From NCBI GenBank assembly GCA_016208105.1, contig JACQYS010000011.1, positions 62,001 to 126,000 on the forward strand: a DNA stretch of 64,000 bases, written 5' to 3'. The stretch's first letter is position 1. Each line of letters starts with the position of its first letter. Both the position numbers and the translations under genes were made by a program. This DNA comes from Desulfovibrio sp. (lineage in GTDB: Bacteria > Desulfobacterota > Desulfovibrionia > Desulfovibrionales > Desulfovibrionaceae). The notes below the pieces were generated by a model, which was not told the origin of the DNA, ran no database searches, and worked only from the letters and a program-made list of their open reading frames with translations. Below are positions 1-64,000 of this stretch, piece by piece.

Positions 1-456
1 CTTGTCACGCTTGAACACGCGCCCGTTCTCCACGTTGGCCAAGAGGTCGCGGAAGCGCTTCTCGTGCTGCTTTTCCGCAACGGACACCGCGTTCCACACG
101 GCAGCGATCTCGGGGAAGCCGTCGGCCAGGGCCTGCTGCGCGAAAGTGGGGTAGAGGTCGCTGTGCTCCTCGTGCTCACCCATGGCCGAAGCCAAAAGGT
201 TTTCCGCCGTGGTGCCGATCTTGCCGGCCGGGAAACAGGCCGTTATCTCCAGGTCCCCGCCCTGGAGGAACTTGAAGAAGCGTTTGGCGTGCTCCTTCTC
301 CTGGTTGGCGGTTTCCTCGAAGATGTCGGCGATCTGGACGAAGCACTCTTTCTTGGCCACGCCGGCGAAATAGGTGTAGCGGTTGCGCGCCTGGCTTTCA
401 CCGGCAAAGGATTTCAGCAGGTTCTGTTCGGTCTTGGTTCCTTTCAAGCTGGGCAT
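1..456 (-). CDS. rbr: Rubrerythrin (3' part lies beyond the left edge)
   Basis: Non-haem diiron peroxidase that reduces hydrogen peroxide in the cytoplasm of anaerobes. The visible 152 codons begin MPSLKGTKTEQNL and carry the ferritin-like four-helix diiron domain: AGESQARNRY near residue 20, QEKEH near residue 53, a GEHEEH helix near residue 95 and VAEKQHEKRF near residue 130 supply the Glu/His ligands. The C-terminal rubredoxin-like Cys4 domain expected in a full rubrerythrin (about 190 aa) would lie past base 1 and is not seen. The start is fixed by AAAGGAGCGATACGAC just before the ATG at 456. An AT-rich promoter-like stretch lies upstream. It is the only oxidative-stress gene at this end, although bacteriohemerythrin follows 0.9 kb away. 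Confidence 0.93.
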   Translation of the reverse strand, partial: MPSLKGTKTEQNLLKSFAGESQARNRYTYFAGVAKKECFVQIADIFEETANQEKEHAKRFFKFLQGGDLEITACFPAGKIGTTAENLLASAMGEHEEHSDLYPTFAQQALADGFPEIAAVWNAVSVAEKQHEKRFRDLLANVENGRVFKRDK

Positions 457-530
457 GTCGTATCGCTCCTTTTTTGTCTTTTGTGTTTCCTGAAGAAATA
501 ACCGGCCTGTATCAAGGCAAGTTATTAATA

Positions 531-558
531 ATTATTCTTTACAAGAAACGATTATCAA
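531..558 (-). promoter_or_regulatory. Candidate promoter and AT palindrome upstream of rubrerythrin
   Basis: On the minus strand TTGATA (553-558) and AATAAT (531-536) are separated by 16 bases, about 75 bases before the rubrerythrin ATG. The -10 overlaps a palindromic AATAATTATT (527-536), the kind of AT-rich dyad used by Fur/PerR-type regulators. No exact Fur or PerR consensus is present, so the operator reading is inference. Confidence 0.3.
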
Positions 559-698
559 GAAGCTTCAGGCTCGTCAAACCAATTTCTAGTGAAAATGCAT
601 GCGGCAAGGCTTAATCCTCTTCGTACCTGATATGTGGAGTTTTTCCAGCCTCTTTTGGTCCGGGTGTTTTCAAGCGCTTTTGTGGAGGGGAAAAGTCA

Positions 699-739
699 GG
701 CGCCGTCCCGCGCCTCCTGGATAAGCGCGGGACGGCGCC
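699..739 (-). terminator. Strong GC hairpin, terminator-like for minus strand
   Basis: A perfect 15-bp stem (699-713 with 725-739) and an 11-base loop. Read on the minus strand the hairpin is followed by TGACTTTTCC, a weak U tract. It sits just past the RND-tail relic at 804-887 and probably was that lost gene's terminator. The rest of 457-803 shows no gene. Confidence 0.55.
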
Positions 740-803
740 ACGCATTGGGAGGAGGTCCCAAAGTTTGGCAACGTGCAGGTGTGATGGTCTGACTACCAAA
801 CGT

Positions 804-887
804 TCATGACTTTTTGGCTTTCACCAGGAACATCCGCAGCACCACCACGAAGAACACCGGTATGAAGAGCACCGACCGCCTGTTCAT
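804..887 (-). pseudogene. Relic of the C-terminal tail of an RND efflux pump
   Basis: A 27-codon frame (ATG at 887, TGA at 804-806) reads MNRRSVLFIPVFFVVVLRMF and ends in LVKAKKS. The stretch LFIPVFFVVVLR matches the well-known last membrane helix of AcrB-type (HAE1) RND pumps, which ends in FFVPVFFVVVRR. An in-frame TAG sits three codons upstream, there is no ribosome-binding site, and the remaining roughly 1000 codons are absent, so this is best read as the surviving 3' end of a deleted pump gene. The terminator-like hairpin at 699-739 lies at the expected place downstream. Alternative: a genuine tiny membrane peptide, which is less likely given the missing Shine-Dalgarno. Confidence 0.5.
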
Positions 888-928
888 ATTGGGCTAAAAA
901 AATGGGCGTATCGTTACAAATGCATGGG

Positions 929-1042
929 TGTTCGTAAAATGTTCCTGCCGTCATGATGGATGCTCCTAACCGAGCCAGGATGGTGCATAGGCTGTTCGTT
1001 CACTGTTCGCATTGTTGGCCAAGGCTGTTCGCAAACTGTTCC
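929..1042 (+). repeat. Three pairs of TGTTC direct repeats with 11-bp spacing
   Basis: TGTTCG-N5-TGTTC(C/G) occurs three times: 929-945, 993-1009 and 1026-1042. In each pair the half-sites start exactly 11 bases apart, and pairs two and three lie in a 33-bp imperfect tandem repeat. Direct repeats with one-helical-turn spacing are typical of OmpR/PhoB-type response-regulator boxes. The 888-1397 stretch holds no convincing gene. Confidence 0.45.
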
Positions 1043-1244
1043 AAATTGCCTGAACACCTGAGAATCTCTGAGTTTTTCATCTCGCCAGATCGCCGGATGC
1101 CGGCTGTGGCCGAAAGCTGGATCCTTCCGGACGTGCGTTAAGCCTGGGCTTGCCTGAGAAGGCGAAAGCTGGCGCTTAAGGTGCACAAAGCGCAAAGCTT
1201 TTGCCAAAGCTTGGCTGTGGCAAGCCTTCTTGCACATTGAAAAC

Positions 1245-1257
1245 TAGGGAATCCCTA
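1245..1257. promoter_or_regulatory. Small palindrome upstream of bacteriohemerythrin
   Basis: TAGGGA-A-TCCCTA is a perfect dyad about 140 bases before the bacteriohemerythrin start. It is a candidate operator; no known regulator motif was recognised. Confidence 0.25.
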
Positions 1258-1397
1258 CTTGTTCAGTTGGGTATTTTGAGTATGGTCCAGGCAACAATTC
1301 TAAACGTTGGACGCCATGAGGGGTTGGGGCGTTCAAAATCCGGCATGCCGTCCCGGAGAGATTCGCCAAACCTCAAGTCCCAAGCGGAGAGTCGGCA

Positions 1398-1808
1398 ATG
1401 CCTTTCATCGACTGGAATGACGACATGTGTGTCGGGGAACCGATGATCGACGACCAGCACAAGAACCTGGTCAATCTGATTAATGACATCGATGATGCCA
1501 CCAGGCGATATGTCAGCCATGCAGAAGTGTCCGAGTACATGCAAAGGTTCTTCAAATACATGATGGACCACATGCAGGAAGAAGAGTCTCTCATGGACCA
1601 GAGTACGTACAAACAGTACTTCACGCATGTGCAGGAGCACATTGAGTTTTCTCAGAAGACCATGGATTTCTATAAGAAGTTCATCGACGACCAGAAAGTC
1701 GACATACAAGAACTGCTCAACTATCTTGTTTCCTGGTTCATAAATCACACGACTGTGATGGACAGGACGTTGGCCCTGCATCTGCTCGAGAAGGGTGTGA
1801 AGCATTAG
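1398..1808 (+). CDS. Bacteriohemerythrin
   Basis: A 136-aa soluble diiron oxygen-binding protein thought to carry, store or sense O2 in the cytoplasm of micro-aerophiles and anaerobes. The ligand set is visible: H21 in DDQHKNL, H58 and E62 in HMQEEE, H77 and H81 in HVQEH, and H117 with D122 in HTTVMD. The protein begins with the typical FIDWNDD segment and has the usual single-domain length. The start follows GGAGAG at a suitable distance. It stands alone. The decayed HDOD fragment overlaps its stop from the other strand, and palindromes and phased repeats lie in the 0.5 kb upstream. Confidence 0.93.
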   Translation: MPFIDWNDDMCVGEPMIDDQHKNLVNLINDIDDATRRYVSHAEVSEYMQRFFKYMMDHMQEEESLMDQSTYKQYFTHVQEHIEFSQKTMDFYKKFIDDQKVDIQELLNYLVSWFINHTTVMDRTLALHLLEKGVKH

Positions 1809-1986
1809 GAAGAGCCTTTTGCCCTTCTTTTGATCATCCTCCTTATCCTGCTGTAACGCGCCTGTTCGAAGTTCTCAGCCAGTTCCAGCCGGGAGCTGGC
1901 TTCACGTCCCGTTCCAGCATCGCCTCCATCTCCTCTGCGCCCGCAGGCTCCAGCTTTTCCAGAGGCTTCTTGAGTACTCGCAGAAG
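1805..1986 (-). pseudogene. Frameshifted remnant of an HDOD-domain gene C-terminus
   Basis: On the minus strand one frame ends LELAENFEQARYSRIRRMIK, closely resembling LELVENFEQANWDRISQMIK at the end of the intact EAL-HDOD protein encoded at 12982-14256. Just upstream, another frame reads LEPAGAEEMEAMLERD, matching LPLGDDVKDALLGRD of the same protein. The two pieces are therefore joined by a frameshift, and everything N-terminal is missing. The DNA itself is also similar (the cctgttcgaagttctc segment). This is a dead duplicate or relic of a paralogue. Its upstream end is set only by the loss of similarity. Confidence 0.6.
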
Positions 1987-2016
1987 TCCCTGGTCCTTTT
2001 GCCGCCATCTCAAACC

Positions 2017-2036
2017 ATGTTCCCAAATGGGAACAT
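2017..2036. promoter_or_regulatory. Perfect 9-2-9 palindrome, candidate enhancer site for the NtrC-type regulator
   Basis: ATGTTCCCA-AA-TGGGAACAT is a perfect dyad whose right edge lies 93 bases before the sigma-54 -24 element. Position and symmetry are those of an upstream activating sequence bound by an NtrC-family dimer, and such a regulator is encoded in the operon downstream (6408-7766). Assignment to that regulator is inference. Confidence 0.6.
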
Positions 2037-2129
2037 CGGCTGAAAAAGCGTTCCGCATCGGCCCATAAAACCCTGGCAAATCAGGAGGCGCTTTCTGTTA
2101 ACGCACGGGTATTATTGCACATGTTTCTC

Positions 2130-2144
2130 TGGCACCGACCTTGC
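2130..2144 (+). promoter_or_regulatory. Sigma-54 (-24/-12) promoter of the YeiH operon
   Basis: TGGCAC-N5-TTGC followed by T exactly matches the RpoN consensus. Transcription would start near 2156, about 25 bases before the YeiH start at 2181. The last gene of the operon encodes a sigma-54 activator, which makes the match much more credible. Confidence 0.82.
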
Positions 2145-2180
2145 TCAAGGCTGAAACACCACAGCACGCAGGAGGGACCC

Positions 2181-3263
2181 ATGTCCGAGAACGTTATTTC
2201 GCAACCATTCGAAAAGCAGCAGGCATTCGCCCAGGCCATCATCGAGAGCCTGCCAGGGCTTATGCTGGTCACGGCGGTGGCTCTTGTGGCCAACTTCGTG
2301 GCCCCGAAGCTTGAAGCCTATCCCCTGTTCAAGACCTACCTTTCGCTCAAGGACTTCATCCTGGCCATCATCTTCGGCATCATAATCCGCAACACCGTGG
2401 GCGTGCCCGCCGTGTTCCAGCCGGGTCTGCGCTACTCCACCATCATGACCAAGACGGGCATCGTGATCATGGGTTCCAGCTATTCGCTGGCAGGCCTCGT
2501 CTCCATCGGCGGCCAGGCCTTGGCGTTCATCGCCGTGTTCCTGTTCGGCACCGCCGTGGCCATGATGTGGCTGTGCAACAGGCTCGGCATGTCCACTTCG
2601 CTTGGCGCCTGCCTGGCGGCCGGCATGTCGGTGTGCGGCGTCTCCGCCACCATCGCCATCGCCCCGGCCGTGAAGGCCAAGAACGAGGACATGGCCTATT
2701 CCATCGCCGTGGTCCTGATGTTCGGCCTGCTGGCCCTGGTGGCCTTCCCCTTGGTGGGCAAGGTCTTGAACCTTAGCGCCGAGCAGTTCGGGGCCTTCGC
2801 GGGCGTGGGCATCGTCAACTCCGCCCAGGTGCTCGCGGCCGGGTTCGGCTACAGCCCGGACGCCGGCAAGGTGGCAGGCATCTACAACATCGGCCGCGTG
2901 GTCTTTCTGCCCTTCGTGGTGCTGATGCTGGCCCTCATGGCCGCCGCTCAGGAAGCCAAGCAGGGCAACGAAGTGGCCAAGATCAACAAGCTGCAGATGA
3001 TCCGCGACAAGTTCCCCCTGTTCATCCTGGGCTTTATCGCCATCGTGTGCATGAACACCATGGGCATGCTCAGCAAGGCCGAGATCAAGGTGGCCAAGTC
3101 GTTCATGGAATGGGCCTTCCTCCTGGGCTTCGCCAGCATCGGCCTCACCACCCGCCTTTCCGACCTGCGCGCGGCCGGTTTCGGTGGTTTCCTGTTCGGT
3201 TTCGGCGTCGCGGGCCTGAAGGCCGCGTTGGCCCTGGCCGCTGTCCTCTACTTCCTGAAATAA
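2181..3263 (+). CDS. YeiH/UPF0324 family putative sulfate (anion) exporter
   Basis: A 360-aa inner-membrane transporter of the Cons_hypoth698 family (YeiH), often annotated as putative sulfate exporter; substrates are poorly proven, with sulfate, sulfite, sulfonates and taurine-derived anions discussed. About ten hydrophobic segments are visible, beginning at LPGLMLVTAVALVANFV. Family signatures include FGIIIRNTVG, the MSVCGVSATIA stretch and GVGIVNSAQVLAAGF. A longer frame exists, but the ATG at 2181 is chosen because GGAGGGACCC lies directly before it. It is the first gene after the sigma-54 promoter. A membrane peptide, UspA, a binding protein and a two-component pair follow on the same strand, so transport is probably coupled to periplasmic sensing. 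Confidence 0.9.
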   Translation: MSENVISQPFEKQQAFAQAIIESLPGLMLVTAVALVANFVAPKLEAYPLFKTYLSLKDFILAIIFGIIIRNTVGVPAVFQPGLRYSTIMTKTGIVIMGSSYSLAGLVSIGGQALAFIAVFLFGTAVAMMWLCNRLGMSTSLGACLAAGMSVCGVSATIAIAPAVKAKNEDMAYSIAVVLMFGLLALVAFPLVGKVLNLSAEQFGAFAGVGIVNSAQVLAAGFGYSPDAGKVAGIYNIGRVVFLPFVVLMLALMAAAQEAKQGNEVAKINKLQMIRDKFPLFILGFIAIVCMNTMGMLSKAEIKVAKSFMEWAFLLGFASIGLTTRLSDLRAAGFGGFLFGFGVAGLKAALALAAVLYFLK

Positions 3264-3280
3264 CGAAAAAGGAGCAAACC

Positions 3281-3379
3281 ATGCAGTTCTTCAAATCCAT
3301 CTCCAAGTCCCGCCGCCAGGACTCCATCGTCATCCTGCTCGGTTTTGTTGTCATCGCGGTGTGCAAGGCACTCGCCTAA
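3281..3379 (+). CDS. 32-aa single-span membrane peptide
   Basis: A very short gene, 17 bases after the YeiH stop, with a strong AAAGGAGCAAACC ribosome-binding site. The product has a basic N-terminus (FKSISKSRRQDS) and one hydrophobic helix (IVILLGFVVIAVCKALA), so it should sit in the inner membrane with its N-terminus in the cytoplasm. The good Shine-Dalgarno and tight spacing argue that it is real. Function is unknown; by analogy with other small partners of transporters it may be a subunit or modulator of the YeiH protein, which is inference. The strong hairpin at 3405-3438 directly follows it. Confidence 0.75.
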   Translation: MQFFKSISKSRRQDSIVILLGFVVIAVCKALA

Positions 3380-3404
3380 AGATTCCTTGCATCCAAGCAT
3401 CCAG

Positions 3405-3438
3405 GCGGCCGCCGGACGCGTGTCCGGCGGCCGCGCTT
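3405..3438 (+). terminator. Strong hairpin between the membrane peptide gene and uspA
   Basis: A perfect 13-bp GC-rich stem (3405-3417 with 3422-3434), GCGT loop, then GCTTTTC. It resembles an intrinsic terminator, but the same-strand genes downstream lack an obvious promoter of their own, so it may be a partial terminator or a processing/stability element that lowers expression of the sensor genes relative to the transporter. Confidence 0.65.
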
Positions 3439-3453
3439 TTCAAGGAGAATTCC

Positions 3454-3903
3454 ATGAGACGCATCCTCCTGGGCAGCGACGGCTCACAGCAGGCACGCCA
3501 CGTTGAAGACCACGTGATCTCCCTGGCCCACGACGGCGGCGGCAGCGTCATTGCCGTGCATGTTGTGGAGAAAGACCTCATGCATTATGGATTGATAGAC
3601 CAGCTCGCCACCCAGGGCGACAAGGAAGGCTTCATGCGGTACGTGCGCGAACTGGGTGAACGCGAATGCCTGGAACGGCTCGGCGGCTTTCGCGAGCGCG
3701 CCCGCCAGCGGGGCGTGGAAGCCCAGCTCATGGTCCGCTGGGGCGATCCTCTAGGGGAGATACTGGCTGCCGCCACGGAAAGCGGCGTGGACGAGGTGTT
3801 TTTGCCTTCGCGCGGTTGGGGAAAGGATTTCACGAATGCGCGTCTTGCGGAAAGCTTGAACAGGAAAAGCCCCAGCAAGATCACGGTTCTTCCAGCCAAT
3901 TAA
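3454..3903 (+). CDS. Universal stress protein (UspA family)
   Basis: A 149-aa cytoplasmic UspA-fold protein. The N-terminus MRRILLGSDGSQQA is the usual first strand and helix; IAVHVVE forms strand two; GDPLGEILAAA and VDEVFLPSR correspond to the later conserved motifs. The C-terminal nucleotide-binding signature G-2X-G-9X-G(S/T) is not intact (SRGWGKDFTNARLAESL here), suggesting a non-ATP-binding member. The start follows CAAGGAGAATTCC. It lies between a hairpin terminator and a PhnD-like gene in the sigma-54 operon. Usp proteins often accompany transporters as regulatory partners; the role here is inferred. Confidence 0.85.
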   Translation: MRRILLGSDGSQQARHVEDHVISLAHDGGGSVIAVHVVEKDLMHYGLIDQLATQGDKEGFMRYVRELGERECLERLGGFRERARQRGVEAQLMVRWGDPLGEILAAATESGVDEVFLPSRGWGKDFTNARLAESLNRKSPSKITVLPAN

Positions 3904-3947
3904 CGTCGATTCATGGCCGGGGCCGATGCCGCGGGCCGGAGCTGTCC

Positions 3948-4855
3948 ATGGGGCACACGTTCGCCAAGCTGCTCGCCGTCCTGCACATCCTTCTCGCCCT
4001 GTGCGCGGCGGCCCCGAACGCCCGGGCGGACGAACCCGCCACCGGACGCATCTACAAGTTCGGCGTCATCACGCTGAACCATCCATTGGTCATCTACCAG
4101 CAGTACCAGCCCTTTCTCGACTATCTTTCCGAGCGCCAGCCCTGGCGCTTCGAGCTGGTGCTGGAGCAGCGCTACTCGGCCATTGTGGACCGCCTTCAGG
4201 CCGGCACCCTGGACATCGCGTTGCTTGCCGGGCGCACCTTCCTGCAGGCCCGCGAGCGCACGCCCCTTGAGCCCATATGCGCCGTGACCGGCGTGGACGG
4301 CACCCCCACCATCCGAAGCCTCATCGTGGTGCGCGAGGACCGCGCCGACATCCGCACCGTGGGCGACCTGGCCGGAAAGCGCTTCGCCTTCGGTTCGCCG
4401 GACTCCACCGCGAGCTATCTCATCCCGCTTGATTATATGAAGCAGCAGGGCGTTGGCCTTGAGAATTTTTCGCGCTGGGACAACCTGGGCACCCACGACG
4501 CCGTGGCCCGGGCCGTGCTCCGGGGCGAGTACGACGCCGGGGCCGTGGGCGAACCCATGGCCATGCGCTATCTGGGGTCGGGCCTTCGCATGCTGGCGGC
4601 CACGCCGCCGTTTCCGGGCTTCATAATCGTGGCCCGGCCGACGTGCCCCAACCCGTTCGGGAGGCCTTAAGAAAAACCCTGCTGGCCATCGACCCCGCAT
4701 CGCCCGAGGTGGCCGCCCGTTCCACCGGATGGAGCGAGGTGCTGCGCCACGGGTTCGTTCCGGTGGACGCCTCGGTGTACGAGGCCTTCCGCGCCATGGA
4801 GACCCGCATGGGCCTGCCGGCCCCGGGCCAGCGCAGGGCGGAGGACAAGCCGTGA
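3948..4855 (+). pseudogene. PhnD-like periplasmic binding protein, single-base frameshift
   Basis: Substrate-binding protein of the PhnD family (phosphonate/phosphate/phosphite-like ligands), exported by a signal peptide (LLAVLHILLALCAAAPNARA). The first frame runs to 4670 with YKFGVITLNHP, LLAGRTFLQ and VGEPMAMRYLGSG, all typical of the fold, then derails after IIVARP. The expected continuation VPQPVREALRKTLLAID is present in the next frame to 4855. One missing G in cggccgacgtg near 4640 restores a roughly 300-aa protein, so this is either a sequencing error or a recent mutation. Its stop overlaps the kinase start. No PhnC/PhnE transporter genes are present, so it is more likely a ligand sensor for the adjacent kinase (inference). 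Confidence 0.75.
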
Positions 4856-6411
4856 AGATGGGCATGCAGGCCAAGTTCATCCTGTTCGCGGTGCCCTGCA
4901 TAGCGGTGTTCATCGGCGTCATAAGCTTCGTGACCATACAGCGCGAGGAGGACCTCCTCCTGCGCGACGCCACCCAGCAGGGGCTGGACATCGCCCGCAT
5001 CTCGTCGGTTTTGTTCACCAACGCCAGCATCTACGAAAGCCTGGGCATGGTGGACTCCACCGGCATGACCGACTATCTGGACTATTTCGTGGCCGACGTG
5101 ATGCGCCTGGATGCGCGCATCGTCTCCTTCATGGTGTTGGACACCGAAGGGCGCGTGGTGGCCCACAACAACCTGCGCGAATACGGCAAGGTCCTGACCG
5201 ACGAAGCCACCGTGGCCGCCCTTAAAGCCACGGAACCTCTCGTAACCCGCAAGGACAGCGCGGACCTGGGGCCCTATCTGGACATCGCGGTTCCCCTGGC
5301 CATCGGCTCGAAGCGCTGGGGAGCCTGCCGCATCGGCTATTCGCTTTCCGTCATGTACCAGGGCTTGCGCACGCTTCGCTCGGAGGTTCTGGGCATTAGC
5401 GCGGCCATGCTTCTGGTGGCCCTGGCCCTGGTGTGGTACGCGGGCAGGCATTTCTCCAGGCCCCTGACGGCGCTTACCCGGACGATGAACGACATCACCG
5501 CTCGCGGCGACCTCACCGCGCCCATACGCGAGCTTCCCCCGCGCGAGGACGAAATAGGCGCCCTGCAGGCCAGCTTCCTGTGGATGGTCGCGCGCCTGCG
5601 CGACGCGGAGCGCGAACGCCTGCGCAGCATTGAGGGCATGCACAGGGCCGAGAAGCTGGCCACCATAGGCCAGCTAGCCTCGGGGGTGGCCCATGAGATC
5701 AACAACCCCCTGGGCGGGGTGATCCTGTGCTTTCGCAACCTCACCGCGGGCGGCATGGACGAAGAGGCCAGGCGCCAGCACGAGAAGGTGATCGACGACG
5801 GCCTGGAGAAGATCCGCCGCATTGTGGGCGAGCTCATGCACTATGCCCGTCCCTCGCCCCTGGCCGTGAGCCGGACGCGCGTAGAGGACCTGTTCGCCAG
5901 CGCCCGGTCGCTTACGGAGTTCACCCTGCAGCGAAAGGGAGTGGCCCTCGTGACCCATGTGGCCCCGGACGTGGCGCCGCTTCTTGTCGACCCGGACAAG
6001 ATGGGGCAGGTGATCCTGAACCTGGTGCTCAATGGCGCCGACGCCATGCCTGCGGGAGGGACGCTCACCCTGGACGCCCGAATGGACACCCGGATGGATG
6101 GCCAAATGGATGGCCAAATGGGTGGCAAGGATGTGCTCATCACCGTGTCCGACACGGGGCCGGGCGTGGCTGCCGAGCACCGCGAGCGCATCTTCGATCC
6201 CTTCTTCACCACCAAGCCCTCGGGCAGCGGCACGGGGCTCGGCCTGGCCGTTTCCGCGGCCATTGTATCCAGGCATGGCGGCACGCTCTCGCTTCTTTCC
6301 AAGGACCAGCCGGAACCGGACGCGGCCGGGCAAGAGGGCTCCGCCAAGCCCGCACCAGGACCCGGCGCAACTTTCGTTATCCGCCTGCCTCTTTCAAGGG
6401 ACATACCATGA
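4852..6411 (+). CDS. Membrane sensor histidine kinase
   Basis: An inner-membrane kinase of about 519 aa. TM1 spans about residues 9-27, a periplasmic sensing region follows (to about 178), TM2 is about 180-200, and HAMP about 200-255. The HisKA box SGVAHEINNPLGG has H281, and the ATPase domain shows N (NLVLNGADAMPAGG), G1 (DTGPGV), F (FDPFFTTK) and G2 (GSGTGLGLAV) boxes. The GTG at 4852 is preferred because GGAGGACAAGCC precedes it and it overlaps the previous stop; ATG 4858 is also possible. An unusual 12-bp tandem repeat between the N and G1 boxes encodes RMDGQMDGQMGG. It overlaps the next gene by ATGA. It should phosphorylate the NtrC-type regulator downstream; the PhnD-like protein may present its ligand. 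Confidence 0.93.
   Translation: MKMGMQAKFILFAVPCIAVFIGVISFVTIQREEDLLLRDATQQGLDIARISSVLFTNASIYESLGMVDSTGMTDYLDYFVADVMRLDARIVSFMVLDTEGRVVAHNNLREYGKVLTDEATVAALKATEPLVTRKDSADLGPYLDIAVPLAIGSKRWGACRIGYSLSVMYQGLRTLRSEVLGISAAMLLVALALVWYAGRHFSRPLTALTRTMNDITARGDLTAPIRELPPREDEIGALQASFLWMVARLRDAERERLRSIEGMHRAEKLATIGQLASGVAHEINNPLGGVILCFRNLTAGGMDEEARRQHEKVIDDGLEKIRRIVGELMHYARPSPLAVSRTRVEDLFASARSLTEFTLQRKGVALVTHVAPDVAPLLVDPDKMGQVILNLVLNGADAMPAGGTLTLDARMDTRMDGQMDGQMGGKDVLITVSDTGPGVAAEHRERIFDPFFTTKPSGSGTGLGLAVSAAIVSRHGGTLSLLSKDQPEPDAAGQEGSAKPAPGPGATFVIRLPLSRDIP
6094..6129 (+). repeat. 12-bp tandem repeat inside the kinase gene
   Basis: ATGGATGGCCAA occurs twice in tandem (6094-6117), followed by a degenerate third copy (6118-6129). 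It is in frame and adds a Met/Asp/Gly-rich insertion in the ATPase domain between the N and G1 boxes. Confidence 0.8.
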
Positions 6412-7766
6412 CCAAGAACTCGGTACTTCTCGTCGAAGACGAACTCTCCATGCTCCTTGGCATGCAGCACGCCCTGTCCCAGGCGGGGTACGAAGTGGCC
6501 ACGGCCGGTGATGCCGAAACAGCCCAGCAGTTGTTGCGGCAACGTCCCTTCGACCTGGTCATCACGGACCTCAGGCTCCCGGGAAAGAGCGGCATGGAGC
6601 TTCTGGAGGGCATAAGCGAGCTCTATCCCGGCACCGGGGTCATACTCATCACCGCCTTTCCCGAGGTGGAGCTTGCCGTGCAGGCCATCAAGGCCGGAGC
6701 CTTCGACTTTCTGTGCAAGCCCTTCCCGCGCGACGGACTGCTCATAGCCGTTGAGCGCTATTTCCGGTTTCTGGACCTCAAGCGCGAAAACGCCAGGCTT
6801 CGCGGCGAGCGCGACGACGGAGAGTTCATCGGCGAGAGCCCGGTGATGCTCAAGGTGTTCGAGCGCATCCGGGCCATCGCCGGGTCCTGCGTGCCGGTTC
6901 TGGTGCTTGGGCCCAGCGGTTCGGGCAAGGAGCTGGTGGCCGGGGCCCTGCACCGCCTGAGCAAGCGGCGCGACAAGCCGTTTATCAAGATAAACTGCGC
7001 GGCCCTTCCGGAGCATCTGTTGGAGAGCGAGCTCTTCGGGCACGAGAAGGGCGCCTTCACCGGTGCGCAGCAGGCCCGCAAGGGCAAGTTCGAGGCAGCC
7101 GACGGGGGCACGCTCTTTTTCGACGAGGCGGGCGAGATGCCCCTGGCGGTGCAGGCCAAGCTCCTACGCGTGCTGGAGGACCAGGAGGTTACGCCGGTGG
7201 GGGGCAACATGCCCCGCAAGGTGGATGTGCGCACCGTGTTCGCCACGGCCCGCGACCTCGAGGAGGCCATAGAGGCGGGAACCTTCCGCGAGGACCTGTA
7301 CTACCGCATAAACGTGGTGCCAGTGACCCTGCCCCCCTTGCGCGAGCGCGGCAGCGACGTGGCCCTTCTGGCGGAGCGCTTCCTGCGGCGCTTCTGCGCC
7401 CAGCACGACAGGCAGGTAACGTTCTCCGAGCAGGCCCGCAGCGCCCTTCTAGCCTACGACTACCCGGGCAACGTGCGCGAGCTGCGAAACGCCATCGAGC
7501 GCGCCGTCATCTTGTGCACCGAGGACAAGATCCACGTGGGCCACCTGCCCAAGCGCATCCGCGAGGTCACGGAAACCAGCCAGGATCATCAACCTGCCCA
7601 GCCCGGGTTCGTCCATCTGGCCGACGGCGTGGCCCAGTTCGAGAAGAAGCGCATTTTGGAGGCGCTGGAAAAAACGGGAGGGAAAAGAATTCAGGCGGCC
7701 GAGCTTCTGGGCATCACCCGCAAGCAGCTGTGGCTGAAGCTCAAGGAATTGGACATCAAGCTGTAG
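6408..7766 (+). CDS. NtrC-family sigma-54-dependent response regulator
   Basis: A 452-aa cytoplasmic transcription activator. The receiver domain (residues about 5-118) has acidic pocket E10/D11, phospho-acceptor D54 in VITDLRLPG, and K in LCKPF. The AAA+ domain (about 140-370) has Walker A GPSGSGKE, the sigma-54 contact loop GAFTGA and Walker B GTLFFDEAGEM. A Fis-type helix-turn-helix is at the C-terminus (RIQAAELLGITRKQLWLKL). The start overlaps the kinase stop as ATGA, so the two are translationally coupled. Since a consensus sigma-54 promoter and a perfect palindrome stand at the head of this operon, it most likely activates its own operon, including the YeiH transporter. Confidence 0.95.
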   Translation: MTKNSVLLVEDELSMLLGMQHALSQAGYEVATAGDAETAQQLLRQRPFDLVITDLRLPGKSGMELLEGISELYPGTGVILITAFPEVELAVQAIKAGAFDFLCKPFPRDGLLIAVERYFRFLDLKRENARLRGERDDGEFIGESPVMLKVFERIRAIAGSCVPVLVLGPSGSGKELVAGALHRLSKRRDKPFIKINCAALPEHLLESELFGHEKGAFTGAQQARKGKFEAADGGTLFFDEAGEMPLAVQAKLLRVLEDQEVTPVGGNMPRKVDVRTVFATARDLEEAIEAGTFREDLYYRINVVPVTLPPLRERGSDVALLAERFLRRFCAQHDRQVTFSEQARSALLAYDYPGNVRELRNAIERAVILCTEDKIHVGHLPKRIREVTETSQDHQPAQPGFVHLADGVAQFEKKRILEALEKTGGKRIQAAELLGITRKQLWLKLKELDIKL

Positions 7767-7918
7767 GAGCGGAGGAGGGCGCATGGCGGTGGCGCCTCTC
7801 TGGTTCTCTGGTCAGGCCCGAACTCCCGGCACGCCGCGAAGTGGTGCGATTCCCACCCACACCCGCGCTCTCCCCAGCAGAAAAGGCGGTTTCAAACACA
7901 GGGGCAACGGCCTTGTCC

Positions 7919-9475
7919 TCATTTTTGCCCCGGAATACGGCACGAACCGGGCATTTTTCCAACCAGGCGAAGTGGACCGGAAACCAGTCTGCTCCCACAC
8001 GCCCGGGCGAGCCCGCGAATGAGCCCGGTAAACAAGATGTGGTGGGGAATGAACAGGGCGTACCAGTAGACAAGTCCGGACAGGCCGCGAGGCTGAAAGC
8101 GATTACGGAGTGTGACCCGGCTGCATCCGCCAGTTTCAGGTTCCAGGGCGATCTCCAGAGCGCCTTCGCCAGGAGATTTCATCATCGATAAAAGGGTCAA
8201 CTTGTTCGGTGGCGAGTTCTCCCAAACCCGGAAGCAATCCAGGTAATCCCCTTTCACCAGGTGTTCCGGGTCGCGCCTTCCCGCACCCAGGCCCGCTCCT
8301 CCGCACAAACGGTCCATGCCGGCGCGAATCTTCCAGAGAAAGTTCGCAAAATACCACCCACGCTCGCCTCCGATGGATTCCAGAAAAGGCCAGACTGTTT
8401 CCGGCGGTGCATTAAGCACTGCCTGGAAGCACATTTCGTGAACCGTTCCCCCGGCATAGGGAACGTCTCCGCATACCACCCACTCAGGAGGCTGGACCAA
8501 GCCCGCGTCTGCCCAACAGCTGGGGACGAGACGATCCTTGAGCTCCCGCCGGGCCGCCATGAAGGTTTCACGGCAGCTTTGCAGCGGCACAGGGATGATC
8601 TGGCGGATGCGGCTTTCACGGCAGACCACCTCGTTTTTGAGTCCCTCAATCAGGGGTCTCGCTACAGAAGGCGGTACGGGGGTGACGAGGCCGATCCATA
8701 ACCCAGACAGCCAGGGGGAGAGAAAGGGCACCGGGATGATGAGACGTTTTCCGAGCCCAGCCACCTGGGCGTAAAGCTGGAACAGGTCCGCATAGGTGAG
8801 AATGTCTGGCCCGCCTATGTCGTAGGTTTGTCCTGCGGTCTCCGGGTGCTCCAGGCAACCGGCCAGGTAGTCGAGCACGTTGCGGATTGAGATCGGCTGG
8901 CAACGGGTGTGCACCCAGCGTGGAGTTATCATTACCGGCAGGTGCTCCACCAGGGAGCGAAGCAGTTCGTACGAGGCGCTGCCCGCTCCCAGGATGGCCG
9001 CCGCGCGCAGGTACGTGACCGGCACCGGGCTTGAGGACAGGGCCTTGGCTGTATCCATTCGTGAACGAAGATGATGGGACAGGTCGGCATTTTCGTCGCC
9101 AAGGCCGCCCAGGTAGATGATGCGCGAGACGCCCGCTTCCGCGCAAGCCCTTGCGAAAGTGCGGGCGGAATTAAGATCTGCCGAAGCGAAATCTTTGCCA
9201 GCCGATCCCATGGAGTGGACCAAATAGTACGCCGCATGGCAACCTTCCAGGGCTGCGCGGAGGCTTTGATAGTCGCGGACGTCGGCCTGGACCAGCTCAC
9301 AGGATGGATGGGAAGCAAAGGGCCGGCAAGCCAGCTTGTCGAGCGAGCGGGCTCCAGCCCTTACGCGCCACCCTCTTTCCAACAGCAACGGAACGAGCCT
9401 TCCGCCAACATAGCCGGTGGCCCCTGTCACAAAGAGTGTGCCCGCATCATCTGTCGTGGTCATCATGGCATCCAT
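7919..9475 (-). CDS. SDR-type NAD(P)-binding oxidoreductase with C-terminal DUF2867
   Basis: A 518-aa protein. Residues about 12-330 form an extended SDR/NmrA-like Rossmann domain with VTGATGYVGGRL as the dinucleotide loop, YYLVHSMG, RIIYLGGLG and YDIGGPDILTY. Residues about 350-505 match the DUF2867 family, with PEWVVCGDVPY, ESIGGERGWYF and LVYWYALFIPHH. The fusion is common and is usually annotated as an SDR oxidoreductase of unknown substrate. Several starts are possible (9475, 9466, 9463); GGATGGA lies 7 bases before the 9463 ATG, which may be the true one. It is convergent with the sigma-54 operon; the 150 bases between them show nothing clear. Confidence 0.85.
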   Translation of the reverse strand: MDAMMTTTDDAGTLFVTGATGYVGGRLVPLLLERGWRVRAGARSLDKLACRPFASHPSCELVQADVRDYQSLRAALEGCHAAYYLVHSMGSAGKDFASADLNSARTFARACAEAGVSRIIYLGGLGDENADLSHHLRSRMDTAKALSSSPVPVTYLRAAAILGAGSASYELLRSLVEHLPVMITPRWVHTRCQPISIRNVLDYLAGCLEHPETAGQTYDIGGPDILTYADLFQLYAQVAGLGKRLIIPVPFLSPWLSGLWIGLVTPVPPSVARPLIEGLKNEVVCRESRIRQIIPVPLQSCRETFMAARRELKDRLVPSCWADAGLVQPPEWVVCGDVPYAGGTVHEMCFQAVLNAPPETVWPFLESIGGERGWYFANFLWKIRAGMDRLCGGAGLGAGRRDPEHLVKGDYLDCFRVWENSPPNKLTLLSMMKSPGEGALEIALEPETGGCSRVTLRNRFQPRGLSGLVYWYALFIPHHILFTGLIRGLARACGSRLVSGPLRLVGKMPGSCRIPGQK

Positions 9476-9599
9476 CCGGGGTTGTTGGTGGAATATTCCA
9501 TATATGTAGTCATGGCGGCTGAAAGGAGTCCAGGGTTTTCAGTGATAACTCTTGGCTCCTTTGCGAAACGTGCAGCAGCCGAGACGGCTTGACAAGGCT

Positions 9600-9664
9600 C
9601 AAGCCGGGATTATCCCAGAGTTTGCTGAAAAGGTTGTCCGTTTCAACCTCGAACCCAATTCTGG
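9600..9664 (+). repeat. Direct repeat copy 1 flanking the DUF2062 gene
   Basis: A 65-base segment sharing a 14-base block (caagccgggattat, 13 of 14 identical) and a 24-base block ending in acctcgaacccaattc (21 of 24) with 10310-10373. The two copies bracket the DUF2062 gene. The rest of 9476-9774 shows no gene. Confidence 0.55.
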
Positions 9665-9774
9665 TTCAGCCTCTATGAGCTTTACTTTTTCTGGGCGCTA
9701 AGCCAACTCTTTCGCGCATGCACGAAGTCACCCTAGCATCTCATGCTCTTAGCTAAGACAACCCCCAATTCAAT

Positions 9775-10326
9775 ATGAAGAAGAATCACCAAGGTGATGT
9801 TTCATTCGTTACGAAAAGCGCCGGGCAGTTCGTACGCCTGCTCCGATTAAAATGGCTTACGCTTTTGCGTATAAAGAAAACTCCTCATGAAATAGCTCTT
9901 GGTTTTGCATTCGGTGTCTTCTTTGGCTTTATTCCAATAATTCCGTTCCAGTCCATCTGGGCCATAGGTTTATGTTGGATATTCGTAGGGAGCAAATTGG
10001 CCGCTTTCGCAGGGGCCTGGGTATCCAACCCGGTAACTGTTACTCCACTGTTCACAGCGTTCTATTTTGTTGGCAAGCTTGTTTTACCAGAACTCGATCT
10101 GGATTCTCCCCCTTCCATCCTCCATTCGGATTGGCTTGACTGGGATTTCTTCCTGGACACCGGGTGGAAGCTTGCCTTGATTCTCAACACTGGTGGAATA
10201 GTGTTAGGGGTTCCAGCCGCCTTACTCTCGTACTTCCTCGCTCATTTTTTTGTGAAAAAATATCAGGGCCGCAAGGGCGGCAGCCCAAGCACGGGGTATG
10301 GACAACCCCCAAGCCAGGATTATTAG
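9775..10326 (+). CDS. DUF2062 membrane protein
   Basis: A 183-aa inner-membrane protein with the DUF2062 core: the amphipathic LRLKWLTLLRIKKTPHEIA segment, then ALGFAFGVFFGFIPIIPFQS, and further helices around IGLCWIFVG, TPLFTAFYFVGKL and LILNTGGIVLG. Function is unknown; the family is often found near lipid or envelope genes. Base composition is more AT-rich than its neighbours and there is no clear ribosome-binding site. It lies between two copies of a partly conserved 65-base repeat, which suggests it was inserted or duplicated into this spot. Confidence 0.8.
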   Translation: MKKNHQGDVSFVTKSAGQFVRLLRLKWLTLLRIKKTPHEIALGFAFGVFFGFIPIIPFQSIWAIGLCWIFVGSKLAAFAGAWVSNPVTVTPLFTAFYFVGKLVLPELDLDSPPSILHSDWLDWDFFLDTGWKLALILNTGGIVLGVPAALLSYFLAHFFVKKYQGRKGGSPSTGYGQPPSQDY

Positions 10327-10373
10327 ATGACTGCAGGTGAAAATGCCCGTTGAAACCTCGAACCCAATTCAGG
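10310..10373 (+). repeat. Direct repeat copy 2 flanking the DUF2062 gene
   Basis: Partner of 9600-9664. It overlaps the last codons of the DUF2062 gene and the region just before the FKBP-like frame, so the 5' end of that frame may have been rearranged. Confidence 0.55.
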
Positions 10374-10667
10374 GTGAGCAAGAAGGAGAAGGTGACTCGA
10401 TTATCCGACCAGACTATTGCCACACTTGAACTCACACTCGACTGGCAGTGCCTAGAAGCTGCCCATCGTGAACGTTTCCTCGCCCGTAAGGTCAACCCCT
10501 GGCGTGACATCTTCCCGCCTGGGCTGCAGGATGCCCTGACCGGCCTTGAGGCGGGCCAGTCTGCCAAGATGGATTACGCTCCTGGCCAGGCCATCTCGGA
10601 TTACGATCCATCTCTTGTCTATCATTTGCCCGAAAGTGCGTTTTCCATCTCATCGCTCAACGGATGA
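10374..10667 (+). CDS. FKBP/SlyD-like domain, front part of a TGA-interrupted gene
   Basis: A frame resembling SlyD-type FKBP peptidyl-prolyl isomerases: VTRLSDQTIATLELTL as the first strand, NPWRDIFPPGLQDALTGLEA (the motif before the flap) and SAKMDYAPGQAISDYDPSLV. It stops at TGA 10665-10667, but the same frame continues immediately as IVPRDGRYYPRGLFAGLPG, the expected rest of the FKBP region, and then a methyltransferase. The two pieces look like one gene split by a nonsense codon. The start is uncertain: GTG 10374, GTG 10392 or TTG 10350, all with weak or badly spaced ribosome-binding sites, possibly because the repeat at 10310-10373 has disturbed the 5' end. Confidence 0.55.
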   Translation: MSKKEKVTRLSDQTIATLELTLDWQCLEAAHRERFLARKVNPWRDIFPPGLQDALTGLEAGQSAKMDYAPGQAISDYDPSLVYHLPESAFSISSLNG

Positions 10668-10673
10668 GGGATT

Positions 10674-11603
10674 GTGCCCAGGGACGGCCGGTACTACCCT
10701 CGCGGGTTGTTTGCCGGGCTGCCCGGAGTATTTCCCCAGGATACACGCCCCGCTCGTGTCCTCCAAGCCGGGCCGGACGGTTTGGTGGTTGACCTGAACC
10801 ATCCCTTGGCCGGGAGGGCGACCAGCCTGACGGCCCGCGTCGATTCCGTAACCCCCAAAAGGTCTGACACAGGCGGCAGGCTTTCCCATTGGCTGGAAGA
10901 GATGGCTGATTTTGGCCCAGGGATGCAGGCGAGACGATGCGTGGGAGTGCCCACGGATTTCAGCGGTCCTGAAGGTCCGGCGCGCTTGGACGAGACGGAC
11001 GATGCCCTTTTCTACTCGAAGGCCCGCCTGATTGGCCATGTGGATTCCCAGGCATCGATAAACCTTTGCGACATATACTCAAAGAGGCTTCAACCCGGAG
11101 ACAAGGTTCTGGATCTCATGTCCAGCATGCAGTCCCACCTGGGTTCCGAGCCAGACCTGATGGTAACCGGCCTCGGAATGAACGCCGAGGAACTCGAGGC
11201 CAACCCTGTCCTCGCCCGGCGTACGGTCCGGGATGTGAATGCCAGCCCCTCTCTGCCATATTCGGACGGCGAATTCGACGCGGTGGTCTCGAGCCTGTCG
11301 ATTGAGTACTTGATTGACCCCAGAGCCGTGGTGCATGAATGCGCTCGGGTTCTGCGATCCGGCGGGCGGTTCATGGTCGGGTTTTCAAACCGATGGTTCC
11401 CTACCAAGGCCAACTTTCTGTGGCTCGATTTGCACGAGTATGAAAGAGTTGGTCTGGTGCTTGATTATCTTCTGGAGAGTGGCTGTTTCAAGGAATTGTG
11501 GACGGAAAGTGTCCGCAACTGGTGGCGGCCGGCCGACGATCCTCACGTGCGGCAGACCTGGATCAGCGATCCGGTCTATGTGGTTGGGGGGACGAGAGTA
11601 TAG
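10674..11603 (+). CDS. FKBP remainder plus SAM-dependent methyltransferase
   Basis: In the same frame as the preceding FKBP-like piece and separated from it by one TGA. Residues about 1-60 complete the FKBP-like part (RYYPRGLFAGLPGVFPQ, DGLVVDLNHPLAGR). Residues about 140-260 form a class I methyltransferase with a weakened motif I (VLDLMSSMQSH), SLPYSDGEFDAVVSSLSIEY and VLRSGGRFMVGFSNRWFPTK. If translated alone it would begin at GTG 10674 with no good ribosome-binding site. The target is unknown. The loss of the Gly-rich motif I (L-M-S-S in place of G-x-G) is also seen in known non-canonical members, so activity is uncertain. Confidence 0.7.
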   Translation: MPRDGRYYPRGLFAGLPGVFPQDTRPARVLQAGPDGLVVDLNHPLAGRATSLTARVDSVTPKRSDTGGRLSHWLEEMADFGPGMQARRCVGVPTDFSGPEGPARLDETDDALFYSKARLIGHVDSQASINLCDIYSKRLQPGDKVLDLMSSMQSHLGSEPDLMVTGLGMNAEELEANPVLARRTVRDVNASPSLPYSDGEFDAVVSSLSIEYLIDPRAVVHECARVLRSGGRFMVGFSNRWFPTKANFLWLDLHEYERVGLVLDYLLESGCFKELWTESVRNWWRPADDPHVRQTWISDPVYVVGGTRV

Positions 11604-11722
11604 AACTGCATCCCGGCTCTGGCCGCAGGGCAAGTTGCATCCAGATATATGTTTCAGACCGATCTCTTTGACATGGAGACCACAATGGTTATGATTTCGT
11701 CTATTTCTGCAGGTGGATGCAC

Positions 11723-12199
11723 ATGATGGAAAACAGCAGTTCAAAATCTCTCCAGGATAAAACGGACGATCACCTGATGAACGTACTTGTTAAATTGCTA
11801 CGCTATGCAGTGCGCATTTTGGCAGTACTTATGGTCCTGGTGATCTGGTGGGGCGTTGCAGATGTAGTCTACGTTCTATACTCTCGTATTTCATCGCATC
11901 CTCATTATTTGCTTGAGATCAGCGATATTTTTGCTACGTTCGGTGCGTTCATGGCCGTGCTGATTGCAATAGAAATTTTCGTAAATATTACAAGTTACTT
12001 ACGAGAAAACGTCATTCACGTTAAAGTGGTTCTGGCGACAGCTTTCATGGCTGTTGCCCGAAAGGTCATTGTGCTGGATTATAACAATGTCAGTTCAGAC
12101 TATGTTTTTGCTACCGCTGCACTGGTACTCGCGCTGGCTGTGGCCTATTGGCTGGCCGTGGTCAAAAACACCTCGGGTGAAAGCCCTGGGGAACTCTAA
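11723..12199 (+). CDS. PsiE-family phosphate-starvation-inducible membrane protein
   Basis: A 158-aa inner-membrane protein of the PsiE family (PF06146), whose E. coli member is induced by phosphate starvation but has no known biochemical role. Four hydrophobic segments are visible: YAVRILAVLMVLVIWWGVA, IFATFGAFMAVLIAIEIFV, VKVVLATAFMAVARKVIVL and FATAALVLALAVAYWLAVV. The family motif around LLEISDIF and IEIFVNI is present. ATG 11723 is chosen because AGGTGG lies 6 bases upstream. The gene is more AT-rich than its surroundings, suggesting later acquisition. Confidence 0.82.
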   Translation: MMENSSSKSLQDKTDDHLMNVLVKLLRYAVRILAVLMVLVIWWGVADVVYVLYSRISSHPHYLLEISDIFATFGAFMAVLIAIEIFVNITSYLRENVIHVKVVLATAFMAVARKVIVLDYNNVSSDYVFATAALVLALAVAYWLAVVKNTSGESPGEL

Positions 12200-12347
12200 T
12201 CGTGGTCTATCCGTAAAATGAGTAGTACCTGGTCCCCGGATGCTGCCCCTTGCTGGCTTGGGTGCAATGAGGGAGGGTGTCGGAGCAGCAAAGGCGAAAA
12301 GACGGCGGGTATCTGAAGCATGGTCGCCCAGGCGAATGGAAATTCCG

Positions 12348-12800
12348 ATGACCAAATCCTTCAAGAGGTTCTTGGCAATGTCCATGTTGTCAGTTTTGTT
12401 CGCCGCATGCACGTCGGGCCGTCCAGACCTCCCGGCCGAGGGGGAGGGCACATTCGCGGCCTGCCCCGAATCTCCGAACTGCGTATCGAGCCAGGCAACA
12501 GACGAACGCCACCACATCGCTCCGCTGGGCTTCAAGGGCGATCCCCAGGAATCATTCGACAAGCTCAAGAAGTTGCTCGCCGGGCGAAAGGACACAAAAA
12601 TCATAACCGAAAGCCCGACCCGCATCGTGGCTGAATTCCATACGCTTCTTTTCGTGGATGACGGCCTGTTCCTGCTGGACCCGAAAGGGCAGGCCATCCA
12701 TGTGCGCTCCGCCTCCCGCATAGGGTATTGGGACTTGGGCAAGAACCGCACGCGGATCGAACAAATCCGCAAAGAATTCTATGAGGCTGACAAGACGTAG
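12348..12800 (+). CDS. DUF1499 lipoprotein
   Basis: A 150-aa exported lipoprotein. The N-terminus FKRFLAMSMLSVLFAAC has a lipobox with lipidated C21. The DUF1499 family motif follows: CPESPNCVSS near residue 38, then the IAPLGF segment, TRIVAEFHTLLFVDDGLFLL and the C-terminal RIEQIRKEF. Function is unknown; the family is widespread in proteobacteria and photosynthetic organisms. The start is weakly supported (GGA 7 bases upstream); ATG 12336 is an alternative. It is convergent with the EAL-HDOD gene, and the 181 bases between them show no clear terminator. Confidence 0.82.
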   Translation: MTKSFKRFLAMSMLSVLFAACTSGRPDLPAEGEGTFAACPESPNCVSSQATDERHHIAPLGFKGDPQESFDKLKKLLAGRKDTKIITESPTRIVAEFHTLLFVDDGLFLLDPKGQAIHVRSASRIGYWDLGKNRTRIEQIRKEFYEADKT

Positions 12801-12981
12801 CCCATGCCGTGGAAACGTTGGGATGCCTTTAATCCGACCGACCACTGCCGGTGAATGCGCGCATGGTGTGCAAAGCATGTGTCCCCATTGCGGGAGAGCT
12901 GCTCTTTCACGTCCATCGCGACATTGACATGGCTCACCTAGCAAGTGCGAATTGGGCGGGGCCAGGGCACTCTTTCGTCCC

Positions 12982-14256
12982 TCACTCCTCCCGGGTCGAC
13001 TCGCCCAGGATCTCCCGGGTCCATTTCATGGCTTCAATGTAGAGAAGGCTTGTTTCCCAGGGGTTCAGCCGCTTTTCCTTTATCATCTGGCTTATCCTGT
13101 CCCAGTTGGCCTGCTCGAAGTTCTCCACCAGTTCCAGCCAGAAGCGGGCCTTGTCGTCCCGGCCCAAGAGGGCGTCCTTCACATCGTCGCCAAGGGGCAG
13201 CCCCCCCAGCACGTCTTCCATGGGGATGCCCAGAAGCACGTCCAGCATGGAGAAGATGCCCATGAAGAACATGGACTCCGAGGGCATGTTCACGTGCTTG
13301 TCCGACTCGCTCAGAAGTTCCAGGAACCTGGCCCGCTGCACCGAGGTGAGGGCCGCGGCCTGGGCGTTGCCCATGGCGTCCATGTCCGAGAGGATGATGA
13401 CCCGAAGCCAGCGCACGATCTGCTTCTGGCCCAAAATCATGATGGCCTGCACCAAAGACTCCACCTTCTTGGCCTGGCCGAAGTAGGCGGAGTTCACGTA
13501 CCGGAGCAGCCGGTAGCTTATGGACACGTCGTGGGAGATGGTCTTGGCCAGTTCCTTGAAATCGAAGTCCTCCTTGCCGATCTCCTGCATGAGCTTGAGT
13601 TTGGAGGTCTCGTTGGAACTGATCTTCTTGCCGGGGATTATCTCGGGCTTTTTGAAGAAGAAGCCCTGGAAGTAGTCGAAGCCGAGCTTTCTGGTAAGCT
13701 CGAAGATCTTGCGGTTCTCGATCTTCTCGGCCAGGAGCTTACAGCCGTAGGGCTTTAAGGTGTTGAAGATCCGTATGACTTCCTGGGGCGTCTGGCCCAG
13801 GATGTCCACCTTCACGATGTCCGCCAGGGCTATGAGCTCCTCGTAGCCGGGCTGGCCCACGAAGTCGTCCAGGGCCAGCTTGAACCCGGCTTTTTTAAGT
13901 TCCTGGCAGGCCCCGATGACCTCTGGGCTCGGCTCCACGGTCTCTAAAATCTCGATGATGCACTTGTCCGAGGGCAGGGTGTGGGCCGCGCCGCTTAAAA
14001 GCATGTGCTGCGGGAAGTTTATGAGCACGCACTTGCCCTTTTCGATGCCGGGCGCGGCCAGGAAGAACCCGTCGCACAGCACCTGGGAGGTGGCCACGTC
14101 CTCGTCCACGAAGGTGGCCTCCCCGGCCTTGCCCGAGCCGCGAAAGAGAAGCTCGAAGCCCCAGATCTGGCCCTTACGGTCAAATATGGGCTGCTTGGCC
14201 ACGAAGATGGGGGAGCCTGAAGGCTCCGCGCTGACGACGGTTTCGGTCTGGCTCAT
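12982..14256 (-). CDS. EAL-HDOD (YuxH-type) signalling protein
   Basis: A 424-aa cytoplasmic protein. Residues about 15-210 form an EAL-fold domain, but the catalytic EAL motif reads FELLFR and the DDFGTG-type loop reads LDDFVGQPGYEEL, so c-di-GMP hydrolysis is unlikely; it may bind the nucleotide or only scaffold. Residues about 215-405 form an HDOD domain (FDFKELAKTISHDVSISYRL, YVNSAYFGQ, IMILGQKQIVRWL). Such proteins link c-di-GMP to motility or stress in other bacteria. It has no operon partner. A decayed copy of its C-terminus lies at 1805-1986. Confidence 0.9.
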   Translation of the reverse strand: MSQTETVVSAEPSGSPIFVAKQPIFDRKGQIWGFELLFRGSGKAGEATFVDEDVATSQVLCDGFFLAAPGIEKGKCVLINFPQHMLLSGAAHTLPSDKCIIEILETVEPSPEVIGACQELKKAGFKLALDDFVGQPGYEELIALADIVKVDILGQTPQEVIRIFNTLKPYGCKLLAEKIENRKIFELTRKLGFDYFQGFFFKKPEIIPGKKISSNETSKLKLMQEIGKEDFDFKELAKTISHDVSISYRLLRYVNSAYFGQAKKVESLVQAIMILGQKQIVRWLRVIILSDMDAMGNAQAAALTSVQRARFLELLSESDKHVNMPSESMFFMGIFSMLDVLLGIPMEDVLGGLPLGDDVKDALLGRDDKARFWLELVENFEQANWDRISQMIKEKRLNPWETSLLYIEAMKWTREILGESTREE

Positions 14257-14657
14257 GTCATGCGTTTTGTTTCACGTTATCCCCGAACAACTGGTTGTTT
14301 TTGAAAACCTTACACGTATTCCTAGCACTCCAGGCGGACCGGGGCAACGGGGATGCCCGTTCCGTGGTTCCGTTCGCAGAGGGGCCCGAAGTGTACAGGC
14401 GGCAGTAAAACCAACGTCAATTCGTGTGTTTTCACGCGCGTAAGCTCCGTAACCGCGTCAATCCCCTTTGGTCTGCTTTTTTAAGGGGGTAGCCTGCCTC
14501 TGGTTAAGTTGCGCCCGCGCTGTTGACATATGATTTTTAAATTAGTAGCACGACTTTCCGGTAACACGAAATTCAAAAAAAGGTACACACCTGGCAGATA
14601 ATGCTTAATAGACTGTAATTTCACAATTTAACCATTAAATTCGTTCAAGGAAGTGCC
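14257..14657 (+). promoter_or_regulatory. Regulatory region upstream of the TonB receptor operon
   Basis: 400 bases without a gene. A CCCCTT/AAGGGG hairpin surrounds a T run near 14463-14490, followed by a TTGACA (14523-14528) in a strongly AT-rich stretch (to about 14650). No convincing -10 at the right distance and no exact Fur or Zur box was found. Metal-dependent control is likely from the genes downstream, but no site can be named. Confidence 0.35.
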
Positions 14658-16676
14658 ATGAAAACCTGTCTCGCGTTCGTGCTGGCCGCCGTCATCCTTG
14701 CCGCTCAACCTCAAAGTGTTCGGGCACAGGACGCGAAGGGGGAACAGAAACAGGAAGTGGCCCTGGACGAGGTCAAGGTGGTCGCTCCGCCAATCATCGA
14801 GGGCAACCAGGTGGACCGATACGCCGGACAGACCACCACGGTCACCAAAGAACAGATTTCGGACATGAACGCCCCGGATATGACCTCTGCCTTAAGGCGC
14901 ACGCCCGGGGTCAACATATCCCGGTACAACGTCATCGGGTCCTACGGCGGGGCGGAAGGCGGCGGCGTTTTCGTGCGGGGCATGGGCACCAGCAGGCCCG
15001 GTTCCGAACTGGCCACCCAGATCGACGGCGCTCCCGCCTACATGGGGCTGTGGAATCACCCTCTTGTCGATTTTTTGAGCGTCGACCCCGCCTACAACAT
15101 CCGCGTGTTCAAGAGCGCCCAGCCCATGAGCGCGTTCAACAACGCCTTCGCCGCCCTGGACGTCACCCCAAAGCGCATGGAGAAAGAGGGCTTCTTCACC
15201 AAGGGCACCGGACAGTACGGAAGCTTCAACACCTGGATGCAGACGGCGGAACACGGGGGGAAATCCGGCAATTTCGATTACTACGTGGGCCAGAGCTTCC
15301 GCAGCTCCGACGGCCACAGGCCGAACTCCGACGGCAGGCTCACAGCCTACTACGCTCTGGCCGGGTACAAGCTTTCCGACAATCTGGAAGTGACGGGCAC
15401 CGTGCTGCACACCGACAACCAGGCCAATGATCCAGGCCCCGAGGGACAACCGTCAAGCCGCAGCGGCCTGTACACCACCCAGTTCACGCACGGGGTGGTC
15501 ACCCTGGCGGACAACTTCGACTGGGGCAAAGGGCACCTGAAGCTCTACGCCAACTCGGGCACAGGCTATTGGTACAACCAGTCGGGAACCGCCAACGACA
15601 CGCTCTCCGACTCGGTTCTCTACGGCGGCAGGTTCCGCCAGACGTTGAACCTCTGGAAGGGCGGGGAAATCCTGGCTGGCGCCGACCTGGATTTCATGAG
15701 CGGCCATGCCATTTTCACCAACGACCTCACCATCGGCACTGTGAGGCTTGGCGGGCTGGCCGTGCCGGTGATCACCAACAATCCCCAGGCGGAATTCGCC
15801 TGGCGCACTTGGAGAGTGTTCACCCCGTACCTGGGCGTTTCGCAGAAGTTCGGCGAGGGCGACAAGGAAAAGAACAAGGACGACTGGTACGTCATCCCTT
15901 CAGGGGGCGTCCGGCTCTACACCCACAGCGAATTTCCCTCGGAGTGGTCGCCCCAGGCCGGAGTGATTCTCGGCTGGAAGGGCTTAGAACTCCACGGGAA
16001 CTACTCCCGTGGCGTAAGCTATCCCGGACTCAACGTGGCAGTCTTTTCGGCCAACGTCATTTCAACTCTCGGCCAGCGCTGGCGCGACCTCAGGGCCGAA
16101 GTCACGGACCATTTCGAGGCCGGAGCCTCCTACAGCTACGATGACAAGGCCAAGCTGGACGTGACGTTCTACTCGGACCACGGGTCGAACAAGTACGTGA
16201 TGTATCCGGCCACGGGAGCTCCGCAAGGCTTCGCCAACATCGCCAAGTTCGACATCCAAGGCGTGGAATCCACCCTGACCGTCACCCCGCTCAAGAACCT
16301 GTCTTTGTTCGCTGGAATGAATTACCTGAACGTGGACCCCAAATCCCTGCCGTATTCCCCCAAGTGGACCCTCTCCTTCGGGGGCAACTACCTCTTCCTG
16401 GACCATTTCAAATTGTCCGCCGACGCCCAGTATGTCGACCAGCAGTACGTGTTGTCCCAGGCCAGGCGCATCAATGCCTACAACACCAGCAAGGTGGACG
16501 CCTTCTGGCTCTTGAACGCCAAGTTCTCCTATCTGTTCAGCTTCGAGGCATGGAAAAAAACCGATGCTGAAGTGTTCGTGGCGGTCAACAACATCACCAA
16601 CACCTTCTACAAGTACCGTCCCGGCTATCCCATGCCGCCCACGTCGGTCATGACCGGCCTGTCTGTCAGTTTCTAA
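14658..16676 (+). CDS. TonB-dependent outer-membrane receptor
   Basis: A 672-aa outer-membrane receptor for high-affinity uptake of a metal or metal complex. It has a signal peptide (LAFVLAAVILAAQPQSVRAQ), a TonB-box-like LDEVKVVAP near residue 36, and a plug domain about 55-170 (VTKEQISDMNAPDMTSALRR, TPGVNIS, GGGVFVRGMG). The 22-strand barrel follows and ends with the canonical aromatic terminus LSVSF. It is the first gene of a tightly packed set with two methyltransferases, an ABC-3 family importer and its own TonB, so substrate crosses outer and inner membrane by dedicated machinery. The substrate is not evident; no His-rich loop typical of zinc receptors is seen. Confidence 0.92.
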   Translation: MKTCLAFVLAAVILAAQPQSVRAQDAKGEQKQEVALDEVKVVAPPIIEGNQVDRYAGQTTTVTKEQISDMNAPDMTSALRRTPGVNISRYNVIGSYGGAEGGGVFVRGMGTSRPGSELATQIDGAPAYMGLWNHPLVDFLSVDPAYNIRVFKSAQPMSAFNNAFAALDVTPKRMEKEGFFTKGTGQYGSFNTWMQTAEHGGKSGNFDYYVGQSFRSSDGHRPNSDGRLTAYYALAGYKLSDNLEVTGTVLHTDNQANDPGPEGQPSSRSGLYTTQFTHGVVTLADNFDWGKGHLKLYANSGTGYWYNQSGTANDTLSDSVLYGGRFRQTLNLWKGGEILAGADLDFMSGHAIFTNDLTIGTVRLGGLAVPVITNNPQAEFAWRTWRVFTPYLGVSQKFGEGDKEKNKDDWYVIPSGGVRLYTHSEFPSEWSPQAGVILGWKGLELHGNYSRGVSYPGLNVAVFSANVISTLGQRWRDLRAEVTDHFEAGASYSYDDKAKLDVTFYSDHGSNKYVMYPATGAPQGFANIAKFDIQGVESTLTVTPLKNLSLFAGMNYLNVDPKSLPYSPKWTLSFGGNYLFLDHFKLSADAQYVDQQYVLSQARRINAYNTSKVDAFWLLNAKFSYLFSFEAWKKTDAEVFVAVNNITNTFYKYRPGYPMPPTSVMTGLSVSF

Positions 16677-16741
16677 CGAATGAGCCCGGGTGGATAAGTC
16701 CGGATACGCCATCCGGAATCCTTCCCGGCCTGGGAGTCGGC

Positions 16742-17443
16742 ATGGAGCGCAAAACGGAAGTGAATGCGGGGTTCGACCGCTGGAGCGTGTTCGAGAAAGC
16801 CCGGAAAGCAAACCGCATGCACCACGCGCAGGCTTACCAGACCCTCCAGCACACGCTCGCAGAAACGTTCTCAATGCCGCCCCGCATCCTGGACCTGGGA
16901 TGCGGCGACGCGGGCGACATGGCCGGCGTGCTCCGCTTCCAGCCCGTTCAATCCTACACCGGGGTGGACAACGACCCGGACGTGCTTTCGCGCGCGGAGA
17001 TGGCTTTCAAGGAGCTTTCCGTGCCCGCGCGCCTTATTCTTGGCGGATACGAGGACGCGCTCCGCAGTGGACCCGGCAGTTACGACGTGATCTGGCTGGG
17101 GCTTTTCCTCCATCACCTCCCCGGTGCGAAGAAGCGGGAGTTCTTTCAAGAGGCCCACAGGTTGATCCGCTCCGGCGGGGTGCTGCTGGTCCACGATCCG
17201 GTGCTTAAGCAGGGCGAGACCCGCCAGGAGTACATCGCGCGCATCGAAAGCGCCTGCCGGGCGGGGTGGCCGGAACTGACGGCCGCCGAGAAGGACATGA
17301 TGACCAGGCACTGGAGCCTGCACGGCCGCCAGGAAAGCCTTTCCGCGCTCGAATCCATGGCCCTGGCGGGTGGATTTGGCTGCATGGAGGTTCTCTGGAA
17401 CGACCCGTGCCAATTCTATGCGGTGATGGCCTTTTGGAATTGA
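16742..17443 (+). CDS. SAM-dependent methyltransferase 1 of the uptake operon
   Basis: A 233-aa cytoplasmic class I methyltransferase. Motif I is ILDLGCGDAGD (about residue 49), the acidic residue after strand 2 is in TGVDNDPDVL, motif post-I/IV is YDVIWLGLFLHHL, and strand 5 is RLIRSGGVLLVHDPV. A 65-base gap follows the receptor gene and 11 bases separate it from a second methyltransferase, so it belongs to the metal-uptake operon. Target unknown; a small molecule is more likely than DNA or rRNA because no target-recognition domain is visible. Confidence 0.87.
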   Translation: MERKTEVNAGFDRWSVFEKARKANRMHHAQAYQTLQHTLAETFSMPPRILDLGCGDAGDMAGVLRFQPVQSYTGVDNDPDVLSRAEMAFKELSVPARLILGGYEDALRSGPGSYDVIWLGLFLHHLPGAKKREFFQEAHRLIRSGGVLLVHDPVLKQGETRQEYIARIESACRAGWPELTAAEKDMMTRHWSLHGRQESLSALESMALAGGFGCMEVLWNDPCQFYAVMAFWN

Positions 17444-17454
17444 AGGAGAATTGC

Positions 17455-18054
17455 ATGAGCGATCCCAGGTCAGCATTTTTCGACGAACGCGCCGCCGGGT
17501 GGGAGTCCCTGTGTTATCCGGACAAGGTCCGTGCCCGGCTGTGGCCCCTTGTGCAATCCTTGGGACTCCCCTGGGGCGGCACTGTCCTGGACATGGGCTC
17601 GGGCCCGGGGACGCTTCTGCACTATGAAAGGCGGGCCATAGGGCCTGAAGGCACCCTTTTTTCCTTCGACGTATCCTTCGAGATGATGCGCCAGGCCATG
17701 GCCAAGGACCCGGGCGGGGCCATGTGCCGCATGCAGGCAACGGCCATGCTCCTGCCGCTCAAGGACGCCTCCTTCGACGCCCTGGTCTGCTTCGCCGCCT
17801 TCCCCCATTTCTCCGACAAGCCGGCGGCCATGGCCGAAATGGCCAGGGTGTCCAAAAGGGGTGGGAAGCTTTTCATAGCCCACCTGCTCAGCCGGGCGGA
17901 ACTCATGAGCCACCACAAGACGCATCCGGCCGTTGCCGATGACCACCTGCCGGACACGCCCGCGATGCGGCGGCTTTTCATGGAGGCGGGCTTCGAAGAC
18001 CCGGTCATAATCGATGAGCCGGGGCGGTATCTGGCCACGGCCCGCAAACCCTAG
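17455..18054 (+). CDS. SAM-dependent methyltransferase 2 of the uptake operon
   Basis: A 199-aa cytoplasmic class I methyltransferase (Methyltransf_11 type). Motif I is VLDMGSGPGT (about residue 44), then FSFDVSFEMMRQA, LLPLKDASFDALVCFAAFPH and RVSKRGGKLFIAHLLSR. The ATG at 17455 follows GAAGGAGAATTGC; the same frame is open further upstream, but that part overlaps gene 1. It is not a close duplicate of methyltransferase 1: the two share fold and motifs only. It may act with gene 1 on a chelator or on the imported metal compound, which is inference. Confidence 0.87.
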   Translation: MSDPRSAFFDERAAGWESLCYPDKVRARLWPLVQSLGLPWGGTVLDMGSGPGTLLHYERRAIGPEGTLFSFDVSFEMMRQAMAKDPGGAMCRMQATAMLLPLKDASFDALVCFAAFPHFSDKPAAMAEMARVSKRGGKLFIAHLLSRAELMSHHKTHPAVADDHLPDTPAMRRLFMEAGFEDPVIIDEPGRYLATARKP

Positions 18055-18065
18055 CGGGGAAAAGC

Positions 18066-18887
18066 ATGACTTCTCTCGTCAGATTTGGCGTTCTTTTGCT
18101 TTGCCTGGCCGCCGGGCCCGCCCTGGCCGATGCCCCGGTGCCGGTCATGGCCGGGACCACGCTGGTGGAGGACATCCTCACCGGCCTTGGCGGGAAGGAT
18201 GTGGCCGTGAAGACGGTCATCCCGGGGGCGGCCTGCCCGGGCCATTACGACGTAAAGACCTCGGACGTGGCCTTTCTCGCCAGGGCGAGCGTCATTCTCC
18301 TGCATGACTGGCAGGAACGCATGCCCGCCCTGGTCTCCATCATCGATGCCGTGCCGGGCGCGAAACAAAAGGTCCGCGTGCTCAAGGCCAAGGGCAACTG
18401 GATGGTGCCCGAAAGGCAGGCCGAGGCAGCCATGGAAATAGCGGAGGTTCTGCAAGAACTGGCTCCGGGCCGGGCCGGACGGTACGCTGAGGCGGTCCGC
18501 GGACGCCTCGCCTCGATTCAGGCCGTGGCGGAAAGAGAGAAGGAGCGGATACGGTCCGCCGGTCTTGCGGGGGCTCCGGTCATCTGCGACGTGATGCAGC
18601 GCCCGTTGGTGGAGTTCTTGGGGTTTAGGGTGGTCGCGGACTATGGCCGGTTCGAGGAGATGGGGCCGGAGGCCCTGGGCAGAACCATCACGGCCGCGAA
18701 ATTGTCCGGCGCGAAACTCGTTCTCGACAATCTCCAATCCACCGGGGCCGCCGGGAAGTCCCTGGCTGAGGACATCGGCGCGGGGCACGCCACGCTGACC
18801 AATTTCCCCGGCGGCTTCCCAGGCGCGGACACCTGGGAGGACGCTGTGAGCCGCAATGTGGACCTTATCTTGGCGGCGGGGAAATGA
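18066..18887 (+). CDS. ZnuA/TroA-like periplasmic metal-binding protein
   Basis: A 273-aa exported solute-binding protein of the cluster A-I (ZnuA/TroA/PsaA) family, feeding the ATPase and permease next to it. The signal peptide is LVRFGVLLLCLAAGPALA. The fold is recognised by VMAGTTLVEDILTGLGG, the CPGHYDVKTSDV segment at the position of the usual DPHxYE motif (H60), LLHDW (H80) and VLDNLQSTGAAGKSLAEDIG. The third usual His (in vxxHdaf) is replaced by C174 in VICDVMQ, and the fourth site reads LDN rather than an Asp/Glu motif. There is no His-rich loop. Substrate is therefore not obviously zinc or manganese. Confidence 0.85.
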   Translation: MTSLVRFGVLLLCLAAGPALADAPVPVMAGTTLVEDILTGLGGKDVAVKTVIPGAACPGHYDVKTSDVAFLARASVILLHDWQERMPALVSIIDAVPGAKQKVRVLKAKGNWMVPERQAEAAMEIAEVLQELAPGRAGRYAEAVRGRLASIQAVAEREKERIRSAGLAGAPVICDVMQRPLVEFLGFRVVADYGRFEEMGPEALGRTITAAKLSGAKLVLDNLQSTGAAGKSLAEDIGAGHATLTNFPGGFPGADTWEDAVSRNVDLILAAGK

Positions 18888-19684
18888 CCGCCACCGGCTG
18901 GCACACACAGGCCGAGCCGGTGGCCAGGCTTGAAAACGTGCGGATTTTCCGGCGCGGGCGTCTGACCCTGAGTGTTGATGCGCTCGACCTGCAACCGGGG
19001 GAGTGCCTGGGAATCATCGGGCCAAACGGGGCCGGCAAAAGTACGCTGCTGTCCGCCTTGTCCGGTTTTCTGATGGCGGACGCTGGTACTATCACCCTGT
19101 TCGGCCAGCGTGTCAGCAATGCAAACGCCACGCGGCTGAGAAAACGCGTGGCCACGGTTTCGCAGTTGTCCGCGGTGGACCCCAGGCTTCCCATCACCGT
19201 GCATGAATCGGTCATGACGGGCGGTTTCGGAAAGCTTGGCCTGTGGCGCAGGCCGGGTAGGGCGCTGGCAGACAAGGCGGCCCGGATGATGGAACTGACC
19301 GGCATCGGGCATCTGGCCGGGCGCCCCCTCGGGCTTATTTCCGGCGGAGAGCGCCAGAGGACGGCCATTGCCAGGGCGCTTACCCAGGAGCCGGACATCC
19401 TGCTTCTTGATGAACCCACCTCGGCCCTGGACTGGAAGGCCCAGCGGGAAATCCTGGCCCTCATCCGGGACATCCATGCGGAAATCAAGCTCTGTGTGGC
19501 TCTTGTCACCCACGATCTGAACGCGCTGCCAGGCATGTGTACCCGCGTGGTCCAAATGCAAGGCGGTTCCATCTGCTGGTCCGGACCCGCCGCCGAAGCG
19601 CTCGACCCGGCCCGCCTGACCGGTCTGTATGGAACGCCGTTTCAGGTGATCTCACATGCCGGAACGTCCGTTGTTCTTTTTTGA
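18884..19684 (+). CDS. ABC transporter ATPase (ZnuC-like)
   Basis: A 266-aa cytoplasmic ATPase of a metal or metal-chelate importer. Walker A is GPNGAGKST (about residue 46), the Q-loop is in VATVSQLSAVD, the signature is ISGGERQR (canonical LSGGQ is altered but functional in this family), Walker B is DILLLDEPTSALD, and the switch His is in VTHDL. It overlaps the binding-protein gene by ATGA and the permease follows after 7 bases. By sequence style it could equally serve an iron-chelate importer; the ABC-3 permease next door places it with ZnuABC/TroABC systems. Confidence 0.93.
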   Translation: MTATGWHTQAEPVARLENVRIFRRGRLTLSVDALDLQPGECLGIIGPNGAGKSTLLSALSGFLMADAGTITLFGQRVSNANATRLRKRVATVSQLSAVDPRLPITVHESVMTGGFGKLGLWRRPGRALADKAARMMELTGIGHLAGRPLGLISGGERQRTAIARALTQEPDILLLDEPTSALDWKAQREILALIRDIHAEIKLCVALVTHDLNALPGMCTRVVQMQGGSICWSGPAAEALDPARLTGLYGTPFQVISHAGTSVVLF

Positions 19685-19691
19685 GGCCGCA

Positions 19692-20510
19692 ATGGAAGGA
19701 TACATTTTCGAACACGCCTTCATGCGCAACGCGCTCCTGGCCGGGATTTTCGCCGGAATATCCTGCGGCCTGGTAGGCGTGTTCGCGGTGCTCATGCGCT
19801 TGACCTTCATAGGGGTGTGCCTGGCCCACGCGGCTTTCGCCGGGGGGCTGGCATCGCTGCTGTTGGGAGCCGACCCGCTCTTTGGGGCGCTTGTTCTGAG
19901 CATTGGGGCGGCGGCCGTTATTGGCCCTCTTGCCGACAAGGGAGACGTGTCGCCGGATACGGCAGTGGGCGTCGTGTTCACGGCCATGCTCGGGGTTGCC
20001 ATCTTGTGCCTGGGGATCATGCCCGGGTCAAAAACGGCCGGACTGAACCTCTTGTGGGGCTCGCTTCTTACCGCTGGCAAGCGCGACGTCCTGCTGCTGG
20101 GAGGAGTGGCCACCGCCGTTCTGCTGGGGATAATTGTCTTCTACAAGGAGATACTGGCGGTGGCCTGCCACAGGCAGGTGGCGGCCTGCGTGGGCATTCC
20201 CGCCACGGCGGTGTTTTATGCCATCCTCTTCGCCACCGGAATGACGGTTACCGCCTGTTTGCCGAGCGTGGGAGGCCTTTTGGTGTACAGCCTGATTATA
20301 AACCCGGCTGCGGCGGCCTACCAGCTCACCTACAGGCTGCCCACCATGTTTGTGCTGGCGGCGCTTCTGGGCATGGCCAGCTCCATCTCCGGGCTTCTTC
20401 TGGCCTGGCATACGGATGTGCCAGCCGGTGCCGCCATTGTGGTCTGCTCCAGTCTTTATTTTCTTGCCTGCGCTCTCTTTTCGCCGAAGAAACGCCTGCC
20501 CCGGGAGTGA
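19692..20510 (+). CDS. ABC-3 family metal transporter permease (ZnuB-like)
   Basis: A 272-aa inner-membrane permease with about eight hydrophobic segments. Family marks are FMRNALLAGIFAGISCGLVG, RLTFIGVCLAHAAFAGG and GLLVYSLIINPAAAAYQL near the coupling region. Start 19692 is preferred because family members begin shortly before the FMRNAL motif and GAGG precedes it; ATG 19656 (AGGTGAT upstream) would extend it into the ATPase gene. Located between ATPase and TonB genes with gaps of 7 and 3 bases, it is clearly part of one operon. Confidence 0.92.
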   Translation: MEGYIFEHAFMRNALLAGIFAGISCGLVGVFAVLMRLTFIGVCLAHAAFAGGLASLLLGADPLFGALVLSIGAAAVIGPLADKGDVSPDTAVGVVFTAMLGVAILCLGIMPGSKTAGLNLLWGSLLTAGKRDVLLLGGVATAVLLGIIVFYKEILAVACHRQVAACVGIPATAVFYAILFATGMTVTACLPSVGGLLVYSLIINPAAAAYQLTYRLPTMFVLAALLGMASSISGLLLAWHTDVPAGAAIVVCSSLYFLACALFSPKKRLPRE

Positions 20511-20513
20511 GTC

Positions 20514-21446
20514 ATGCGCCCTGCGGAACTCTTCGAGCATTCCTGGGAGAACCCAGGCCCCAGAAGGGCGGAAAAGCTGCTGCTGGGCGCCGGTGTGTCC
20601 GTGGTTGTGCATTGCGCTGCGATTCTCATCGGGTTGGCGGTCTTAAATATCTCCGGACACGAGGGCGGCGTGGCCGCGGGCCGTGGCGGGGAGGCCGGGC
20701 CGGGATTCATGGTTGTCGATCTGGGTACTCTGCCCGGGCTGGCCTCCTTGCAGGGTGGGACGGGACACGCGGGAATCGATGGTCCCGTCCGGACGGATAA
20801 GAATGCGCCCACGGAAACGGACAAGAAGGTCAGACGCGCCTCACCGGACGCAAACGGCAAGGCCGCCGTCACGAAAACCTCTGAGCAACCGGCCATCCTT
20901 CATGAGAAGAGCGCTCCCCCGGACAGGAAACAGCCGCCTCCCCGGGCGAACGAGACCCAGAGCGCGGCCTCTGGCGAGAATGCGGTCCCGGGAAAGCAAG
21001 ACGGCGCCTCTTCCGGTGCTGAAGCGTCCGGACGCCCGGAAGGGGGTGGGCAATCCGGTCCGGGGCAGGGGAATGGCGCACAGGCTGCCGGATCAGGCCA
21101 GATTGGCCAGGGGGGCGCTGGAACAGGTTCAGGATCGGGTGAGGGAGGAGTGCTCTCCCTGGTTGATGTTGAAAACAAACCGCGTCTCATAAAGCATGTG
21201 GAACCGGACTACCCCGAGGGTGCGAGGAAAAGGGCGATTTCAGGCAAAGTGGTGGCGCGCTTCATAGTGGACGAGGCAGGCATGGTTCACAACCCCGTGG
21301 TATCCTCCTCCGATCCGCCGGGAATCTTCGAGGTCTGCGTGCTGGAAGCCGTGAAGCGCTGGAAGTTCGAGCCCGGAAGGCATCGGGGCCAACCCGTCAG
21401 AGTCTTGGTGTCGGTCCCTGTGCGGTTCGACATCGCCAAACGGTAG
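20514..21446 (+). CDS. TonB-family energy transducer
   Basis: A 310-aa protein anchored in the inner membrane by one helix (LLLGAGVSVVVHCAAILIGL). A long periplasmic linker (residues about 50-215) is rich in Gly, Ser, Gln and charged residues rather than the usual Pro-Glu/Pro-Lys repeats. The C-terminal TonB domain (about 220-308) has VEPDYPEGARKRAISGKVV, VSSSDPPGIFEVCVLEAVKR and WKFEPGRHRGQPV. It supplies proton-motive energy to the receptor at the start of the operon. No ExbB/ExbD genes are nearby, so it must use those encoded elsewhere. It is the last gene; a stem-loop follows. Confidence 0.92.
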   Translation: MRPAELFEHSWENPGPRRAEKLLLGAGVSVVVHCAAILIGLAVLNISGHEGGVAAGRGGEAGPGFMVVDLGTLPGLASLQGGTGHAGIDGPVRTDKNAPTETDKKVRRASPDANGKAAVTKTSEQPAILHEKSAPPDRKQPPPRANETQSAASGENAVPGKQDGASSGAEASGRPEGGGQSGPGQGNGAQAAGSGQIGQGGAGTGSGSGEGGVLSLVDVENKPRLIKHVEPDYPEGARKRAISGKVVARFIVDEAGMVHNPVVSSSDPPGIFEVCVLEAVKRWKFEPGRHRGQPVRVLVSVPVRFDIAKR

Positions 21447-21482
21447 AAGCGGTACTTGAGCTCCTGAGGGGTGGGGCGGTTT

Positions 21483-21520
21483 GCTTCAGCGTGCCCGCAC
21501 GGCAAGTTGCAGGCTGAAGC
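21483..21520. terminator. Hairpin between convergent tonB and HD-GYP genes
   Basis: GCTTCAGC (21483-21490) pairs perfectly with GCTGAAGC (21513-21520). It lies between two convergent genes; neither side has a T run, so terminator function is only suggested by position. Confidence 0.35.
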
Positions 21521-21529
21521 CCGGGCAAC

Positions 21530-22741
21530 CTACCTGAAGAGTTCCTGGAAATGCAGCCGGCACTGCTTGTTGGTGAGGGTGTCGACGATGTCGAAGCGCT
21601 TGTTGTCCTCAGCCATCAGGTCGATGTCCTTCTGCTTGCAGTAGGCGTTGTCGGCATCAAGAATGACGCGCACGCGCGGCCTGAGCAGGTTGTCCGAGTT
21701 CTGCTGGGTGACGAAGGCCTTCTGCCCTGAGCGAAGAACCACGATGGAGCCGATGGGGTAGATGCCGAACATGCTTACGGCCTTGTCCACCAGTTCCGGG
21801 CTGAAGGATTTGCCCCGGAGGTTGTAGATGACGCACAGGGCTTTGTGCGAGCTTATGCCCTCGCGGTAGTACCTGTCGGAACGCAGCGCGTCGTACGTAT
21901 CCAATATGCTGACAATGGACGCGAATTCGTCGATCTCCGCCCCGGCCAGGCCTTGGGGATAGCCGCTGCCGTCGTAGTTCTCGTGGTGGGCGTACACCAC
22001 GCTGACCACTTCCTGGGGCACGTTGCCTTTTTTCAAAAGGATATCCCGGCCGTATACCGGGTGCTTCTTCACCTCGGCATACTCCGCGCTGGTGAGCCTG
22101 CCGGGCTTCTGCAAGATCTTGTCTGAAACGAGCACCTTGCCCACATCGTGCAACAGGCCTGCCGTGCCGAGCCGCTTCTGAATCTCCTGCGAATACCCCA
22201 ATCTCCTGCCGGCCAGGGTGGCAAGCAAAGCCACGTTCAGGGAATGCGAATAGTTGTAGGGATCATTCTGGCGCATCCGGGAAACGAGAGCCAGCGGGAT
22301 GACCATTTCGGTCTCGGTCTCGCTTATGGTCTGGGCCAGCATGCCCCAGGCCTCGGTGTCTATGTTTTTGGAGGCTTCCAGATCCTTGTAGAGAACTTTG
22401 CACTGGGCCACGAGCTTTGTGTACTGGGCGTCGGCCTTTTTGATGTGGCCCACCATGTCTTGTAACGCCGGGGTGTCGGTGTCGTTCTCCGAAGGCGATG
22501 CCAGCGGTCCGAACACGGATTCGAACAGCTCTTTCTCCTTGGGATGCTTACGGAAGTAGGTTCCCGCTTCGGTTTCCACATAGGCTTCGGAATACTGCTC
22601 GGCCAGCAAGGCGGCTATTGCGTTCTGGTCCTTAAGAACCCCCTCCTGCAGGTAGATGTGGGGGTTGCCATCTTGAGACAGGCCGGGATTGGTGGTGTAC
22701 ATTCCGGGTTTGAGCTGCGTGGTGGCACATTTAACGATCAT
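21530..22741 (-). CDS. HD-GYP domain c-di-GMP phosphodiesterase (DUF3391 N-terminus)
   Basis: A 403-aa cytoplasmic protein likely degrading cyclic di-GMP. The N-terminal part (residues about 1-110) starts MIVKCATTQLKPGMYTTNPG, as in DUF3391-HD-GYP proteins. The HD-GYP domain (about 160-330) has LLHDVGK, KKHPVYGRDIL, YAHHENYDGSGYPQGL and SILDTYDALRSDR, so all catalytic metal ligands appear present. The start at 22741 follows GGGAGAAGAAC; a longer frame from 22783 lacks such a site. It is divergent from the GNAT gene. Confidence 0.9.
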   Translation of the reverse strand: MIVKCATTQLKPGMYTTNPGLSQDGNPHIYLQEGVLKDQNAIAALLAEQYSEAYVETEAGTYFRKHPKEKELFESVFGPLASPSENDTDTPALQDMVGHIKKADAQYTKLVAQCKVLYKDLEASKNIDTEAWGMLAQTISETETEMVIPLALVSRMRQNDPYNYSHSLNVALLATLAGRRLGYSQEIQKRLGTAGLLHDVGKVLVSDKILQKPGRLTSAEYAEVKKHPVYGRDILLKKGNVPQEVVSVVYAHHENYDGSGYPQGLAGAEIDEFASIVSILDTYDALRSDRYYREGISSHKALCVIYNLRGKSFSPELVDKAVSMFGIYPIGSIVVLRSGQKAFVTQQNSDNLLRPRVRVILDADNAYCKQKDIDLMAEDNKRFDIVDTLTNKQCRLHFQELFR

Positions 22742-22886
22742 GTTCGGTTCTTCTCCCAGGTATCGCCAGGTACGAAACGCCAAAGCCCTTCACCGCACGG
22801 CTTGGCGAGTGCGTCATCCTTTCGGAAATGCGTCCTTTTTGCGACGCTCTGGCTGTTTGACCACGCGATAAGGCTGACAAACTTTT

Positions 22887-22904
22887 GAACTCTATTATGA
22901 GTTC
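22887..22904. promoter_or_regulatory. Palindrome in the HD-GYP/GNAT intergenic region
   Basis: GAACTC-TATTAT-GAGTTC is a perfect dyad in the only AT-rich part of the 309-base divergent intergenic region (22742-23050). It is a candidate operator or overlapping promoter; nothing else recognisable lies there. Confidence 0.3.
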
Positions 22905-23050
22905 TTGAGGAGAGTAAAGTAGGGCATCAAGAATTTTCATTGGAGAAGGCAGTCCGGTCCCGGGCCGTTTTCCTTCTGGACTGGGGCGGGGTGAGGGTTT
23001 AACGCCAAGACGGCAGAAGAGAGACCATCACTGACGCCAAGGATGCCACG

Positions 23051-23581
23051 ATGAGCGATTACATGTTTGTGGAGTGTACGTACGTGCGGCATGCTGACAA
23101 GGTTCTGGAAATCCTGAACGAGGCCATCTTAAACTCCACCGCTTTGTACGACTACGAGCCAAGGCCGCCGCAGAGCATGGTGGGATGGTTCGATGCCAAG
23201 CGGACCGGCGGTTTCCCGGTGATCGGCGCTGAAGACGAGTCCGGCGCGCTTTTGGGGTTCGCGAGCTACGGCACGTTTCGGGCTTGGCCCGCCTACAAGT
23301 ACACGGTGGAGCACAGCGTGTACGTGCACCAGGGCCATCGCGGCCGGGGGGTCGGCCGGGCTTTGATGCTGAAGCTGATCCAGGCGGCCCGTAGTAGCGA
23401 TGTGCATGCCATGATCGGCGGGATAGACGCCACGAACGCCGGGAGCATCGCGCTGCACGAGAAGGTTGGGTTCAGGCACGCGGGTACGCTTCCCCAGGTG
23501 GGCTTCAAGTTCGGCCGCTGGCTCGACCTGGCCTTCTATCAGCTCCTTCTGGACACGCCGGAAAATCCTGCCGACGGTTAA
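23051..23581 (+). CDS. GNAT N-acetyltransferase (phosphinothricin acetyltransferase-like)
   Basis: A 176-aa cytoplasmic acetyl-CoA-dependent acetyltransferase of the Pat/MddA/YncA group, which acetylate small amines such as phosphinothricin or methionine sulfoximine. Typical segments are ILNEAILNSTALYDYEPRP near the N-terminus, FASYGTFRAWPAYKYTVEHS and the CoA-binding VHQGHRGRGVGRALML (about residue 92), plus ATNAGSIALHEKVGF and VGFKFGRWLDLAFYQLLL at the end. Single gene; the start is supported only by a weak AAGGAT. Confidence 0.88.
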   Translation: MSDYMFVECTYVRHADKVLEILNEAILNSTALYDYEPRPPQSMVGWFDAKRTGGFPVIGAEDESGALLGFASYGTFRAWPAYKYTVEHSVYVHQGHRGRGVGRALMLKLIQAARSSDVHAMIGGIDATNAGSIALHEKVGFRHAGTLPQVGFKFGRWLDLAFYQLLLDTPENPADG

Positions 23582-23797
23582 CCCCCCTAAGATGCTCACG
23601 GATCTCCTCTCGGACCAGCCGGTGCAGGCAGGGAAGTAAGCCCGGGGAGGAACCTTTTCGGTCGGTATCGCAGTCTCTGGACTTGGAACATCCATCCGGA
23701 TTATCAGGCGTATAAAGCACTTGGGCGGCCTCTTTGAATGGTCGCGCCGTGGGCGCTTATGGTGTCCGGATACGTAAAAACCCGCCTGGAGGTTGGA

Positions 23798-25804
23798 ATG
23801 CTCTCTTTCAAGGCCGTTTTGCGAAGTGTCGGTTTCCTTGCGCTCTTTACCGGGGGCGTCTGCCTGGCCGCGCCGCCCTGCCCAGAAGGTTCCACCTGCA
23901 CCACGGCGCCCAAGCCCGCCTCCCAGGCAACCAAGGCCGCCAACGAGAAGCTCAAGGCGCTGCTCGACTTCGGCGACATGCGCGACTTCGAGGAAGCCTC
24001 CCGCGGCTTCATCGCCCCATTGCCGAACGACGGGGTCATAAAGAACAGCTCCGGCCAGACCGCCTGGGACTTGCGGCCCTACGCCTTCATCGAGCGCACG
24101 GAAATCGCGCCGGACACGGTCAACCCCAGCCTGTGGCGCCAGTGCCGCCTGGTGATGAAGGGCGGGCTCTTCAAGGTTACGGACGGCCTCTACCAGGTGC
24201 GCAATGCCGACGTCTCCAACCTGACCATCTACGAGGGCAAGACCGGCATCATCCTGGCCGACCCCCTGGTCTCGGCAGAGACGGCCAAGGCCGCCCTGGA
24301 GCTCTACTACGCCCACAGGCCCCGCAAGCCCGTGGTGGCTGTGTTGTATTCGCACAGCCACACCGACCACTACGGCGGCGTGCGCGGCGTGGTGGATGAA
24401 AACGACGTCAAGGCGGGCAAGGTCAAGATCATCGCGCCGGTGGGCTTCATGGAGGCCGCCGTGGCCGAGAACGTGCTGGCTGGCACGGCCATGGGCAGGC
24501 GGGCCATGTACATGTACGGCAACCTGCTGGAGCCCTCCCCGGTGGGCCAGGTGGGCTCGGGCCTGGGGCTTACGCTGTCTTCGGGCACCATCACCCTCAT
24601 CGCGCCAACGGATTTGATCACCCGCACCGGCCAGGTCATGAACATCGACGGCCTGGACTTCGAGTTCATGATGGCCCCGGACACCGAGGCCCCGGCCGAG
24701 ATGCACTGGTATGTGCCCAAAATGAAAGCCGTAACCGCGGCCGAGAACTGCTGCCACACCATGCACAACATCTACACCCTGCGCGGGGCCAAGATCCGCG
24801 ATCCGCTCTCCTGGTCGAAGTATCTGGACCAGACCCTGGCCCTGTGGGGCGACAAGGCCGAAATAATGTACGGCATGCACAACTGGCCCGTGTGGGGAGG
24901 TGACAGAGTGCGCGAGGTGCTAAGCCTCGGCCGGGACGGCTACCGCTTCATAAACGACCAGACCCTGCGCATGGCCAACCACGGCATGCGCCCCGACGAG
25001 ATAGCCGAGGCCATCGCCTTCCCGCAGTCCCTGGAGCGCCATTGGGCCATGCGCGGCTACTACGGAACGCTCCGGCACAACGTGAAAGGCACGTATGTGA
25101 AGTACCTGGGCTGGTTCGACGGCAACCCGGCCAACTTGAACGTCCTGCCCCCGGTGGACGCCGCCAAGCGCTACGTGGAGTACATGGGCGGCGCGGACAA
25201 GATACTGAAGAAGGCCAAGAGCGACTTCGAAAAGGGCGAATACCGCTGGGTGGCCGAGGTGATGAACAAGGTGGTGTTCGCGGAACCAGGCAACAAGGCC
25301 GCCCGGGAGCTGGCCGCCGACGCCCTGGAGCAGATGGGCTACCAGGCAGAATCCGGCCCGTGGCGCAACTTCTATCTTACCGGCGCCAAGGAGCTGCGCG
25401 AGGGCATGAAGCCCCTGACCGGCGGCAAGAGCGCCAGCGTGGACATCCTGCGCGGGCTCTCGCCGGACCAGATCTTCGACGCCCTGGCCGTGCGCCTGAA
25501 TGCGGAGAAGGCCGAGGGTAAGCGTTTGGCCATCAATTTCATCTTCCCCGACCTCAAGGAGAAGTTCTCGCTCAGCCTGGAGAACTGCGCCCTGTCGCAC
25601 CGGGCGAACGCCCAGGCCCCGGACCCGGACGCCACCGTGACCCTGCCCAGGGAGGTGTTTCTGGGCGTGCTCCTGGGCAAGACCACGCTCGCCAAGGAGA
25701 TGGAGGCGGGCCGCGCCTCCGTGCAGGGCAAGATCGGCGCCCTGGCCGAGCTTCTGGCCATGGGCGACGCCGTGAACCCCTGGTTCGCCATAGTCACGCC
25801 CTGA
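23798..25804 (+). CDS. Alkyl/aryl-sulfatase, metallo-beta-lactamase type (SdsA1-like)
   Basis: A 668-aa exported enzyme hydrolysing long-chain alkyl sulfates such as dodecyl sulfate to alcohol and sulfate. Signal peptide LSFKAVLRSVGFLALFTGGV is followed by LAAPPC. The N-terminal metallo-beta-lactamase domain (about 100-320) has the di-zinc motif SHSHTDHYGGV, with AENCCHTMHN and MYGMHNWPVWGG supplying later ligands. The middle dimerisation domain (YVKYLGWFDGNPANL, YVEYMGG) and C-terminal SCP2-like domain (DQIFDALAVRLNAEKAEG) are present in the family order. The start is set by GGAGG five bases before ATG 23798. In a sulfate-respiring organism the released sulfate could be used as electron acceptor (inference). 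A perfect hairpin follows the stop. Confidence 0.93.
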   Translation: MLSFKAVLRSVGFLALFTGGVCLAAPPCPEGSTCTTAPKPASQATKAANEKLKALLDFGDMRDFEEASRGFIAPLPNDGVIKNSSGQTAWDLRPYAFIERTEIAPDTVNPSLWRQCRLVMKGGLFKVTDGLYQVRNADVSNLTIYEGKTGIILADPLVSAETAKAALELYYAHRPRKPVVAVLYSHSHTDHYGGVRGVVDENDVKAGKVKIIAPVGFMEAAVAENVLAGTAMGRRAMYMYGNLLEPSPVGQVGSGLGLTLSSGTITLIAPTDLITRTGQVMNIDGLDFEFMMAPDTEAPAEMHWYVPKMKAVTAAENCCHTMHNIYTLRGAKIRDPLSWSKYLDQTLALWGDKAEIMYGMHNWPVWGGDRVREVLSLGRDGYRFINDQTLRMANHGMRPDEIAEAIAFPQSLERHWAMRGYYGTLRHNVKGTYVKYLGWFDGNPANLNVLPPVDAAKRYVEYMGGADKILKKAKSDFEKGEYRWVAEVMNKVVFAEPGNKAARELAADALEQMGYQAESGPWRNFYLTGAKELREGMKPLTGGKSASVDILRGLSPDQIFDALAVRLNAEKAEGKRLAINFIFPDLKEKFSLSLENCALSHRANAQAPDPDATVTLPREVFLGVLLGKTTLAKEMEAGRASVQGKIGALAELLAMGDAVNPWFAIVTP

Positions 25805-25828
25805 TGGGGCGTGCGCAGCAAATATGAA

Positions 25829-25870
25829 CAAGGCAGCCACAGCGGCGTTTCCCGCCCTGTGGCTGCCTTG
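25829..25870. terminator. 14-bp perfect hairpin after the sulfatase gene
   Basis: CAAGGCAGCCACAG (25829-25842) pairs perfectly with 25857-25870. It lies between convergent genes 25 bases after the sulfatase stop. No long T run follows on either strand; its perfect stem and position still favour a bidirectional terminator. Confidence 0.6.
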
Positions 25871-25955
25871 CCGTAGGCCCTTTGGCATCGCCGCCAACCA
25901 AGTGGCGTCAGACTGCCATTGAGGGCTGGCTGTTCATGGATGCACAGCCAAAATG

Positions 25956-27209
25956 CTAGTACGGGCTGCCCAGCAGCTTCTGGGCGCCATCCTCGTGCAG
26001 TGTCCAACCGAGACGTTTAACGGCCTTTTTTGTTGCCGGGCTTGCTTTTCCGGTAAGCCAGAACTCGACGCTCTTGGCCGGGAGGGACCGCGCGCCAGCG
26101 TTCAAGGCCTCCAGGATGTCGGAGTTCGTCCTGGTGCACACCAGGTAATCCAGAGGGAAAGCCAAAATCAGACTGCCATTCTCACGCACAGCTCCCACGA
26201 ACCGGCCGAGCTGAACAAAACGAGCGAGCTTGCCGACGTTTTTGTCATACCCGGCGTACATCTGGCTCATGCGCTGGCGGAACAGCGCCACGTCCTGGTC
26301 CTGCGTCCCGGCAACGAACTCCACGAACTCGTCCCTGTCCCGGGTGCCGGTCATGGATGACAGCGACCTGGCGATGATCGTCTGCTGGGTGGGAGTGAAC
26401 TGCTCGTTGTTGATGAAAAGCCGCGCCAGCGCGTCCTGCACGCCGGCCTTTTTCAGCGCATCGCGGTTTTGCATGCGCAGTTCCGCCGGTGGCACCGTCA
26501 GGTCGATGCTGCCGAGCAGGGCGGTGCCGCTCACGCTGGAGACCGCGATGCCCACCCCGCCCGGGATCAAAGCCTGCAAGGCGCTGCCGGTGATGCTTCC
26601 GGCGTAGCCTGCTTCCGACAGGCGGTTGAGCTTCTCCTGCAGCACCGGATTGGTGGAGTAGGGGTCCACCCCGAACTCTTTGGCGTAGTCGCGCTTGGTC
26701 TGGGAATAGCCGATCACGTTCTGGATTCGGCTGTCCTCGTATTTGCTCGGGGTGCTTTCCACCAGGTTCTCGTGCGCCCTGGCGAACATCTTGCCAACGC
26801 CCGACAATGCCCCGCCGATGGTGTTCAAGGGGTCGGTGACGATGTTCACCGCACCCTGGACGGTCTGCTTGCCCTTGTCCGCCAGAGAGGTTCCGAACGC
26901 ATTGGCGCCGGCCACCTCGTCCATCTTCTTCATGGCGGCGATTTCGGCAATGCGCGTGTACAGGAGGGCCGTGGATTCCGCCTTGATATCGCCGTACCGC
27001 GAATGAATGGTATAGGTGTTGAGATAGCTGTCGTTGGTGACGGTGTTGTCCACGCGGTAGTCAGGTCCGGACAGTACCGCCTTGGGCAGGAGCGACGACG
27101 CCTGGAGCGTGGGGGGGGATTCGACTTCCTGGGCAAAGGCGAAAACCGCGAGCTGGGCAGCAATGCACAAGGAAAATACGGACATGATGGCGAATTTCAC
27201 TGCTTTCAT
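25956..27209 (-). CDS. Exported protein of unknown function
   Basis: A 417-aa protein not assigned to a family. The start at 27209 gives a clear signal peptide (MKAVKFAIMSVFSLCIAAQL, then AVFAFAQ). After cleavage the protein is soluble-looking. A Gly/Ala-rich stretch SALQALIPGGVGIAVSSVSG about residues 225-250 and a region ADKGKQTVQGAVNIVTDPLN (about 125-145) may be membrane-interacting. The C-terminal half has FVEFVAGTQDQDVALFRQRM and a short globular end with LPAKSVEFWLTGKAS. It lies 0.2 kb after, and on the same strand as, an alpha/beta-hydrolase lipoprotein, so the two may act together in the envelope. The ribosome-binding site is weak (GGAAC). Confidence 0.75.
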   Translation of the reverse strand: MKAVKFAIMSVFSLCIAAQLAVFAFAQEVESPPTLQASSLLPKAVLSGPDYRVDNTVTNDSYLNTYTIHSRYGDIKAESTALLYTRIAEIAAMKKMDEVAGANAFGTSLADKGKQTVQGAVNIVTDPLNTIGGALSGVGKMFARAHENLVESTPSKYEDSRIQNVIGYSQTKRDYAKEFGVDPYSTNPVLQEKLNRLSEAGYAGSITGSALQALIPGGVGIAVSSVSGTALLGSIDLTVPPAELRMQNRDALKKAGVQDALARLFINNEQFTPTQQTIIARSLSSMTGTRDRDEFVEFVAGTQDQDVALFRQRMSQMYAGYDKNVGKLARFVQLGRFVGAVRENGSLILAFPLDYLVCTRTNSDILEALNAGARSLPAKSVEFWLTGKASPATKKAVKRLGWTLHEDGAQKLLGSPY

Positions 27210-27429
27210 GAAGTTCCATAACGCCGGAAACGGCAGACGAGAGTTTTTTGAAAGTCGATACGCCTTCCCCAGTTCGTTCGCCCACACAAAACAGCACACC
27301 TACAAGCCACAATTCCTTCAAATATGCTCCAACGCCTGTGCGGATACACCGCTGCTTGCGACCAATGGCAGCTGTCGATCATTTCTCATCGGCCATCCTG
27401 GTGATTGATGACCAAACAGGCGGCTTGGG

Positions 27430-29334
27430 TCACGGGGTTTTCTCCCTGTTTATCAACGCGTGCTCTTTCATGATGCGCCTGACCTCGCGGATGGCCAGGG
27501 GATGCTCGTGCGCGCCGTGGCCGGACTTGACGATCAGCTCGGTCTGGGCCGCCTCCAGGTGGGAGCTCCAGTAGGGAACCACGCCGTCGGTTCCGCCAGG
27601 GACGCCTGCCTTGCTCTCGTTGCCGATGATGGAGTGGAAGGGGACGGCCACGGGCATGTCGGCCGAGGTCGTCAGCACCGGGTTTTTCGGGGAGAGGCCG
27701 TCGATGCCGGTGGGCAGGCCCTTGACGTGGATATTCTTCCCGAAGGTGGCCAGAGTGCCAAGAAGGGAGGCGCTGGCCTTGGCCAGGGTGAACGGCAGCG
27801 TGACCAGTTTTCTGCCGATGGCCCCTATCGTCCCCAGGGCCATTCCCGAGCCCCGGTGCGGCGCGGAGATGAACACCGCCTCGGTCACGAAGGGCAGGGG
27901 CTTGAAAAAGAACATCTTCTCCACCAGCTTCCGGACATCCTCGGAAACGGGCAACTCCGAGGGGGGCACCTTGGACACGGCGTCCCACAGCTTGTCGCCG
28001 CTGTCCTGAACCATGGCCTTGGCCAAAAGCCCGCCCATGCTGTGCCCCACGATGAGCATGTTGTTGAAGGCGGGGTTCGTTCCGTCCGGGTCGTACGTGT
28101 TGCGGACATTCAACAGGGATTCGCGAAGCAGCATTTCGGAATAGAGCACCGGGTTCCCGGTAGGGTAGGAGAAGTACCAGAACTGGTAGCGTTCGCGAAG
28201 CTCCGGGTCGGACATGAGGCCGTTTATCATGGGCAGCCAGGTCAGCGGGGAGCTTATGAGCCCGTGCACGAACACCACCGGAATTTTGTCCTTCTGGTAG
28301 GGCTGGAGCATGTAGAGCCCCTGCGCCCCTTTCAGGGCCTCGGGGTCCATGAGCCCCTTGATGCCCTGGGGCGCGGGAGCGTTGGCGGCCATCCAGGCCA
28401 GGGGCGTGGTGGTGTCCGTCTCCAGGGGGACCGTCATGCCCTCCACCTGCACGGAGTTCACCCGCATGGGGTCATAGATTTCCAGCCTGCCTATATATTC
28501 GTGCCCGCCATCCGGCTTTGCCGCAGGGCTGGTTTCGATGCGCATGATAAGGGTGGCGGGCAGGACCTGGCGGATTTTGGACAGAAAGCGCGTGTCCTGT
28601 CTGTCTTGGTCTTGGGCGGCGGCCTCGCGCACCAGGATGAGCGGTACCCCGAGGCCCGGTACGGAGTGGGTTGCATCCAGGCCGGAGACGGCGAATTCGA
28701 AGGCCAGATGGATGCTGGAGAATTCCTCGGGGTTGAAGGGCAGGCCGCTGAGCCTTTCCTTGAGGGCAACGGTTCCCGTGGCCATGGGCAGCTTCATGTC
28801 CGGGTGGAAGCGGACACCCTGCTTGCGGGCGTAGAGAATATAGCGCGACAGCGAACGGTTGTGGAACAAAGCGGCGAGACGGGCGTTGGGGCGCAGGTAG
28901 TCCTTCGGTGGCGTTACCTTGGGGTCGAACAGGAACAGGTAGGAATACACCGCGCAGGCCAGGTCGAACGATGCGGCCCTGTCCGGCTGCGATGCGTAGC
29001 GCTTGGCCTGTATGTGGGCCAGTTCCATGAGGGCGAACAGCGTGCCCGGCCCCGGGTCGGCCTGGTACTTGGCGTCCAGGCGGCTTATGAGGCCGTCGGG
29101 ATCGCTTTGCCACTGTTCGAGCATGTCCCGCTGCGAGAGGAAGGCCAGGGTGAGCTCGCTGGGGCTTGAAGAGTTTATGGCGGAGCGGTCCAGGGCGTCG
29201 AAGCGTTGGGACAGGGTGGCGGGTTTGACGACCACGCCCGCGCAACCTGAGATCATGAAGGCCAGAGCGATTACGGCCAGCAGCAGCAACGCCTTGCGGC
29301 TGGCGGCGGGGGGAAGGGAAAATGTGATTGGCAT
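27430..29334 (-). CDS. Alpha/beta-hydrolase (lipase-like) lipoprotein
   Basis: A 634-aa envelope lipoprotein. The N-terminus ALLLLAVIALAFMISGC gives lipobox LISGC-like FMISGC with lipidated C31. Residues about 35-340 are a large helical N-terminal region of unknown role. The hydrolase domain follows: PVVFVHGLISSPLTWLPM (oxyanion loop), LIVGHSMGGLLAKAMVQ with the nucleophile Ser, FISAPHRGSGMA, and a C-terminal GTDGVVPYWSSHL and SGHGAHEHP carrying the probable Asp and His. It may be an esterase or lipase acting in the periplasm or at the outer membrane. No strong ribosome-binding site precedes ATG 29334. The next gene on this strand encodes an exported unknown. Confidence 0.88.
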   Translation of the reverse strand: MPITFSLPPAASRKALLLLAVIALAFMISGCAGVVVKPATLSQRFDALDRSAINSSSPSELTLAFLSQRDMLEQWQSDPDGLISRLDAKYQADPGPGTLFALMELAHIQAKRYASQPDRAASFDLACAVYSYLFLFDPKVTPPKDYLRPNARLAALFHNRSLSRYILYARKQGVRFHPDMKLPMATGTVALKERLSGLPFNPEEFSSIHLAFEFAVSGLDATHSVPGLGVPLILVREAAAQDQDRQDTRFLSKIRQVLPATLIMRIETSPAAKPDGGHEYIGRLEIYDPMRVNSVQVEGMTVPLETDTTTPLAWMAANAPAPQGIKGLMDPEALKGAQGLYMLQPYQKDKIPVVFVHGLISSPLTWLPMINGLMSDPELRERYQFWYFSYPTGNPVLYSEMLLRESLLNVRNTYDPDGTNPAFNNMLIVGHSMGGLLAKAMVQDSGDKLWDAVSKVPPSELPVSEDVRKLVEKMFFFKPLPFVTEAVFISAPHRGSGMALGTIGAIGRKLVTLPFTLAKASASLLGTLATFGKNIHVKGLPTGIDGLSPKNPVLTTSADMPVAVPFHSIIGNESKAGVPGGTDGVVPYWSSHLEAAQTELIVKSGHGAHEHPLAIREVRRIMKEHALINREKTP

Positions 29335-29422
29335 GGTGGCTGTTCGTAACGAACTGGGCCAAGGCTGTCATTTGGTATGTTCTTATGCCGGATATGACAG
29401 GGCATATGACAGGGCCTGCCGA

Positions 29423-32242
29423 TTAAGCTGCCGCGCTCCTTCTTTTCATTACCCGATCAATCACTTCCTCCAGCGCCGCCCTTTCCACAGGCTTGGCGAT
29501 GTAGCCGTCTATGCCTGCCTCAAGGAACTTCTCCTTGTCGCCGGTCATGGCGTAGGCAGTCATGGCGATGATCGGGATGTTCGACTTCGAACTGGAATGA
29601 TTGCCGCTTCGGATGGCCCGCGTTGCCTCCAGGCCGTCCATGACGGGCATCTGAATGTCCATGAGGATCAGGTCGAAATCCTGGTTGTTCAGAAGCTCCA
29701 GCGCCTCCTGGCCGTCCCTGGCGGTGGCGACGAAGTTGCCTGCCTTCTCGAGCATGCGCTTGCTGGTGACAAGGCTCACTGAATCGTCTTCGGCAATGAG
29801 AATGCGCAACGGTGCTCGCGCCATGCCAGGCGAGGGATGCGCTTGAGGCTCCGTGTGTTTGCGCCCTGCAGCCGGAAGCCTGAAGGGCAGCGACACAAAG
29901 ACGGTCGTGCCTTCTCCGGGGCTGCTGTCTATCGTGATGTGGCCACCCAAGAGGTTTACAAGCCGCCGAACGATGGAAAGCCCGAGTCCCGCCCCCTGAA
30001 AGCGTCTGGAGTATGAACCCTCGGCCTGGACGAACGGCTCGAAGATGTCTTTCAGGTTCTCCTGGGGAATGCCGATGCCGGTATCGCTTATGGTGAGCAA
30101 AACATTGATTGATGCGTCGTTCGTGTTCGGCAGAAGCGACGCCTCGACCCGGATGTCCCCCTGGTCCGTGAATTTTATCGCGTTGCCGACAAGGTTGAAG
30201 AGAATCTGGCGCAAGCGCGCTTCGTCGCCCACCAAAACCATGGGGAGTGTGTCGTCGTGTCCGAACGTTAAATTGACTCCCTTGGCTTTCGCCTCGGCGT
30301 CGAACAGTTCTTTTATGGAATCCTGGGTCTTTATGAAGTTGAATTGTGCCTCGACGATCTCCATTTTGCCCGCTTCGATCCGTGAGATGTCCAGAATATC
30401 GGCAAGCAGCCGGCTCAGGCGGTTGGTGGAGCGGATGGCGCCCAGCAGGTACTCGCGTTGCTCTTCATCAGGCTCGGTGGTCTCAAGCAACTGGAGCATG
30501 CCGAGAACCCCGTTTAGGGGGGTGCGTATCTCATGGCTCATGTTGGCCAGAAATTCGGATTTGGCCCTGGTGGCGGCTATGGCCTGGTTTTTGGCCTCTA
30601 TCAGGGCTTCCTCGATCCTTTTGCGCTCGGTGATGTCCTGGGCCGCCCCCCAGATGCCGCTGATGGCCCCGTGAGAATCGAAGATGGGTTCGCCGCGCAC
30701 CCACATCCATCCGGTGCCCCCATCCTTCCTTAAGGTTTGCAGTTCCAGCTCGTAGGGTGCCCCCGCCATTCTGGTCCTGGCCAGGGCGGTGGACAAGGCT
30801 TCCCAGCTTTCAGGCGTGAACAGCTTCCTGTGCTCGGTGTAAGGAGGGGGCGGGAGTGTATTGTCAAAGCCGAATATCTTGTAAAGTTCTTCCGACCATT
30901 CCACTTCGTTGGTGGCAATGTCCAATCGCCAGCTGCCAACATGGGCGATGCGCTGCGATTCCAGCAGGTCCTTTTCCCTGCGGAGCAGCCGCTCCTCCAC
31001 ATTCTTGCGGTCGGTTATGTCCTGGATCGTTCCGCGCAGGCCGATGATGCCGCCGTGTTCGCCCCGGACAGGCTCGCATCGCATGGATACCCATATGGGC
31101 GCCCCGTTACGCAGTGCCGGAACATCCAATTCGAAGCCGACACCGGTTTGTACGCTCTCCAGCGCTGCGGAATGGATACGCTCCCAGGAATCGACCGGAT
31201 AGAGCGTGCCCCGCTGCGCCGTGAAGTCCTGCAAGTTGTTGGTTTCGTCCAGGCCGAATATGGCACGCGCTTCCTCGGAACCCACCGTGGTGCCCGTGGC
31301 CGCTTCCCAATACCAGCTGCCCACCCGGGCCACGCGCTGGGCCTCACTGAGTTCCGATGCGATATCCTTGAGTTCCTGCTGGGCTTTAAGGTGCAAGAGC
31401 TCGCTGCTGGCCCGGGTGCCCACCAGGCTCAAGACGGTTTCCGCAAGGTGGGTACGCGTGAACGGAGTTTTCCAGATAAGGGCGATGAGGCCGATGGGGT
31501 TGTGTTCCAGGTCCCAGAGGGTGATGCCGACGTAACTTTCGGCAGCCATCTGTTGCAGAACCTCATCGTTGGGAAAGAGCGCCCGGACATCGCGCGGAAA
31601 GCAACAGACCGTTTTTCCGACCACATCTCCGCATGGAGTGTCCTTCAATGTGTAGGTGACGTTGTCTTCGAATTTTCCATTGAAATACATGGACAGTGTC
31701 GTGGCGTTCAGCAAGGCCCCATCAAGCTTGTCGATGCACACGAAATCGGCTTTCAGCGTGTCAGCGAGAAACTTCGCCGTATCGTTGAAGAACTGCCCGC
31801 TGGACTGTTTTGGCGTGTATGTGGCCAGGAACAAAAGCGTGTCTTCGGTCAGTTTGCTTTCAGTTATGTCCTGAATCGCCCCGTAGAGAACATACTCGTC
31901 CGGGTCGTCGCCATGATCGCAGCGGAAGGTCTCTCGTAGCCATAAAACAGAGCCGTCCTTATGGGTCAGACGGAAATGCTCCTGCCCGGATTCGCCGGGC
32001 TTTATGCTTTGGAGACGCTCGGCAACGCCTTGCCTGTCCTCGGGGTATACATGGCCAAGCCAGCAGCCGTCTGCCAGGAGTTCGGCCACGCTGTAGCCCG
32101 TCACCTCGTCCACGGCGCCGCCGATCCAGTCGATGCGGTAAGGGGCCGTCCCCTTGCGCCGGCAAAGGTGGTGGAAGCTCGACGAGAGGGCCAGGAGTTT
32201 GTTCAGGTGCTGCTGGGAGACCCCATGCAACAAGTTGCCCAT
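29423..32242 (-). CDS. Hybrid sensor histidine kinase (PAS-GAF-PAS-PAS-HisKA-HATPase-REC)
   Basis: A 939-aa cytoplasmic hybrid kinase with no membrane segments. Order: PAS (about 25-130, EHFRLTHKDGSVLWLRETFR), GAF (about 140-290, FLADTLKADFVCIDKL), two more PAS/PAC units (about 305-420 and 430-545), HisKA with H570 in NMSHEIRTPLNG, HATPase (NAIKFTDQGDI, DTGIGIP, GAGLGLSIVRRL), and a C-terminal receiver with D862 in LILMDIQMPVMDG. No separate output regulator is adjacent, so the phosphate probably passes to an Hpt protein encoded elsewhere. The start follows AAGGACAATCT. Confidence 0.95.
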   Translation of the reverse strand: MGNLLHGVSQQHLNKLLALSSSFHHLCRRKGTAPYRIDWIGGAVDEVTGYSVAELLADGCWLGHVYPEDRQGVAERLQSIKPGESGQEHFRLTHKDGSVLWLRETFRCDHGDDPDEYVLYGAIQDITESKLTEDTLLFLATYTPKQSSGQFFNDTAKFLADTLKADFVCIDKLDGALLNATTLSMYFNGKFEDNVTYTLKDTPCGDVVGKTVCCFPRDVRALFPNDEVLQQMAAESYVGITLWDLEHNPIGLIALIWKTPFTRTHLAETVLSLVGTRASSELLHLKAQQELKDIASELSEAQRVARVGSWYWEAATGTTVGSEEARAIFGLDETNNLQDFTAQRGTLYPVDSWERIHSAALESVQTGVGFELDVPALRNGAPIWVSMRCEPVRGEHGGIIGLRGTIQDITDRKNVEERLLRREKDLLESQRIAHVGSWRLDIATNEVEWSEELYKIFGFDNTLPPPPYTEHRKLFTPESWEALSTALARTRMAGAPYELELQTLRKDGGTGWMWVRGEPIFDSHGAISGIWGAAQDITERKRIEEALIEAKNQAIAATRAKSEFLANMSHEIRTPLNGVLGMLQLLETTEPDEEQREYLLGAIRSTNRLSRLLADILDISRIEAGKMEIVEAQFNFIKTQDSIKELFDAEAKAKGVNLTFGHDDTLPMVLVGDEARLRQILFNLVGNAIKFTDQGDIRVEASLLPNTNDASINVLLTISDTGIGIPQENLKDIFEPFVQAEGSYSRRFQGAGLGLSIVRRLVNLLGGHITIDSSPGEGTTVFVSLPFRLPAAGRKHTEPQAHPSPGMARAPLRILIAEDDSVSLVTSKRMLEKAGNFVATARDGQEALELLNNQDFDLILMDIQMPVMDGLEATRAIRSGNHSSSKSNIPIIAMTAYAMTGDKEKFLEAGIDGYIAKPVERAALEEVIDRVMKRRSAAA

Positions 32243-32586
32243 AGATTGTCCTTAGGCTGCGAAGGTCTGTATGGTTTCAGTTTGAGTGTACCATGATTGC
32301 CATTGAAAGCAATGAAAGGAGAACGACTTGGCCTTGTTTTGGGGCAGCTGGGCAAGAATTCCCGCTGACACCAGAAAGGCACAGGGCTCGGGCCTGTGGG
32401 CGTAAGCCCTTGTCGTCCTGGATACCATGGCAGGATAAATGAGACAGGCTGGCCGGTGCATGCCGTGTATTCCAGCCGTGTGGAGCGCCAATATACCTGA
32501 GGCATGCGGGCGTACGATTTGTTTTTCCATGCGCAGTGAAACGATTTGGTATATCGTAAGCGTAAACCCATACCCGGAGGTGCTTC
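32243..32586. other. Intergenic region without recognised gene
   Basis: 344 bases between the divergent hybrid kinase and the small exported protein. Only a short TCCTG/CAGGA dyad around a CCATGG near 32430 stands out. No promoter close to consensus was recognised, although both genes need one here. Confidence 0.5.
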
Positions 32587-32985
32587 ATGCGCAAATGGCT
32601 CGCTTTGGTTCTGATGGTCCTTTTTGTGTGCGCCGCTTCGGCCGCGCTGGCCGCTGACCCCACGAACCTGGTCGGCACCTGGGAGGGCGCCACCGCGGTG
32701 CACTCGGCCAAGGCCGGGTATCTTACCGGCAAGATGGTTCTCACGGTCGAGGGCCAACAGGGCAGCGTGTTCAATGGGAGCAAAACATACATACAGGCGG
32801 CCACCAAGAAAACCAGGGCCGAGAAATTCAGCGGCTCCATAAGCTCCGACGGCCGGATCCTCATCGCGGACCACGAGGAGGGCTTCATGGTAGGAACCAT
32901 CACCAAGGACGGAGAGATGGAGCTGCAATACGCCCATCAAGGCAAGAACGCCGTTGCCGTGCGGATGCTGCTCAAGAAGAAGTAA
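32587..32985 (+). CDS. Small exported protein of unknown function
   Basis: A 132-aa protein with a clear signal peptide (RKWLALVLMVLFVCAASAALA, cleaved before ADPTNLVG). The mature part begins LVGTWEG, the pattern that opens many lipocalin-like beta-barrels, and continues with alternating strands (MVLTVEGQQGSVFNGSKTY, GSISSDGRILIADHEEG, GTITKDGEMELQYAH), so a small beta-barrel or lipocalin-like binding protein in the periplasm is plausible. Not assigned to a named family. Start set by CCGGAGGTGCTTC before the ATG. A hairpin follows the stop. Confidence 0.8.
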   Translation: MRKWLALVLMVLFVCAASAALAADPTNLVGTWEGATAVHSAKAGYLTGKMVLTVEGQQGSVFNGSKTYIQAATKKTRAEKFSGSISSDGRILIADHEEGFMVGTITKDGEMELQYAHQGKNAVAVRMLLKKK

Positions 32986-33008
32986 AGAACCCCCAGCACA
33001 TACAATTT

Positions 33009-33042
33009 CGTGCCCGGCTTCCCCTTCGGGAGGTCGGGCACG
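33009..33042 (+). terminator. Hairpin after the small exported protein
   Basis: CGTGCCCG (33009-33016) pairs with CGGGCACG (33035-33042), and an inner TTCCC/GGGAG stem closes a CTTC tetraloop. The following CCCTTA is a poor U tract. Probable terminator by position. Confidence 0.5.
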
Positions 33043-33196
33043 CCCTTACACGCGCTGACAAATCCGCAGGACTGGTGCGTGAAGGTAAGCCCGGTTATAA
33101 AGAACCTGGCCGGTGTGTTCAGGTCTTTTGCAAGCTCATTCCGGCCTGGCCGCAACCTTTAGTGTCTTATGCGTGCGGCAAGGGAGAACGTGCCCC

Positions 33197-33637
33197 ATGA
33201 TACGCCAGCTCTCGGTCTGCCTTCTTCTGTACTTTCTCGTGTTTGTGAACCAGATCGTCGTGCATTCGTACATCCTGCATGCTTCCGTACGGAACAGGGC
33301 CAGGAATGCTGTGGATGGAGAGCTGGTGAATGCGCTGGACTACTTGTTTCGCACCATGGCCGTTATAGTGTCTTGCCATTTGGTGAACATAACCATGTGG
33401 GCCATTGTCTTTCTGGTTATTGGCGTAACAGAAGACTTTGAGATGTCTTTCTACGTATCCATAACCAATTATACCACGCTTGGCACCGGCGACGTGGTGT
33501 TGCCGAAGCAGTGGAACCTGCTGGCACCCTTCGAGGCGCTGTGCGGGATAATAATGTTCGCCTGGTCCATTTCGTTTTTCTACTCCATTCACCAATACAT
33601 CATGACCAAGCGCCTTGATCTCGGGAAAATCAACTGA
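33197..33637 (+). CDS. Two-TM ion channel-like protein
   Basis: A 146-aa inner-membrane protein of the Ion_trans_2 fold. Segments: LSVCLLLYFLVFVNQIVVHS (TM1), MAVIVSCHLVNITMWAIVFLV (TM2), pore loop with YTTLGTGDVVLP near residue 96, and FEALCGIIMFAWSISFFYSI (last helix). The pore signature differs from the potassium filter T-x-G-Y/F-G-D: the aromatic is Thr, giving TLGTGD, so conductance and selectivity are uncertain. No regulatory domain is attached. ATG 33197 is chosen with GGGAG 10 bases upstream; a longer frame lacks a site. Confidence 0.82.
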   Translation: MIRQLSVCLLLYFLVFVNQIVVHSYILHASVRNRARNAVDGELVNALDYLFRTMAVIVSCHLVNITMWAIVFLVIGVTEDFEMSFYVSITNYTTLGTGDVVLPKQWNLLAPFEALCGIIMFAWSISFFYSIHQYIMTKRLDLGKIN

Positions 33638-33664
33638 CGCACCTCCCGGTGCAGAGGCTGTCGG

Positions 33665-33696
33665 AAAAAAGCGGGCCGGGTTGAAACCCCGGCCCG
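33665..33696 (-). terminator. Intrinsic terminator of the amidohydrolase operon
   Basis: CGGGCCGGG (33672-33680) pairs with CCCGGCCCG (33688-33696). On the minus strand the stem is followed by TTTTTT. It closes the four-gene minus-strand operon ending at 33757. Confidence 0.85.
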
Positions 33697-33756
33697 GATA
33701 CGCAGCCCCCCACACCGAATTGAGGGCGCCGTAGGTCCGCTCCGATACGTCACATC

Positions 33757-35493
33757 TTATTTCGACTCGTAAACCACCTTGCCGCCGACAATGGTCTTGA
33801 CCACAGTGATGTCCGCGATCTTTTCCTTGGGCATGGTCAGCAAATCGCCCGAGATCACCGTCATGTCGGCTAATTTGCCGGGTTCGATGGAGCCTCTGGA
33901 ATCGGCCTCGCCCATGGCCTTCGCCCCCCAGACGGTCCACATCTTAAGTGCCTCCTCGGGCGTGAGCGCCTGCTCGGGCTCAAAAAGTCCCATGTCGGAC
34001 TGGCGGGTCACCACCGCGGCCATGGCCTTGAAGGGGTTTATGTTGCCAAGGTAGATGCCCGTCATGTCGCTGCTGGCGGCGGGCTCCAAGCCGGCGTCCA
34101 CCATGGAGCGGAACTTGAAACCGGTGGCGGCCAGCTTCGGGTCCATGTTCTCGAAGTCGGCCTTCACAAGCTCCGAGAGCCAGATGGGCTGGACCACCAC
34201 GCGAAGCCCGCTCTTCATCATCTGTTTGGCCCGGGCGAGCTGTTCGTCTTTGAGCTGGAACATGCCGAAGTGCTCGATGCGCATGATGGGCGCGGGGGTA
34301 CCTGCCTTGAGAAGCGCGTCGTAGGCGTCAAGGCCCATGGTCACCGCCTTGTCGCCGGAGCAATGGATCATGCTGATCACGCCGTTCTTGGCCGCGATGG
34401 CCGCGAAGCGGTTGGCGCCAGCCTGGTCCGTCACCAGCGTTCCCCGGTTTCCGACCGGGTCGGTGTCGGCATGGCCCACGTAGGGCTCGCACATGTAGCC
34501 GGTGCGGGCGTCGTTTTCGCCGTCAATCCAGTCCTTTATGGCCGCGAACTTGTACCAGGACGGATCAGCCTCCTTGGGCATGCGAAAACCGCTCACGTCC
34601 TCGGGCATGTTCTTGGCGTTGGACGAGGTCCACACCGAGGTGCTGAAGCGGATGGTGGGTTTGACGCCGGTCTTCGCCACCGCCTGGAGAACGGGCAGGG
34701 CCGTGGCCGGGGTGATGGCCATGAGCGAGGTGAACCCGTTCTGGTTCCAGAACGACTGGATGCCCGTGGTGTAGAAGCGTTCCAGGTCCTTCACTGTCGG
34801 GTTGGTGGGGACATCGGCCTGGGCGTCGGCCAGGGCTCCGGTGGGCTCGCCATTCTGGTCCATGATGACGGTGGTTCCGTGCTGGAGCTTGGTGACGCCC
34901 TTGGTTATGCCAAGCAGTTTAAGTGCCGGGGAGTTCACCACGCACAGATGCGCGCCGTCGGCCAGAACCACGGGGTTGTCCGGGGCAACCGAGTCAAGCT
35001 CCGCCTTGGTGGGCAGCCGCTTTTCCTCGAACTTGTTCTGGCTGGCCGAGGCGCAGGCCACGAAGACCCACTCGCCCTTGGGCGTCTTCTTGACCCACTC
35101 CGCGATGTTTTCGAGGGCCTGCTTGACGGACTTGGTCCCCGGATACCTGGCATCCACCCAGTTGTCCTTTAAGAACACCGTCTCCATGGGGTGGCAATGG
35201 GCGTCGATAAGCCCGGGCAGAACCGTCTTGCCGCCCAGGTCGACCAGCTGGGTGGCCGGGCCTGCGAGTTTCTTCATCTCCTCGTTGGTCCCGACGGCCA
35301 GGAATTTGCCGTCAGCCACGCAGACAGCCTGGGCGATGGCCCCCCCGGGGCCCATCGTGACCACCTTGGCATTGAAGAACACGGTGTCCGGGGGTGCGGC
35401 GTAGGCGGGCAGCGTTGCCAGACCCGCAAGCATGACGGCCAGGGACAGTATCCCCGGAACGCACAATCGCCATAATGAACGAAAAGCTCGCAT
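33757..35493 (-). CDS. Exported amidohydrolase (YtcJ/LAF3-like)
   Basis: A 578-aa metal-dependent hydrolase of the amidohydrolase superfamily (Amidohydro_3). Signal peptide: LCVPGILSLAVMLAGLATLPAYA. The first metal motif is LPGLIDAHCHP (about residue 93), with later His ligands in VISMIHCSGDKA and MRIEHFGMF, and the catalytic Asp probably in EPAASSDMTG. The C-terminal beta-sandwich is closed by RGSIEPGKLADMTVISGDLL. YtcJ-like enzymes hydrolyse N-acyl or cyclic amides; the substrate here is unknown. It is the last gene of an operon with a choloylglycine-hydrolase-family enzyme and two outer-membrane barrels, so it may complete breakdown of an amide imported or released in the periplasm. Start: GAGGAGAACGCC before ATG 35493. 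Confidence 0.9.
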   Translation of the reverse strand: MRAFRSLWRLCVPGILSLAVMLAGLATLPAYAAPPDTVFFNAKVVTMGPGGAIAQAVCVADGKFLAVGTNEEMKKLAGPATQLVDLGGKTVLPGLIDAHCHPMETVFLKDNWVDARYPGTKSVKQALENIAEWVKKTPKGEWVFVACASASQNKFEEKRLPTKAELDSVAPDNPVVLADGAHLCVVNSPALKLLGITKGVTKLQHGTTVIMDQNGEPTGALADAQADVPTNPTVKDLERFYTTGIQSFWNQNGFTSLMAITPATALPVLQAVAKTGVKPTIRFSTSVWTSSNAKNMPEDVSGFRMPKEADPSWYKFAAIKDWIDGENDARTGYMCEPYVGHADTDPVGNRGTLVTDQAGANRFAAIAAKNGVISMIHCSGDKAVTMGLDAYDALLKAGTPAPIMRIEHFGMFQLKDEQLARAKQMMKSGLRVVVQPIWLSELVKADFENMDPKLAATGFKFRSMVDAGLEPAASSDMTGIYLGNINPFKAMAAVVTRQSDMGLFEPEQALTPEEALKMWTVWGAKAMGEADSRGSIEPGKLADMTVISGDLLTMPKEKIADITVVKTIVGGKVVYESK

Positions 35494-35555
35494 GGCGTTC
35501 TCCTCGATGATGGTTGGCTTAAAGGCTCTCCTCTTTCGGTCCCGCGTGGCCCGGC

Positions 35556-36539
35556 CTAGAACTTCACGGCGAAGGACCCGTAGATGACGTCACCCGTGAG
35601 CCTATTCTGCCCGCCGATGTCGTGGATCCACTTGGCGATGAAGCTCACGTCCTTGCCGAAAACGGGCGTGGTGTAGCTTACCAGCGGGCCAATGCCTGTG
35701 CTGGAGGAGTTGTAGGGCCCCATGGTTGCGCCCTTGCCCGAGTCCGGCGTGGTCTGCGCCACAACGTAGCCAACGGCCCCGAAGGCGAAGCGCTCGTTGT
35801 AGTGGTAGGCGGCTGTCCAATCCAGGTGGAACTGGTTGCCGGACAGGTACTTGGTGGCGGTGTTTTCGCTGTTTATCATGTAGCCGGCATTGAGCGATAT
35901 CTCGTACCCCTTTTTGCTCAGCCACGTGAAGGCCACGTTGCCGTCGAAGGAGAAGTAACCCATGCCCAGGTTGGTGAGCACCTTCTTGTCGAAGTAGCCG
36001 GTGGGGAGAAAGACCGTGGGCATGAGCGCCAGATGGCATTCTCCGAAGCTCCAGGCGGCCACCGGGGTTATGAAGATGTCGGAGAGCCCACCCCTGTTGC
36101 CGTCGCCGGTTTTTGAAAAACTGTGGCCCTTGCCCCGTGGGTCGAAGATGTTCACGTTGCCGCCCACGTTGGTGTTTATGATGACCGGTACGCCAACGGC
36201 CAGGCCCAGGAGTCCCCCAATGGCCGGCACGTCCGCCACGTAGGAGAGCTTGGTGAGGTTCAGCACCGTGTAGGCGTTCAACTGGCCGTAGACGTAGCCT
36301 CCCTTGAAGGCCTGCTTCAGGCTCTGGGCCATGTAGATGGTGTCGTTTCGAACGTAGAAGCCTTCCCCGGGAATAAGCCCCATGAGGAAGTCGCCGTAGG
36401 CGCCCTGGATGTAGTGGCTGGTTCCGCCCTCGGTGGCGCGCGAATCCACGGCGAAGGCCGTGAGCAGCGTGGCCGCGCACAACGCCATGAGAGCTGCGCG
36501 GCCAAGCCGATGAGTCAGCATGTGCAGGTTCCGTAACAT
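35556..36539 (-). CDS. SphA/MetA-pathway-type outer-membrane channel protein
   Basis: A 327-aa outer-membrane barrel of the phenol MetA-pathway/SphA family, members of which are linked to uptake of hydrophobic compounds. A signal peptide (LGRAALMALCAATLLTAFAV, cleavage around SRATEGG) is followed by amphipathic strands such as GGYVYGQLNAYTVLNLTKL, LALMPTVFLPTGYFD and HLDWTAAYHYNERFAFGAVG, ending in YGSFAVKF with the C-terminal Phe typical of outer-membrane barrels. AAGGGG six bases before ATG 36539 sets the start. It sits between the amide hydrolase and amidohydrolase genes. Confidence 0.85.
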   Translation of the reverse strand: MLRNLHMLTHRLGRAALMALCAATLLTAFAVDSRATEGGTSHYIQGAYGDFLMGLIPGEGFYVRNDTIYMAQSLKQAFKGGYVYGQLNAYTVLNLTKLSYVADVPAIGGLLGLAVGVPVIINTNVGGNVNIFDPRGKGHSFSKTGDGNRGGLSDIFITPVAAWSFGECHLALMPTVFLPTGYFDKKVLTNLGMGYFSFDGNVAFTWLSKKGYEISLNAGYMINSENTATKYLSGNQFHLDWTAAYHYNERFAFGAVGYVVAQTTPDSGKGATMGPYNSSSTGIGPLVSYTTPVFGKDVSFIAKWIHDIGGQNRLTGDVIYGSFAVKF

Positions 36540-36583
36540 AGTAAGCCCCTTGCGATATTTTTTATGACGATTTCCGCCACGGA

Positions 36584-37681
36584 TTACTGCGGCATGGGTT
36601 TGGCCGCAGCCGAAACATCGGGATAGTCCGCGGGCTTGTTGATGGCGATGCTCATGGGTGACTTGGCCCCGGCCAGGGCCTTGGTCAGATCCACATAGCT
36701 CCAGTTCTTGTTGTCGTAGGTGCGGTAGTAGTAGCGCTTGCGGGCCACGTCGGCCACCACGGTCCAGTCCGTGATCTCGAGGTCGACCCCGGTGGCGGTT
36801 TTCTGGCGCACCGAGCCCACGGGGATGTCCACGTTGTTTATTATGGTCATGGCCAGGGTGACGCCCGCATCGGGCCCGGTCACGGGTTCGGCGGTCTGGG
36901 TCAGGGCCACCATGCGCACGAAGCGGCTGGGGGAGGTGAAGTCGCCGGGGAGGCCCAGCAGGCCGGAGCCCTGGCTGAAGGGCAGGACCTTCACACCGCT
37001 CATGGTCGTGCCATTGGCGTTGTCCGGGGAGAGGTTGACGTAGTTGGAGAGGTTGGTGAGCATCCAGTCGAAGTTGGGGGAGTTGGTCAGTACGCCTATG
37101 GGGTTGTCGTGGAGCTTCAATGCGCCGTCCACGTATTCGATCACCAGGCTTTCGCCGGTGGCGTCGTGCACGGTGAAGTGCAGGGGAGTGGCGCCTGTTT
37201 TCTCCATTGGGCCCTGGCACACGGTAGCCGACTTGATGCCCTTGCGCACTTCGGCCACGGTGGCGAAGCTAGAAAGCAGCCAGGTGTTCACCTCGAACTG
37301 GGCCAGGGTGGAGGAGGCCTTGGCGGACGAGTAGGGCTGGTATTTGACGTAGGCGGGGATGTAGAGGCTGCCCACGATGAGGCCCTTTTCGTTCATGCCG
37401 TCGGTTACGATGGGAACGCCCTCCACGTTCATGCCCACGAACCCGTACTTGGCGGTCCATTTCATGCCCCGGGACTGACCGTCGGGCAGGGTTCCCTGAT
37501 ATTTCGAGCCCTTGGGGACCACGCACACGCTAGAGGGGAAGTTGGCGAACTCCATTGTCCTGGCGTAGATCACGGCCCCATCCGCGGTTTTCAGGCGGAT
37601 GCTGGTGCAGGCCTGGGCGGGCTGGAACCAGGCCAGCAGGGCGAAGGCAAGAAGGCATGGAATCAGGAAGTATCTCGACAT
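36584..37681 (-). CDS. Choloylglycine hydrolase / linear amide C-N hydrolase
   Basis: A 365-aa Ntn-hydrolase of the bile salt hydrolase/penicillin V acylase family. The signal peptide ends FQPAQA and cleavage exposes C25 (CTSIRLKTADG), the N-terminal nucleophile, so the enzyme matures in the periplasm. Other family marks are VIYARTMEF, DGMNEKGLIVGSLYIP and NPIGVLTNSPNFDWML with the conserved Asn. Gram-negative members cleave penicillin V and acyl-homoserine lactones as well as conjugated bile acids; the substrate here is unknown. Start: GGAGAATGTC before ATG 37681. Upstream lies an outer-membrane barrel gene, downstream the SphA-like barrel. Confidence 0.92.
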   Translation of the reverse strand: MSRYFLIPCLLAFALLAWFQPAQACTSIRLKTADGAVIYARTMEFANFPSSVCVVPKGSKYQGTLPDGQSRGMKWTAKYGFVGMNVEGVPIVTDGMNEKGLIVGSLYIPAYVKYQPYSSAKASSTLAQFEVNTWLLSSFATVAEVRKGIKSATVCQGPMEKTGATPLHFTVHDATGESLVIEYVDGALKLHDNPIGVLTNSPNFDWMLTNLSNYVNLSPDNANGTTMSGVKVLPFSQGSGLLGLPGDFTSPSRFVRMVALTQTAEPVTGPDAGVTLAMTIINNVDIPVGSVRQKTATGVDLEITDWTVVADVARKRYYYRTYDNKNWSYVDLTKALAGAKSPMSIAINKPADYPDVSAAAKPMPQ

Positions 37682-37704
37682 GACATTCTCCTTGGCTGTG
37701 TTCT

Positions 37705-38577
37705 TTAAAAGAGTTTCGGCAGAATCGGGGTCACGGTGAACTTGAAGGTCCATTCGTTGCCCGGGATGTTGCGGGGGCGAACCACGGAATAGTCGGCCTC
37801 GATGCCGAACTTCACAGGCACCTTGCCCACCTGCACCAGCTTGGACACGCCAAGGCCCACGGGCACTGTCCAGCGGTCCTCGGCCTTGGACTGCATCCAG
37901 TCGACGAGGATGTTGGGAGCCATGCCCACCTGCCACGTGGGCGCGGGGGAATACCAGATGAAGTACTGGGCCTTGGTGAGGCTCACGTTTCTGCGTTTGG
38001 CATCCCCGCCAATGGACCACCAGTGCTGCGGGAACACGCCGACAACCCATTTTTCGTCCATGTAGAGCGCGGCCACGGCCGGGCCGAGCTGCCACTTGCC
38101 GTTGCCAAGGTGCTTGTCCGTGGCCGTGGGGAAGATGGCGGTGGGGCCTGCTCCGAAGATGAAGCCGGAGGACTGCTGGCTGTTGGGAGTGAGCAGGGCC
38201 ATGAATTCTATGTCGCCAAGCCCGAACTTGTAGTCCACCTTGGAGAGTCCGGCCTCGTAGGGAGAGTTGTAGATGGGAATAACCGGCCTGGTGATAAGGC
38301 GTAGGTCGCTTGAAAGGTCGAAGGTGAGCACCGGCTGGAAGTTCCAGTTGAACTGTAGCTTGGGGTCGCTGTAGAGCTTGCCTTTTTCCGACTGAATGAG
38401 GTTGAAGTTGAACTGGTTGGCGATCATCCACAGATCGCCCACCGGGTTCGAGGATTGCTGGGTGAGCTTCTGGAGGTCCTTGTCACCGCCGGGCGCCGCT
38501 TCTTGGGCGAAAGACGCCTGGTGACAGACGCCAAGCAGCACAAACAACAGTGCCGCAGCCCATGTTTTGGGGGTCAT
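37705..38577 (-). CDS. Outer-membrane barrel protein ("neuromedin U"-annotated family)
   Basis: A 290-aa exported protein with signal peptide (WAAALLFVLLGVCHQASFAQ). After an N-terminal helix rich in Gln and charge (DLQKLTQQSSNPVGDLWMI) it runs as amphipathic strands (NFNWNFQPVLTFDL-type, LITRPVIPIYNSP, GLGDIEFMALLTP, FGAGPTAIFPTAT, YFIWYSPAP) ending in FTVTPILPKLF. Similar proteins are commonly mis-named neuromedin U in databases and are probably outer-membrane transporters for small organics. The ATG at 38577 is used. It is the first gene of the operon; a TGGTTT-CGGT-AAACCA dyad lies about 75 bases upstream. Confidence 0.78.
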   Translation of the reverse strand: MTPKTWAAALLFVLLGVCHQASFAQEAAPGGDKDLQKLTQQSSNPVGDLWMIANQFNFNLIQSEKGKLYSDPKLQFNWNFQPVLTFDLSSDLRLITRPVIPIYNSPYEAGLSKVDYKFGLGDIEFMALLTPNSQQSSGFIFGAGPTAIFPTATDKHLGNGKWQLGPAVAALYMDEKWVVGVFPQHWWSIGGDAKRRNVSLTKAQYFIWYSPAPTWQVGMAPNILVDWMQSKAEDRWTVPVGLGVSKLVQVGKVPVKFGIEADYSVVRPRNIPGNEWTFKFTVTPILPKLF

Positions 38578-38651
38578 TTTCAAGTTCTGGCCTCCACAGG
38601 GTTGGTACGTCGTTATGGCTTGGTTGCCGGGATGCGAGATCAGTCGTCATC

Positions 38652-38667
38652 TGGTTTCGGTAAACCA
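38652..38667. promoter_or_regulatory. Candidate operator upstream of the amide-hydrolase operon
   Basis: TGGTTT-CGGT-AAACCA is a perfect dyad between the operon start (38577, minus) and the XRE regulator gene (38819, plus). The divergent helix-turn-helix protein is the natural candidate binder; this is inference. Confidence 0.35.
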
Positions 38668-38818
38668 ACCAGCTAAAACAGGGCGTACGAAATCCTGTCT
38701 GGCCCATTGTGATGGGAGTGGGGTATTTTATTACGAATTGCAGGAGGGAAGGCAAGCCCGAAGAATACGGAAGAAGCGGGGGGTTGTCTTGCGCGCACGT
38801 TTCAATTTATCTGCGCGC

Positions 38819-39067
38819 ATGACCAATACGAACGACACCATACCCCAGGAAGTGATCGACCTGGCGGGAAACGGGCGAAAGAGCCTCTGCCGGGCCTGGC
38901 GCGAGCATCTTGGGCTTGCCAAGGAAGAGGTGGCCAGGAGGATGGGCATATCGCCCGCGGCGCTTGAGCAGATAGAGGCCCGCACGGCCAAACCGCGCAA
39001 GGCCACTTTGAGCAAGGTGGCCACGGCTCTCGGACTGACTGTCGAGCAGCTGTGCATGAAAACCTGA
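38819..39067 (+). CDS. XRE-family helix-turn-helix protein
   Basis: An 82-aa DNA-binding protein with a Cro/CI-type HTH_3 domain (residues about 25-80): LCRAWREHLGLAKEEVARRM, GISPAALEQIEART, and LSKVATALGLTVEQLCMKT. Similar small regulators often carry an additional antitoxin role, but no toxin gene is adjacent. It is divergent from the amide-hydrolase operon and may control it through the dyad at 38652-38667. The start is uncertain: the frame is open upstream, and no clear ribosome-binding site precedes the ATG at 38819. Confidence 0.8.
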   Translation: MTNTNDTIPQEVIDLAGNGRKSLCRAWREHLGLAKEEVARRMGISPAALEQIEARTAKPRKATLSKVATALGLTVEQLCMKT

Positions 39068-39175
39068 CGCCACGGCCAAGCGCCCTCGACATGGTTGACC
39101 AAACACGTTGTCGGTGTCAGGGATACTCATGATGGCCCTTCGGGCCTCGAAAAGCCAACGATCACAGGAGCTACC

Positions 39176-39439
39176 ATGCGCGCCATCGCCATCTTAAGCC
39201 TGCTCGCCCTCGTGGCCTGCGCCACTCCCGCAAAAAAACCCGCCTACGACGCTGCCGATGCCAACAAGGACGGGAAGATCTCCCGCCAGGAATTCAGGAA
39301 TCTGTTCAAAGACAACGCCCAGGACAAGGCCGACGAGATGTTCAACCGCCACGACACCAACCGCGACGGCAATCTCACCGGCCCCGAGTACGACCTCTGG
39401 GACGTGGTGGGCTCGGACGACAGCCTGCGCCCCTGGTAG
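39176..39439 (+). CDS. EF-hand lipoprotein
   Basis: An 87-aa exported lipoprotein. The signal MRAIAILSLLALVAC ends in a lipobox with C15. Two canonical EF-hand calcium loops follow: DANKDGKISRQEF (about residue 30) and DTNRDGNLTGPEY (about residue 62), each with Asp/Asn at positions 1, 3, 5 and Glu at 12 (EY in the second). It should bind Ca2+ in the periplasm. Start set by CACAGGAGCTACC. A long bulged hairpin at 39465-39493 follows. Confidence 0.87.
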   Translation: MRAIAILSLLALVACATPAKKPAYDAADANKDGKISRQEFRNLFKDNAQDKADEMFNRHDTNRDGNLTGPEYDLWDVVGSDDSLRPW

Positions 39440-39464
39440 GCGGTCGGCCTGACGGGCGTGCGCC

Positions 39465-39493
39465 CGGCCATTGGGCCGAAAAGCCCAAGGCCG
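39465..39493 (+). terminator. Hairpin after the EF-hand gene
   Basis: CGGCC and TTGGGC (39465-39476, one bulged A) pair with GCCCAAGGCCG (39483-39493) around a CGAAAA loop. No T run follows. Terminator function is suggested by position only. Confidence 0.4.
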
Positions 39494-39696
39494 TGGCGGT
39501 CCCGTTCGTGAGCCGGCACCGTATTGGGGAGGCCATTCGGCCTCGCCCGTAACTCTCTTGGTGCGCCCGGAGGCATTCCCTGGGACCTCCTTGCCTGGCC
39601 CGCGTACCTTCGGCGGGGGTCTGGCAGACGCACGGGCTTTTTGTCTTTCAGGCCGTAACTGCTTTGGTCCGTTATGATTACAGCGGGAAGAACACC

Positions 39697-40725
39697 ATGA
39701 GCGAAAACGACAATAATACCCAGCACAGTCAGGCCGTTCGCTTAAGCATCGCCAATGGAGCGGAGCTGAGCCTTGCGTATGTGTTCATGAACATGCTCGC
39801 GGCCACCATCGCGAGCTATGGTCTTCTTGCGAACAGTCCGGCCGTTATTATCGGCGCCATGATTATCGCCATGCTTCTCGGCCCCATTACGGGAGTGTCC
39901 TTGGCGCTGGTCGACAGCGACATGAAGTTGCTGCTTAGAAGCCTGGTCACGCTTGGAGCCGGCGCGGTGAGCGTTATTGCTGTCGCGCTTACGGTTGGTG
40001 TCATTCATGGCGATGTGCCAATAACCAATGAAATAATCGCCCGGACCACGCCGAATTTCGCCGACCTGATGGTCGCCCTGGCCGGAGGAGCGGCCGGCGC
40101 GTATGCAACGGTGTCGCCCCGCCTGAGTGTCGCGTTCGTTGGCGTGGCCATCGCCACCGCGCTTGTCCCGCCGCTGTCGGCCGCGAGCATCCTTTTCGCG
40201 CGCGGGGAAATCGTTCCAGCTTCCGGCGCGCTCCTGCTTACGTTCACGAACATTGTGGCCATTCAGTTCGCTTCGTCCGTGGTCTTCTGGTTCACGGGGT
40301 TTCGGAAGATCAGCCATGCGTACGGTGTGTCATTCTTTAACTTCATTAAAATGAACGGCGTGAGCATTTGCATTCTGGTCGTTCTGGCCGGCGTTTTGAC
40401 AGACAGCATGCATGAGGTTCTCTCCAAAAAGATCTTTGAATCTTCTTCAAAGCACTCCTTGCAGCAGGAACTTGAAAGCATTGAAGGAAACTACCTGGTT
40501 TCCGTTCGTTTCGAGGAGCAAAAAGGTGGAGGCCTCATAGTGCGCGCCGTTGTTCGCGGGCCCGAACCGCCAAGCGCCGCTCAAGTCGCGCAGATCGAGA
40601 AGAAGCTGCCCAAACATCCGAAAGGCAAGCCGCAGGAGCTTCGAGTCCGGTTCGTCCCCACAATGACCATCAACCGCGACGGGCTGCTCTATCAGGACCC
40701 GGATGACGGCTACCCGGCCAAATGA
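39697..40725 (+). CDS. DUF389 (TIGR00341) membrane protein
   Basis: A 342-aa inner-membrane protein of the DUF389 family. Repeated hydrophobic helices begin VFMNMLAATIASYGLLANSP; the family hallmark PAVIIGAMIIAMLLGPITG follows at about residue 47, with VAFVGVAIATALVPPLSAA and LTFTNIVAIQFASSVVFWFTG. The last about 90 residues form a soluble domain (LESIEGNYLVSVRFEEQKGG). Function is unknown. Start 39697 is chosen over an upstream in-frame ATG because GGGAAGAAC precedes it. Confidence 0.87.
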   Translation: MSENDNNTQHSQAVRLSIANGAELSLAYVFMNMLAATIASYGLLANSPAVIIGAMIIAMLLGPITGVSLALVDSDMKLLLRSLVTLGAGAVSVIAVALTVGVIHGDVPITNEIIARTTPNFADLMVALAGGAAGAYATVSPRLSVAFVGVAIATALVPPLSAASILFARGEIVPASGALLLTFTNIVAIQFASSVVFWFTGFRKISHAYGVSFFNFIKMNGVSICILVVLAGVLTDSMHEVLSKKIFESSSKHSLQQELESIEGNYLVSVRFEEQKGGGLIVRAVVRGPEPPSAAQVAQIEKKLPKHPKGKPQELRVRFVPTMTINRDGLLYQDPDDGYPAK

Positions 40726-41123
40726 CTGTCAGGGTGGAGATGAGAGCGTCGACACCATTTCATTCAGTTACATTCCACCCCGCTTCCCGGGTAAATGGTT
40801 CACGCCTTTGTCGTCCGTATTCTTTCCGTATTCCCGCTGGTTGAGGATGCCTTTGCCCCGAGAGAAATAAGAATATCATGTGAAAATGTGCGGGTGACAA
40901 TGGAGTGAAGAGCGCAATGCAAGCCCGTCCCTCCCTGCGACCCGGATGGTACCGCCCGTGCCTTATGCATGCCATTGCTGGATTACTTATCGCCCTGTTT
41001 TCGATTGCATAAGCTCTGACTCATGTTTCGAAAGAAAGTCTTGCATATCAGTTGAAGTGTGCCTATATGATGTGACCTTAATACTCTCGGATATAATTTC
41101 AAATGTAGAAACCGGAGGCACAC
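40726..41123 (+). promoter_or_regulatory. AT-rich upstream region of the MucR-like gene
   Basis: 398 bases without a recognisable gene. Toward the 3' end the DNA becomes AT-rich and includes a perfect TATAAT (41092-41097) about 27 bases before the MucR start, but the -35 position (41069-41074) reads GATGTG. MucR-family proteins bind AT-rich DNA including their own promoters, so autoregulation is plausible. Confidence 0.4.
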
Positions 41124-41531
41124 ATGGATGACTGTTTGAAAGAAGCCTTGGATATTGTTAAAGCGCAAGCCAAGTTCCGCTCGATGACTGCCGGGGAAAT
41201 CACTTCCATGGTGGCAAGCCTGACAGCCAATCTGAAAGGCATTGTTGAACCTGGGGGATGTGTCTACGAATCAGGCTCCGCAAAGGGCCAGGATCCGAAG
41301 AAGGCCATCAAGGAAAAATCCGTCACCTGTCTTGAATGCGGGGAATCGTTCAAGGTTATAACCAAGCGCCATCTGATCACACACGGTCTGGACAAGAAGT
41401 CCTACCTTGAAAAGCATGGACTCAAACCTGGAACCGCATTGGCCAGCAAGGAACTTACCCGCACCAGGCGGACAAAGATGAAGGACATGAAGCTCTGGGA
41501 AAGGCGGACAAAGAAGACGGTTAAGGGTTAG
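41124..41531 (+). CDS. MucR/Ros family zinc-finger transcriptional regulator
   Basis: A 135-aa DNA-binding protein of the ROS_MUCR family, global regulators of exopolysaccharide and surface functions in alphaproteobacteria and common in Desulfovibrio. The N-terminal oligomerisation helix is LKEALDIVKAQAKFRSM. The zinc finger near residue 69 is CLECGESFKVITKRHLITHG, the C-x2-C and H-x3-H ligands matching the family; this is followed by GLDKKSYLEKHGLKPG, the usual recognition region. Start: ACCGGAGGCACAC before the ATG. Confidence 0.92.
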   Translation: MDDCLKEALDIVKAQAKFRSMTAGEITSMVASLTANLKGIVEPGGCVYESGSAKGQDPKKAIKEKSVTCLECGESFKVITKRHLITHGLDKKSYLEKHGLKPGTALASKELTRTRRTKMKDMKLWERRTKKTVKG

Positions 41532-41559
41532 TGCAACGGTTTGTGTACCACGCATCTGG

Positions 41560-41762
41560 TTTTACATATTTCAAGTCATAGAGAGCGCGGACCGGGCGGG
41601 CCGCATCGTGCGACTTCACCATGGCCCGTCCGCCAGTGCGCTCCCGGAAAGGCCCGGCCGTGCGGTTGCCGGGGCAGGCACTGTCCGGCTTGAAGCGCGG
41701 TCTCGCGCAAGCCCACGGCACGGTGCATCCCCGCCGCGAGACGCCGCCAAAGCGGCGTTTTT
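41560..41762 (+). ncRNA. Possible structured RNA or long 3' UTR ending in an intrinsic terminator
   Basis: About 200 GC-rich bases after the MucR gene with several complementary segments: CGGGCGGGCC with GGCCCGTCCG (around 41595-41636), GCGCGGTCTCGCGC near 41695, then the perfect terminator at 41741-41762. No coding frame is convincing. It could be the structured 3' UTR of the MucR mRNA or an independent small RNA; known RNA families (SRP, 6S, RNase P) do not obviously fit. Confidence 0.3.
41741..41762 (+). terminator. Intrinsic terminator upstream of the PocR kinase
   Basis: ACGCCGC (41741-41747), CAAA loop, GCGGCGT (41752-41758), then a T run: a textbook rho-independent terminator on the plus strand, ending transcripts from the MucR side before the kinase gene at 41868. 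Confidence 0.88.
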
Positions 41763-41867
41763 CGCGTTCCAATTGACCATAAGCACGCCTTCGGGGTACA
41801 AACGTACCACTCTGCGACATGTAATTGGAGTTCATGCCGCTTGTTGAGCAAGACCACACGGGGAGCC

Positions 41868-44009
41868 ATGCGCGACAGCGCAAATACCAGCGACGAGCTC
41901 CTTGCCGAGCTTCAAGCCGCCCGCCGGAAGATTGCTTTTCTTGAATCTCGCAGCGCGACGACCGGACACGCCGGAGAACTCCGGATGGACACGTTGTGCT
42001 GTTCGCGGATTCCATCCACTGATTCCGCGACGATCGATTTCAAGGACCTTTTTGACATCTCGAAATTGCAGCGCCTGCAGGACGAATTCGCCACGGCCAC
42101 GGGCGTGGCCTCGATCATAACCTATCCTGACGGCACCCCCATCACCAACCCCAGCAACTTCTGCCGCCTGTGCAGCGATCTCATCCGCAAGACCGAGAAA
42201 GGATGCGAAAACTGCAGGATGTCCGACGCGTCCATCGGGCGGCATTGCGCCACGGGGCCCATTATCGAGCACTGCAAGAGCGGGGGGCTGTGGGACGCCG
42301 GAGCCGGTATTACCGTTGGCGGCCAGCATGTGGCCTGCTGGCTCATAGGCCAGGTGCGCGACGAAACCCAGACCGAAGAGTCCATACGCGCCTACGCCAG
42401 GCAGATCGGCGCGGAAGAGGACGAGGTGGCCAAAGCCTTTGGCGAAGTCCCGAAGATGTCGCTTGAACGCTTTCAGAATCTGGCCCAGGTGCTTTTTACT
42501 TTGGCCAACCAGCTCTCAGCCATGGCGCACCAGAACCTGCGCCAGGCCCGCCTGATAGCCGACCTGGAGCGGACCGAAAAGGAGCTCAAGGAGAGCACCG
42601 CCCGCATCAACCGCATAACCGACGCGGCCCAGGACGCCATCATCATGATGGACCCGGACGGGAGGATAAGCTTCTGGAACCTGGCTGCCGAGCGCATTCT
42701 CGGATACTCGCGCGAACAAGCCCTTGGAATGGAACTGCATGAGATTCTGGCGCCGGAGCGTTACCAACAAGAGGCCCGCGCCGCGGTTCACAGGTTCAGG
42801 TCCGCGAGCCAGGGCGGTGTTTTGGGCAGGACCGTGGAACTGGCCGCGAAACGCAAGGACGGGGCGGAGCTTGATGTCTCGCTTTCCCTCTCCGGGCTTG
42901 AAATCGAGGGGCGCTGGCATGCCGTGGGCATCATGCGCGACATCACCAGCCGCAAACAATCCGACCGGGAGCTGGCCGACGCCAAGGCCATGCTCGACGC
43001 CACCTTCGAGCAGAACCCGGTCCCCATGGTCCTGGTGACCATGCCCGGCGGCGTGGTCACAATCGCCAACAAGGCCAGCAAGGACTTCCTTGGCGTCGAG
43101 GACGGGTCGGAATACCTGGGCCGCTCCCTTTTAGACATCGACAGGAAGTGGGCGGAATACGACCCGCAGGGGCGCCTAGTGTCCGTTACTGATCTGCCGC
43201 TTTCGCGGGCCATGGCCGGGGAGACCACCAAGAACGAGCTATTGCGCATCCAGTGCGCCGACGGAGCCACCCGCTGGGAGCTGGTGAGCGCCGCGCCCAT
43301 TTTCGGCCGGGACGGGCGCATGATCGGCGCGTTCACCACCTTTCCGGACATCACCGACCGGGTGCACGCCGAGGAAGCCATCAAGGAGTCGCTCAAGGAG
43401 AAGGAGGTACTCCTGCGGGAGGTTCACCACCGGGTGAAAAACAACCTCCAGATCATCTCCAGCCTCTTGAGCCTTCAGGAAAACTCCCTGGACAACCCGG
43501 CGGCCCTGGACGCACTGGCCAGCAGCAGGGGCAGGGTGGCCTCCATGGCCCTTATCCATGAGCAGCTCTACCGCTCCAGGGACCTCTCCGGTGTGGGCCT
43601 GGACGAATACCTCAGGCAGTTCCTCCCCCGGCTGGTCTCGACCTACGCGTCCGGGCGCAGCATCTCCCTGGTGCTTGAACCTTCCACCATAGCCCTGTGC
43701 CTGGACCAGGCCATCCCCCTTGGGCTCATAATAAACGAGCTGGTCACCAACTCCCTGAAGCACGCCTTCAAGGACACGGGCCAAGGGTGCATACGCGTCG
43801 TGGCGACACTGCACGACGGCACGGTCAGCCTGCTTGTGGCCGACGACGGCACGGGCCTGCCCGTTGACTACGAGGCGCGAAAGGACCAGTCCCTGGGCCT
43901 GCAGATCGTCACCATGCTGGCCAGGCAGCTACGCGGCAAGCTTGCCACGGACATTTGCGAGGGGACCACCTTCAGACTCAGCTTTCCCTTAAGTGTTCGC
44001 CCGGCGTAG
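41868..44009 (+). CDS. PocR-PAS-PAS HisKA_2 sensor kinase
   Basis: A 713-aa cytoplasmic kinase. Residues about 60-220 are a PocR ligand-binding domain ([68 protein letters not shown]), named from the propanediol regulator PocR and carrying conserved cysteines. Two PAS units follow (about 245-365 and 370-500), then HisKA_2 with [20 protein letters not shown] (H520) and an HATPase domain ([39 protein letters not shown]). No response regulator is adjacent. ATG 41868 is used (GGGGAG close upstream); TTG 41841 is possible. It shares its C-terminal half with the kinases at 48313 and 51341. Confidence 0.92.
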
Positions 44010-44203
44010 GCTTGCGCGCCGTACGAACGCCTCCTCTTAATCCAAGGACTCCGCTGCGCCAGTATCTGGCCCGGATGGCCCTGCGGTTTCTCAAGCAACG
44101 CCCTTTATTGTTTGCAGTCCCTGCCTGGAATTGCGTTGCGAAGTCATCATGGATAAAGAGCTTTCAGGAAAGTGCAGAAAGTTCCAATACCAAGGAATTA
44201 CAC

Positions 44204-45040
44204 ATGATACATGCAAGCATGTTCTACACCGGCGTTCGCGTCGTGTGCGCTCTGGCCCTTGCGTTGGGTCTTACTCTTGGCGCGGCTTTGGCCAAGGACG
44301 TGTCGCCTGTGGGGGAAAAGATCGCCGTGGACGGGAAAGGCCACGCCATCTACCAGGTCGAGGCCAACGGGATCAAGATAGGGTACAAATTGATCGGTTC
44401 CGGGGAGCCGCTTTTGCTGCTCACCGGGCTTGGCTGCACCATGGACCGCTGGACCCCCGAGTTCATCGACGCGGCCTCCGCCAAATACCAGCTGATCATC
44501 ATGGACAACCGCGGGATGGGGTACACCACGGACAACGGGCTGGATTTCAATTACAAGCTTTTCGCCAAGGACGTGATCAGCCTGCTTGATTCTCTTGGAG
44601 TGAGCAAAACCAATGTGCTGGGGTATTCCCAGTCGAGCGTCACCACCCAGAATCTGCTTCTCGACTATCCGGACAGGGTGGGCAAGGCGGTCATCCATGC
44701 CACGTCGACCGATGGAAAAGCCGTGGCCGCCGCATTTAAGAGCGGACCCCTGCCAGACAACCCGACCATCAAGAAGCAGATCCAGGCGGCAATGGGTTGG
44801 GAGGCCCCCCTGGACAGGGTGGCGCTTATCACGAACCAGGTGATGCTGCTGGTGGGCACCGCGGACACCATCGTGGGCACGCAGAGCTCGAAGACCCTGG
44901 CCGGCCTTATCCCCGGCGCCTGGCTTGTCCAGTTCAAAAACGGGACCCATCACCTCCAGTTCGAGGCCCCGGCCGAATTTGCCCGCATCGTCCTGACTTT
45001 TCTTGAGATGAACGAAACCGTACCGGCGCCTGCCAAATAA
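44204..45040 (+). CDS. Exported alpha/beta hydrolase
   Basis: A 278-aa periplasmic hydrolase. Signal peptide: ALALALGLTLGAALA. The alpha/beta-hydrolase fold shows LIGSGEPLLLLTGLGCTMDRW, LIIMDNRGMGYTTDN and a nucleophile elbow NVLGYSQSSVTTQ (GYSQS), with likely acid in LLVGTADTIVG and His in NGTHHLQF. The cap domain is very short compared with esterases of this group, so the active site may be open to larger substrates. Substrate unknown. AAGGAATTACAC precedes ATG 44204. Confidence 0.88.
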   Translation: MIHASMFYTGVRVVCALALALGLTLGAALAKDVSPVGEKIAVDGKGHAIYQVEANGIKIGYKLIGSGEPLLLLTGLGCTMDRWTPEFIDAASAKYQLIIMDNRGMGYTTDNGLDFNYKLFAKDVISLLDSLGVSKTNVLGYSQSSVTTQNLLLDYPDRVGKAVIHATSTDGKAVAAAFKSGPLPDNPTIKKQIQAAMGWEAPLDRVALITNQVMLLVGTADTIVGTQSSKTLAGLIPGAWLVQFKNGTHHLQFEAPAEFARIVLTFLEMNETVPAPAK

Positions 45041-45297
45041 CAGTTCCGCTGGAGCGCGGGAGCGTTGCCCGAATCCTTGCGCCCAGGTTCGAGAACTGCG
45101 CGGCGTTTCCGCCGACATGGCTAAAAAGGTATCGCACACTTGCCGTGTGCGTTTACCGCCTGAATTCACGCGATAATTATGGCGATCACGCCTGACGCCG
45201 TAAGCCGGTCGTAACAGCCGGAATCCCTAGCAAATCCATCCCCCGAGTCGTCCGCTTCACGTACTGTTTTCCTTTCGTGGGAAGGTGAGCAAACCTC

Positions 45298-45326
45298 TTG
45301 ACAGTAACACGAGTCACGAATAAATG
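45298..45326 (+). promoter_or_regulatory. Candidate sigma-70 promoter of the DUF4198 gene
   Basis: TTGACA (45298-45303), 17-base spacer, TAAATG (45321-45326), 32 bases before ATG 45358. The -35 is perfect, the -10 is only half matching. The rest of 45041-45357 shows no gene and no recognised riboswitch. Confidence 0.5.
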
Positions 45327-45357
45327 CTACGCGCATACGAAATCCTCAGGAGGCAGC

Positions 45358-46134
45358 ATGTTCCCGCGTTCGGTTTTCTTCACCCTGGCAGCGCTTGTAG
45401 CCCTCGTCGCCTTGACGGCAAATCCGGCTCTGGCCCACGAATTCATCGTCAAACCGGGCAAGACCGTGGTCAAGGCCGGGGAGAGCGTTCCCGTTTCGGT
45501 TGTGTCTTCCCACGCGTTCATGGTGAGCGAGGAGCTTGAGGACGCCGCCGATGTGAAGGTGTCGGCAATGGATTCCACGGGAGCCAGGGACGTGGCCCTC
45601 ACCGCTGACCCCAAAACGTTCACCTACGACGGCAAGGCCAGTTTCACGAAACCCGGCTACGCCATGCTGGTGGGCCACCGCCTGCCGCAGGTCTGGAGCA
45701 AGACCCCGGACGGCATGCAAAAGGGCGGCAAGGACAAATACCCCGGCGCCACCTTTGCCAACGCGTACGAGAAGTTCTGCAAGACCCTGCTGGTGGTGGA
45801 CAAGCCCGACGAGGGCTGGAAGAAGCCCGCCGGACAAAAGCTTGAGATCATGCCCCTGTCCGACCCCGCAGGCTACAAGGCCGGCCAGGAAACCGCCTTC
45901 CAGATCATCTACGACGGCCAGCCCCTGTCCACCGAGGTTTTCGCCACCTGCGACGGCTACACCAAGGCCGAGAACTCCTACGGCTGGTACACCGAAACCA
46001 GCGACAAGGGCGTGGCCCAGGTGAAGTTCATGCAGAAGGGATTGTGGATGGTGCGTGTGCAGCACAAGGTGCCCGGCAAGGACGGCGTAAAGGAGCACGT
46101 GATGCGCTCCGTGCTGGTATTTTCGGTCAATTAG
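45358..46134 (+). CDS. DUF4198 periplasmic protein
   Basis: A 258-aa exported protein of the DUF4198 family, found with nickel/cobalt and other metal-uptake genes (NikK-like). Signal peptide FTLAALVALVALTANPALA is followed by HEFIVKPG, so the mature protein should begin with His, a feature of several metal-binding periplasmic proteins. Typical strand motifs: VVKAGESVPVSVVSSHAFMV, KPGYAMLVGHRLPQVW and GYTKAENSYGWYTETSDKG. The ATG follows AGGAGGCAGC. It is followed nine bases later by a second exported protein also maturing at His. A role in binding Ni, Co or another metal is inferred. Confidence 0.82.
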   Translation: MFPRSVFFTLAALVALVALTANPALAHEFIVKPGKTVVKAGESVPVSVVSSHAFMVSEELEDAADVKVSAMDSTGARDVALTADPKTFTYDGKASFTKPGYAMLVGHRLPQVWSKTPDGMQKGGKDKYPGATFANAYEKFCKTLLVVDKPDEGWKKPAGQKLEIMPLSDPAGYKAGQETAFQIIYDGQPLSTEVFATCDGYTKAENSYGWYTETSDKGVAQVKFMQKGLWMVRVQHKVPGKDGVKEHVMRSVLVFSVN

Positions 46135-46143
46135 CCAGGACGA

Positions 46144-46785
46144 ATGATGATGACGAACACTCTCCTTGGACAGGGCGTTTCCGGAGCGCGCTTGCAGGAA
46201 TCGGGTTCCGGCCAGGCCTGCCCGAGGGGGTTCGCCCCGGGCGTCCGCACTGGCCGCGGACGCCCGGCAATCGATGTTCGCATACGCCTCGTAAGCCTCG
46301 CGGTTGTGTTGGTTGCGGCCTGGGCGCTCCCCCCAAGCGCCCGGGCCCATGGCACGGGCTCGCGCTGGCTTGACGGCGGCCAGCGGGCATTGGCGGTGTA
46401 TTTTCACTATTCAGGGGGCGAACCCATGGCCTGGAACAAGGTGAAGGTCTTTGGCCCCGGGGATGAGAAAACGGAATTCGTGGCCGCCAGGACCGACCGC
46501 AACGGCAGGTTCGCCTTCCTGCCCGACCGGCCGGGACTCTGGCGTGTGGAGGTCGCGGACGACGAAGGGCACAAGGCCGTGGCCGAGACCGATTACCACC
46601 CGGCCTCCCCACCGGCTTCCCAGGCGGCTCCATCCGAGGCGGCCGCGCCGGGAACCGGCCCGGCGTCCGGGAACGCATTGCCCGACAACGCGCGGCTCGG
46701 GCCGCTCTGGCTGCGGATCCTCTTGGGGGTGAGCCTTACGCTGAACCTCTTCGTTGGCGCGGCGTTTCTGAAGCGAAAACCCTGA
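46144..46785 (+). CDS. Membrane-anchored periplasmic protein following DUF4198 (NikL-like?)
   Basis: A 213-aa protein. A hydrophobic segment IRLVSLAVVLVAAWALPPSARA at about residues 48-69 is probably the true signal sequence, after which HGTGSRWLDGG would be the mature start; the roughly 45-residue front extension suggests the start may lie further in, but no better start codon with a ribosome-binding site was found. The periplasmic part is a CarboxypepD_reg-like beta domain (ALAVYFHYSGGEPMAWNKVK, TDRNGRFAFLPDRPGLWRVE). A C-terminal helix LWLRILLGVSLTLNLFVGAA followed by FLKRKP anchors it. It resembles NikL-type partners of cobalt/nickel ECF transporters, but no CbiM/NikM is nearby. Confidence 0.7.
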   Translation: MMMTNTLLGQGVSGARLQESGSGQACPRGFAPGVRTGRGRPAIDVRIRLVSLAVVLVAAWALPPSARAHGTGSRWLDGGQRALAVYFHYSGGEPMAWNKVKVFGPGDEKTEFVAARTDRNGRFAFLPDRPGLWRVEVADDEGHKAVAETDYHPASPPASQAAPSEAAAPGTGPASGNALPDNARLGPLWLRILLGVSLTLNLFVGAAFLKRKP

Positions 46786-46980
46786 TGAAGGGTTCGCGCC
46801 TTTGCCCGCATTGGGCTTGGCCGCTTTGCGCCTCTGGCACAGCCACACGGCAAGATGCGGTGGATGGCGCCCGGCAATAACGGGGATTCAGGCGCGGTAC
46901 GCGTTGAGAGGGATGGTCGGAGTGATGAACAAGCTGGAGGACTGTTTCGGGATTGGCAGCGTTACCGCGAGTTCGGGGAA

Positions 46981-48081
46981 CTATTTCTCGTCATGCAGCA
47001 GGCAATACCGGGACACTCTGTTTTTTCCTTTGCATTTGCCGTGGTACATGGCCTGGTCCGCCGAGTTGAGCAGGTCATCCGCCGTCCAGTCTCCATGGTA
47101 CTCGGCCACGCCTATGGAAACCGTGAACCGGACGATGGTGTCGGTCAGCTTGCCGCCTACCCTCGACCGGAACTCGTAGTTCTGCACGGCATACCGGATG
47201 GCGTCCGCATGGTTCTCCGCCTCGTCTCCGGTGAGCGGGCACACCAGAACGAGCTCGTCCCCGCCGTAGCGCGCCGCGAAGAAGCCGTTCTTGGAAGCTA
47301 TGTCCGTGAGTATCTTTGCCAGGGTCCTCAGCACGTCATCCCCCACAGGATGGCCGTAAACATCGTTCACTGTCTTCTTGAAATCATCAATGTCGATCAT
47401 GAGCAGTGAAAGGGGCGTGTTCTTGGACTTTGACTTCTTGATCGCCTTGGTAAGGTAGTTGTCGAGTGATCTGCGATTGTGCAGCGTGTTCAGCATGGGG
47501 TCGATATTGATGAGCTGCTCGAACTTTCTGGCCTCCCGTTCCCATTTTTTTGCTTCGTCCCTGTAGTGCTGGAGCATTGTTGTCACAAGGTCGCGCAGTT
47601 TTAGAATAATGGAATTGGCGTCATCTTTTGATGCCATGAGGCTCAGAACATCGCGTTCAAACTCAGTGACTATCTTGTCTCTGCCGGTGCTCGTGGACAA
47701 AGAATTGGAAATGAAATCCGATATGGATTCGGCCAGGGAATGGGAGCTGCTTTTGTACAATGCGAGCTGCGATTTCAAGGAATGCATTCTCACATTGTCT
47801 GCAACAATGTCTTCAACCCCGTGTATTATTTTATAAAAGCCATTTGTTGAGGAATCCTTAGCAGCAATGCCGTTAAAGACAACCTGCTGAGCCTGTTTCT
47901 TCTGGTCCTGGTTCAGAATTGAAAACGATGTGACGATATTTCTTGCGAACAATACGACAGCCAGCCAGCTTGTGGTGTCTGTATAGCCAAGTTTCTGCAA
48001 TTCTTCGCAGAGCTTGGATGTTTCATTTGAAACAAAGTTATTGTGTCCGGACACTAGAGACTCCTGAGATATACACATCAT
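46981..48081 (-). CDS. GGDEF diguanylate cyclase
   Basis: A 366-aa cytoplasmic protein that probably makes c-di-GMP. The first 190 residues are a helical region of unknown fold (DTTSWLAVVLFARNIVTSFS and a coiled coil EAKKWEREARKFEQLINIDP). The GGDEF domain (about 195-360) shows DPMLNTLHNRRSLDNYL, LLMIDIDDFKKTVNDVYGHP and active site ARYGGDELVLV (Leu in place of the last Phe, usually tolerated). The allosteric RxxD I-site is absent. No membrane segments. Single gene. Confidence 0.9.
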   Translation of the reverse strand: MMCISQESLVSGHNNFVSNETSKLCEELQKLGYTDTTSWLAVVLFARNIVTSFSILNQDQKKQAQQVVFNGIAAKDSSTNGFYKIIHGVEDIVADNVRMHSLKSQLALYKSSSHSLAESISDFISNSLSTSTGRDKIVTEFERDVLSLMASKDDANSIILKLRDLVTTMLQHYRDEAKKWEREARKFEQLINIDPMLNTLHNRRSLDNYLTKAIKKSKSKNTPLSLLMIDIDDFKKTVNDVYGHPVGDDVLRTLAKILTDIASKNGFFAARYGGDELVLVCPLTGDEAENHADAIRYAVQNYEFRSRVGGKLTDTIVRFTVSIGVAEYHGDWTADDLLNSADQAMYHGKCKGKNRVSRYCLLHDEK

Positions 48082-48312
48082 CTGCCAATCAGGCGGGTAA
48101 GAGCCCGCGAAGAAAACGGCAAAAGCGAATTCGGATTCTTTATCACATTCTATACTGATTCGTATCGCTTATTCGGGCTGGCACAGGAAGTTTCTCGTAA
48201 CCCTCCCTTTTGGTGATGATATGATGCGTGCACGCGACCGCCTTTTCGGTCGAGTTCTTTCCGCACACAACGGCATGCGGCGATAGCGACTGGCGTGTCG
48301 GGTTACGCCGGT

Positions 48313-51063
48313 TCAATCGCGATCGATCGGAAATTCCAGGCGAAACCGGGTGCCACCGTCCGATTCCACCGCAAGCGTTCCGTGCAGCTGGTTGGCCAGC
48401 AGGGTGACGATCTGCAGCCCCAGCGTGGACTGCCCGTCGAGAGAAAAGTCCCCGGGCAGGCCCTTGCCGTTGTCGGCGATGGTGAAGGCCACGTTCTGGC
48501 CGTTCCTGACGGCGCTTATGGTAATGGTGCCTTTCTGGACGCCGTTGAAGGCGTGCTTGAAGGCGTTGGTGGCCAGCTCGTTGGCGATGAGGCCAAACGG
48601 GATGGCCTGGTCCAGGGAAAGCGCGATGGAGGCGATGGCAAGCTCCATGGTGATGTCCCGTTTGCCTTTGTAGCCGATGGCCAGGCGCCGCAGGAGCTCG
48701 CCCAGGTAGGGGGCCATGTCGATTCCGCCAAGATTGTCCGACCGGTGGAGCTGGTCGTGGACCAGGGCCATGGACATCACCCGCCCCTGGCAGTCCAGAA
48801 GGATTCGCTGAGCCTCGGGGTTCTCGATCCCTTTTTCCTGGAGGCTCAAAAGGCTCGAGATGATCTGGAGGTTGTTCTTCACCCGGTGGTGGATCTCCTT
48901 GAGCAACACCTCCTTTTCCCGGAGCGAGGCCATGAGCGCTATCTCGGCCGTCTTCACCTGGGTGATGTTCGTGATCAGCGAATAGAAGCCCAGAACCGCG
49001 CCATCGGCAACGTCCGGGATGTATTGCACGAAGGAGTGGCGGATGGAGTGCCCGTCTGGGTTTTTGGCGGCGCGCTCGAAGGCCTGGGCTGTCCCGGCCA
49101 GCACACCCTGTATGTAGGGCTGGTTGCTGGTGAAGGATTCTTCGCCAATGACGTCTCGCAGGTGCATGCCGTCGATCGTGTCGGCGTTTATTCCGAACCA
49201 TTGCAGGTAGGTCTGGTTGGCGAATCCGTTGCGGAGGTTCGCGTCCCAGTAGGAGATCATGGCGGGCAGGCTGTTGAGCGTGGCCCGAAGCTTGCTTTCG
49301 CTCTTCTTGAGTTTCTCCTCCAAAAGCTTTGCCTCGGTGATGTCCTGGAAGATGGTGACGAACCGGCCCTTGTCCGGGGAGAAGGCGGAAATGCGGAAAT
49401 GCTTGTTAAGGGGCGGGAAGTAGGTTTCGAACCACTCCGGCTCCGCACCCTCGGCCACCCTGGCATAGATGTCGAGATAGGGCGGGGCGTCCGAGCCGTA
49501 CACCAGCGAGGCCAAGGCTCCCACCGCCTTCGAGCGGTCTATGCCCGTTTGGCGCTCGAAGCTTCGGTTCACGTCCAGGATTCTGTAGTCCACGGCCTTA
49601 CCAGGGGCTTCGTAGACCATTTCGTGGACCGCGGCCCCCTCGGTCATGGACTCGAAGAGGGTGCGGAATTTGCGCTCGCTTTCGCGCAAGGCCTCTTCGG
49701 CCATCCTCTGGACGCTGGTGTCGGAAAAGAGGGTGACCACGAGCCCGGAGGGGAGCCTGAAGACGTAGTTTTCCGCGCTGTGGGTGAGGCGGTTGTCCGA
49801 GTAGATGTTAAGGGGCAGGTGTTCCGGCTCCCCCGTGGAGTGGACGCGCCGCATCGCTTCCAGCAGTCCGAACTGCCTGACGCTCGGAAACACATCCGTG
49901 ACGCGCCTGCCTGCCACATCATTCAGGGTGACATTGCCCAAGGCCTGGCCAGCCCGGTTGAGTGACACGAACACGAAGTCCTGCCCCTGGTCCACGGGCC
50001 GGTAGATGGCCAGGCCCTCCTGCATGTTGTCGAAGAGCTGCCGGAAACGCTCCTCGCTCTCCTTTATGGCCTCGACCTGCCTGCCCACCAGCTTCCTGCC
50101 CAGGAGCCTGGCGATGATCATGGCCAGAAGCGCGGCCCCGGCCATCAGGGCCAGGTTCGCCATGAGCGTCTTGTCGGCCTGTCTGTAGATCACGGACAGG
50201 GGAATGTTCAGAAGCACCACCATGTAGGGCGGTTCGCTTTCGAGCAGCCTGAGCTTGCTGAAATAGAACAGAACGGTGGTGCCGTCGTAGCGGGTGGCGA
50301 TGAACGAACCGGATTCCTCTTTGGACTCCACGATGGTGCGCCAGTTCTCGGCCACGATGGGCTGGCCGATGGGCGGCGGATCGGACCCTTTTGCCAGGGC
50401 CAGCAGCCGGACGCCGCCCCGGTCCATGAGGGTCAGGCGGCTGTCGGCGGGCAGCGTGAGCTGGGCAAAAAACGGATGGTACTTGCCAAGGTCGTAGGTG
50501 ACCAGCACCACGCCCAGAAGCCGGGAATTCTCATCCAGAACCGGGGTGGAGAACTGCATCACCGGCACCTTGGCGATCCGGCTGACCATGAAGTCGCCGG
50601 CGCTGAAACTCTTGGTGCGAACGGCGTCCCTAAACGAGGTGCGGTCCGACAGGTCGAGGTCGTTCGAGGCTGGCAGGGCCGACGCCTGCACCTTCCCCGT
50701 GGCATCCAGGAGCACGATGTTGGCCAGGGCTTTATTCTCGTGCAAGAGGTGAGCGAACAGGTTCGAGCAATCCAGGGCATCGAAGTGCCGGACCTGGGGC
50801 AGGGCGGCCAGGGTATGACCAAGGGTTCTGGCCAGGTGCGTCTTCTCGGATTGCAGGGTGGCGATGCTCTCGGTCAGGTTGTCGAGCCGGTTGCGCGCTT
50901 CCGAGAGCACCTGCTCGCGCAAGGTGAACCCGTTGTAGAGGATGATCGACAGAGCGGGAAGGATGGCGCAGGCCACCACGGCGTACAGGCTTGTATTGAC
51001 CGAGAGCCAGCTTTTCGGCCCTTCAACTGAGACCTCCCCATTACCCGTAACTCTCTCGCTCAT
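48313..51063 (-). CDS. Cache-PAS HisKA_2 sensor histidine kinase
   Basis: A 916-aa membrane kinase. TM1 (VNTSLYAVVACAILPALSII, about 23-42), a periplasmic Cache-like domain (about 50-300, with SDRTSFRDAVRTKSFSAGDF and STPVLDENSRLLGVVLVTYD), TM2 (LMANLALMAGAALLAMIIA, about 305-325), three PAS units (about 335-700), HisKA_2 ([20 protein letters not shown]) and HATPase (IPFGLIANELATNAFKHAF, DNGKGLPGDFSLDGQSTLGL). The last PAS (MISYWDANLRNGFANQTYLQ) closely resembles that of the divergent kinase at 51341. No regulator gene is adjacent. Confidence 0.93.
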   Translation of the reverse strand: MSERVTGNGEVSVEGPKSWLSVNTSLYAVVACAILPALSIILYNGFTLREQVLSEARNRLDNLTESIATLQSEKTHLARTLGHTLAALPQVRHFDALDCSNLFAHLLHENKALANIVLLDATGKVQASALPASNDLDLSDRTSFRDAVRTKSFSAGDFMVSRIAKVPVMQFSTPVLDENSRLLGVVLVTYDLGKYHPFFAQLTLPADSRLTLMDRGGVRLLALAKGSDPPPIGQPIVAENWRTIVESKEESGSFIATRYDGTTVLFYFSKLRLLESEPPYMVVLLNIPLSVIYRQADKTLMANLALMAGAALLAMIIARLLGRKLVGRQVEAIKESEERFRQLFDNMQEGLAIYRPVDQGQDFVFVSLNRAGQALGNVTLNDVAGRRVTDVFPSVRQFGLLEAMRRVHSTGEPEHLPLNIYSDNRLTHSAENYVFRLPSGLVVTLFSDTSVQRMAEEALRESERKFRTLFESMTEGAAVHEMVYEAPGKAVDYRILDVNRSFERQTGIDRSKAVGALASLVYGSDAPPYLDIYARVAEGAEPEWFETYFPPLNKHFRISAFSPDKGRFVTIFQDITEAKLLEEKLKKSESKLRATLNSLPAMISYWDANLRNGFANQTYLQWFGINADTIDGMHLRDVIGEESFTSNQPYIQGVLAGTAQAFERAAKNPDGHSIRHSFVQYIPDVADGAVLGFYSLITNITQVKTAEIALMASLREKEVLLKEIHHRVKNNLQIISSLLSLQEKGIENPEAQRILLDCQGRVMSMALVHDQLHRSDNLGGIDMAPYLGELLRRLAIGYKGKRDITMELAIASIALSLDQAIPFGLIANELATNAFKHAFNGVQKGTITISAVRNGQNVAFTIADNGKGLPGDFSLDGQSTLGLQIVTLLANQLHGTLAVESDGGTRFRLEFPIDRD

Positions 51064-51340
51064 GCCTGTCCTTTGGGTCGAATGCCTGCCGGGTGCGACG
51101 GCACCAGTACACTCATCCTATGCCCCAGGTGCGTGAACGGGTCAATGGAAACGGGCGGATGTGATTGCCATTCGTACCGGCACGTGACGGCTTGCACTGC
51201 GCGGTACAGCTAAGACGCATCCGTCCTTCGGATCTTTTTCGTTCCCCTACTTTCTCATCCCCCTGTTTATGTGCTAAGGTGCAATTTGCCAGGGGTCATC
51301 ATGAACCTGGGCGCAACGCATCACGCATCAGCGAGTGAGC

Positions 51341-53692
51341 ATGACAAAGCGTACCAGCGTATCCGGAGTATCACGTTCCTGGGCGGCCCTCGGAGCCGCT
51401 TTGCTGGCCCTGGGCGCATTCTTCGCGGTGTTTTTGTTCGAGGAAAAGACCCGCATCGAGGCCAGGGAAGAGGCGGAACTCCTCTCCAACACCAAGACCA
51501 TCGAACAGCTCATCAACAGCCAGATTACGTCCCTGAACGCTCTTTTGGCCACCCTTTCGGATGATTGGGCCAGGCGCGAGTCCGGCCAGCGTCTCGATGA
51601 ACGTCTGGCCGTACTCAAGACCGGGCTGCCCGGGGTGCGCTCGTTCGTTCTTATGGACAGGCATGGAAACGCCGTGGCTTCCAGCCGGGCTGAGCTTCGC
51701 GGCAGTAATTTCAAGAACGGCGAGTCGTTCAGGCACATTGAGCGGACAGCAAATCCAGGCGCGCTCTACATCTCGGCTCCGTACACCACGGTGCTTGGCA
51801 CATACACCATAAACGTGGCCCGCATGGTTTCGGGCCCCCTGGGCGAGTTCGACGGGGTGGCCATGGCGGTTCTTGATCCGGAGTTTTTCGTTCCCATCTT
51901 GAACTCGGTTCTTTCTGCTCCGGACATGCGCGCAAACGTGCTGCACAGCGACGGAATCCTGTTTATGAACGAACCGGAATTCAAGGAAATACTGGGGAAG
52001 AACTTCGCGCTGGAAGGAGCGTTTTTCACCCGGCATATCGCAAGCGGAAACCCCACCAGCATCTATTCCGGCCCAACCCGCGTCACCGCAGAGGGCCGGT
52101 TGATAGCCCTGAGGACCGTCCGTCCGTCCGGCATGCTCCTTGACAAGTACCTGGTGGTCACCTGCTCCAGGAGCTTGAGCGTCATCTTTGCCGGATGGCG
52201 CTGGGACCTCTACAGGATCGGAGGCTCTTATCTGGTGCTGGTGTTGCTTGGCTGCTGGGGGATGTATGCCTACCAACGGCGTCAGCGTGAGTTCGCCAAA
52301 CACGAGGAGCTGTCGGCCGTAAAACTCCAGATGGCCCTGGACGCGGCCAAGGCCGGGATTTGGGAGTGGAACCTCAAAACCAACGAGAACCGGTGGTCGG
52401 ACCAGCTCTGGGGTCTCTACGGCCTCAAGCACGGCGATGATGAACCGTCGTACGACAAATGGCAGTCCACCATCCATCCCTCGGACAGGGAGAGGGTCTG
52501 CTCCGAGGTTTCCACCGCAGCTGCAACAGGCAGCAACATCGTCATCGAATGGAAGGTGAATCTGCCTGACAACCAGATCCGCTGGCTCACCTCCCAGGGC
52601 AGCCCGGAATACGGCCAGGACGGCAATATAACCCGCTACCGGGGCGTGGTGATGGACATCACGGAGCGCAAGCGGATGGAGAGCACGCTGTCGCAGAGCC
52701 GCCGCGACCTGCGGGCCGTCCTTGACAACATGCCGTCCATGATCGGCTCCTGGGACAAAAACTTGCGCAACCGGTTCGCCAACCACGCCTATTATACATG
52801 GTTCGGTATCGACCCGGAGACAATACCGGGTATGCACATTCGAGACGTGATAGGAGAGGAGCGCTACCACCTCAACCTCCCCTATATCGAGGGCGTGCTC
52901 GCAGGGGTGCCCCAAGTGTTCGAGCGCGCCATCCCGACTCCCGATGGTACGAGCGTGTTGCATTCCCTGGCTCATTACATCCCAGATATCGTTGACGGCC
53001 AGGTGCTGGGCTTCTACGCCCTGATAACCGACATCACCACCGTCAAGCAGGCCGAGGAGGCCATGGCCGCCTCCCTCAAGGAAAAGGAGGTCCTGCTTCG
53101 GGAAATCCACCACCGGGTGAAAAACAACCTCCAGATCGTCTCAAGCCTGTTAAGCCTCCAATCGCAGGGGGGGAGGGCCGCCTCCGTCCAGGACGTCCTT
53201 ACCGAGAGCAAGGGGCGGATCATGTCCATGGCGCTTATCCATGAACAGCTCTACAGCTCGCACGATTTGTCCCAGATACAGGTGGATGTGTATCTCAGTC
53301 AGCTCCTTCCCAGACTTCTGACGACCTATAGCGGGAAGAAGGATATCTCGCTTGATCTCGAATTCTCTCCCATCGCACTCACACTCGACCAATCCATTCC
53401 CTTCGGGCTGATAGTAAACGAGCTGGTCACCAACGCGCTCAAGCACGGATTCATCGGCAGGGATGCAGGCACGATACGCGTTTCGACCTCCGTTGCGGAG
53501 GGTGCCGTGGCCATCGTGGTCGAAGATGACGGCGTGGGCCTGCCCGAAGGCTTTTGCCTGGAAGCTGTGGAAACGCTCGGCCTTCAGCTGGTTGTTATTC
53601 TCACCGACCAGCTTCACGGAAAGCTCGCCATCGAGTCCGCCTCGGGAACCACCTTCCTTCTGCAATTTCCCCTGCGCGCCCAGGGGCAGTAG
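51341..53692 (+). CDS. Cache-PAS HisKA_2 sensor histidine kinase (paralogue)
   Basis: A 783-aa membrane kinase. TM1 ([20 protein letters not shown]), a periplasmic Cache-like domain ([40 protein letters not shown]), TM2 ([20 protein letters not shown]), two PAS units (about 325-440 and 455-565), HisKA_2 ([20 protein letters not shown]) and HATPase ([19 protein letters not shown]). The start is ATG 51341 or GTG 51335; neither has a strong ribosome-binding site. It is divergent from the paralogous kinase at 48313, from which it has one PAS fewer, with 277 bases between them. Confidence 0.92.
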
Positions 53693-53971
53693 CGTCTTAC
53701 GGGACAAACGAACCCTTGTGGACAGCTGCCGGGGCTTTTGCGCCCTGGAATCAACCGGAGAGTCATCGCGCGCTTCGCTCAACGCGGCCTGAAGCAGGGC
53801 TTCCTTCAACCCCGCCCCCCCGTATCCCCGCCAACAGTTAGCCCCCCTTATGAACCCAGGCGGGCGCTTGATCGCGATGCCTATTGCCAACATATTCTAT
53901 AATGGATAAAGGCTGGGCAACTCCTCGATTAGATTCACGATGGGCGCCGAAAATTCGGCAAAGACGTTCCC

Positions 53972-55294
53972 ATGGAAGAGGCCATGCCAATGTCTACAGT
54001 CCCCATCGCTGAACTCCAGATCGGCTCGATTCTCTCAGCCGACGTCAAGTCCAAGCAGGGGCGGCTGCTTCTGGTGGCCGGGACCAGGCTCGAAGAGCGG
54101 CACATCAAGATTCTCAAGACCTGGGGCGTGTACGAGGCCCCGGTGAACGGCGCGGAAACCGGGCAGGAAGAGCCCCGGACCGTCCAGTCCTCCCAGGCGC
54201 AGCAGCCTCCCCAGGCCCCCCAGGCTTCACCATCCCCCCAGGAGCCCAAGGTCGACATCTCCGTGTCGGACAAGGCCTGCCTGGCCTATTCCCAGTGCCG
54301 TTTCCTGCTCAGCAAGAATCCCGGCCCCATCGACAAGCTGCTCATGCGGCGCCATTTCCTCAAGACCAAGGAGCGCGTGGACTCGGGGCAGGTGAGGCTC
54401 AAGGAACTCACGTTCGCCAAGTGCGTGGCAGCGGCCGAACTGCCCAAAATGGCAGCCCTCGACCCGGACAGGATCATCTCCGGCAACACCCAGCTGGCTT
54501 CGCCGCCGCATGTGTTCCGCGAAATCATAAAGGCCTTGCAGGACCCCAAGTCCTCCGTGTCCTACCTGGCCGACGTTATCGCCAAGGACCCGGCCCTGAC
54601 CGCCAGACTTCTGCGCATAGTCAACTCCCCGTTCTACGGCCAGACCCAGAAGATCGACACCCCGGCCCGGGCGCTGCTTATCCTCGGCGCCAAGAAGCTC
54701 ACCTCGCTGGCCGCGGGCATCGCCATCATGAGCGTGTTCGAGGGCATCCCCCAGTCCGTTGTCAACATGGAGCTCTTCTGGAAGCATTCCTTAAGCTGCG
54801 GCGTGGTCTGCAAGCTTCTGGCGCTGCAGGTGGAGCCGGAGCTTGAGGATTCGCTCTTTCTGGCCGGCATGCTCCACGACATCGGCAAGCTGGTGATGCT
54901 AAAAGACCATGCCAAGCACGCCGCCCTGGTGCTTTCGGCCTCCCGCCAACTGGCCAAGCCCTCCTATGAAATCGAAAAGGCCGTGTGGGGCTTCACCCAC
55001 GCCGACATCGGGGCCCGCCTGGCCGAACAGTGGAATTTCCCCACCAGCCTGGTGAACGCCATCCGCTTCCACCACTCGCATTCCTCGGCCGCGGACCACC
55101 ACGAGAGCGATTTCGTGCACCTGGCCGACCACGTCGCTTGCGCCATGGAAATAGGCTCAAGCGGGGCCTGGCTCTTTCCGCCCCTCCTGCACGTGCGTCT
55201 GGGCCGCCACGCCCCGTCGCTCAATCTCCTGAAGGCCATCCTGCCCATGGCCGAACAGCAGACGGAAGAGATAGTGGGGTTGTTCCTCTTATGA
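53972..55294 (+). CDS. HDOD-domain signalling protein
   Basis: A 440-aa cytoplasmic protein. The N-terminal region (STVPIAELQIGSILSADVKS, LLLVAGTRLEERHIKILKTW) resembles domains that precede HD-GYP/HDOD. A Gln/Pro-rich linker (about 75-90) separates it from the HDOD domain (about 165-420: LPKMAALDPDRIISGNTQLA, YLADVIAKDPALTARLLRIV, NSPFYGQTQKIDTPARALLI, AGMLHDIGKLVMLKDHA). The HD pair in LHDIGK is kept but HDOD members are not known to be enzymes. The stop overlaps the next gene as ATGA, so it is coupled to the GGDEF-EAL protein. The true start may be ATG 53990 (GAGG 8 bases before). Confidence 0.9.
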   Translation: MEEAMPMSTVPIAELQIGSILSADVKSKQGRLLLVAGTRLEERHIKILKTWGVYEAPVNGAETGQEEPRTVQSSQAQQPPQAPQASPSPQEPKVDISVSDKACLAYSQCRFLLSKNPGPIDKLLMRRHFLKTKERVDSGQVRLKELTFAKCVAAAELPKMAALDPDRIISGNTQLASPPHVFREIIKALQDPKSSVSYLADVIAKDPALTARLLRIVNSPFYGQTQKIDTPARALLILGAKKLTSLAAGIAIMSVFEGIPQSVVNMELFWKHSLSCGVVCKLLALQVEPELEDSLFLAGMLHDIGKLVMLKDHAKHAALVLSASRQLAKPSYEIEKAVWGFTHADIGARLAEQWNFPTSLVNAIRFHHSHSSAADHHESDFVHLADHVACAMEIGSSGAWLFPPLLHVRLGRHAPSLNLLKAILPMAEQQTEEIVGLFLL

Positions 55295-57621
55295 GCGCAA
55301 AGCACCTGGACCAGTGCGCGAGCACGCTCATAAAAAGCCGCGTCCAGCATCTGGAGTGGCTGGCCAAGAACACCTTCGAGGCGCTGCAGGTTGCAGCTTC
55401 CATGAACAACTTAAATGCCAGCGTCAGCACCTTCAAATCGCCCGTGACCATCCTTCAGGCCGCGACCACCCGGTTGAAGGAGCTCATCACCTTCGACAGC
55501 TACGCCTTCTTCCTTGCCGACAAAGACTCCGACCTCCCTCTCGCCTTGTGTGAACCAGCAGAGAATGCTGGTTTTTTCAAGGGAGAACTGGACAGGTTGA
55601 TAGACGACGGCACCATCCCGGACGTGCTGAACAACAAGGGCCCGCTGTTCAAGGTGAAGCCCAAAAGAAACGGCAGCTACCTTCTGCACAGCGTTGCCAC
55701 CACGTCGCGCATCAGGGGCCTTTACATCGGCGACGTGGGTAATCGCAGAAAGCACATCCAGGACATATCGCTCTTTAGCCTCACAATAGTCTTAAACGCC
55801 ACGGCCAGCCTTCTGGAAAGCTACGAGCTCTACAAGATGCTGCGCCAGGCCAATACGAAGCTCAAGAAAAAGATAACCAACCTGCGAAAGGAAGTGGCGC
55901 TCCGAAAGAAGACCGAGTCTTCGCTTGTGCAGTCGCAGCGGATGCTGAACCTGGTCATGGACAACATTCCGCAAAGCGTCTTCTGGAAGGGCACGGACCT
56001 CTGCTACCTTGGCTGCAACAAGAACTTCGCCGCCAGCGTTGGCTATGGCGATCCCTCAGGCGTTATCGGCAAAACTGACCAGGATCTCCCCTTCAAGCCC
56101 GAGGAGGCGGCCCGCTTCCAGGCGTCCGACAAGCGGGTGATCCGGGAAAACCGTTGCGAGCTGGACATCCAGGAGCCCGTCACCCTGGCGGACACGAGCA
56201 CGCGCTGGCTGGAGACCAACCGGGTTCCCATGCACGACGGGCAGGGCAGAGTGATAGGGGTTCTGGGCACCTCCCACGACATCACCGAGCGCAAGGCCTA
56301 TGACGACCAGCTCTCCCACCTGGCCCTGCACGACGCCCTGACCGGCCTGCCCAACCGGGTGCTCTTTTTCGAGCGGCTCTCCTGGGCCATGTCTCGCAGC
56401 AAGCGCAACACCCAGACTCGCTCCTGTGTGCTGCTCATGGACATGGACCGGTTCAAGCAGATCAACGACGCCCACGGCCACCTGCTTGGCGACAGGCTCT
56501 TGGTGGAACTCAGCAAGCGCATCTCGCGCTGCCTGCGCGAATCGGACATCCTCTCGCGCCTGGGCGGCGACGAATTCACCATCATGATCGAAGACATCGC
56601 CAGGGACGAAGACTACACGGCCATAGTCGAGCGCATAGTGGTTGAAATTGAAAAGCCGTTCAACATCCTGGGCAGGGTGGTGTACACGTCGGTGAGCATC
56701 GGAGTGGTGGAGGACATCGCCAAGTACACCAATCCCGAGGACATCCTGCGCGACGCGGACATCGCCATGTACGCGGCCAAGGGATTCGGCGGGCGCAGGG
56801 TCGAAGTGTACAAGGAGTCCATGCACGAGAGCGTGATACGCGTTACGGAAATGGAGCACGACCTGCACTACGGGTTCGACCACAACGAGTTCTCGGTGGT
56901 GTACCAGCCCATCTTCTCCATCCCCGAGCACACGTTGCGCGGGTTCGAGGTGCTGGCCCGCTGGACCCACTCCAAGTTAGGCCCCATCGGACCGGACGTG
57001 TTCATCCCCCTGGCCGAGAAGACCGGGCTGATCCTTGAACTGGGCGCGTTCGTTCTGCACAAGGCCTGCACGGACTTCAGCCGGTGGCGGGCCCAGTTCC
57101 CCGAGCAGTCCAAGGGGCTCTACCTGTCCATCAACCTCTCGGCCCGCCAGCTCTCCAACCCCGATCTGGTGGCGGAGATCAAGGGCATCCTTGCGGCCAA
57201 CGACATCCCGCCGGAGCTCATAAACTTAGAAATCACCGAATCCATGGTCATGCAGGACCCGGACAACGCGCTGGCCATCCTGCGCCACTTAAAGCAGCTG
57301 GGTGTGGGCATCTTCCTGGACGATTTCGGGACAGGCTATTCCTCCCTGTCGCACCTGCAGAAGTTCCCCATCGACACCTTAAAGATCGACAAGAGCTTCA
57401 TCTTCAACCTGTCTGGCGGCAAAAGCATGGAGAGCACGGCCATCGTCCGCTCCATCCTGGCCCTGGGCGGCAGCCTGGGCATGCAGGTGGTGGCTGAAGG
57501 CATAGAGAACATTTCCCAGCGCGATTCGCTCGTGGAACTGGGCTGCACCACCGGGCAGGGGTATCTCATGTCACGCCCCCTGCCGGCCGAGAAGGTGGTG
57601 TCCCACATGGCCGACATGTGA
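55291..57621 (+). CDS. GAF-PAS-GGDEF-EAL c-di-GMP enzyme
   Basis: A 776-aa cytoplasmic protein with both synthase and phosphodiesterase domains. GAF-like N-terminus (about 40-190), coiled coil (about 190-220), PAS (about 225-340), GGDEF (about 350-510) with active LGGDEF and the RESD I-site five residues before it, and EAL (about 525-770). The EAL motif reads EVL with the catalytic Glu kept (FEVLARW); NLEITESMVM, LDDFGTGYSSL and KIDKSFI are intact, so PDE activity is likely. Which activity dominates cannot be told. Start overlaps the HDOD stop by ATGA, so the two are co-translated. Confidence 0.94.
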   Translation: MSAKHLDQCASTLIKSRVQHLEWLAKNTFEALQVAASMNNLNASVSTFKSPVTILQAATTRLKELITFDSYAFFLADKDSDLPLALCEPAENAGFFKGELDRLIDDGTIPDVLNNKGPLFKVKPKRNGSYLLHSVATTSRIRGLYIGDVGNRRKHIQDISLFSLTIVLNATASLLESYELYKMLRQANTKLKKKITNLRKEVALRKKTESSLVQSQRMLNLVMDNIPQSVFWKGTDLCYLGCNKNFAASVGYGDPSGVIGKTDQDLPFKPEEAARFQASDKRVIRENRCELDIQEPVTLADTSTRWLETNRVPMHDGQGRVIGVLGTSHDITERKAYDDQLSHLALHDALTGLPNRVLFFERLSWAMSRSKRNTQTRSCVLLMDMDRFKQINDAHGHLLGDRLLVELSKRISRCLRESDILSRLGGDEFTIMIEDIARDEDYTAIVERIVVEIEKPFNILGRVVYTSVSIGVVEDIAKYTNPEDILRDADIAMYAAKGFGGRRVEVYKESMHESVIRVTEMEHDLHYGFDHNEFSVVYQPIFSIPEHTLRGFEVLARWTHSKLGPIGPDVFIPLAEKTGLILELGAFVLHKACTDFSRWRAQFPEQSKGLYLSINLSARQLSNPDLVAEIKGILAANDIPPELINLEITESMVMQDPDNALAILRHLKQLGVGIFLDDFGTGYSSLSHLQKFPIDTLKIDKSFIFNLSGGKSMESTAIVRSILALGGSLGMQVVAEGIENISQRDSLVELGCTTGQGYLMSRPLPAEKVVSHMADM

Positions 57622-57864
57622 GGGGGCGGCGCTCCCCCTTGCCGGTATACCCTGATTGATCAATTCCCCCTTTCGGATTTCTCCCTGCCGGACGCTCTCA
57701 TTGGCGATATAGCAAAACGCCATTGCGCATCTTTTCAGCATAGCATGCTTTCCGCCTGCCGGTCGCCTGTTCGATCTCTCTGACAAATATCCAACAATAA
57801 AACGGTATGTTAACCGTGAACAACAGTGGCTTTTCTGTGTGGAAAATGAGCGGCCAGGAAGCCA

Positions 57865-57892
57865 TTGACAGATTTTTACGATATTGTATAAC
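57865..57892 (+). promoter_or_regulatory. Sigma-70-type promoter of the chemoreceptor gene
   Basis: TTGACA (57865-57870), 16-base AT-rich spacer, TATAAC (57887-57892), 46 bases before ATG 57939. Close to consensus on both boxes. The surrounding 57622-57938 holds no gene. Confidence 0.7.
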
Positions 57893-57938
57893 CTATAGTT
57901 ATTTCTGATAGTGAACAATTGAACAATCGGAGTAAGCC

Positions 57939-59741
57939 ATGTGGACTTCTGACCCAGCAAACAAAGGCGCACCAAAGATTGACATTCTACGCCACATGAA
58001 AGTTGGCGTGAAGCTGGTCGGCGGTTTCAGCTTGATGGCCTTCATATGCCTCGTTGTCGGCGGAATCGGCGTTTATTCGGTCCAGAACCTGGGAGGCCAC
58101 GCCCAGGTGATGGGCCTTGTGAAAATGCCAACCCTGAAGAACCTGCACTCTCTCCAGCAATCCGTTGATGAACTCGTTATTTCCCAGCGGACCCTCCTCG
58201 TCCCAGACCTGGACAAGAATGTCGCGGCGGAACAGCTCAAGCGGGCCCAGGACGCCAGCGAGAATAACGCCAAGGCAATGGCCGAGCTTAACAAGCTGGC
58301 CCCGGAGGCCTCGGTTCAGAAGCAGTGGGAGCCCCTAAAGCAGTCCTTTGCCGCCGTGCAGAGCGCCAATGCCCAGTATCTGGCGGCAGTGAAGGAAAAC
58401 AACCGGGCAAAGATGACTGAGCTGGCTTTCGGTATTTGCCGCGAGAGCCTTGGGAAGACCCAGGAGCTGCTGACGAGCCTCGTGAAAACCGTGAACAGCG
58501 ACGTGGACACCGAGGCGCGCATCGCCCACGACAAGTCGAACAACATGCTGTGGGTCACGCTGGCCAGCATGGTCCTTGGCGCTGGTCTTGCCTTCTTCAC
58601 CGGCATCCATGTGGCCTGGGATTCGGTACGGCCGCTTCGCAAACTGGTCCACTTTTCCAATGCAGTGGCCGGCGGCAAGCTGGACGAGCAGCTTAAGATC
58701 ACCCGGCGCGACGATTTCGGCCAGCTGGCCGATGGATTGCGCTCAATGCTCAAGGCCTTAAACGACCAGATCGCCGACGCGCACTCCAAGGCCGCCCAGG
58801 CGGACGCGGAGTCCAAGCGGGCAAAGGATGCCTCGGACGGGGCTCACGCGGCCAAAGCAGAAGCCGAACGCGCCGCCCAGAGCATCAGCCAGACGGCCAT
58901 GGAGCTTGAAAAGATCGTCGGCGTGGTGAAGGAGGCTTCCGAGGAGCTCCATTCCCAGGTGGAGTTGGCCAGCCAGGGCGCGGCCGTGCAGTCGGCCCGC
59001 GTGGCCGAGACCGCCACGGCAATGAGCGAGATGAACGCCACGGTGCTCGAAGTCGCCCAGAACGCCTCCCTGGCTGTCGAATCCGCCGAGGCCGCCCGCA
59101 CGAAGGCCGGTGAAGGCTCCCAGGTGGTCACGAAGGTGGTGGACGGCATCTCGGCCTTGCAGCGGGTCTCTATGCGCCTTCAGGAAGACATGGGCAGCCT
59201 GGGGCTTCAGGCCGAAGGCATAGGCCGCATCATGAACGTCATCTCCGACATAGCGGACCAGACCAATCTTCTGGCCTTGAACGCGGCCATCGAGGCAGCC
59301 CGGGCGGGTGAAGCCGGACGCGGGTTCGCGGTGGTGGCCGACGAGGTCCGCAAGCTGGCCGAGAAGACCATGACCGCCACCAAGGAGGTCGGCGACGCCG
59401 TGAGCGGCATCCAATCCGGAACCAAGACGAACCTGGAGAACGTCAAGCTGGCGGTGGAAAATGTCGAGCAGGCCACGGCCCTGGCCGTCAAGAGCGGCGA
59501 AGCGCTCGGCGAGATCGTCCACCTGGTGGAGGTCTCCACGGATCAGATCCGCTCCATCGCCACGGCCAGCGAGCAGCAGTCGGCCACCAGCGAAGAGATC
59601 AACCGTAACATCGAGGAAATCCACCGCATATCATCCGAGACGGCGGATGCCATGTCCCGGTCCGCCCAGGCCGTGAACGACCTGGCCAGCCAGTCCAACG
59701 TGTTGCGCTCCCTGGTGGAGCAGATGAGGCTTCCGGGTTAG
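57939..59741 (+). CDS. Methyl-accepting chemotaxis protein
   Basis: A 600-aa inner-membrane chemoreceptor. TM1 ([20 protein letters not shown], about 25-46), a periplasmic four-helix-bundle sensing domain (about 47-200), TM2 ([20 protein letters not shown], about 205-226), HAMP (about 227-280), then a long cytoplasmic coiled coil whose signalling tip carries [20 protein letters not shown] and [20 protein letters not shown]. No CheB/CheR pentapeptide is seen at the C-terminus. GGAGTAAGCC precedes the ATG. It follows the c-di-GMP genes, so it may be part of the same sensory output region. Confidence 0.94.
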
Positions 59742-59791
59742 CGGCCTGTCTTGTACGGTAGGGCGGGGATTCACAGGAAGGAGACCAGGCA

Positions 59792-60337
59792 ATGCACAAG
59801 CAGCTCGCAGGCAAGCGGATTCTCATCCAGGTGGCGGACACCTATGAAGACCTTGAACTCTGGTACCCCAAGCTTCGCATGCTGGAGGCCGGAGCCGAGG
59901 TGGTTGTCGCCGGTATCGACCCCTTGCGCCGCGACTACAAAGGAAAAAACGGCTATCCGTGCATTGCCGACGACGCCCTGGCGAACATGCGGGCCGAGGA
60001 TTTCGACGCGCTTATCATCCCCGGCGGCTTCGCCCCGGACATCATCCGGCGCGACGCCAAGGCCCTCGCCCTCACCAAGGCTTTCTTCGATGCGGGAAAG
60101 CTGGTGGCGTTCATCTGCCACGCCGGCTGGGTTCCCATCTCCGCCAAGATCGTCAAAGGCTTTCGGTGCACGGGGTGCATCGCCCTCAAGGATGACCTGG
60201 AGAACGCGGGAGCCATCTGGGCGGACGCAAGCGTGGTGGTGGACCGCAACCTGATAAGCAGCCGCCGTCCGGCGGATCTTCCGGACTTCTGCGCGGCCAT
60301 CATCGATTGGATGACCAGCGCCCACCCCAAGGCCTGA
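59792..60337 (+). CDS. DJ-1/PfpI family protein
   Basis: A 181-aa cytoplasmic protein of the DJ-1/PfpI superfamily (YhbO-like), with members described as glyoxalase, protein or nucleotide deglycase, or stress factors. Marks: LIQVADTYEDLELWYPKLRM at the N-terminus, DFDALIIPGGFAPDIIRRDA, and the nucleophile Cys in VAFICHAGWVPISAK, followed by the His expected in this family. Start: CAGGAAGGAGACC before the ATG region. Single gene after the chemoreceptor. Confidence 0.92.
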   Translation: MHKQLAGKRILIQVADTYEDLELWYPKLRMLEAGAEVVVAGIDPLRRDYKGKNGYPCIADDALANMRAEDFDALIIPGGFAPDIIRRDAKALALTKAFFDAGKLVAFICHAGWVPISAKIVKGFRCTGCIALKDDLENAGAIWADASVVVDRNLISSRRPADLPDFCAAIIDWMTSAHPKA

Positions 60338-60631
60338 CGCCTTTCCCGCACGCCGCGCCTCAACGGTCACCACCGCTTGGAAAACCACCAAGGGCCGCTT
60401 CGCCTTTCAGCCCATGCCCCGCGCCGGCTTTCCCGGAACCAAATCCCCACACCCAGAGCGATGAACTGGCATATTTGAACGAAGCCTTGATGGGGCGATG
60501 CGGCCCTGATATGTATTAATGTCCGGATTGACGCATGTTCCGGCAGGATTAGTTGTTCAAGGATCATCATCGATGCTAGTGGATACCGGACCGTTTTTAC
60601 GGCTGCCGCTATTGAATAACGTGTTGCTTCC

Positions 60632-60682
60632 GTTCACGGCGCATCGGCTCACTGGAGAGCCGTCTGTTCACGGAACGGCTCT
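60632..60682. repeat. Imperfect tandem and inverted repeats upstream of the binding-protein gene
   Basis: GTTCACGG is present at 60632-60639 and 60666-60673 (34 bases apart), each followed by a CGGCTC element. In addition AGAGCCGT (60656-60663) pairs perfectly with ACGGCTCT (60675-60682). The elements lie just before ATG 60715 in an otherwise featureless 60338-60714. Confidence 0.4.
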
Positions 60683-60714
60683 GGAGGCCTTGAACCGTGT
60701 TGAAGGGTAAAACC

Positions 60715-61500
60715 ATGGCGCTCTCCCATCGATTGCTCATGGTCGTTTTCGTGTTGGCGTTTGCACTTGCCGTGGGCGAAGCCAGGGCGCAAACGCCCAA
60801 GAACACACTGGTTATCGGCACGATCAACATGCCGCCGCACAGCGTGGAGGACGGCTCCATGCCGTCCTTTAGCCGCGAACTCTTCAAGAGGATAATGGAG
60901 AGCCAGGGCTACTCGGTGGAGATTCGCTTCTACCCTTGGGCCCGCGCCTATGAACTGGGTAAGGCTGGCCTTGTGGACGCCGTCTGGCCTTCCATCCATC
61001 TCAAGGAAAGAGAAACCTGGTTCCGGTTCGGCCAGCCGGTGCTCAATACGAATTATGTCCTGATCAAAAGGCGGAATCTGCCCGTGGTATACGGTGGGCT
61101 GGAGGACGCAAAACCCTATACAATCGGAACCTTGCGGGGAGGAATCACCGGTTCGCCGCTCGACGGCGCCGCCCCGGGCTATCATGTCGAACCCGGAAAC
61201 ACGTTCGAGCAGAACCTCTTGAAGCTCGATGCCGGGCGGATCGATTTCATGACCAGCGAGCGCTATAATGGCGCGTATCTGCTCAACACGGAGTTCCCCG
61301 AACTGAACAGGTCCGTTGAAATGCAATTGCCGCCGATCAGCACGATCGGCTTCTATCTGATGTTCTCCAGCAATGGGACGGATGTGCAGGAAAAGATGGA
61401 GGCCTTTGAAAAAGGCCTGAGCGTGATGCGCTCGAATGGAGAACTGGCGCGGTTGCTGGAGCGCTACGGCTACGAGGTGGAGAGAGCGCTGCCCGATTGA
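60715..61500 (+). CDS. Orphan periplasmic amino-acid-type binding protein (SBP_bac_3)
   Basis: A 261-aa exported solute-binding protein of the SBP_bac_3 family. Signal peptide LLMVVFVLAFALAVGEARAQ. The fold appears as VIGTINMPPHSVEDGSMPSF, FYPWARAYELGKAGLVDAVW, FRFGQPVLNTNYVLIKRR and the hinge-domain motif VEPGNTFEQNLLKLDAGRID. No permease or ATPase is nearby, as in many sulfate reducers where such proteins serve as sensors for kinases or receptors. Ligand unknown. AAGGGT 7 bases before ATG 60715 sets the start; an in-frame GTG lies just upstream. Confidence 0.88.
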   Translation: MALSHRLLMVVFVLAFALAVGEARAQTPKNTLVIGTINMPPHSVEDGSMPSFSRELFKRIMESQGYSVEIRFYPWARAYELGKAGLVDAVWPSIHLKERETWFRFGQPVLNTNYVLIKRRNLPVVYGGLEDAKPYTIGTLRGGITGSPLDGAAPGYHVEPGNTFEQNLLKLDAGRIDFMTSERYNGAYLLNTEFPELNRSVEMQLPPISTIGFYLMFSSNGTDVQEKMEAFEKGLSVMRSNGELARLLERYGYEVERALPD

Positions 61501-61594
61501 AAGAAGGGCCAAGGCGGCCTGGCTTTGGTGAGCCAAGTTTCCAAGAAACCCCGGACCGCTCTCCCAATATGTTGTTCGTCAGGGTATTATTCAA

Positions 61595-64000
61595 TTATTT
61601 CACTGAATATCCCGGCAGCTCCCGGCCTTTCCACAAAGCGAAGATGGCCGGGTAGAGCACAAGCTCCAGGATGGTTGAGGTCACCACGCCGCCGATCATG
61701 GGCGCGGCGATGCGCTTCATCACGTCCGAGCCTGCGCCTGTGGCGAACATCACGGGCAGAAGACCGGCCAGGATGACGGCCACGGTCATGATCTTCGGGC
61801 GTATGCGCTTCACGGCCCCGTGCATCACGGCATCATTTAGGTCCTCGCGGGTTCTCATGAGCCCCTTGTCCTGCCACTCCTTATGCGCCAGCTGCAGGTA
61901 CAGAAGCATCACCACGCCGGTTTCCGCGTCCAGGCCAGCCAAAGCGATGATCCCCACCCACACCGCGATGCTCAAGTTGTAGCCCAACAGGTACAGAAGC
62001 CAGAACGAGCCAACCAGGGAGAAGGGCACGGCCAGCAGCACGATGCAGGTGGCCGGAAGCGATTTTGTGTTGAAGTAGATGAGCAGGAAGATGATGAAGA
62101 TGGTCAGCGGGATGACCATGGTGAGCCGCTCGTGGGTGCTGACCATGTTCTCGTATTCGCCGCTCCACACCAGCCGGTAGCCTGCGGGCAGTTGCACGTT
62201 GGCGGCCACGGCCTTTTTGACGCTGTCCACGTAGCCGCCCACGTCGGTGCCGGTGAAGTCGATGTACACGTAGGCCGTTGGCAGCCCGCCCTCGCTCTTT
62301 ATCATGGAGGGGCCGTTAGTGACTTTTATGTCCGCCAGTTCGCCCAGCGGCACCTGCAGGATCCTGCGGGGCGCCGGTTGCGAGCCCATCTTCGATTGCC
62401 CCTGTTCGCCCGGGGCCCCCACCGGCACCAGCATGGCCTTTATGGTGTCGATGTCCTGGCGCAGGTCGCGCGGGTAGCGCACGTTCACGGGGTAGCGCTC
62501 CCGGCCTTCGATGGTGGTGGTGAGGTTTCTCCCCCCCACGGCCGACTCGATTATGTCCTGCACTTCGGCCACGGTAAGGCCGTAGCGGGCGATGGCCAGG
62601 CGTTTGACCCGGATGTCCAGGTAGTAGCCGGTGTTCACCTTGTCCGCGAACACGGACAGGGTGTGGGGCACGGTTTTCACCACGCCTTCGAGCTGGGTGC
62701 CGATTTTTTCTATGACAGAAAGGTCCGGCCCCAGGATCTTTATGCCCACCGGGGTGCGGATGCCGGTGGAGAGCATGTCCACCCGGGCCTTGATGGGCAT
62801 GGTGAAGGCGTTCACCACGCCCGGGATGTTGAGGCGATTGTTCAAGTCGTCCTTTAATTTATCCACGGTCATGCCCGGACGCCACTGGGACTCGGGCTTC
62901 AGGTTTATGACCGTCTCGAACATCTCCAGGGGCGCCGGGTCCGTGGCTGTTCCTGCCCGCCCGGCCTTGCCGAACACCTGGGCCACCTCGGGCACTTCGG
63001 CGATGATTGAGTCCTGCAGCTTAAGGATTCTGGAAGCCTCGGAAATGGCGATGCCGGGCATGGTCACGGGCATGTAGAAGAGCGTGCCCTCGTAGAGTGG
63101 CGGCATGAACTCCGAGCCCAGGCGCATGAGCGGCCACACGGACACGGCCATGATGACCACGGCCACGAAGATCACGCCCTTCTTGAAGCGCAGGGCCACG
63201 ACCACCACGGGATGGTAGAGCGCCCGCAGGACGTGGCTTAAGGGGTTCTTGTCCTCCGGGCGCACCTTGCCCCTAATAAAGAGCGTCATGAGCATGGGGG
63301 TCAGGGTGATGGCCAGAAAGGCGGAGAAGAGCATGGCGAAGGTCTTGGTGTAAGCAAGAGGCTTGAAGAGCCGCCCGGCCTGGCCCTGCAGGGTGAACAC
63401 GGGCAGAAAGCCCACGGTAATAACCAGGAGCGAGAAAAAGAGCGAAGGCCCGACTTCCTGGGCCGCCTCGATTATCACCTGGGCGCGCGAGCCGGGCTGG
63501 CCTGCGTGTTCCCAGTCCTCAAGCTTCTTGTGGGCGTTCTCCACCATGATGATGGCCGCGTCCACCATGGCCCCGATGGCGATGGCGATGCCGGACAGGC
63601 TCATGATGTTGGAGGTGACCCCCATGTAATACATGCAGATGAACGAGATGACGATGGCCAGGGGCAGGGTGAGGACTATCACCAGGGCGCTCGGCAGATG
63701 GAACAAAAACACCACGCACACGGCGCTTACCGCAATGGTGAGCTTTATGATCTCCTCGGTGAGCGTGGAGATGGCCCGGTGGATGAGGTCCGAGCGGTCA
63801 TACGTCACCTCAAGCGTCACGCCCTCGGGCAAGGACGGCCCGATTTCGGCGATCTTGGCCTTCACCCGGTCGATAACCGAGAGCACGTTCTCGCCGAAGC
63901 GCACCACCACGATGCCTCCGGCCACCTCGCCCTGACCGTTCAAGTCCGCCACGCCACGGCGCATCTCCGGCCCGAGGGTCACCGAGGCCACGTCCTTTAA
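61595..64000 (-). CDS. CusA/CzcA-type heavy-metal RND efflux pump (5' part beyond the right edge)
   Basis: The last 801 residues of an inner-membrane proton-driven pump of the HME-RND family (full length about 1040). Visible: LKDVASVTLGPEM of the porter domain, TM block with VVFLFHLPSALVIVLTLPLA and DAAIIMVENAHKKLEDWE, then the periplasmic half with EFMPPLYEGTLFYMPVTMPG, GRAGTATDPAPLEMFETVIN, ARVDMLSTGIRTPVGIKILG, and the last helices IRPKIMTVAVILAGLLPVMF and APMIGGVVTSTILELVLYPA. The Met-containing PLEM and DMLSTGIRTP segments resemble CusA, so Cu(I)/Ag(I) export is more likely than Zn/Co; this is inference. Partner CusB/CusC genes would lie beyond base 64000. Confidence 0.95.
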   Translation of the reverse strand, partial: LKDVASVTLGPEMRRGVADLNGQGEVAGGIVVVRFGENVLSVIDRVKAKIAEIGPSLPEGVTLEVTYDRSDLIHRAISTLTEEIIKLTIAVSAVCVVFLFHLPSALVIVLTLPLAIVISFICMYYMGVTSNIMSLSGIAIAIGAMVDAAIIMVENAHKKLEDWEHAGQPGSRAQVIIEAAQEVGPSLFFSLLVITVGFLPVFTLQGQAGRLFKPLAYTKTFAMLFSAFLAITLTPMLMTLFIRGKVRPEDKNPLSHVLRALYHPVVVVALRFKKGVIFVAVVIMAVSVWPLMRLGSEFMPPLYEGTLFYMPVTMPGIAISEASRILKLQDSIIAEVPEVAQVFGKAGRAGTATDPAPLEMFETVINLKPESQWRPGMTVDKLKDDLNNRLNIPGVVNAFTMPIKARVDMLSTGIRTPVGIKILGPDLSVIEKIGTQLEGVVKTVPHTLSVFADKVNTGYYLDIRVKRLAIARYGLTVAEVQDIIESAVGGRNLTTTIEGRERYPVNVRYPRDLRQDIDTIKAMLVPVGAPGEQGQSKMGSQPAPRRILQVPLGELADIKVTNGPSMIKSEGGLPTAYVYIDFTGTDVGGYVDSVKKAVAANVQLPAGYRLVWSGEYENMVSTHERLTMVIPLTIFIIFLLIYFNTKSLPATCIVLLAVPFSLVGSFWLLYLLGYNLSIAVWVGIIALAGLDAETGVVMLLYLQLAHKEWQDKGLMRTREDLNDAVMHGAVKRIRPKIMTVAVILAGLLPVMFATGAGSDVMKRIAAPMIGGVVTSTILELVLYPAIFALWKGRELPGYSVK

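Follow-up and report, generated by a model that had tools for sequence, protein, structure and literature searches.

A candidate nickel-complex uptake operon in Desulfovibrio with a divergent ZnuA-fold binding protein and a linked methyltransferase

Described importers and the operon in the window

Importers of the ZnuABC/MntABC type (PF01297 plus PF00950) share the fold of their substrate-binding protein (SBP) and their permease and ATPase families with the operon described here. The operon departs from them in the replaced metal ligands of its SBP, in the absence of Zur boxes from its loci and in an attached methyltransferase, MT2. The NikR-controlled systems NikMNQO and NikABCDE resemble it in regulation, with NikR half-sites and nearby nikR genes in common, but its importer belongs to a different family and is accompanied by its own outer-membrane receptor. 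No ABC-3 system is among the nickel/cobalt transporter families that the portion of PMC2667541 drawn on here names. No description of a TonB-ABC nickel route with a methyltransferase was found in the openly licensed literature searched.

Metallophores of the staphylopine/pseudopaline type use TonB-ABC routes with a SAM-using enzyme encoded in the operon. These and other TonB-ABC metallophore systems have a TonB-dependent receptor (TBDR), an importer and a SAM-using enzyme in common with the operon, which differs from staphylopine/pseudopaline in having no nicotianamine-synthase match; an opine dehydrogenase or exporter was not noticed either. FpvC of Pseudomonas aeruginosa, which we take to be the ZnuA-fold SBP of a siderophore pathway, has its fold in common with the operon's SBP but belongs to a different sequence class, and we know of no methyltransferase in that pathway.

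The operon lies in a window of 64,000 nucleotides, the whole stretch of Desulfovibrio DNA that was analysed, and comprises seven ORFs on the + strand. These encode, in order, a TBDR (14658..16676; Plug PF07715, 44.5 bits), the accessory class I methyltransferase MT1 (16742..17443; Methyltransf_25, 51.3 bits), the core class I methyltransferase MT2 (17455..18054; Methyltransf_11, 60 bits), a CPGH-type ZnuA-fold SBP (18066..18887; ZnuA PF01297, 52.3 bits), an ABC ATPase (18884..19684; ABC_tran, 118.6 bits), an ABC-3 permease (19692..20510; ABC-3 PF00950, 168.3 bits as scored from the alternative start 19656) and TonB (20514..21446; TonB_C, 71.2 bits). Successive genes are separated by 65, 11, 11, -4 (an overlap), 7 and 3 bases, in agreement with the tight set and the gaps given in the first-pass annotation. 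The gene order is identical in G183, a genome of the same genus whose MT1 and SBP are 66% and 64% identical to those in the window, and the TBDR, MT2, SBP, ATPase and permease recur jointly in many genera, which argues that the operon is more than a chance arrangement. The system occurs in Desulfobacterota, Endomicrobiales (Elusimicrobiota), Planctomycetota and UBP13, with a TBDR homologue in 39 of 46 SBP loci.

Linkage and identity of the methyltransferases

MT2 adjoins the SBP in 43 of the 46 loci, in several phyla, and the three loci without it are all cut by contig ends. G557, which stands outside the 46-locus count, has both matches on a single contig, with 1.8 kb between SBP and MT2. MT2 was found beside canonical ZnuA in none of 30 control loci; these were taken as the top scorers among matches from 112 of 150 genomes rather than at random, and their flanks of 1.5 kb are shorter than those of most SBP loci. 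The linkage of MT2 to the CPGH-type SBP is thus well supported, and MT2 is retained even at two loci with no visible receptor (L056 and L060). MT1 is rare: of 199 genomes in the order, 3 have it. The first-pass annotation had read the set as an uptake operon carrying two methyltransferases, a description that stands for MT2 and is not supported for MT1 as a member; the neighbourhood search that it suggested finds MT2 beside the ABC-3 importer in the same 43 loci, rather than a methyltransferase missing from every one.

MT1 and MT2 match the same broad Pfam domains, and neither reaches a curated NCBIfam cut-off. MT2 has the fold and the glycine-rich SAM motif of a class I SAM methyltransferase; residues G48, G50, G52 and D72 are conserved in 69 of 69 sequences, His118 and His143 are invariant, and His154 and Cys112 are nearly so. 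Naming it by homology was abandoned, its best profiles being plant phosphoethanolamine N-methyltransferases, RebM and a putative haloarchaeal methyltransferase and its fold matches generic; profile and fold comparison yielded no relative with a known, namable substrate. Identities as DVU_1556-family proteins or as the corrinoid protein-associated methyltransferase CpaM were likewise rejected for MT1 and MT2, with scores far under the NCBIfam cut-off (for CpaM, 46.5 bits for MT1 and 30.6 bits for MT2 against 180).

Signals of nickel control

The delta-proteobacterial NikR motif is an inverted or everted repeat with a spacing of N13/14, with the consensus GTGTTAC-N13-GTAACAC, as given in the part of PMC545781 used here. 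That paper also has a Desulfotalea psychrophila cluster (422176-177) bearing two NikR sites, a possible further instance of the present system. Two predicted half-sites of this type precede the receptor gene on the + strand, GTAGCAC (14545..14551) and GTAACAC (14561..14567), two copies in direct orientation at a distance of 16 bases (15 bases in L028). An inverted or everted N13/14 repeat was not found in the window, and the inverted repeat in the form searched has no match in the operon's own genome, where a version with two mismatches, reached by 5 of 200 shuffles, lies upstream of cbiM. The direct pair is unique in that genome; a reversed-pattern control gave 15 matches, so this uniqueness partly reflects the rarity of the word.

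Across the family, half-sites in a degenerate form (GTARCAC) that was chosen after the upstream sequences had been viewed occur upstream of 24 of 27 operons, against a background of 0.023 per region (32 in 435 kb) and at most 6 matches in shuffles. Because this form was fixed post hoc, the strict form, present upstream of 18 of the 27, and the loci fetched later, with a half-site at 4 of 10, were also used; receptor upstreams without a half-site number 3 of 27 and 6 of 10, respectively. The 27 regions were drawn from 34 distinct loci, seven of which (L043, L047, L048, L050, L051, L056 and L060) were excluded for want of a TBDR or of a clear start; L054 and L062 duplicate L038 and L036 and had been removed beforehand. 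The region of L033 began at the start of a divergent gene, and its removal gives 23 of 26; those of L046 and L144 are short (222 and 119 bases). As L039-L041 are near copies, binomial values for the half-site counts are overstated.

A nikR gene lies near 8 of the 46 SBP loci, at distances of up to about 2 kb from the operon (L141), versus 0 of the 30 ZnuA loci and 0 of 28 MT2 loci without the SBP. Locus L059 contains PF08753 and a NicO gene, and an exact GTGTTAC-N13-GTAACAC pair stands upstream of its nikR. The operon's own genome has a NikR match over the cut-off, encoded outside the window, as well as a full-length [NiFe]-hydrogenase-family large subunit (736.6 bits) and a separate cbiM-cbiQO importer. 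Hydrogenases and CO dehydrogenase of anaerobes depend on nickel. On the strength of these predicted sites and neighbouring genes, nickel control of the operon appears well supported; NikR presumably acts on it, and what it carries is very probably nickel, not zinc or manganese.

Cargo and the role of MT2

The favoured but still tentative reading of the whole is NikR-controlled uptake of a nickel complex whose ligand is methylated by MT2 in the cytoplasm. The system would serve during nickel starvation and be repressed by NikR when nickel is plentiful. A nickel-organic complex would cross the outer membrane via the receptor, powered by the operon's own TonB, and the CPGH-type SBP, without the ZnuA metal site, would deliver it to the ABC-3 importer. 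Once the complex is in the cytoplasm, its ligand would be methylated with SAM by MT2, aided in a few species by MT1; nickel may thereby be freed or the ligand disposed of or recycled. Nickel most likely enters these sulfate-reducing and related bacteria bound to a small organic molecule, and we infer that MT2 acts on the ligand of the imported complex. If correct, this reading would single out a receptor open to testing, a binding protein of a new class and an enzyme that may act on a nickel ligand, and would improve the annotation of proteins that resemble zinc importers.

A narrower and rather unlikely version makes MT2 a metal-release enzyme that unloads nickel via SAM methylation of a donor atom of the ligand. 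Reduction, which frees iron from siderophores, does not release Ni(II), so methylation could offer an unloading route. His118, His143, His154 and Cys112 would hold the complex, and MT2 would follow the cargo irrespective of the type of ABC importer.

At other loci the partner of MT2 and a related TBDR is a FecCD/Peripla_BP_2 importer. Along the MT2 tree the type of importer has changed repeatedly, with MT2 retained throughout. Among the 28 neighbourhoods without the SBP, taken from a subset of such genomes, 14 contain a receptor homologue, mostly 40-46% identical among those listed. These clusters, from the same phylum as the operon, share its MT2 family but differ in importer family, in the frequency of FmdE (10 of 28 versus 1 of 46 SBP loci) and in the absence of nikR. 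A NikR half-site lies upstream of 1 of 13 of their receptors, which, together with the lack of nikR at all 28, indicates that MT2 is not linked to nickel everywhere; MT2 itself as a nickel marker was accordingly discarded.

MT2, with or without MT1, might instead use SAM to turn a common metabolite into a small nickelophore, which would be exported, bind nickel and return via the receptor and ABC importer. The pairing of MT2 with the importer at 43 of the 46 loci and the precedent of staphylopine/pseudopaline-type metallophores are in keeping with such a role, which we nonetheless regard as doubtful: no exporter or second biosynthetic gene recurs in the neighbour lists, in which selected neighbours carry Pfam annotation, and neither MT1 nor MT2 has a nicotianamine-synthase (NAS) Pfam match at E<=0.001. 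Three roles had been proposed for the methyltransferases on first inspection; processing of an imported complex fits best and chelator building second, and methylation of a metal is unsupported.

It is improbable that the cargo is a corrinoid or other tetrapyrrole, salvaged or remodelled by the methyltransferases. The FecCD and Peripla_BP_2 importers at sister MT2 loci, a tetrapyrrole methylase in 5 of the 28 and the sub-cut-off CpaM matches point that way, but nikR and the NikR half-sites indicate nickel, and no cobalamin riboswitch was detected in positions 10000-26000 of the window, in 12 MT2 loci without the SBP or in 10 SBP loci. Cobalamin control was rejected on the same searches.

An ordinary zinc or manganese importer with a methyltransferase nearby by chance is very improbable, despite the ABC-3 permease and the PF01297 SBP of ZnuA fold: the SBP ligands are replaced, Zur boxes occur at 0 of 46 SBP loci versus 12 of 30 ZnuA loci, MT2 accompanies nearly all SBP loci, and the genome has a separate znuA-znuB with a Zur-type box. 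Against the 50 best PDB chains listed, the SBP scores TM 0.71-0.79, and the FpvC-Ni chain 6r44 is among its fold matches. The ZnuA metal ligands presumably correspond to the His/His/His/Asp columns of the alignment, and all four positions are replaced in 45 of 45 SBP sequences, taken from 45 of the 46 loci. The first is Gly in 45 of 45 (His in 26 of 30 ZnuA), the second Gly in 26 of 45 with His absent from the four commonest residues (ZnuA His, 30 of 30), the third Ser/Ala/Asp/Asn in 44 of 45 (ZnuA His, 30 of 30) and the fourth Ser/Thr in 44 of 45 (ZnuA Asp, 29 of 30). In their place the SBP conserves CPGH, Q178 and DNxQS; one scan pattern contained CPGH, which is therefore present by construction in 18 distinct loci, the remaining SBP sequences having been recovered without it.

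Operon composition and binding protein

Seven forward-strand genes (window 14658-21446) encode a TonB-dependent receptor (TBDR), two class I methyltransferases (MT1 and MT2), a CPGH-type, ZnuA-fold substrate-binding protein (SBP), an ATPase, an ABC-3 permease, and TonB. An ORF check of the window bore out the coordinates and gaps given in the first-pass annotation, and domain and profile searches agreed with the gene family it had named for each. Signal-peptide-like N-terminal stretches can be read off TBDR and SBP and not MT1 or MT2; because they lack such a start, both methyltransferases should be cytoplasmic. A Methyltransf_11 match (44 bits) at 10674-11603 marks a third class I methyltransferase, ~3 kb upstream and outside the operon. 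Signalling proteins flank the operon on both sides, EAL-HDOD and HD_5/DUF3391 (HD-GYP-like), at 12982-14256 and 21530-22783 (minus strand), and an alkyl sulfatase (Alkyl_sulf_dimr, 214 bits) occupies 23738-25804.

The SBP structure model (pLDDT 90.9) resembles ZnuA, MntC, YfeA, and FpvC chains (TM 0.71-0.79). When 45 SBP sequences were aligned with 30 canonical ZnuA, the columns that we take to be ZnuA metal ligands (His, His, His, and Asp) held, in order, Gly in 45/45; Gly in 26/45, with His not among the four commonest residues; Ser, Ala, Asp, or Asn in 44/45; and Ser or Thr in 44/45. Profile comparison with ZnuA of the same genome likewise aligns the first ZnuA His to G59. Residues C57, P58, G59, H60, N222, Q224, F247, and P248 are invariant (45/45), CPGH being present by construction in loci from the species-genome scan, and R195 and D221 (44/45 each) and Q178 (42/45) are nearly so. 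This pocket, amide-rich with one Cys and one His, would suit a chelate over a bare ion.

Linkage of MT2 to the binding protein

Within the order, SBP occurs in 16 of 199 genomes (E<=1e-10) and MT1 in 3 (E<=1e-15), own genome counted. The top-scoring named relative of SBP (54% identity) belongs to a Desulfovibrio metagenome genome. All 15 other SBP loci of the order, whose neighbourhoods were retrieved, have an MT2 homologue and permease close to SBP, as well as a TBDR homologue. A species-genome scan with the SBP alignment yielded 20 loci, two of them repeats, from Desulfovibrio, Desulfobulbaceae, Endomicrobiales, Planctomycetota including Brocadiaceae, and UBP13. Phylum-wide (395 genomes), SBP was found in 17 genomes and MT2 in 59 (E<=1e-25), with MT2 in 16 of the 17 SBP-bearing genomes (exception, G289). 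MT2 is present at 43 of 46 distinct SBP loci, either between TBDR and SBP or downstream of the permease; at the other three (L133, L134, and L143) the contig stops at the expected MT2 position, and two of the three genomes behind them (G354 and G486) have an MT2 match on a different contig. At the 30 best-scoring canonical ZnuA loci in the order, the 1.5-kb flanks contain no MT2. MT2 is therefore a component of the SBP importer; MT1 is an add-on in a few species. At L133, a DUF364 gene (4357-5079; putative heavy-metal chelation, 28.4 bits) follows an ABC ATPase, convergent with the SBP operon.

NikR signals and nickel

The delta-proteobacterial NikR signal is GTGTTAC-[N13/14]-GTAACAC or everted half-sites, according to Rodionov et al. 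2004 (PMC545781). Half-sites (GTARCAC/GTGYTAC) precede 24 of 27 SBP operons, with 34 matches in the 27 upstream regions versus 32 in 435 kb elsewhere in the same loci and at most 6 in any of 300 shuffles of those regions. Strict half-sites occur in 18 of 27 upstreams (three scrambled control words, 0, 1, and 2), and loci retrieved after the pattern was fixed carry one at 4 of 10 receptor upstreams, versus 0.24 expected. The window has three half-sites in its 64 kb, two of them upstream of the operon; these are direct repeats 16 bases apart, an arrangement that differs from the published architecture and counts against nickel. A nikR gene lies close to 8 of 46 SBP loci (L053, L059, L136, L137, L138, L140, L141, and L142); the same neighbour search gave 0/30 at ZnuA loci and 0/28 at MT2 loci without SBP. 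L059 has an exact GTGTTAC-N13-GTAACAC upstream of nikR, and DUF1007 and NicO genes downstream of MT2. The window's genome encodes NikR and a [NiFe]-hydrogenase-family large subunit.

The genome also has a separate znuA-znuB that carries a Zur-type box, ATGCAACcaaGTTGCAC, read from sequence; the Desulfovibrio Zur signal in PMC545781 is ATGCAACnnnGTTGCAT. Divergent from znuA-znuB lies a cbiM/nikM-cbiQ-cbiO importer, with a NikR site (2 mismatches) between them. Judged by ligands and control, the SBP operon is not a ZnuABC member, and it matches no nickel importer family that the available text of PMC2667541 names; it would work like siderophore-type TonB-ABC routes. Nickel-controlled uptake is very probable, and an organic nickel complex is the somewhat favoured cargo. 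PMC545781 (Table 4) gives two NikR sites for the functionally uncharacterised Desulfotalea psychrophila cluster 422176-177, which may be the same system.

MT2 with other importers

The MT2 model (METHYLTRANSFERASE; pLDDT 93.2) has a generic class I fold. W16, H118, and H143 are invariant (69/69), H154 (68/69) and C112 and D163 (67/69) nearly so; H118 aligns to a His in Arabidopsis phosphoethanolamine N-methyltransferase. The 28 MT2 loci without SBP include Peripla_BP_2 in 16, a TBDR homologue (E<=1e-40) in 14, FecCD permease and FmdE each in 10, and tetrapyrrole methylase in 5. Peripla_BP_2/FmdE/FecCD clusters are a second MT2 uptake setting, free of NikR signals; L115, L123, L124, L125, and L132 combine these with ATPases, some adding tetrapyrrole methylase. 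An FmdE structure holds mixed Zn/Ni by two His and two Cys, according to PMC2954224. Only 1 of 13 receptors at SBP-less loci has an upstream half-site; because no sign of nickel control appears there, the cargo may carry another metal.

On the MT2 tree, three importer labels require 14 changes versus a shuffled mean of 25.1, and the ABC-3 label by itself requires 7, with well-supported branches forcing 4 or more of these; MT2 therefore seems to track cargo, not importer type. MT2 is also retained in L056 and L060, where no receptor was seen. Cargo-tracking and this retention favour action on the imported compound within the cell. MT2 may modify the ligand of an organic nickel complex in the cytoplasm, a tentative assignment; that it makes a nickelophore is rather unlikely. 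At L145, which lacks a CPGH SBP, MT2 adjoins a different ABC-3 permease (5042-5964; 35% identical), and a c-di-GMP riboswitch (69.9 bits; L053:12290-12382) lies ~0.3 kb downstream of MT2 in an Endomicrobiales operon.
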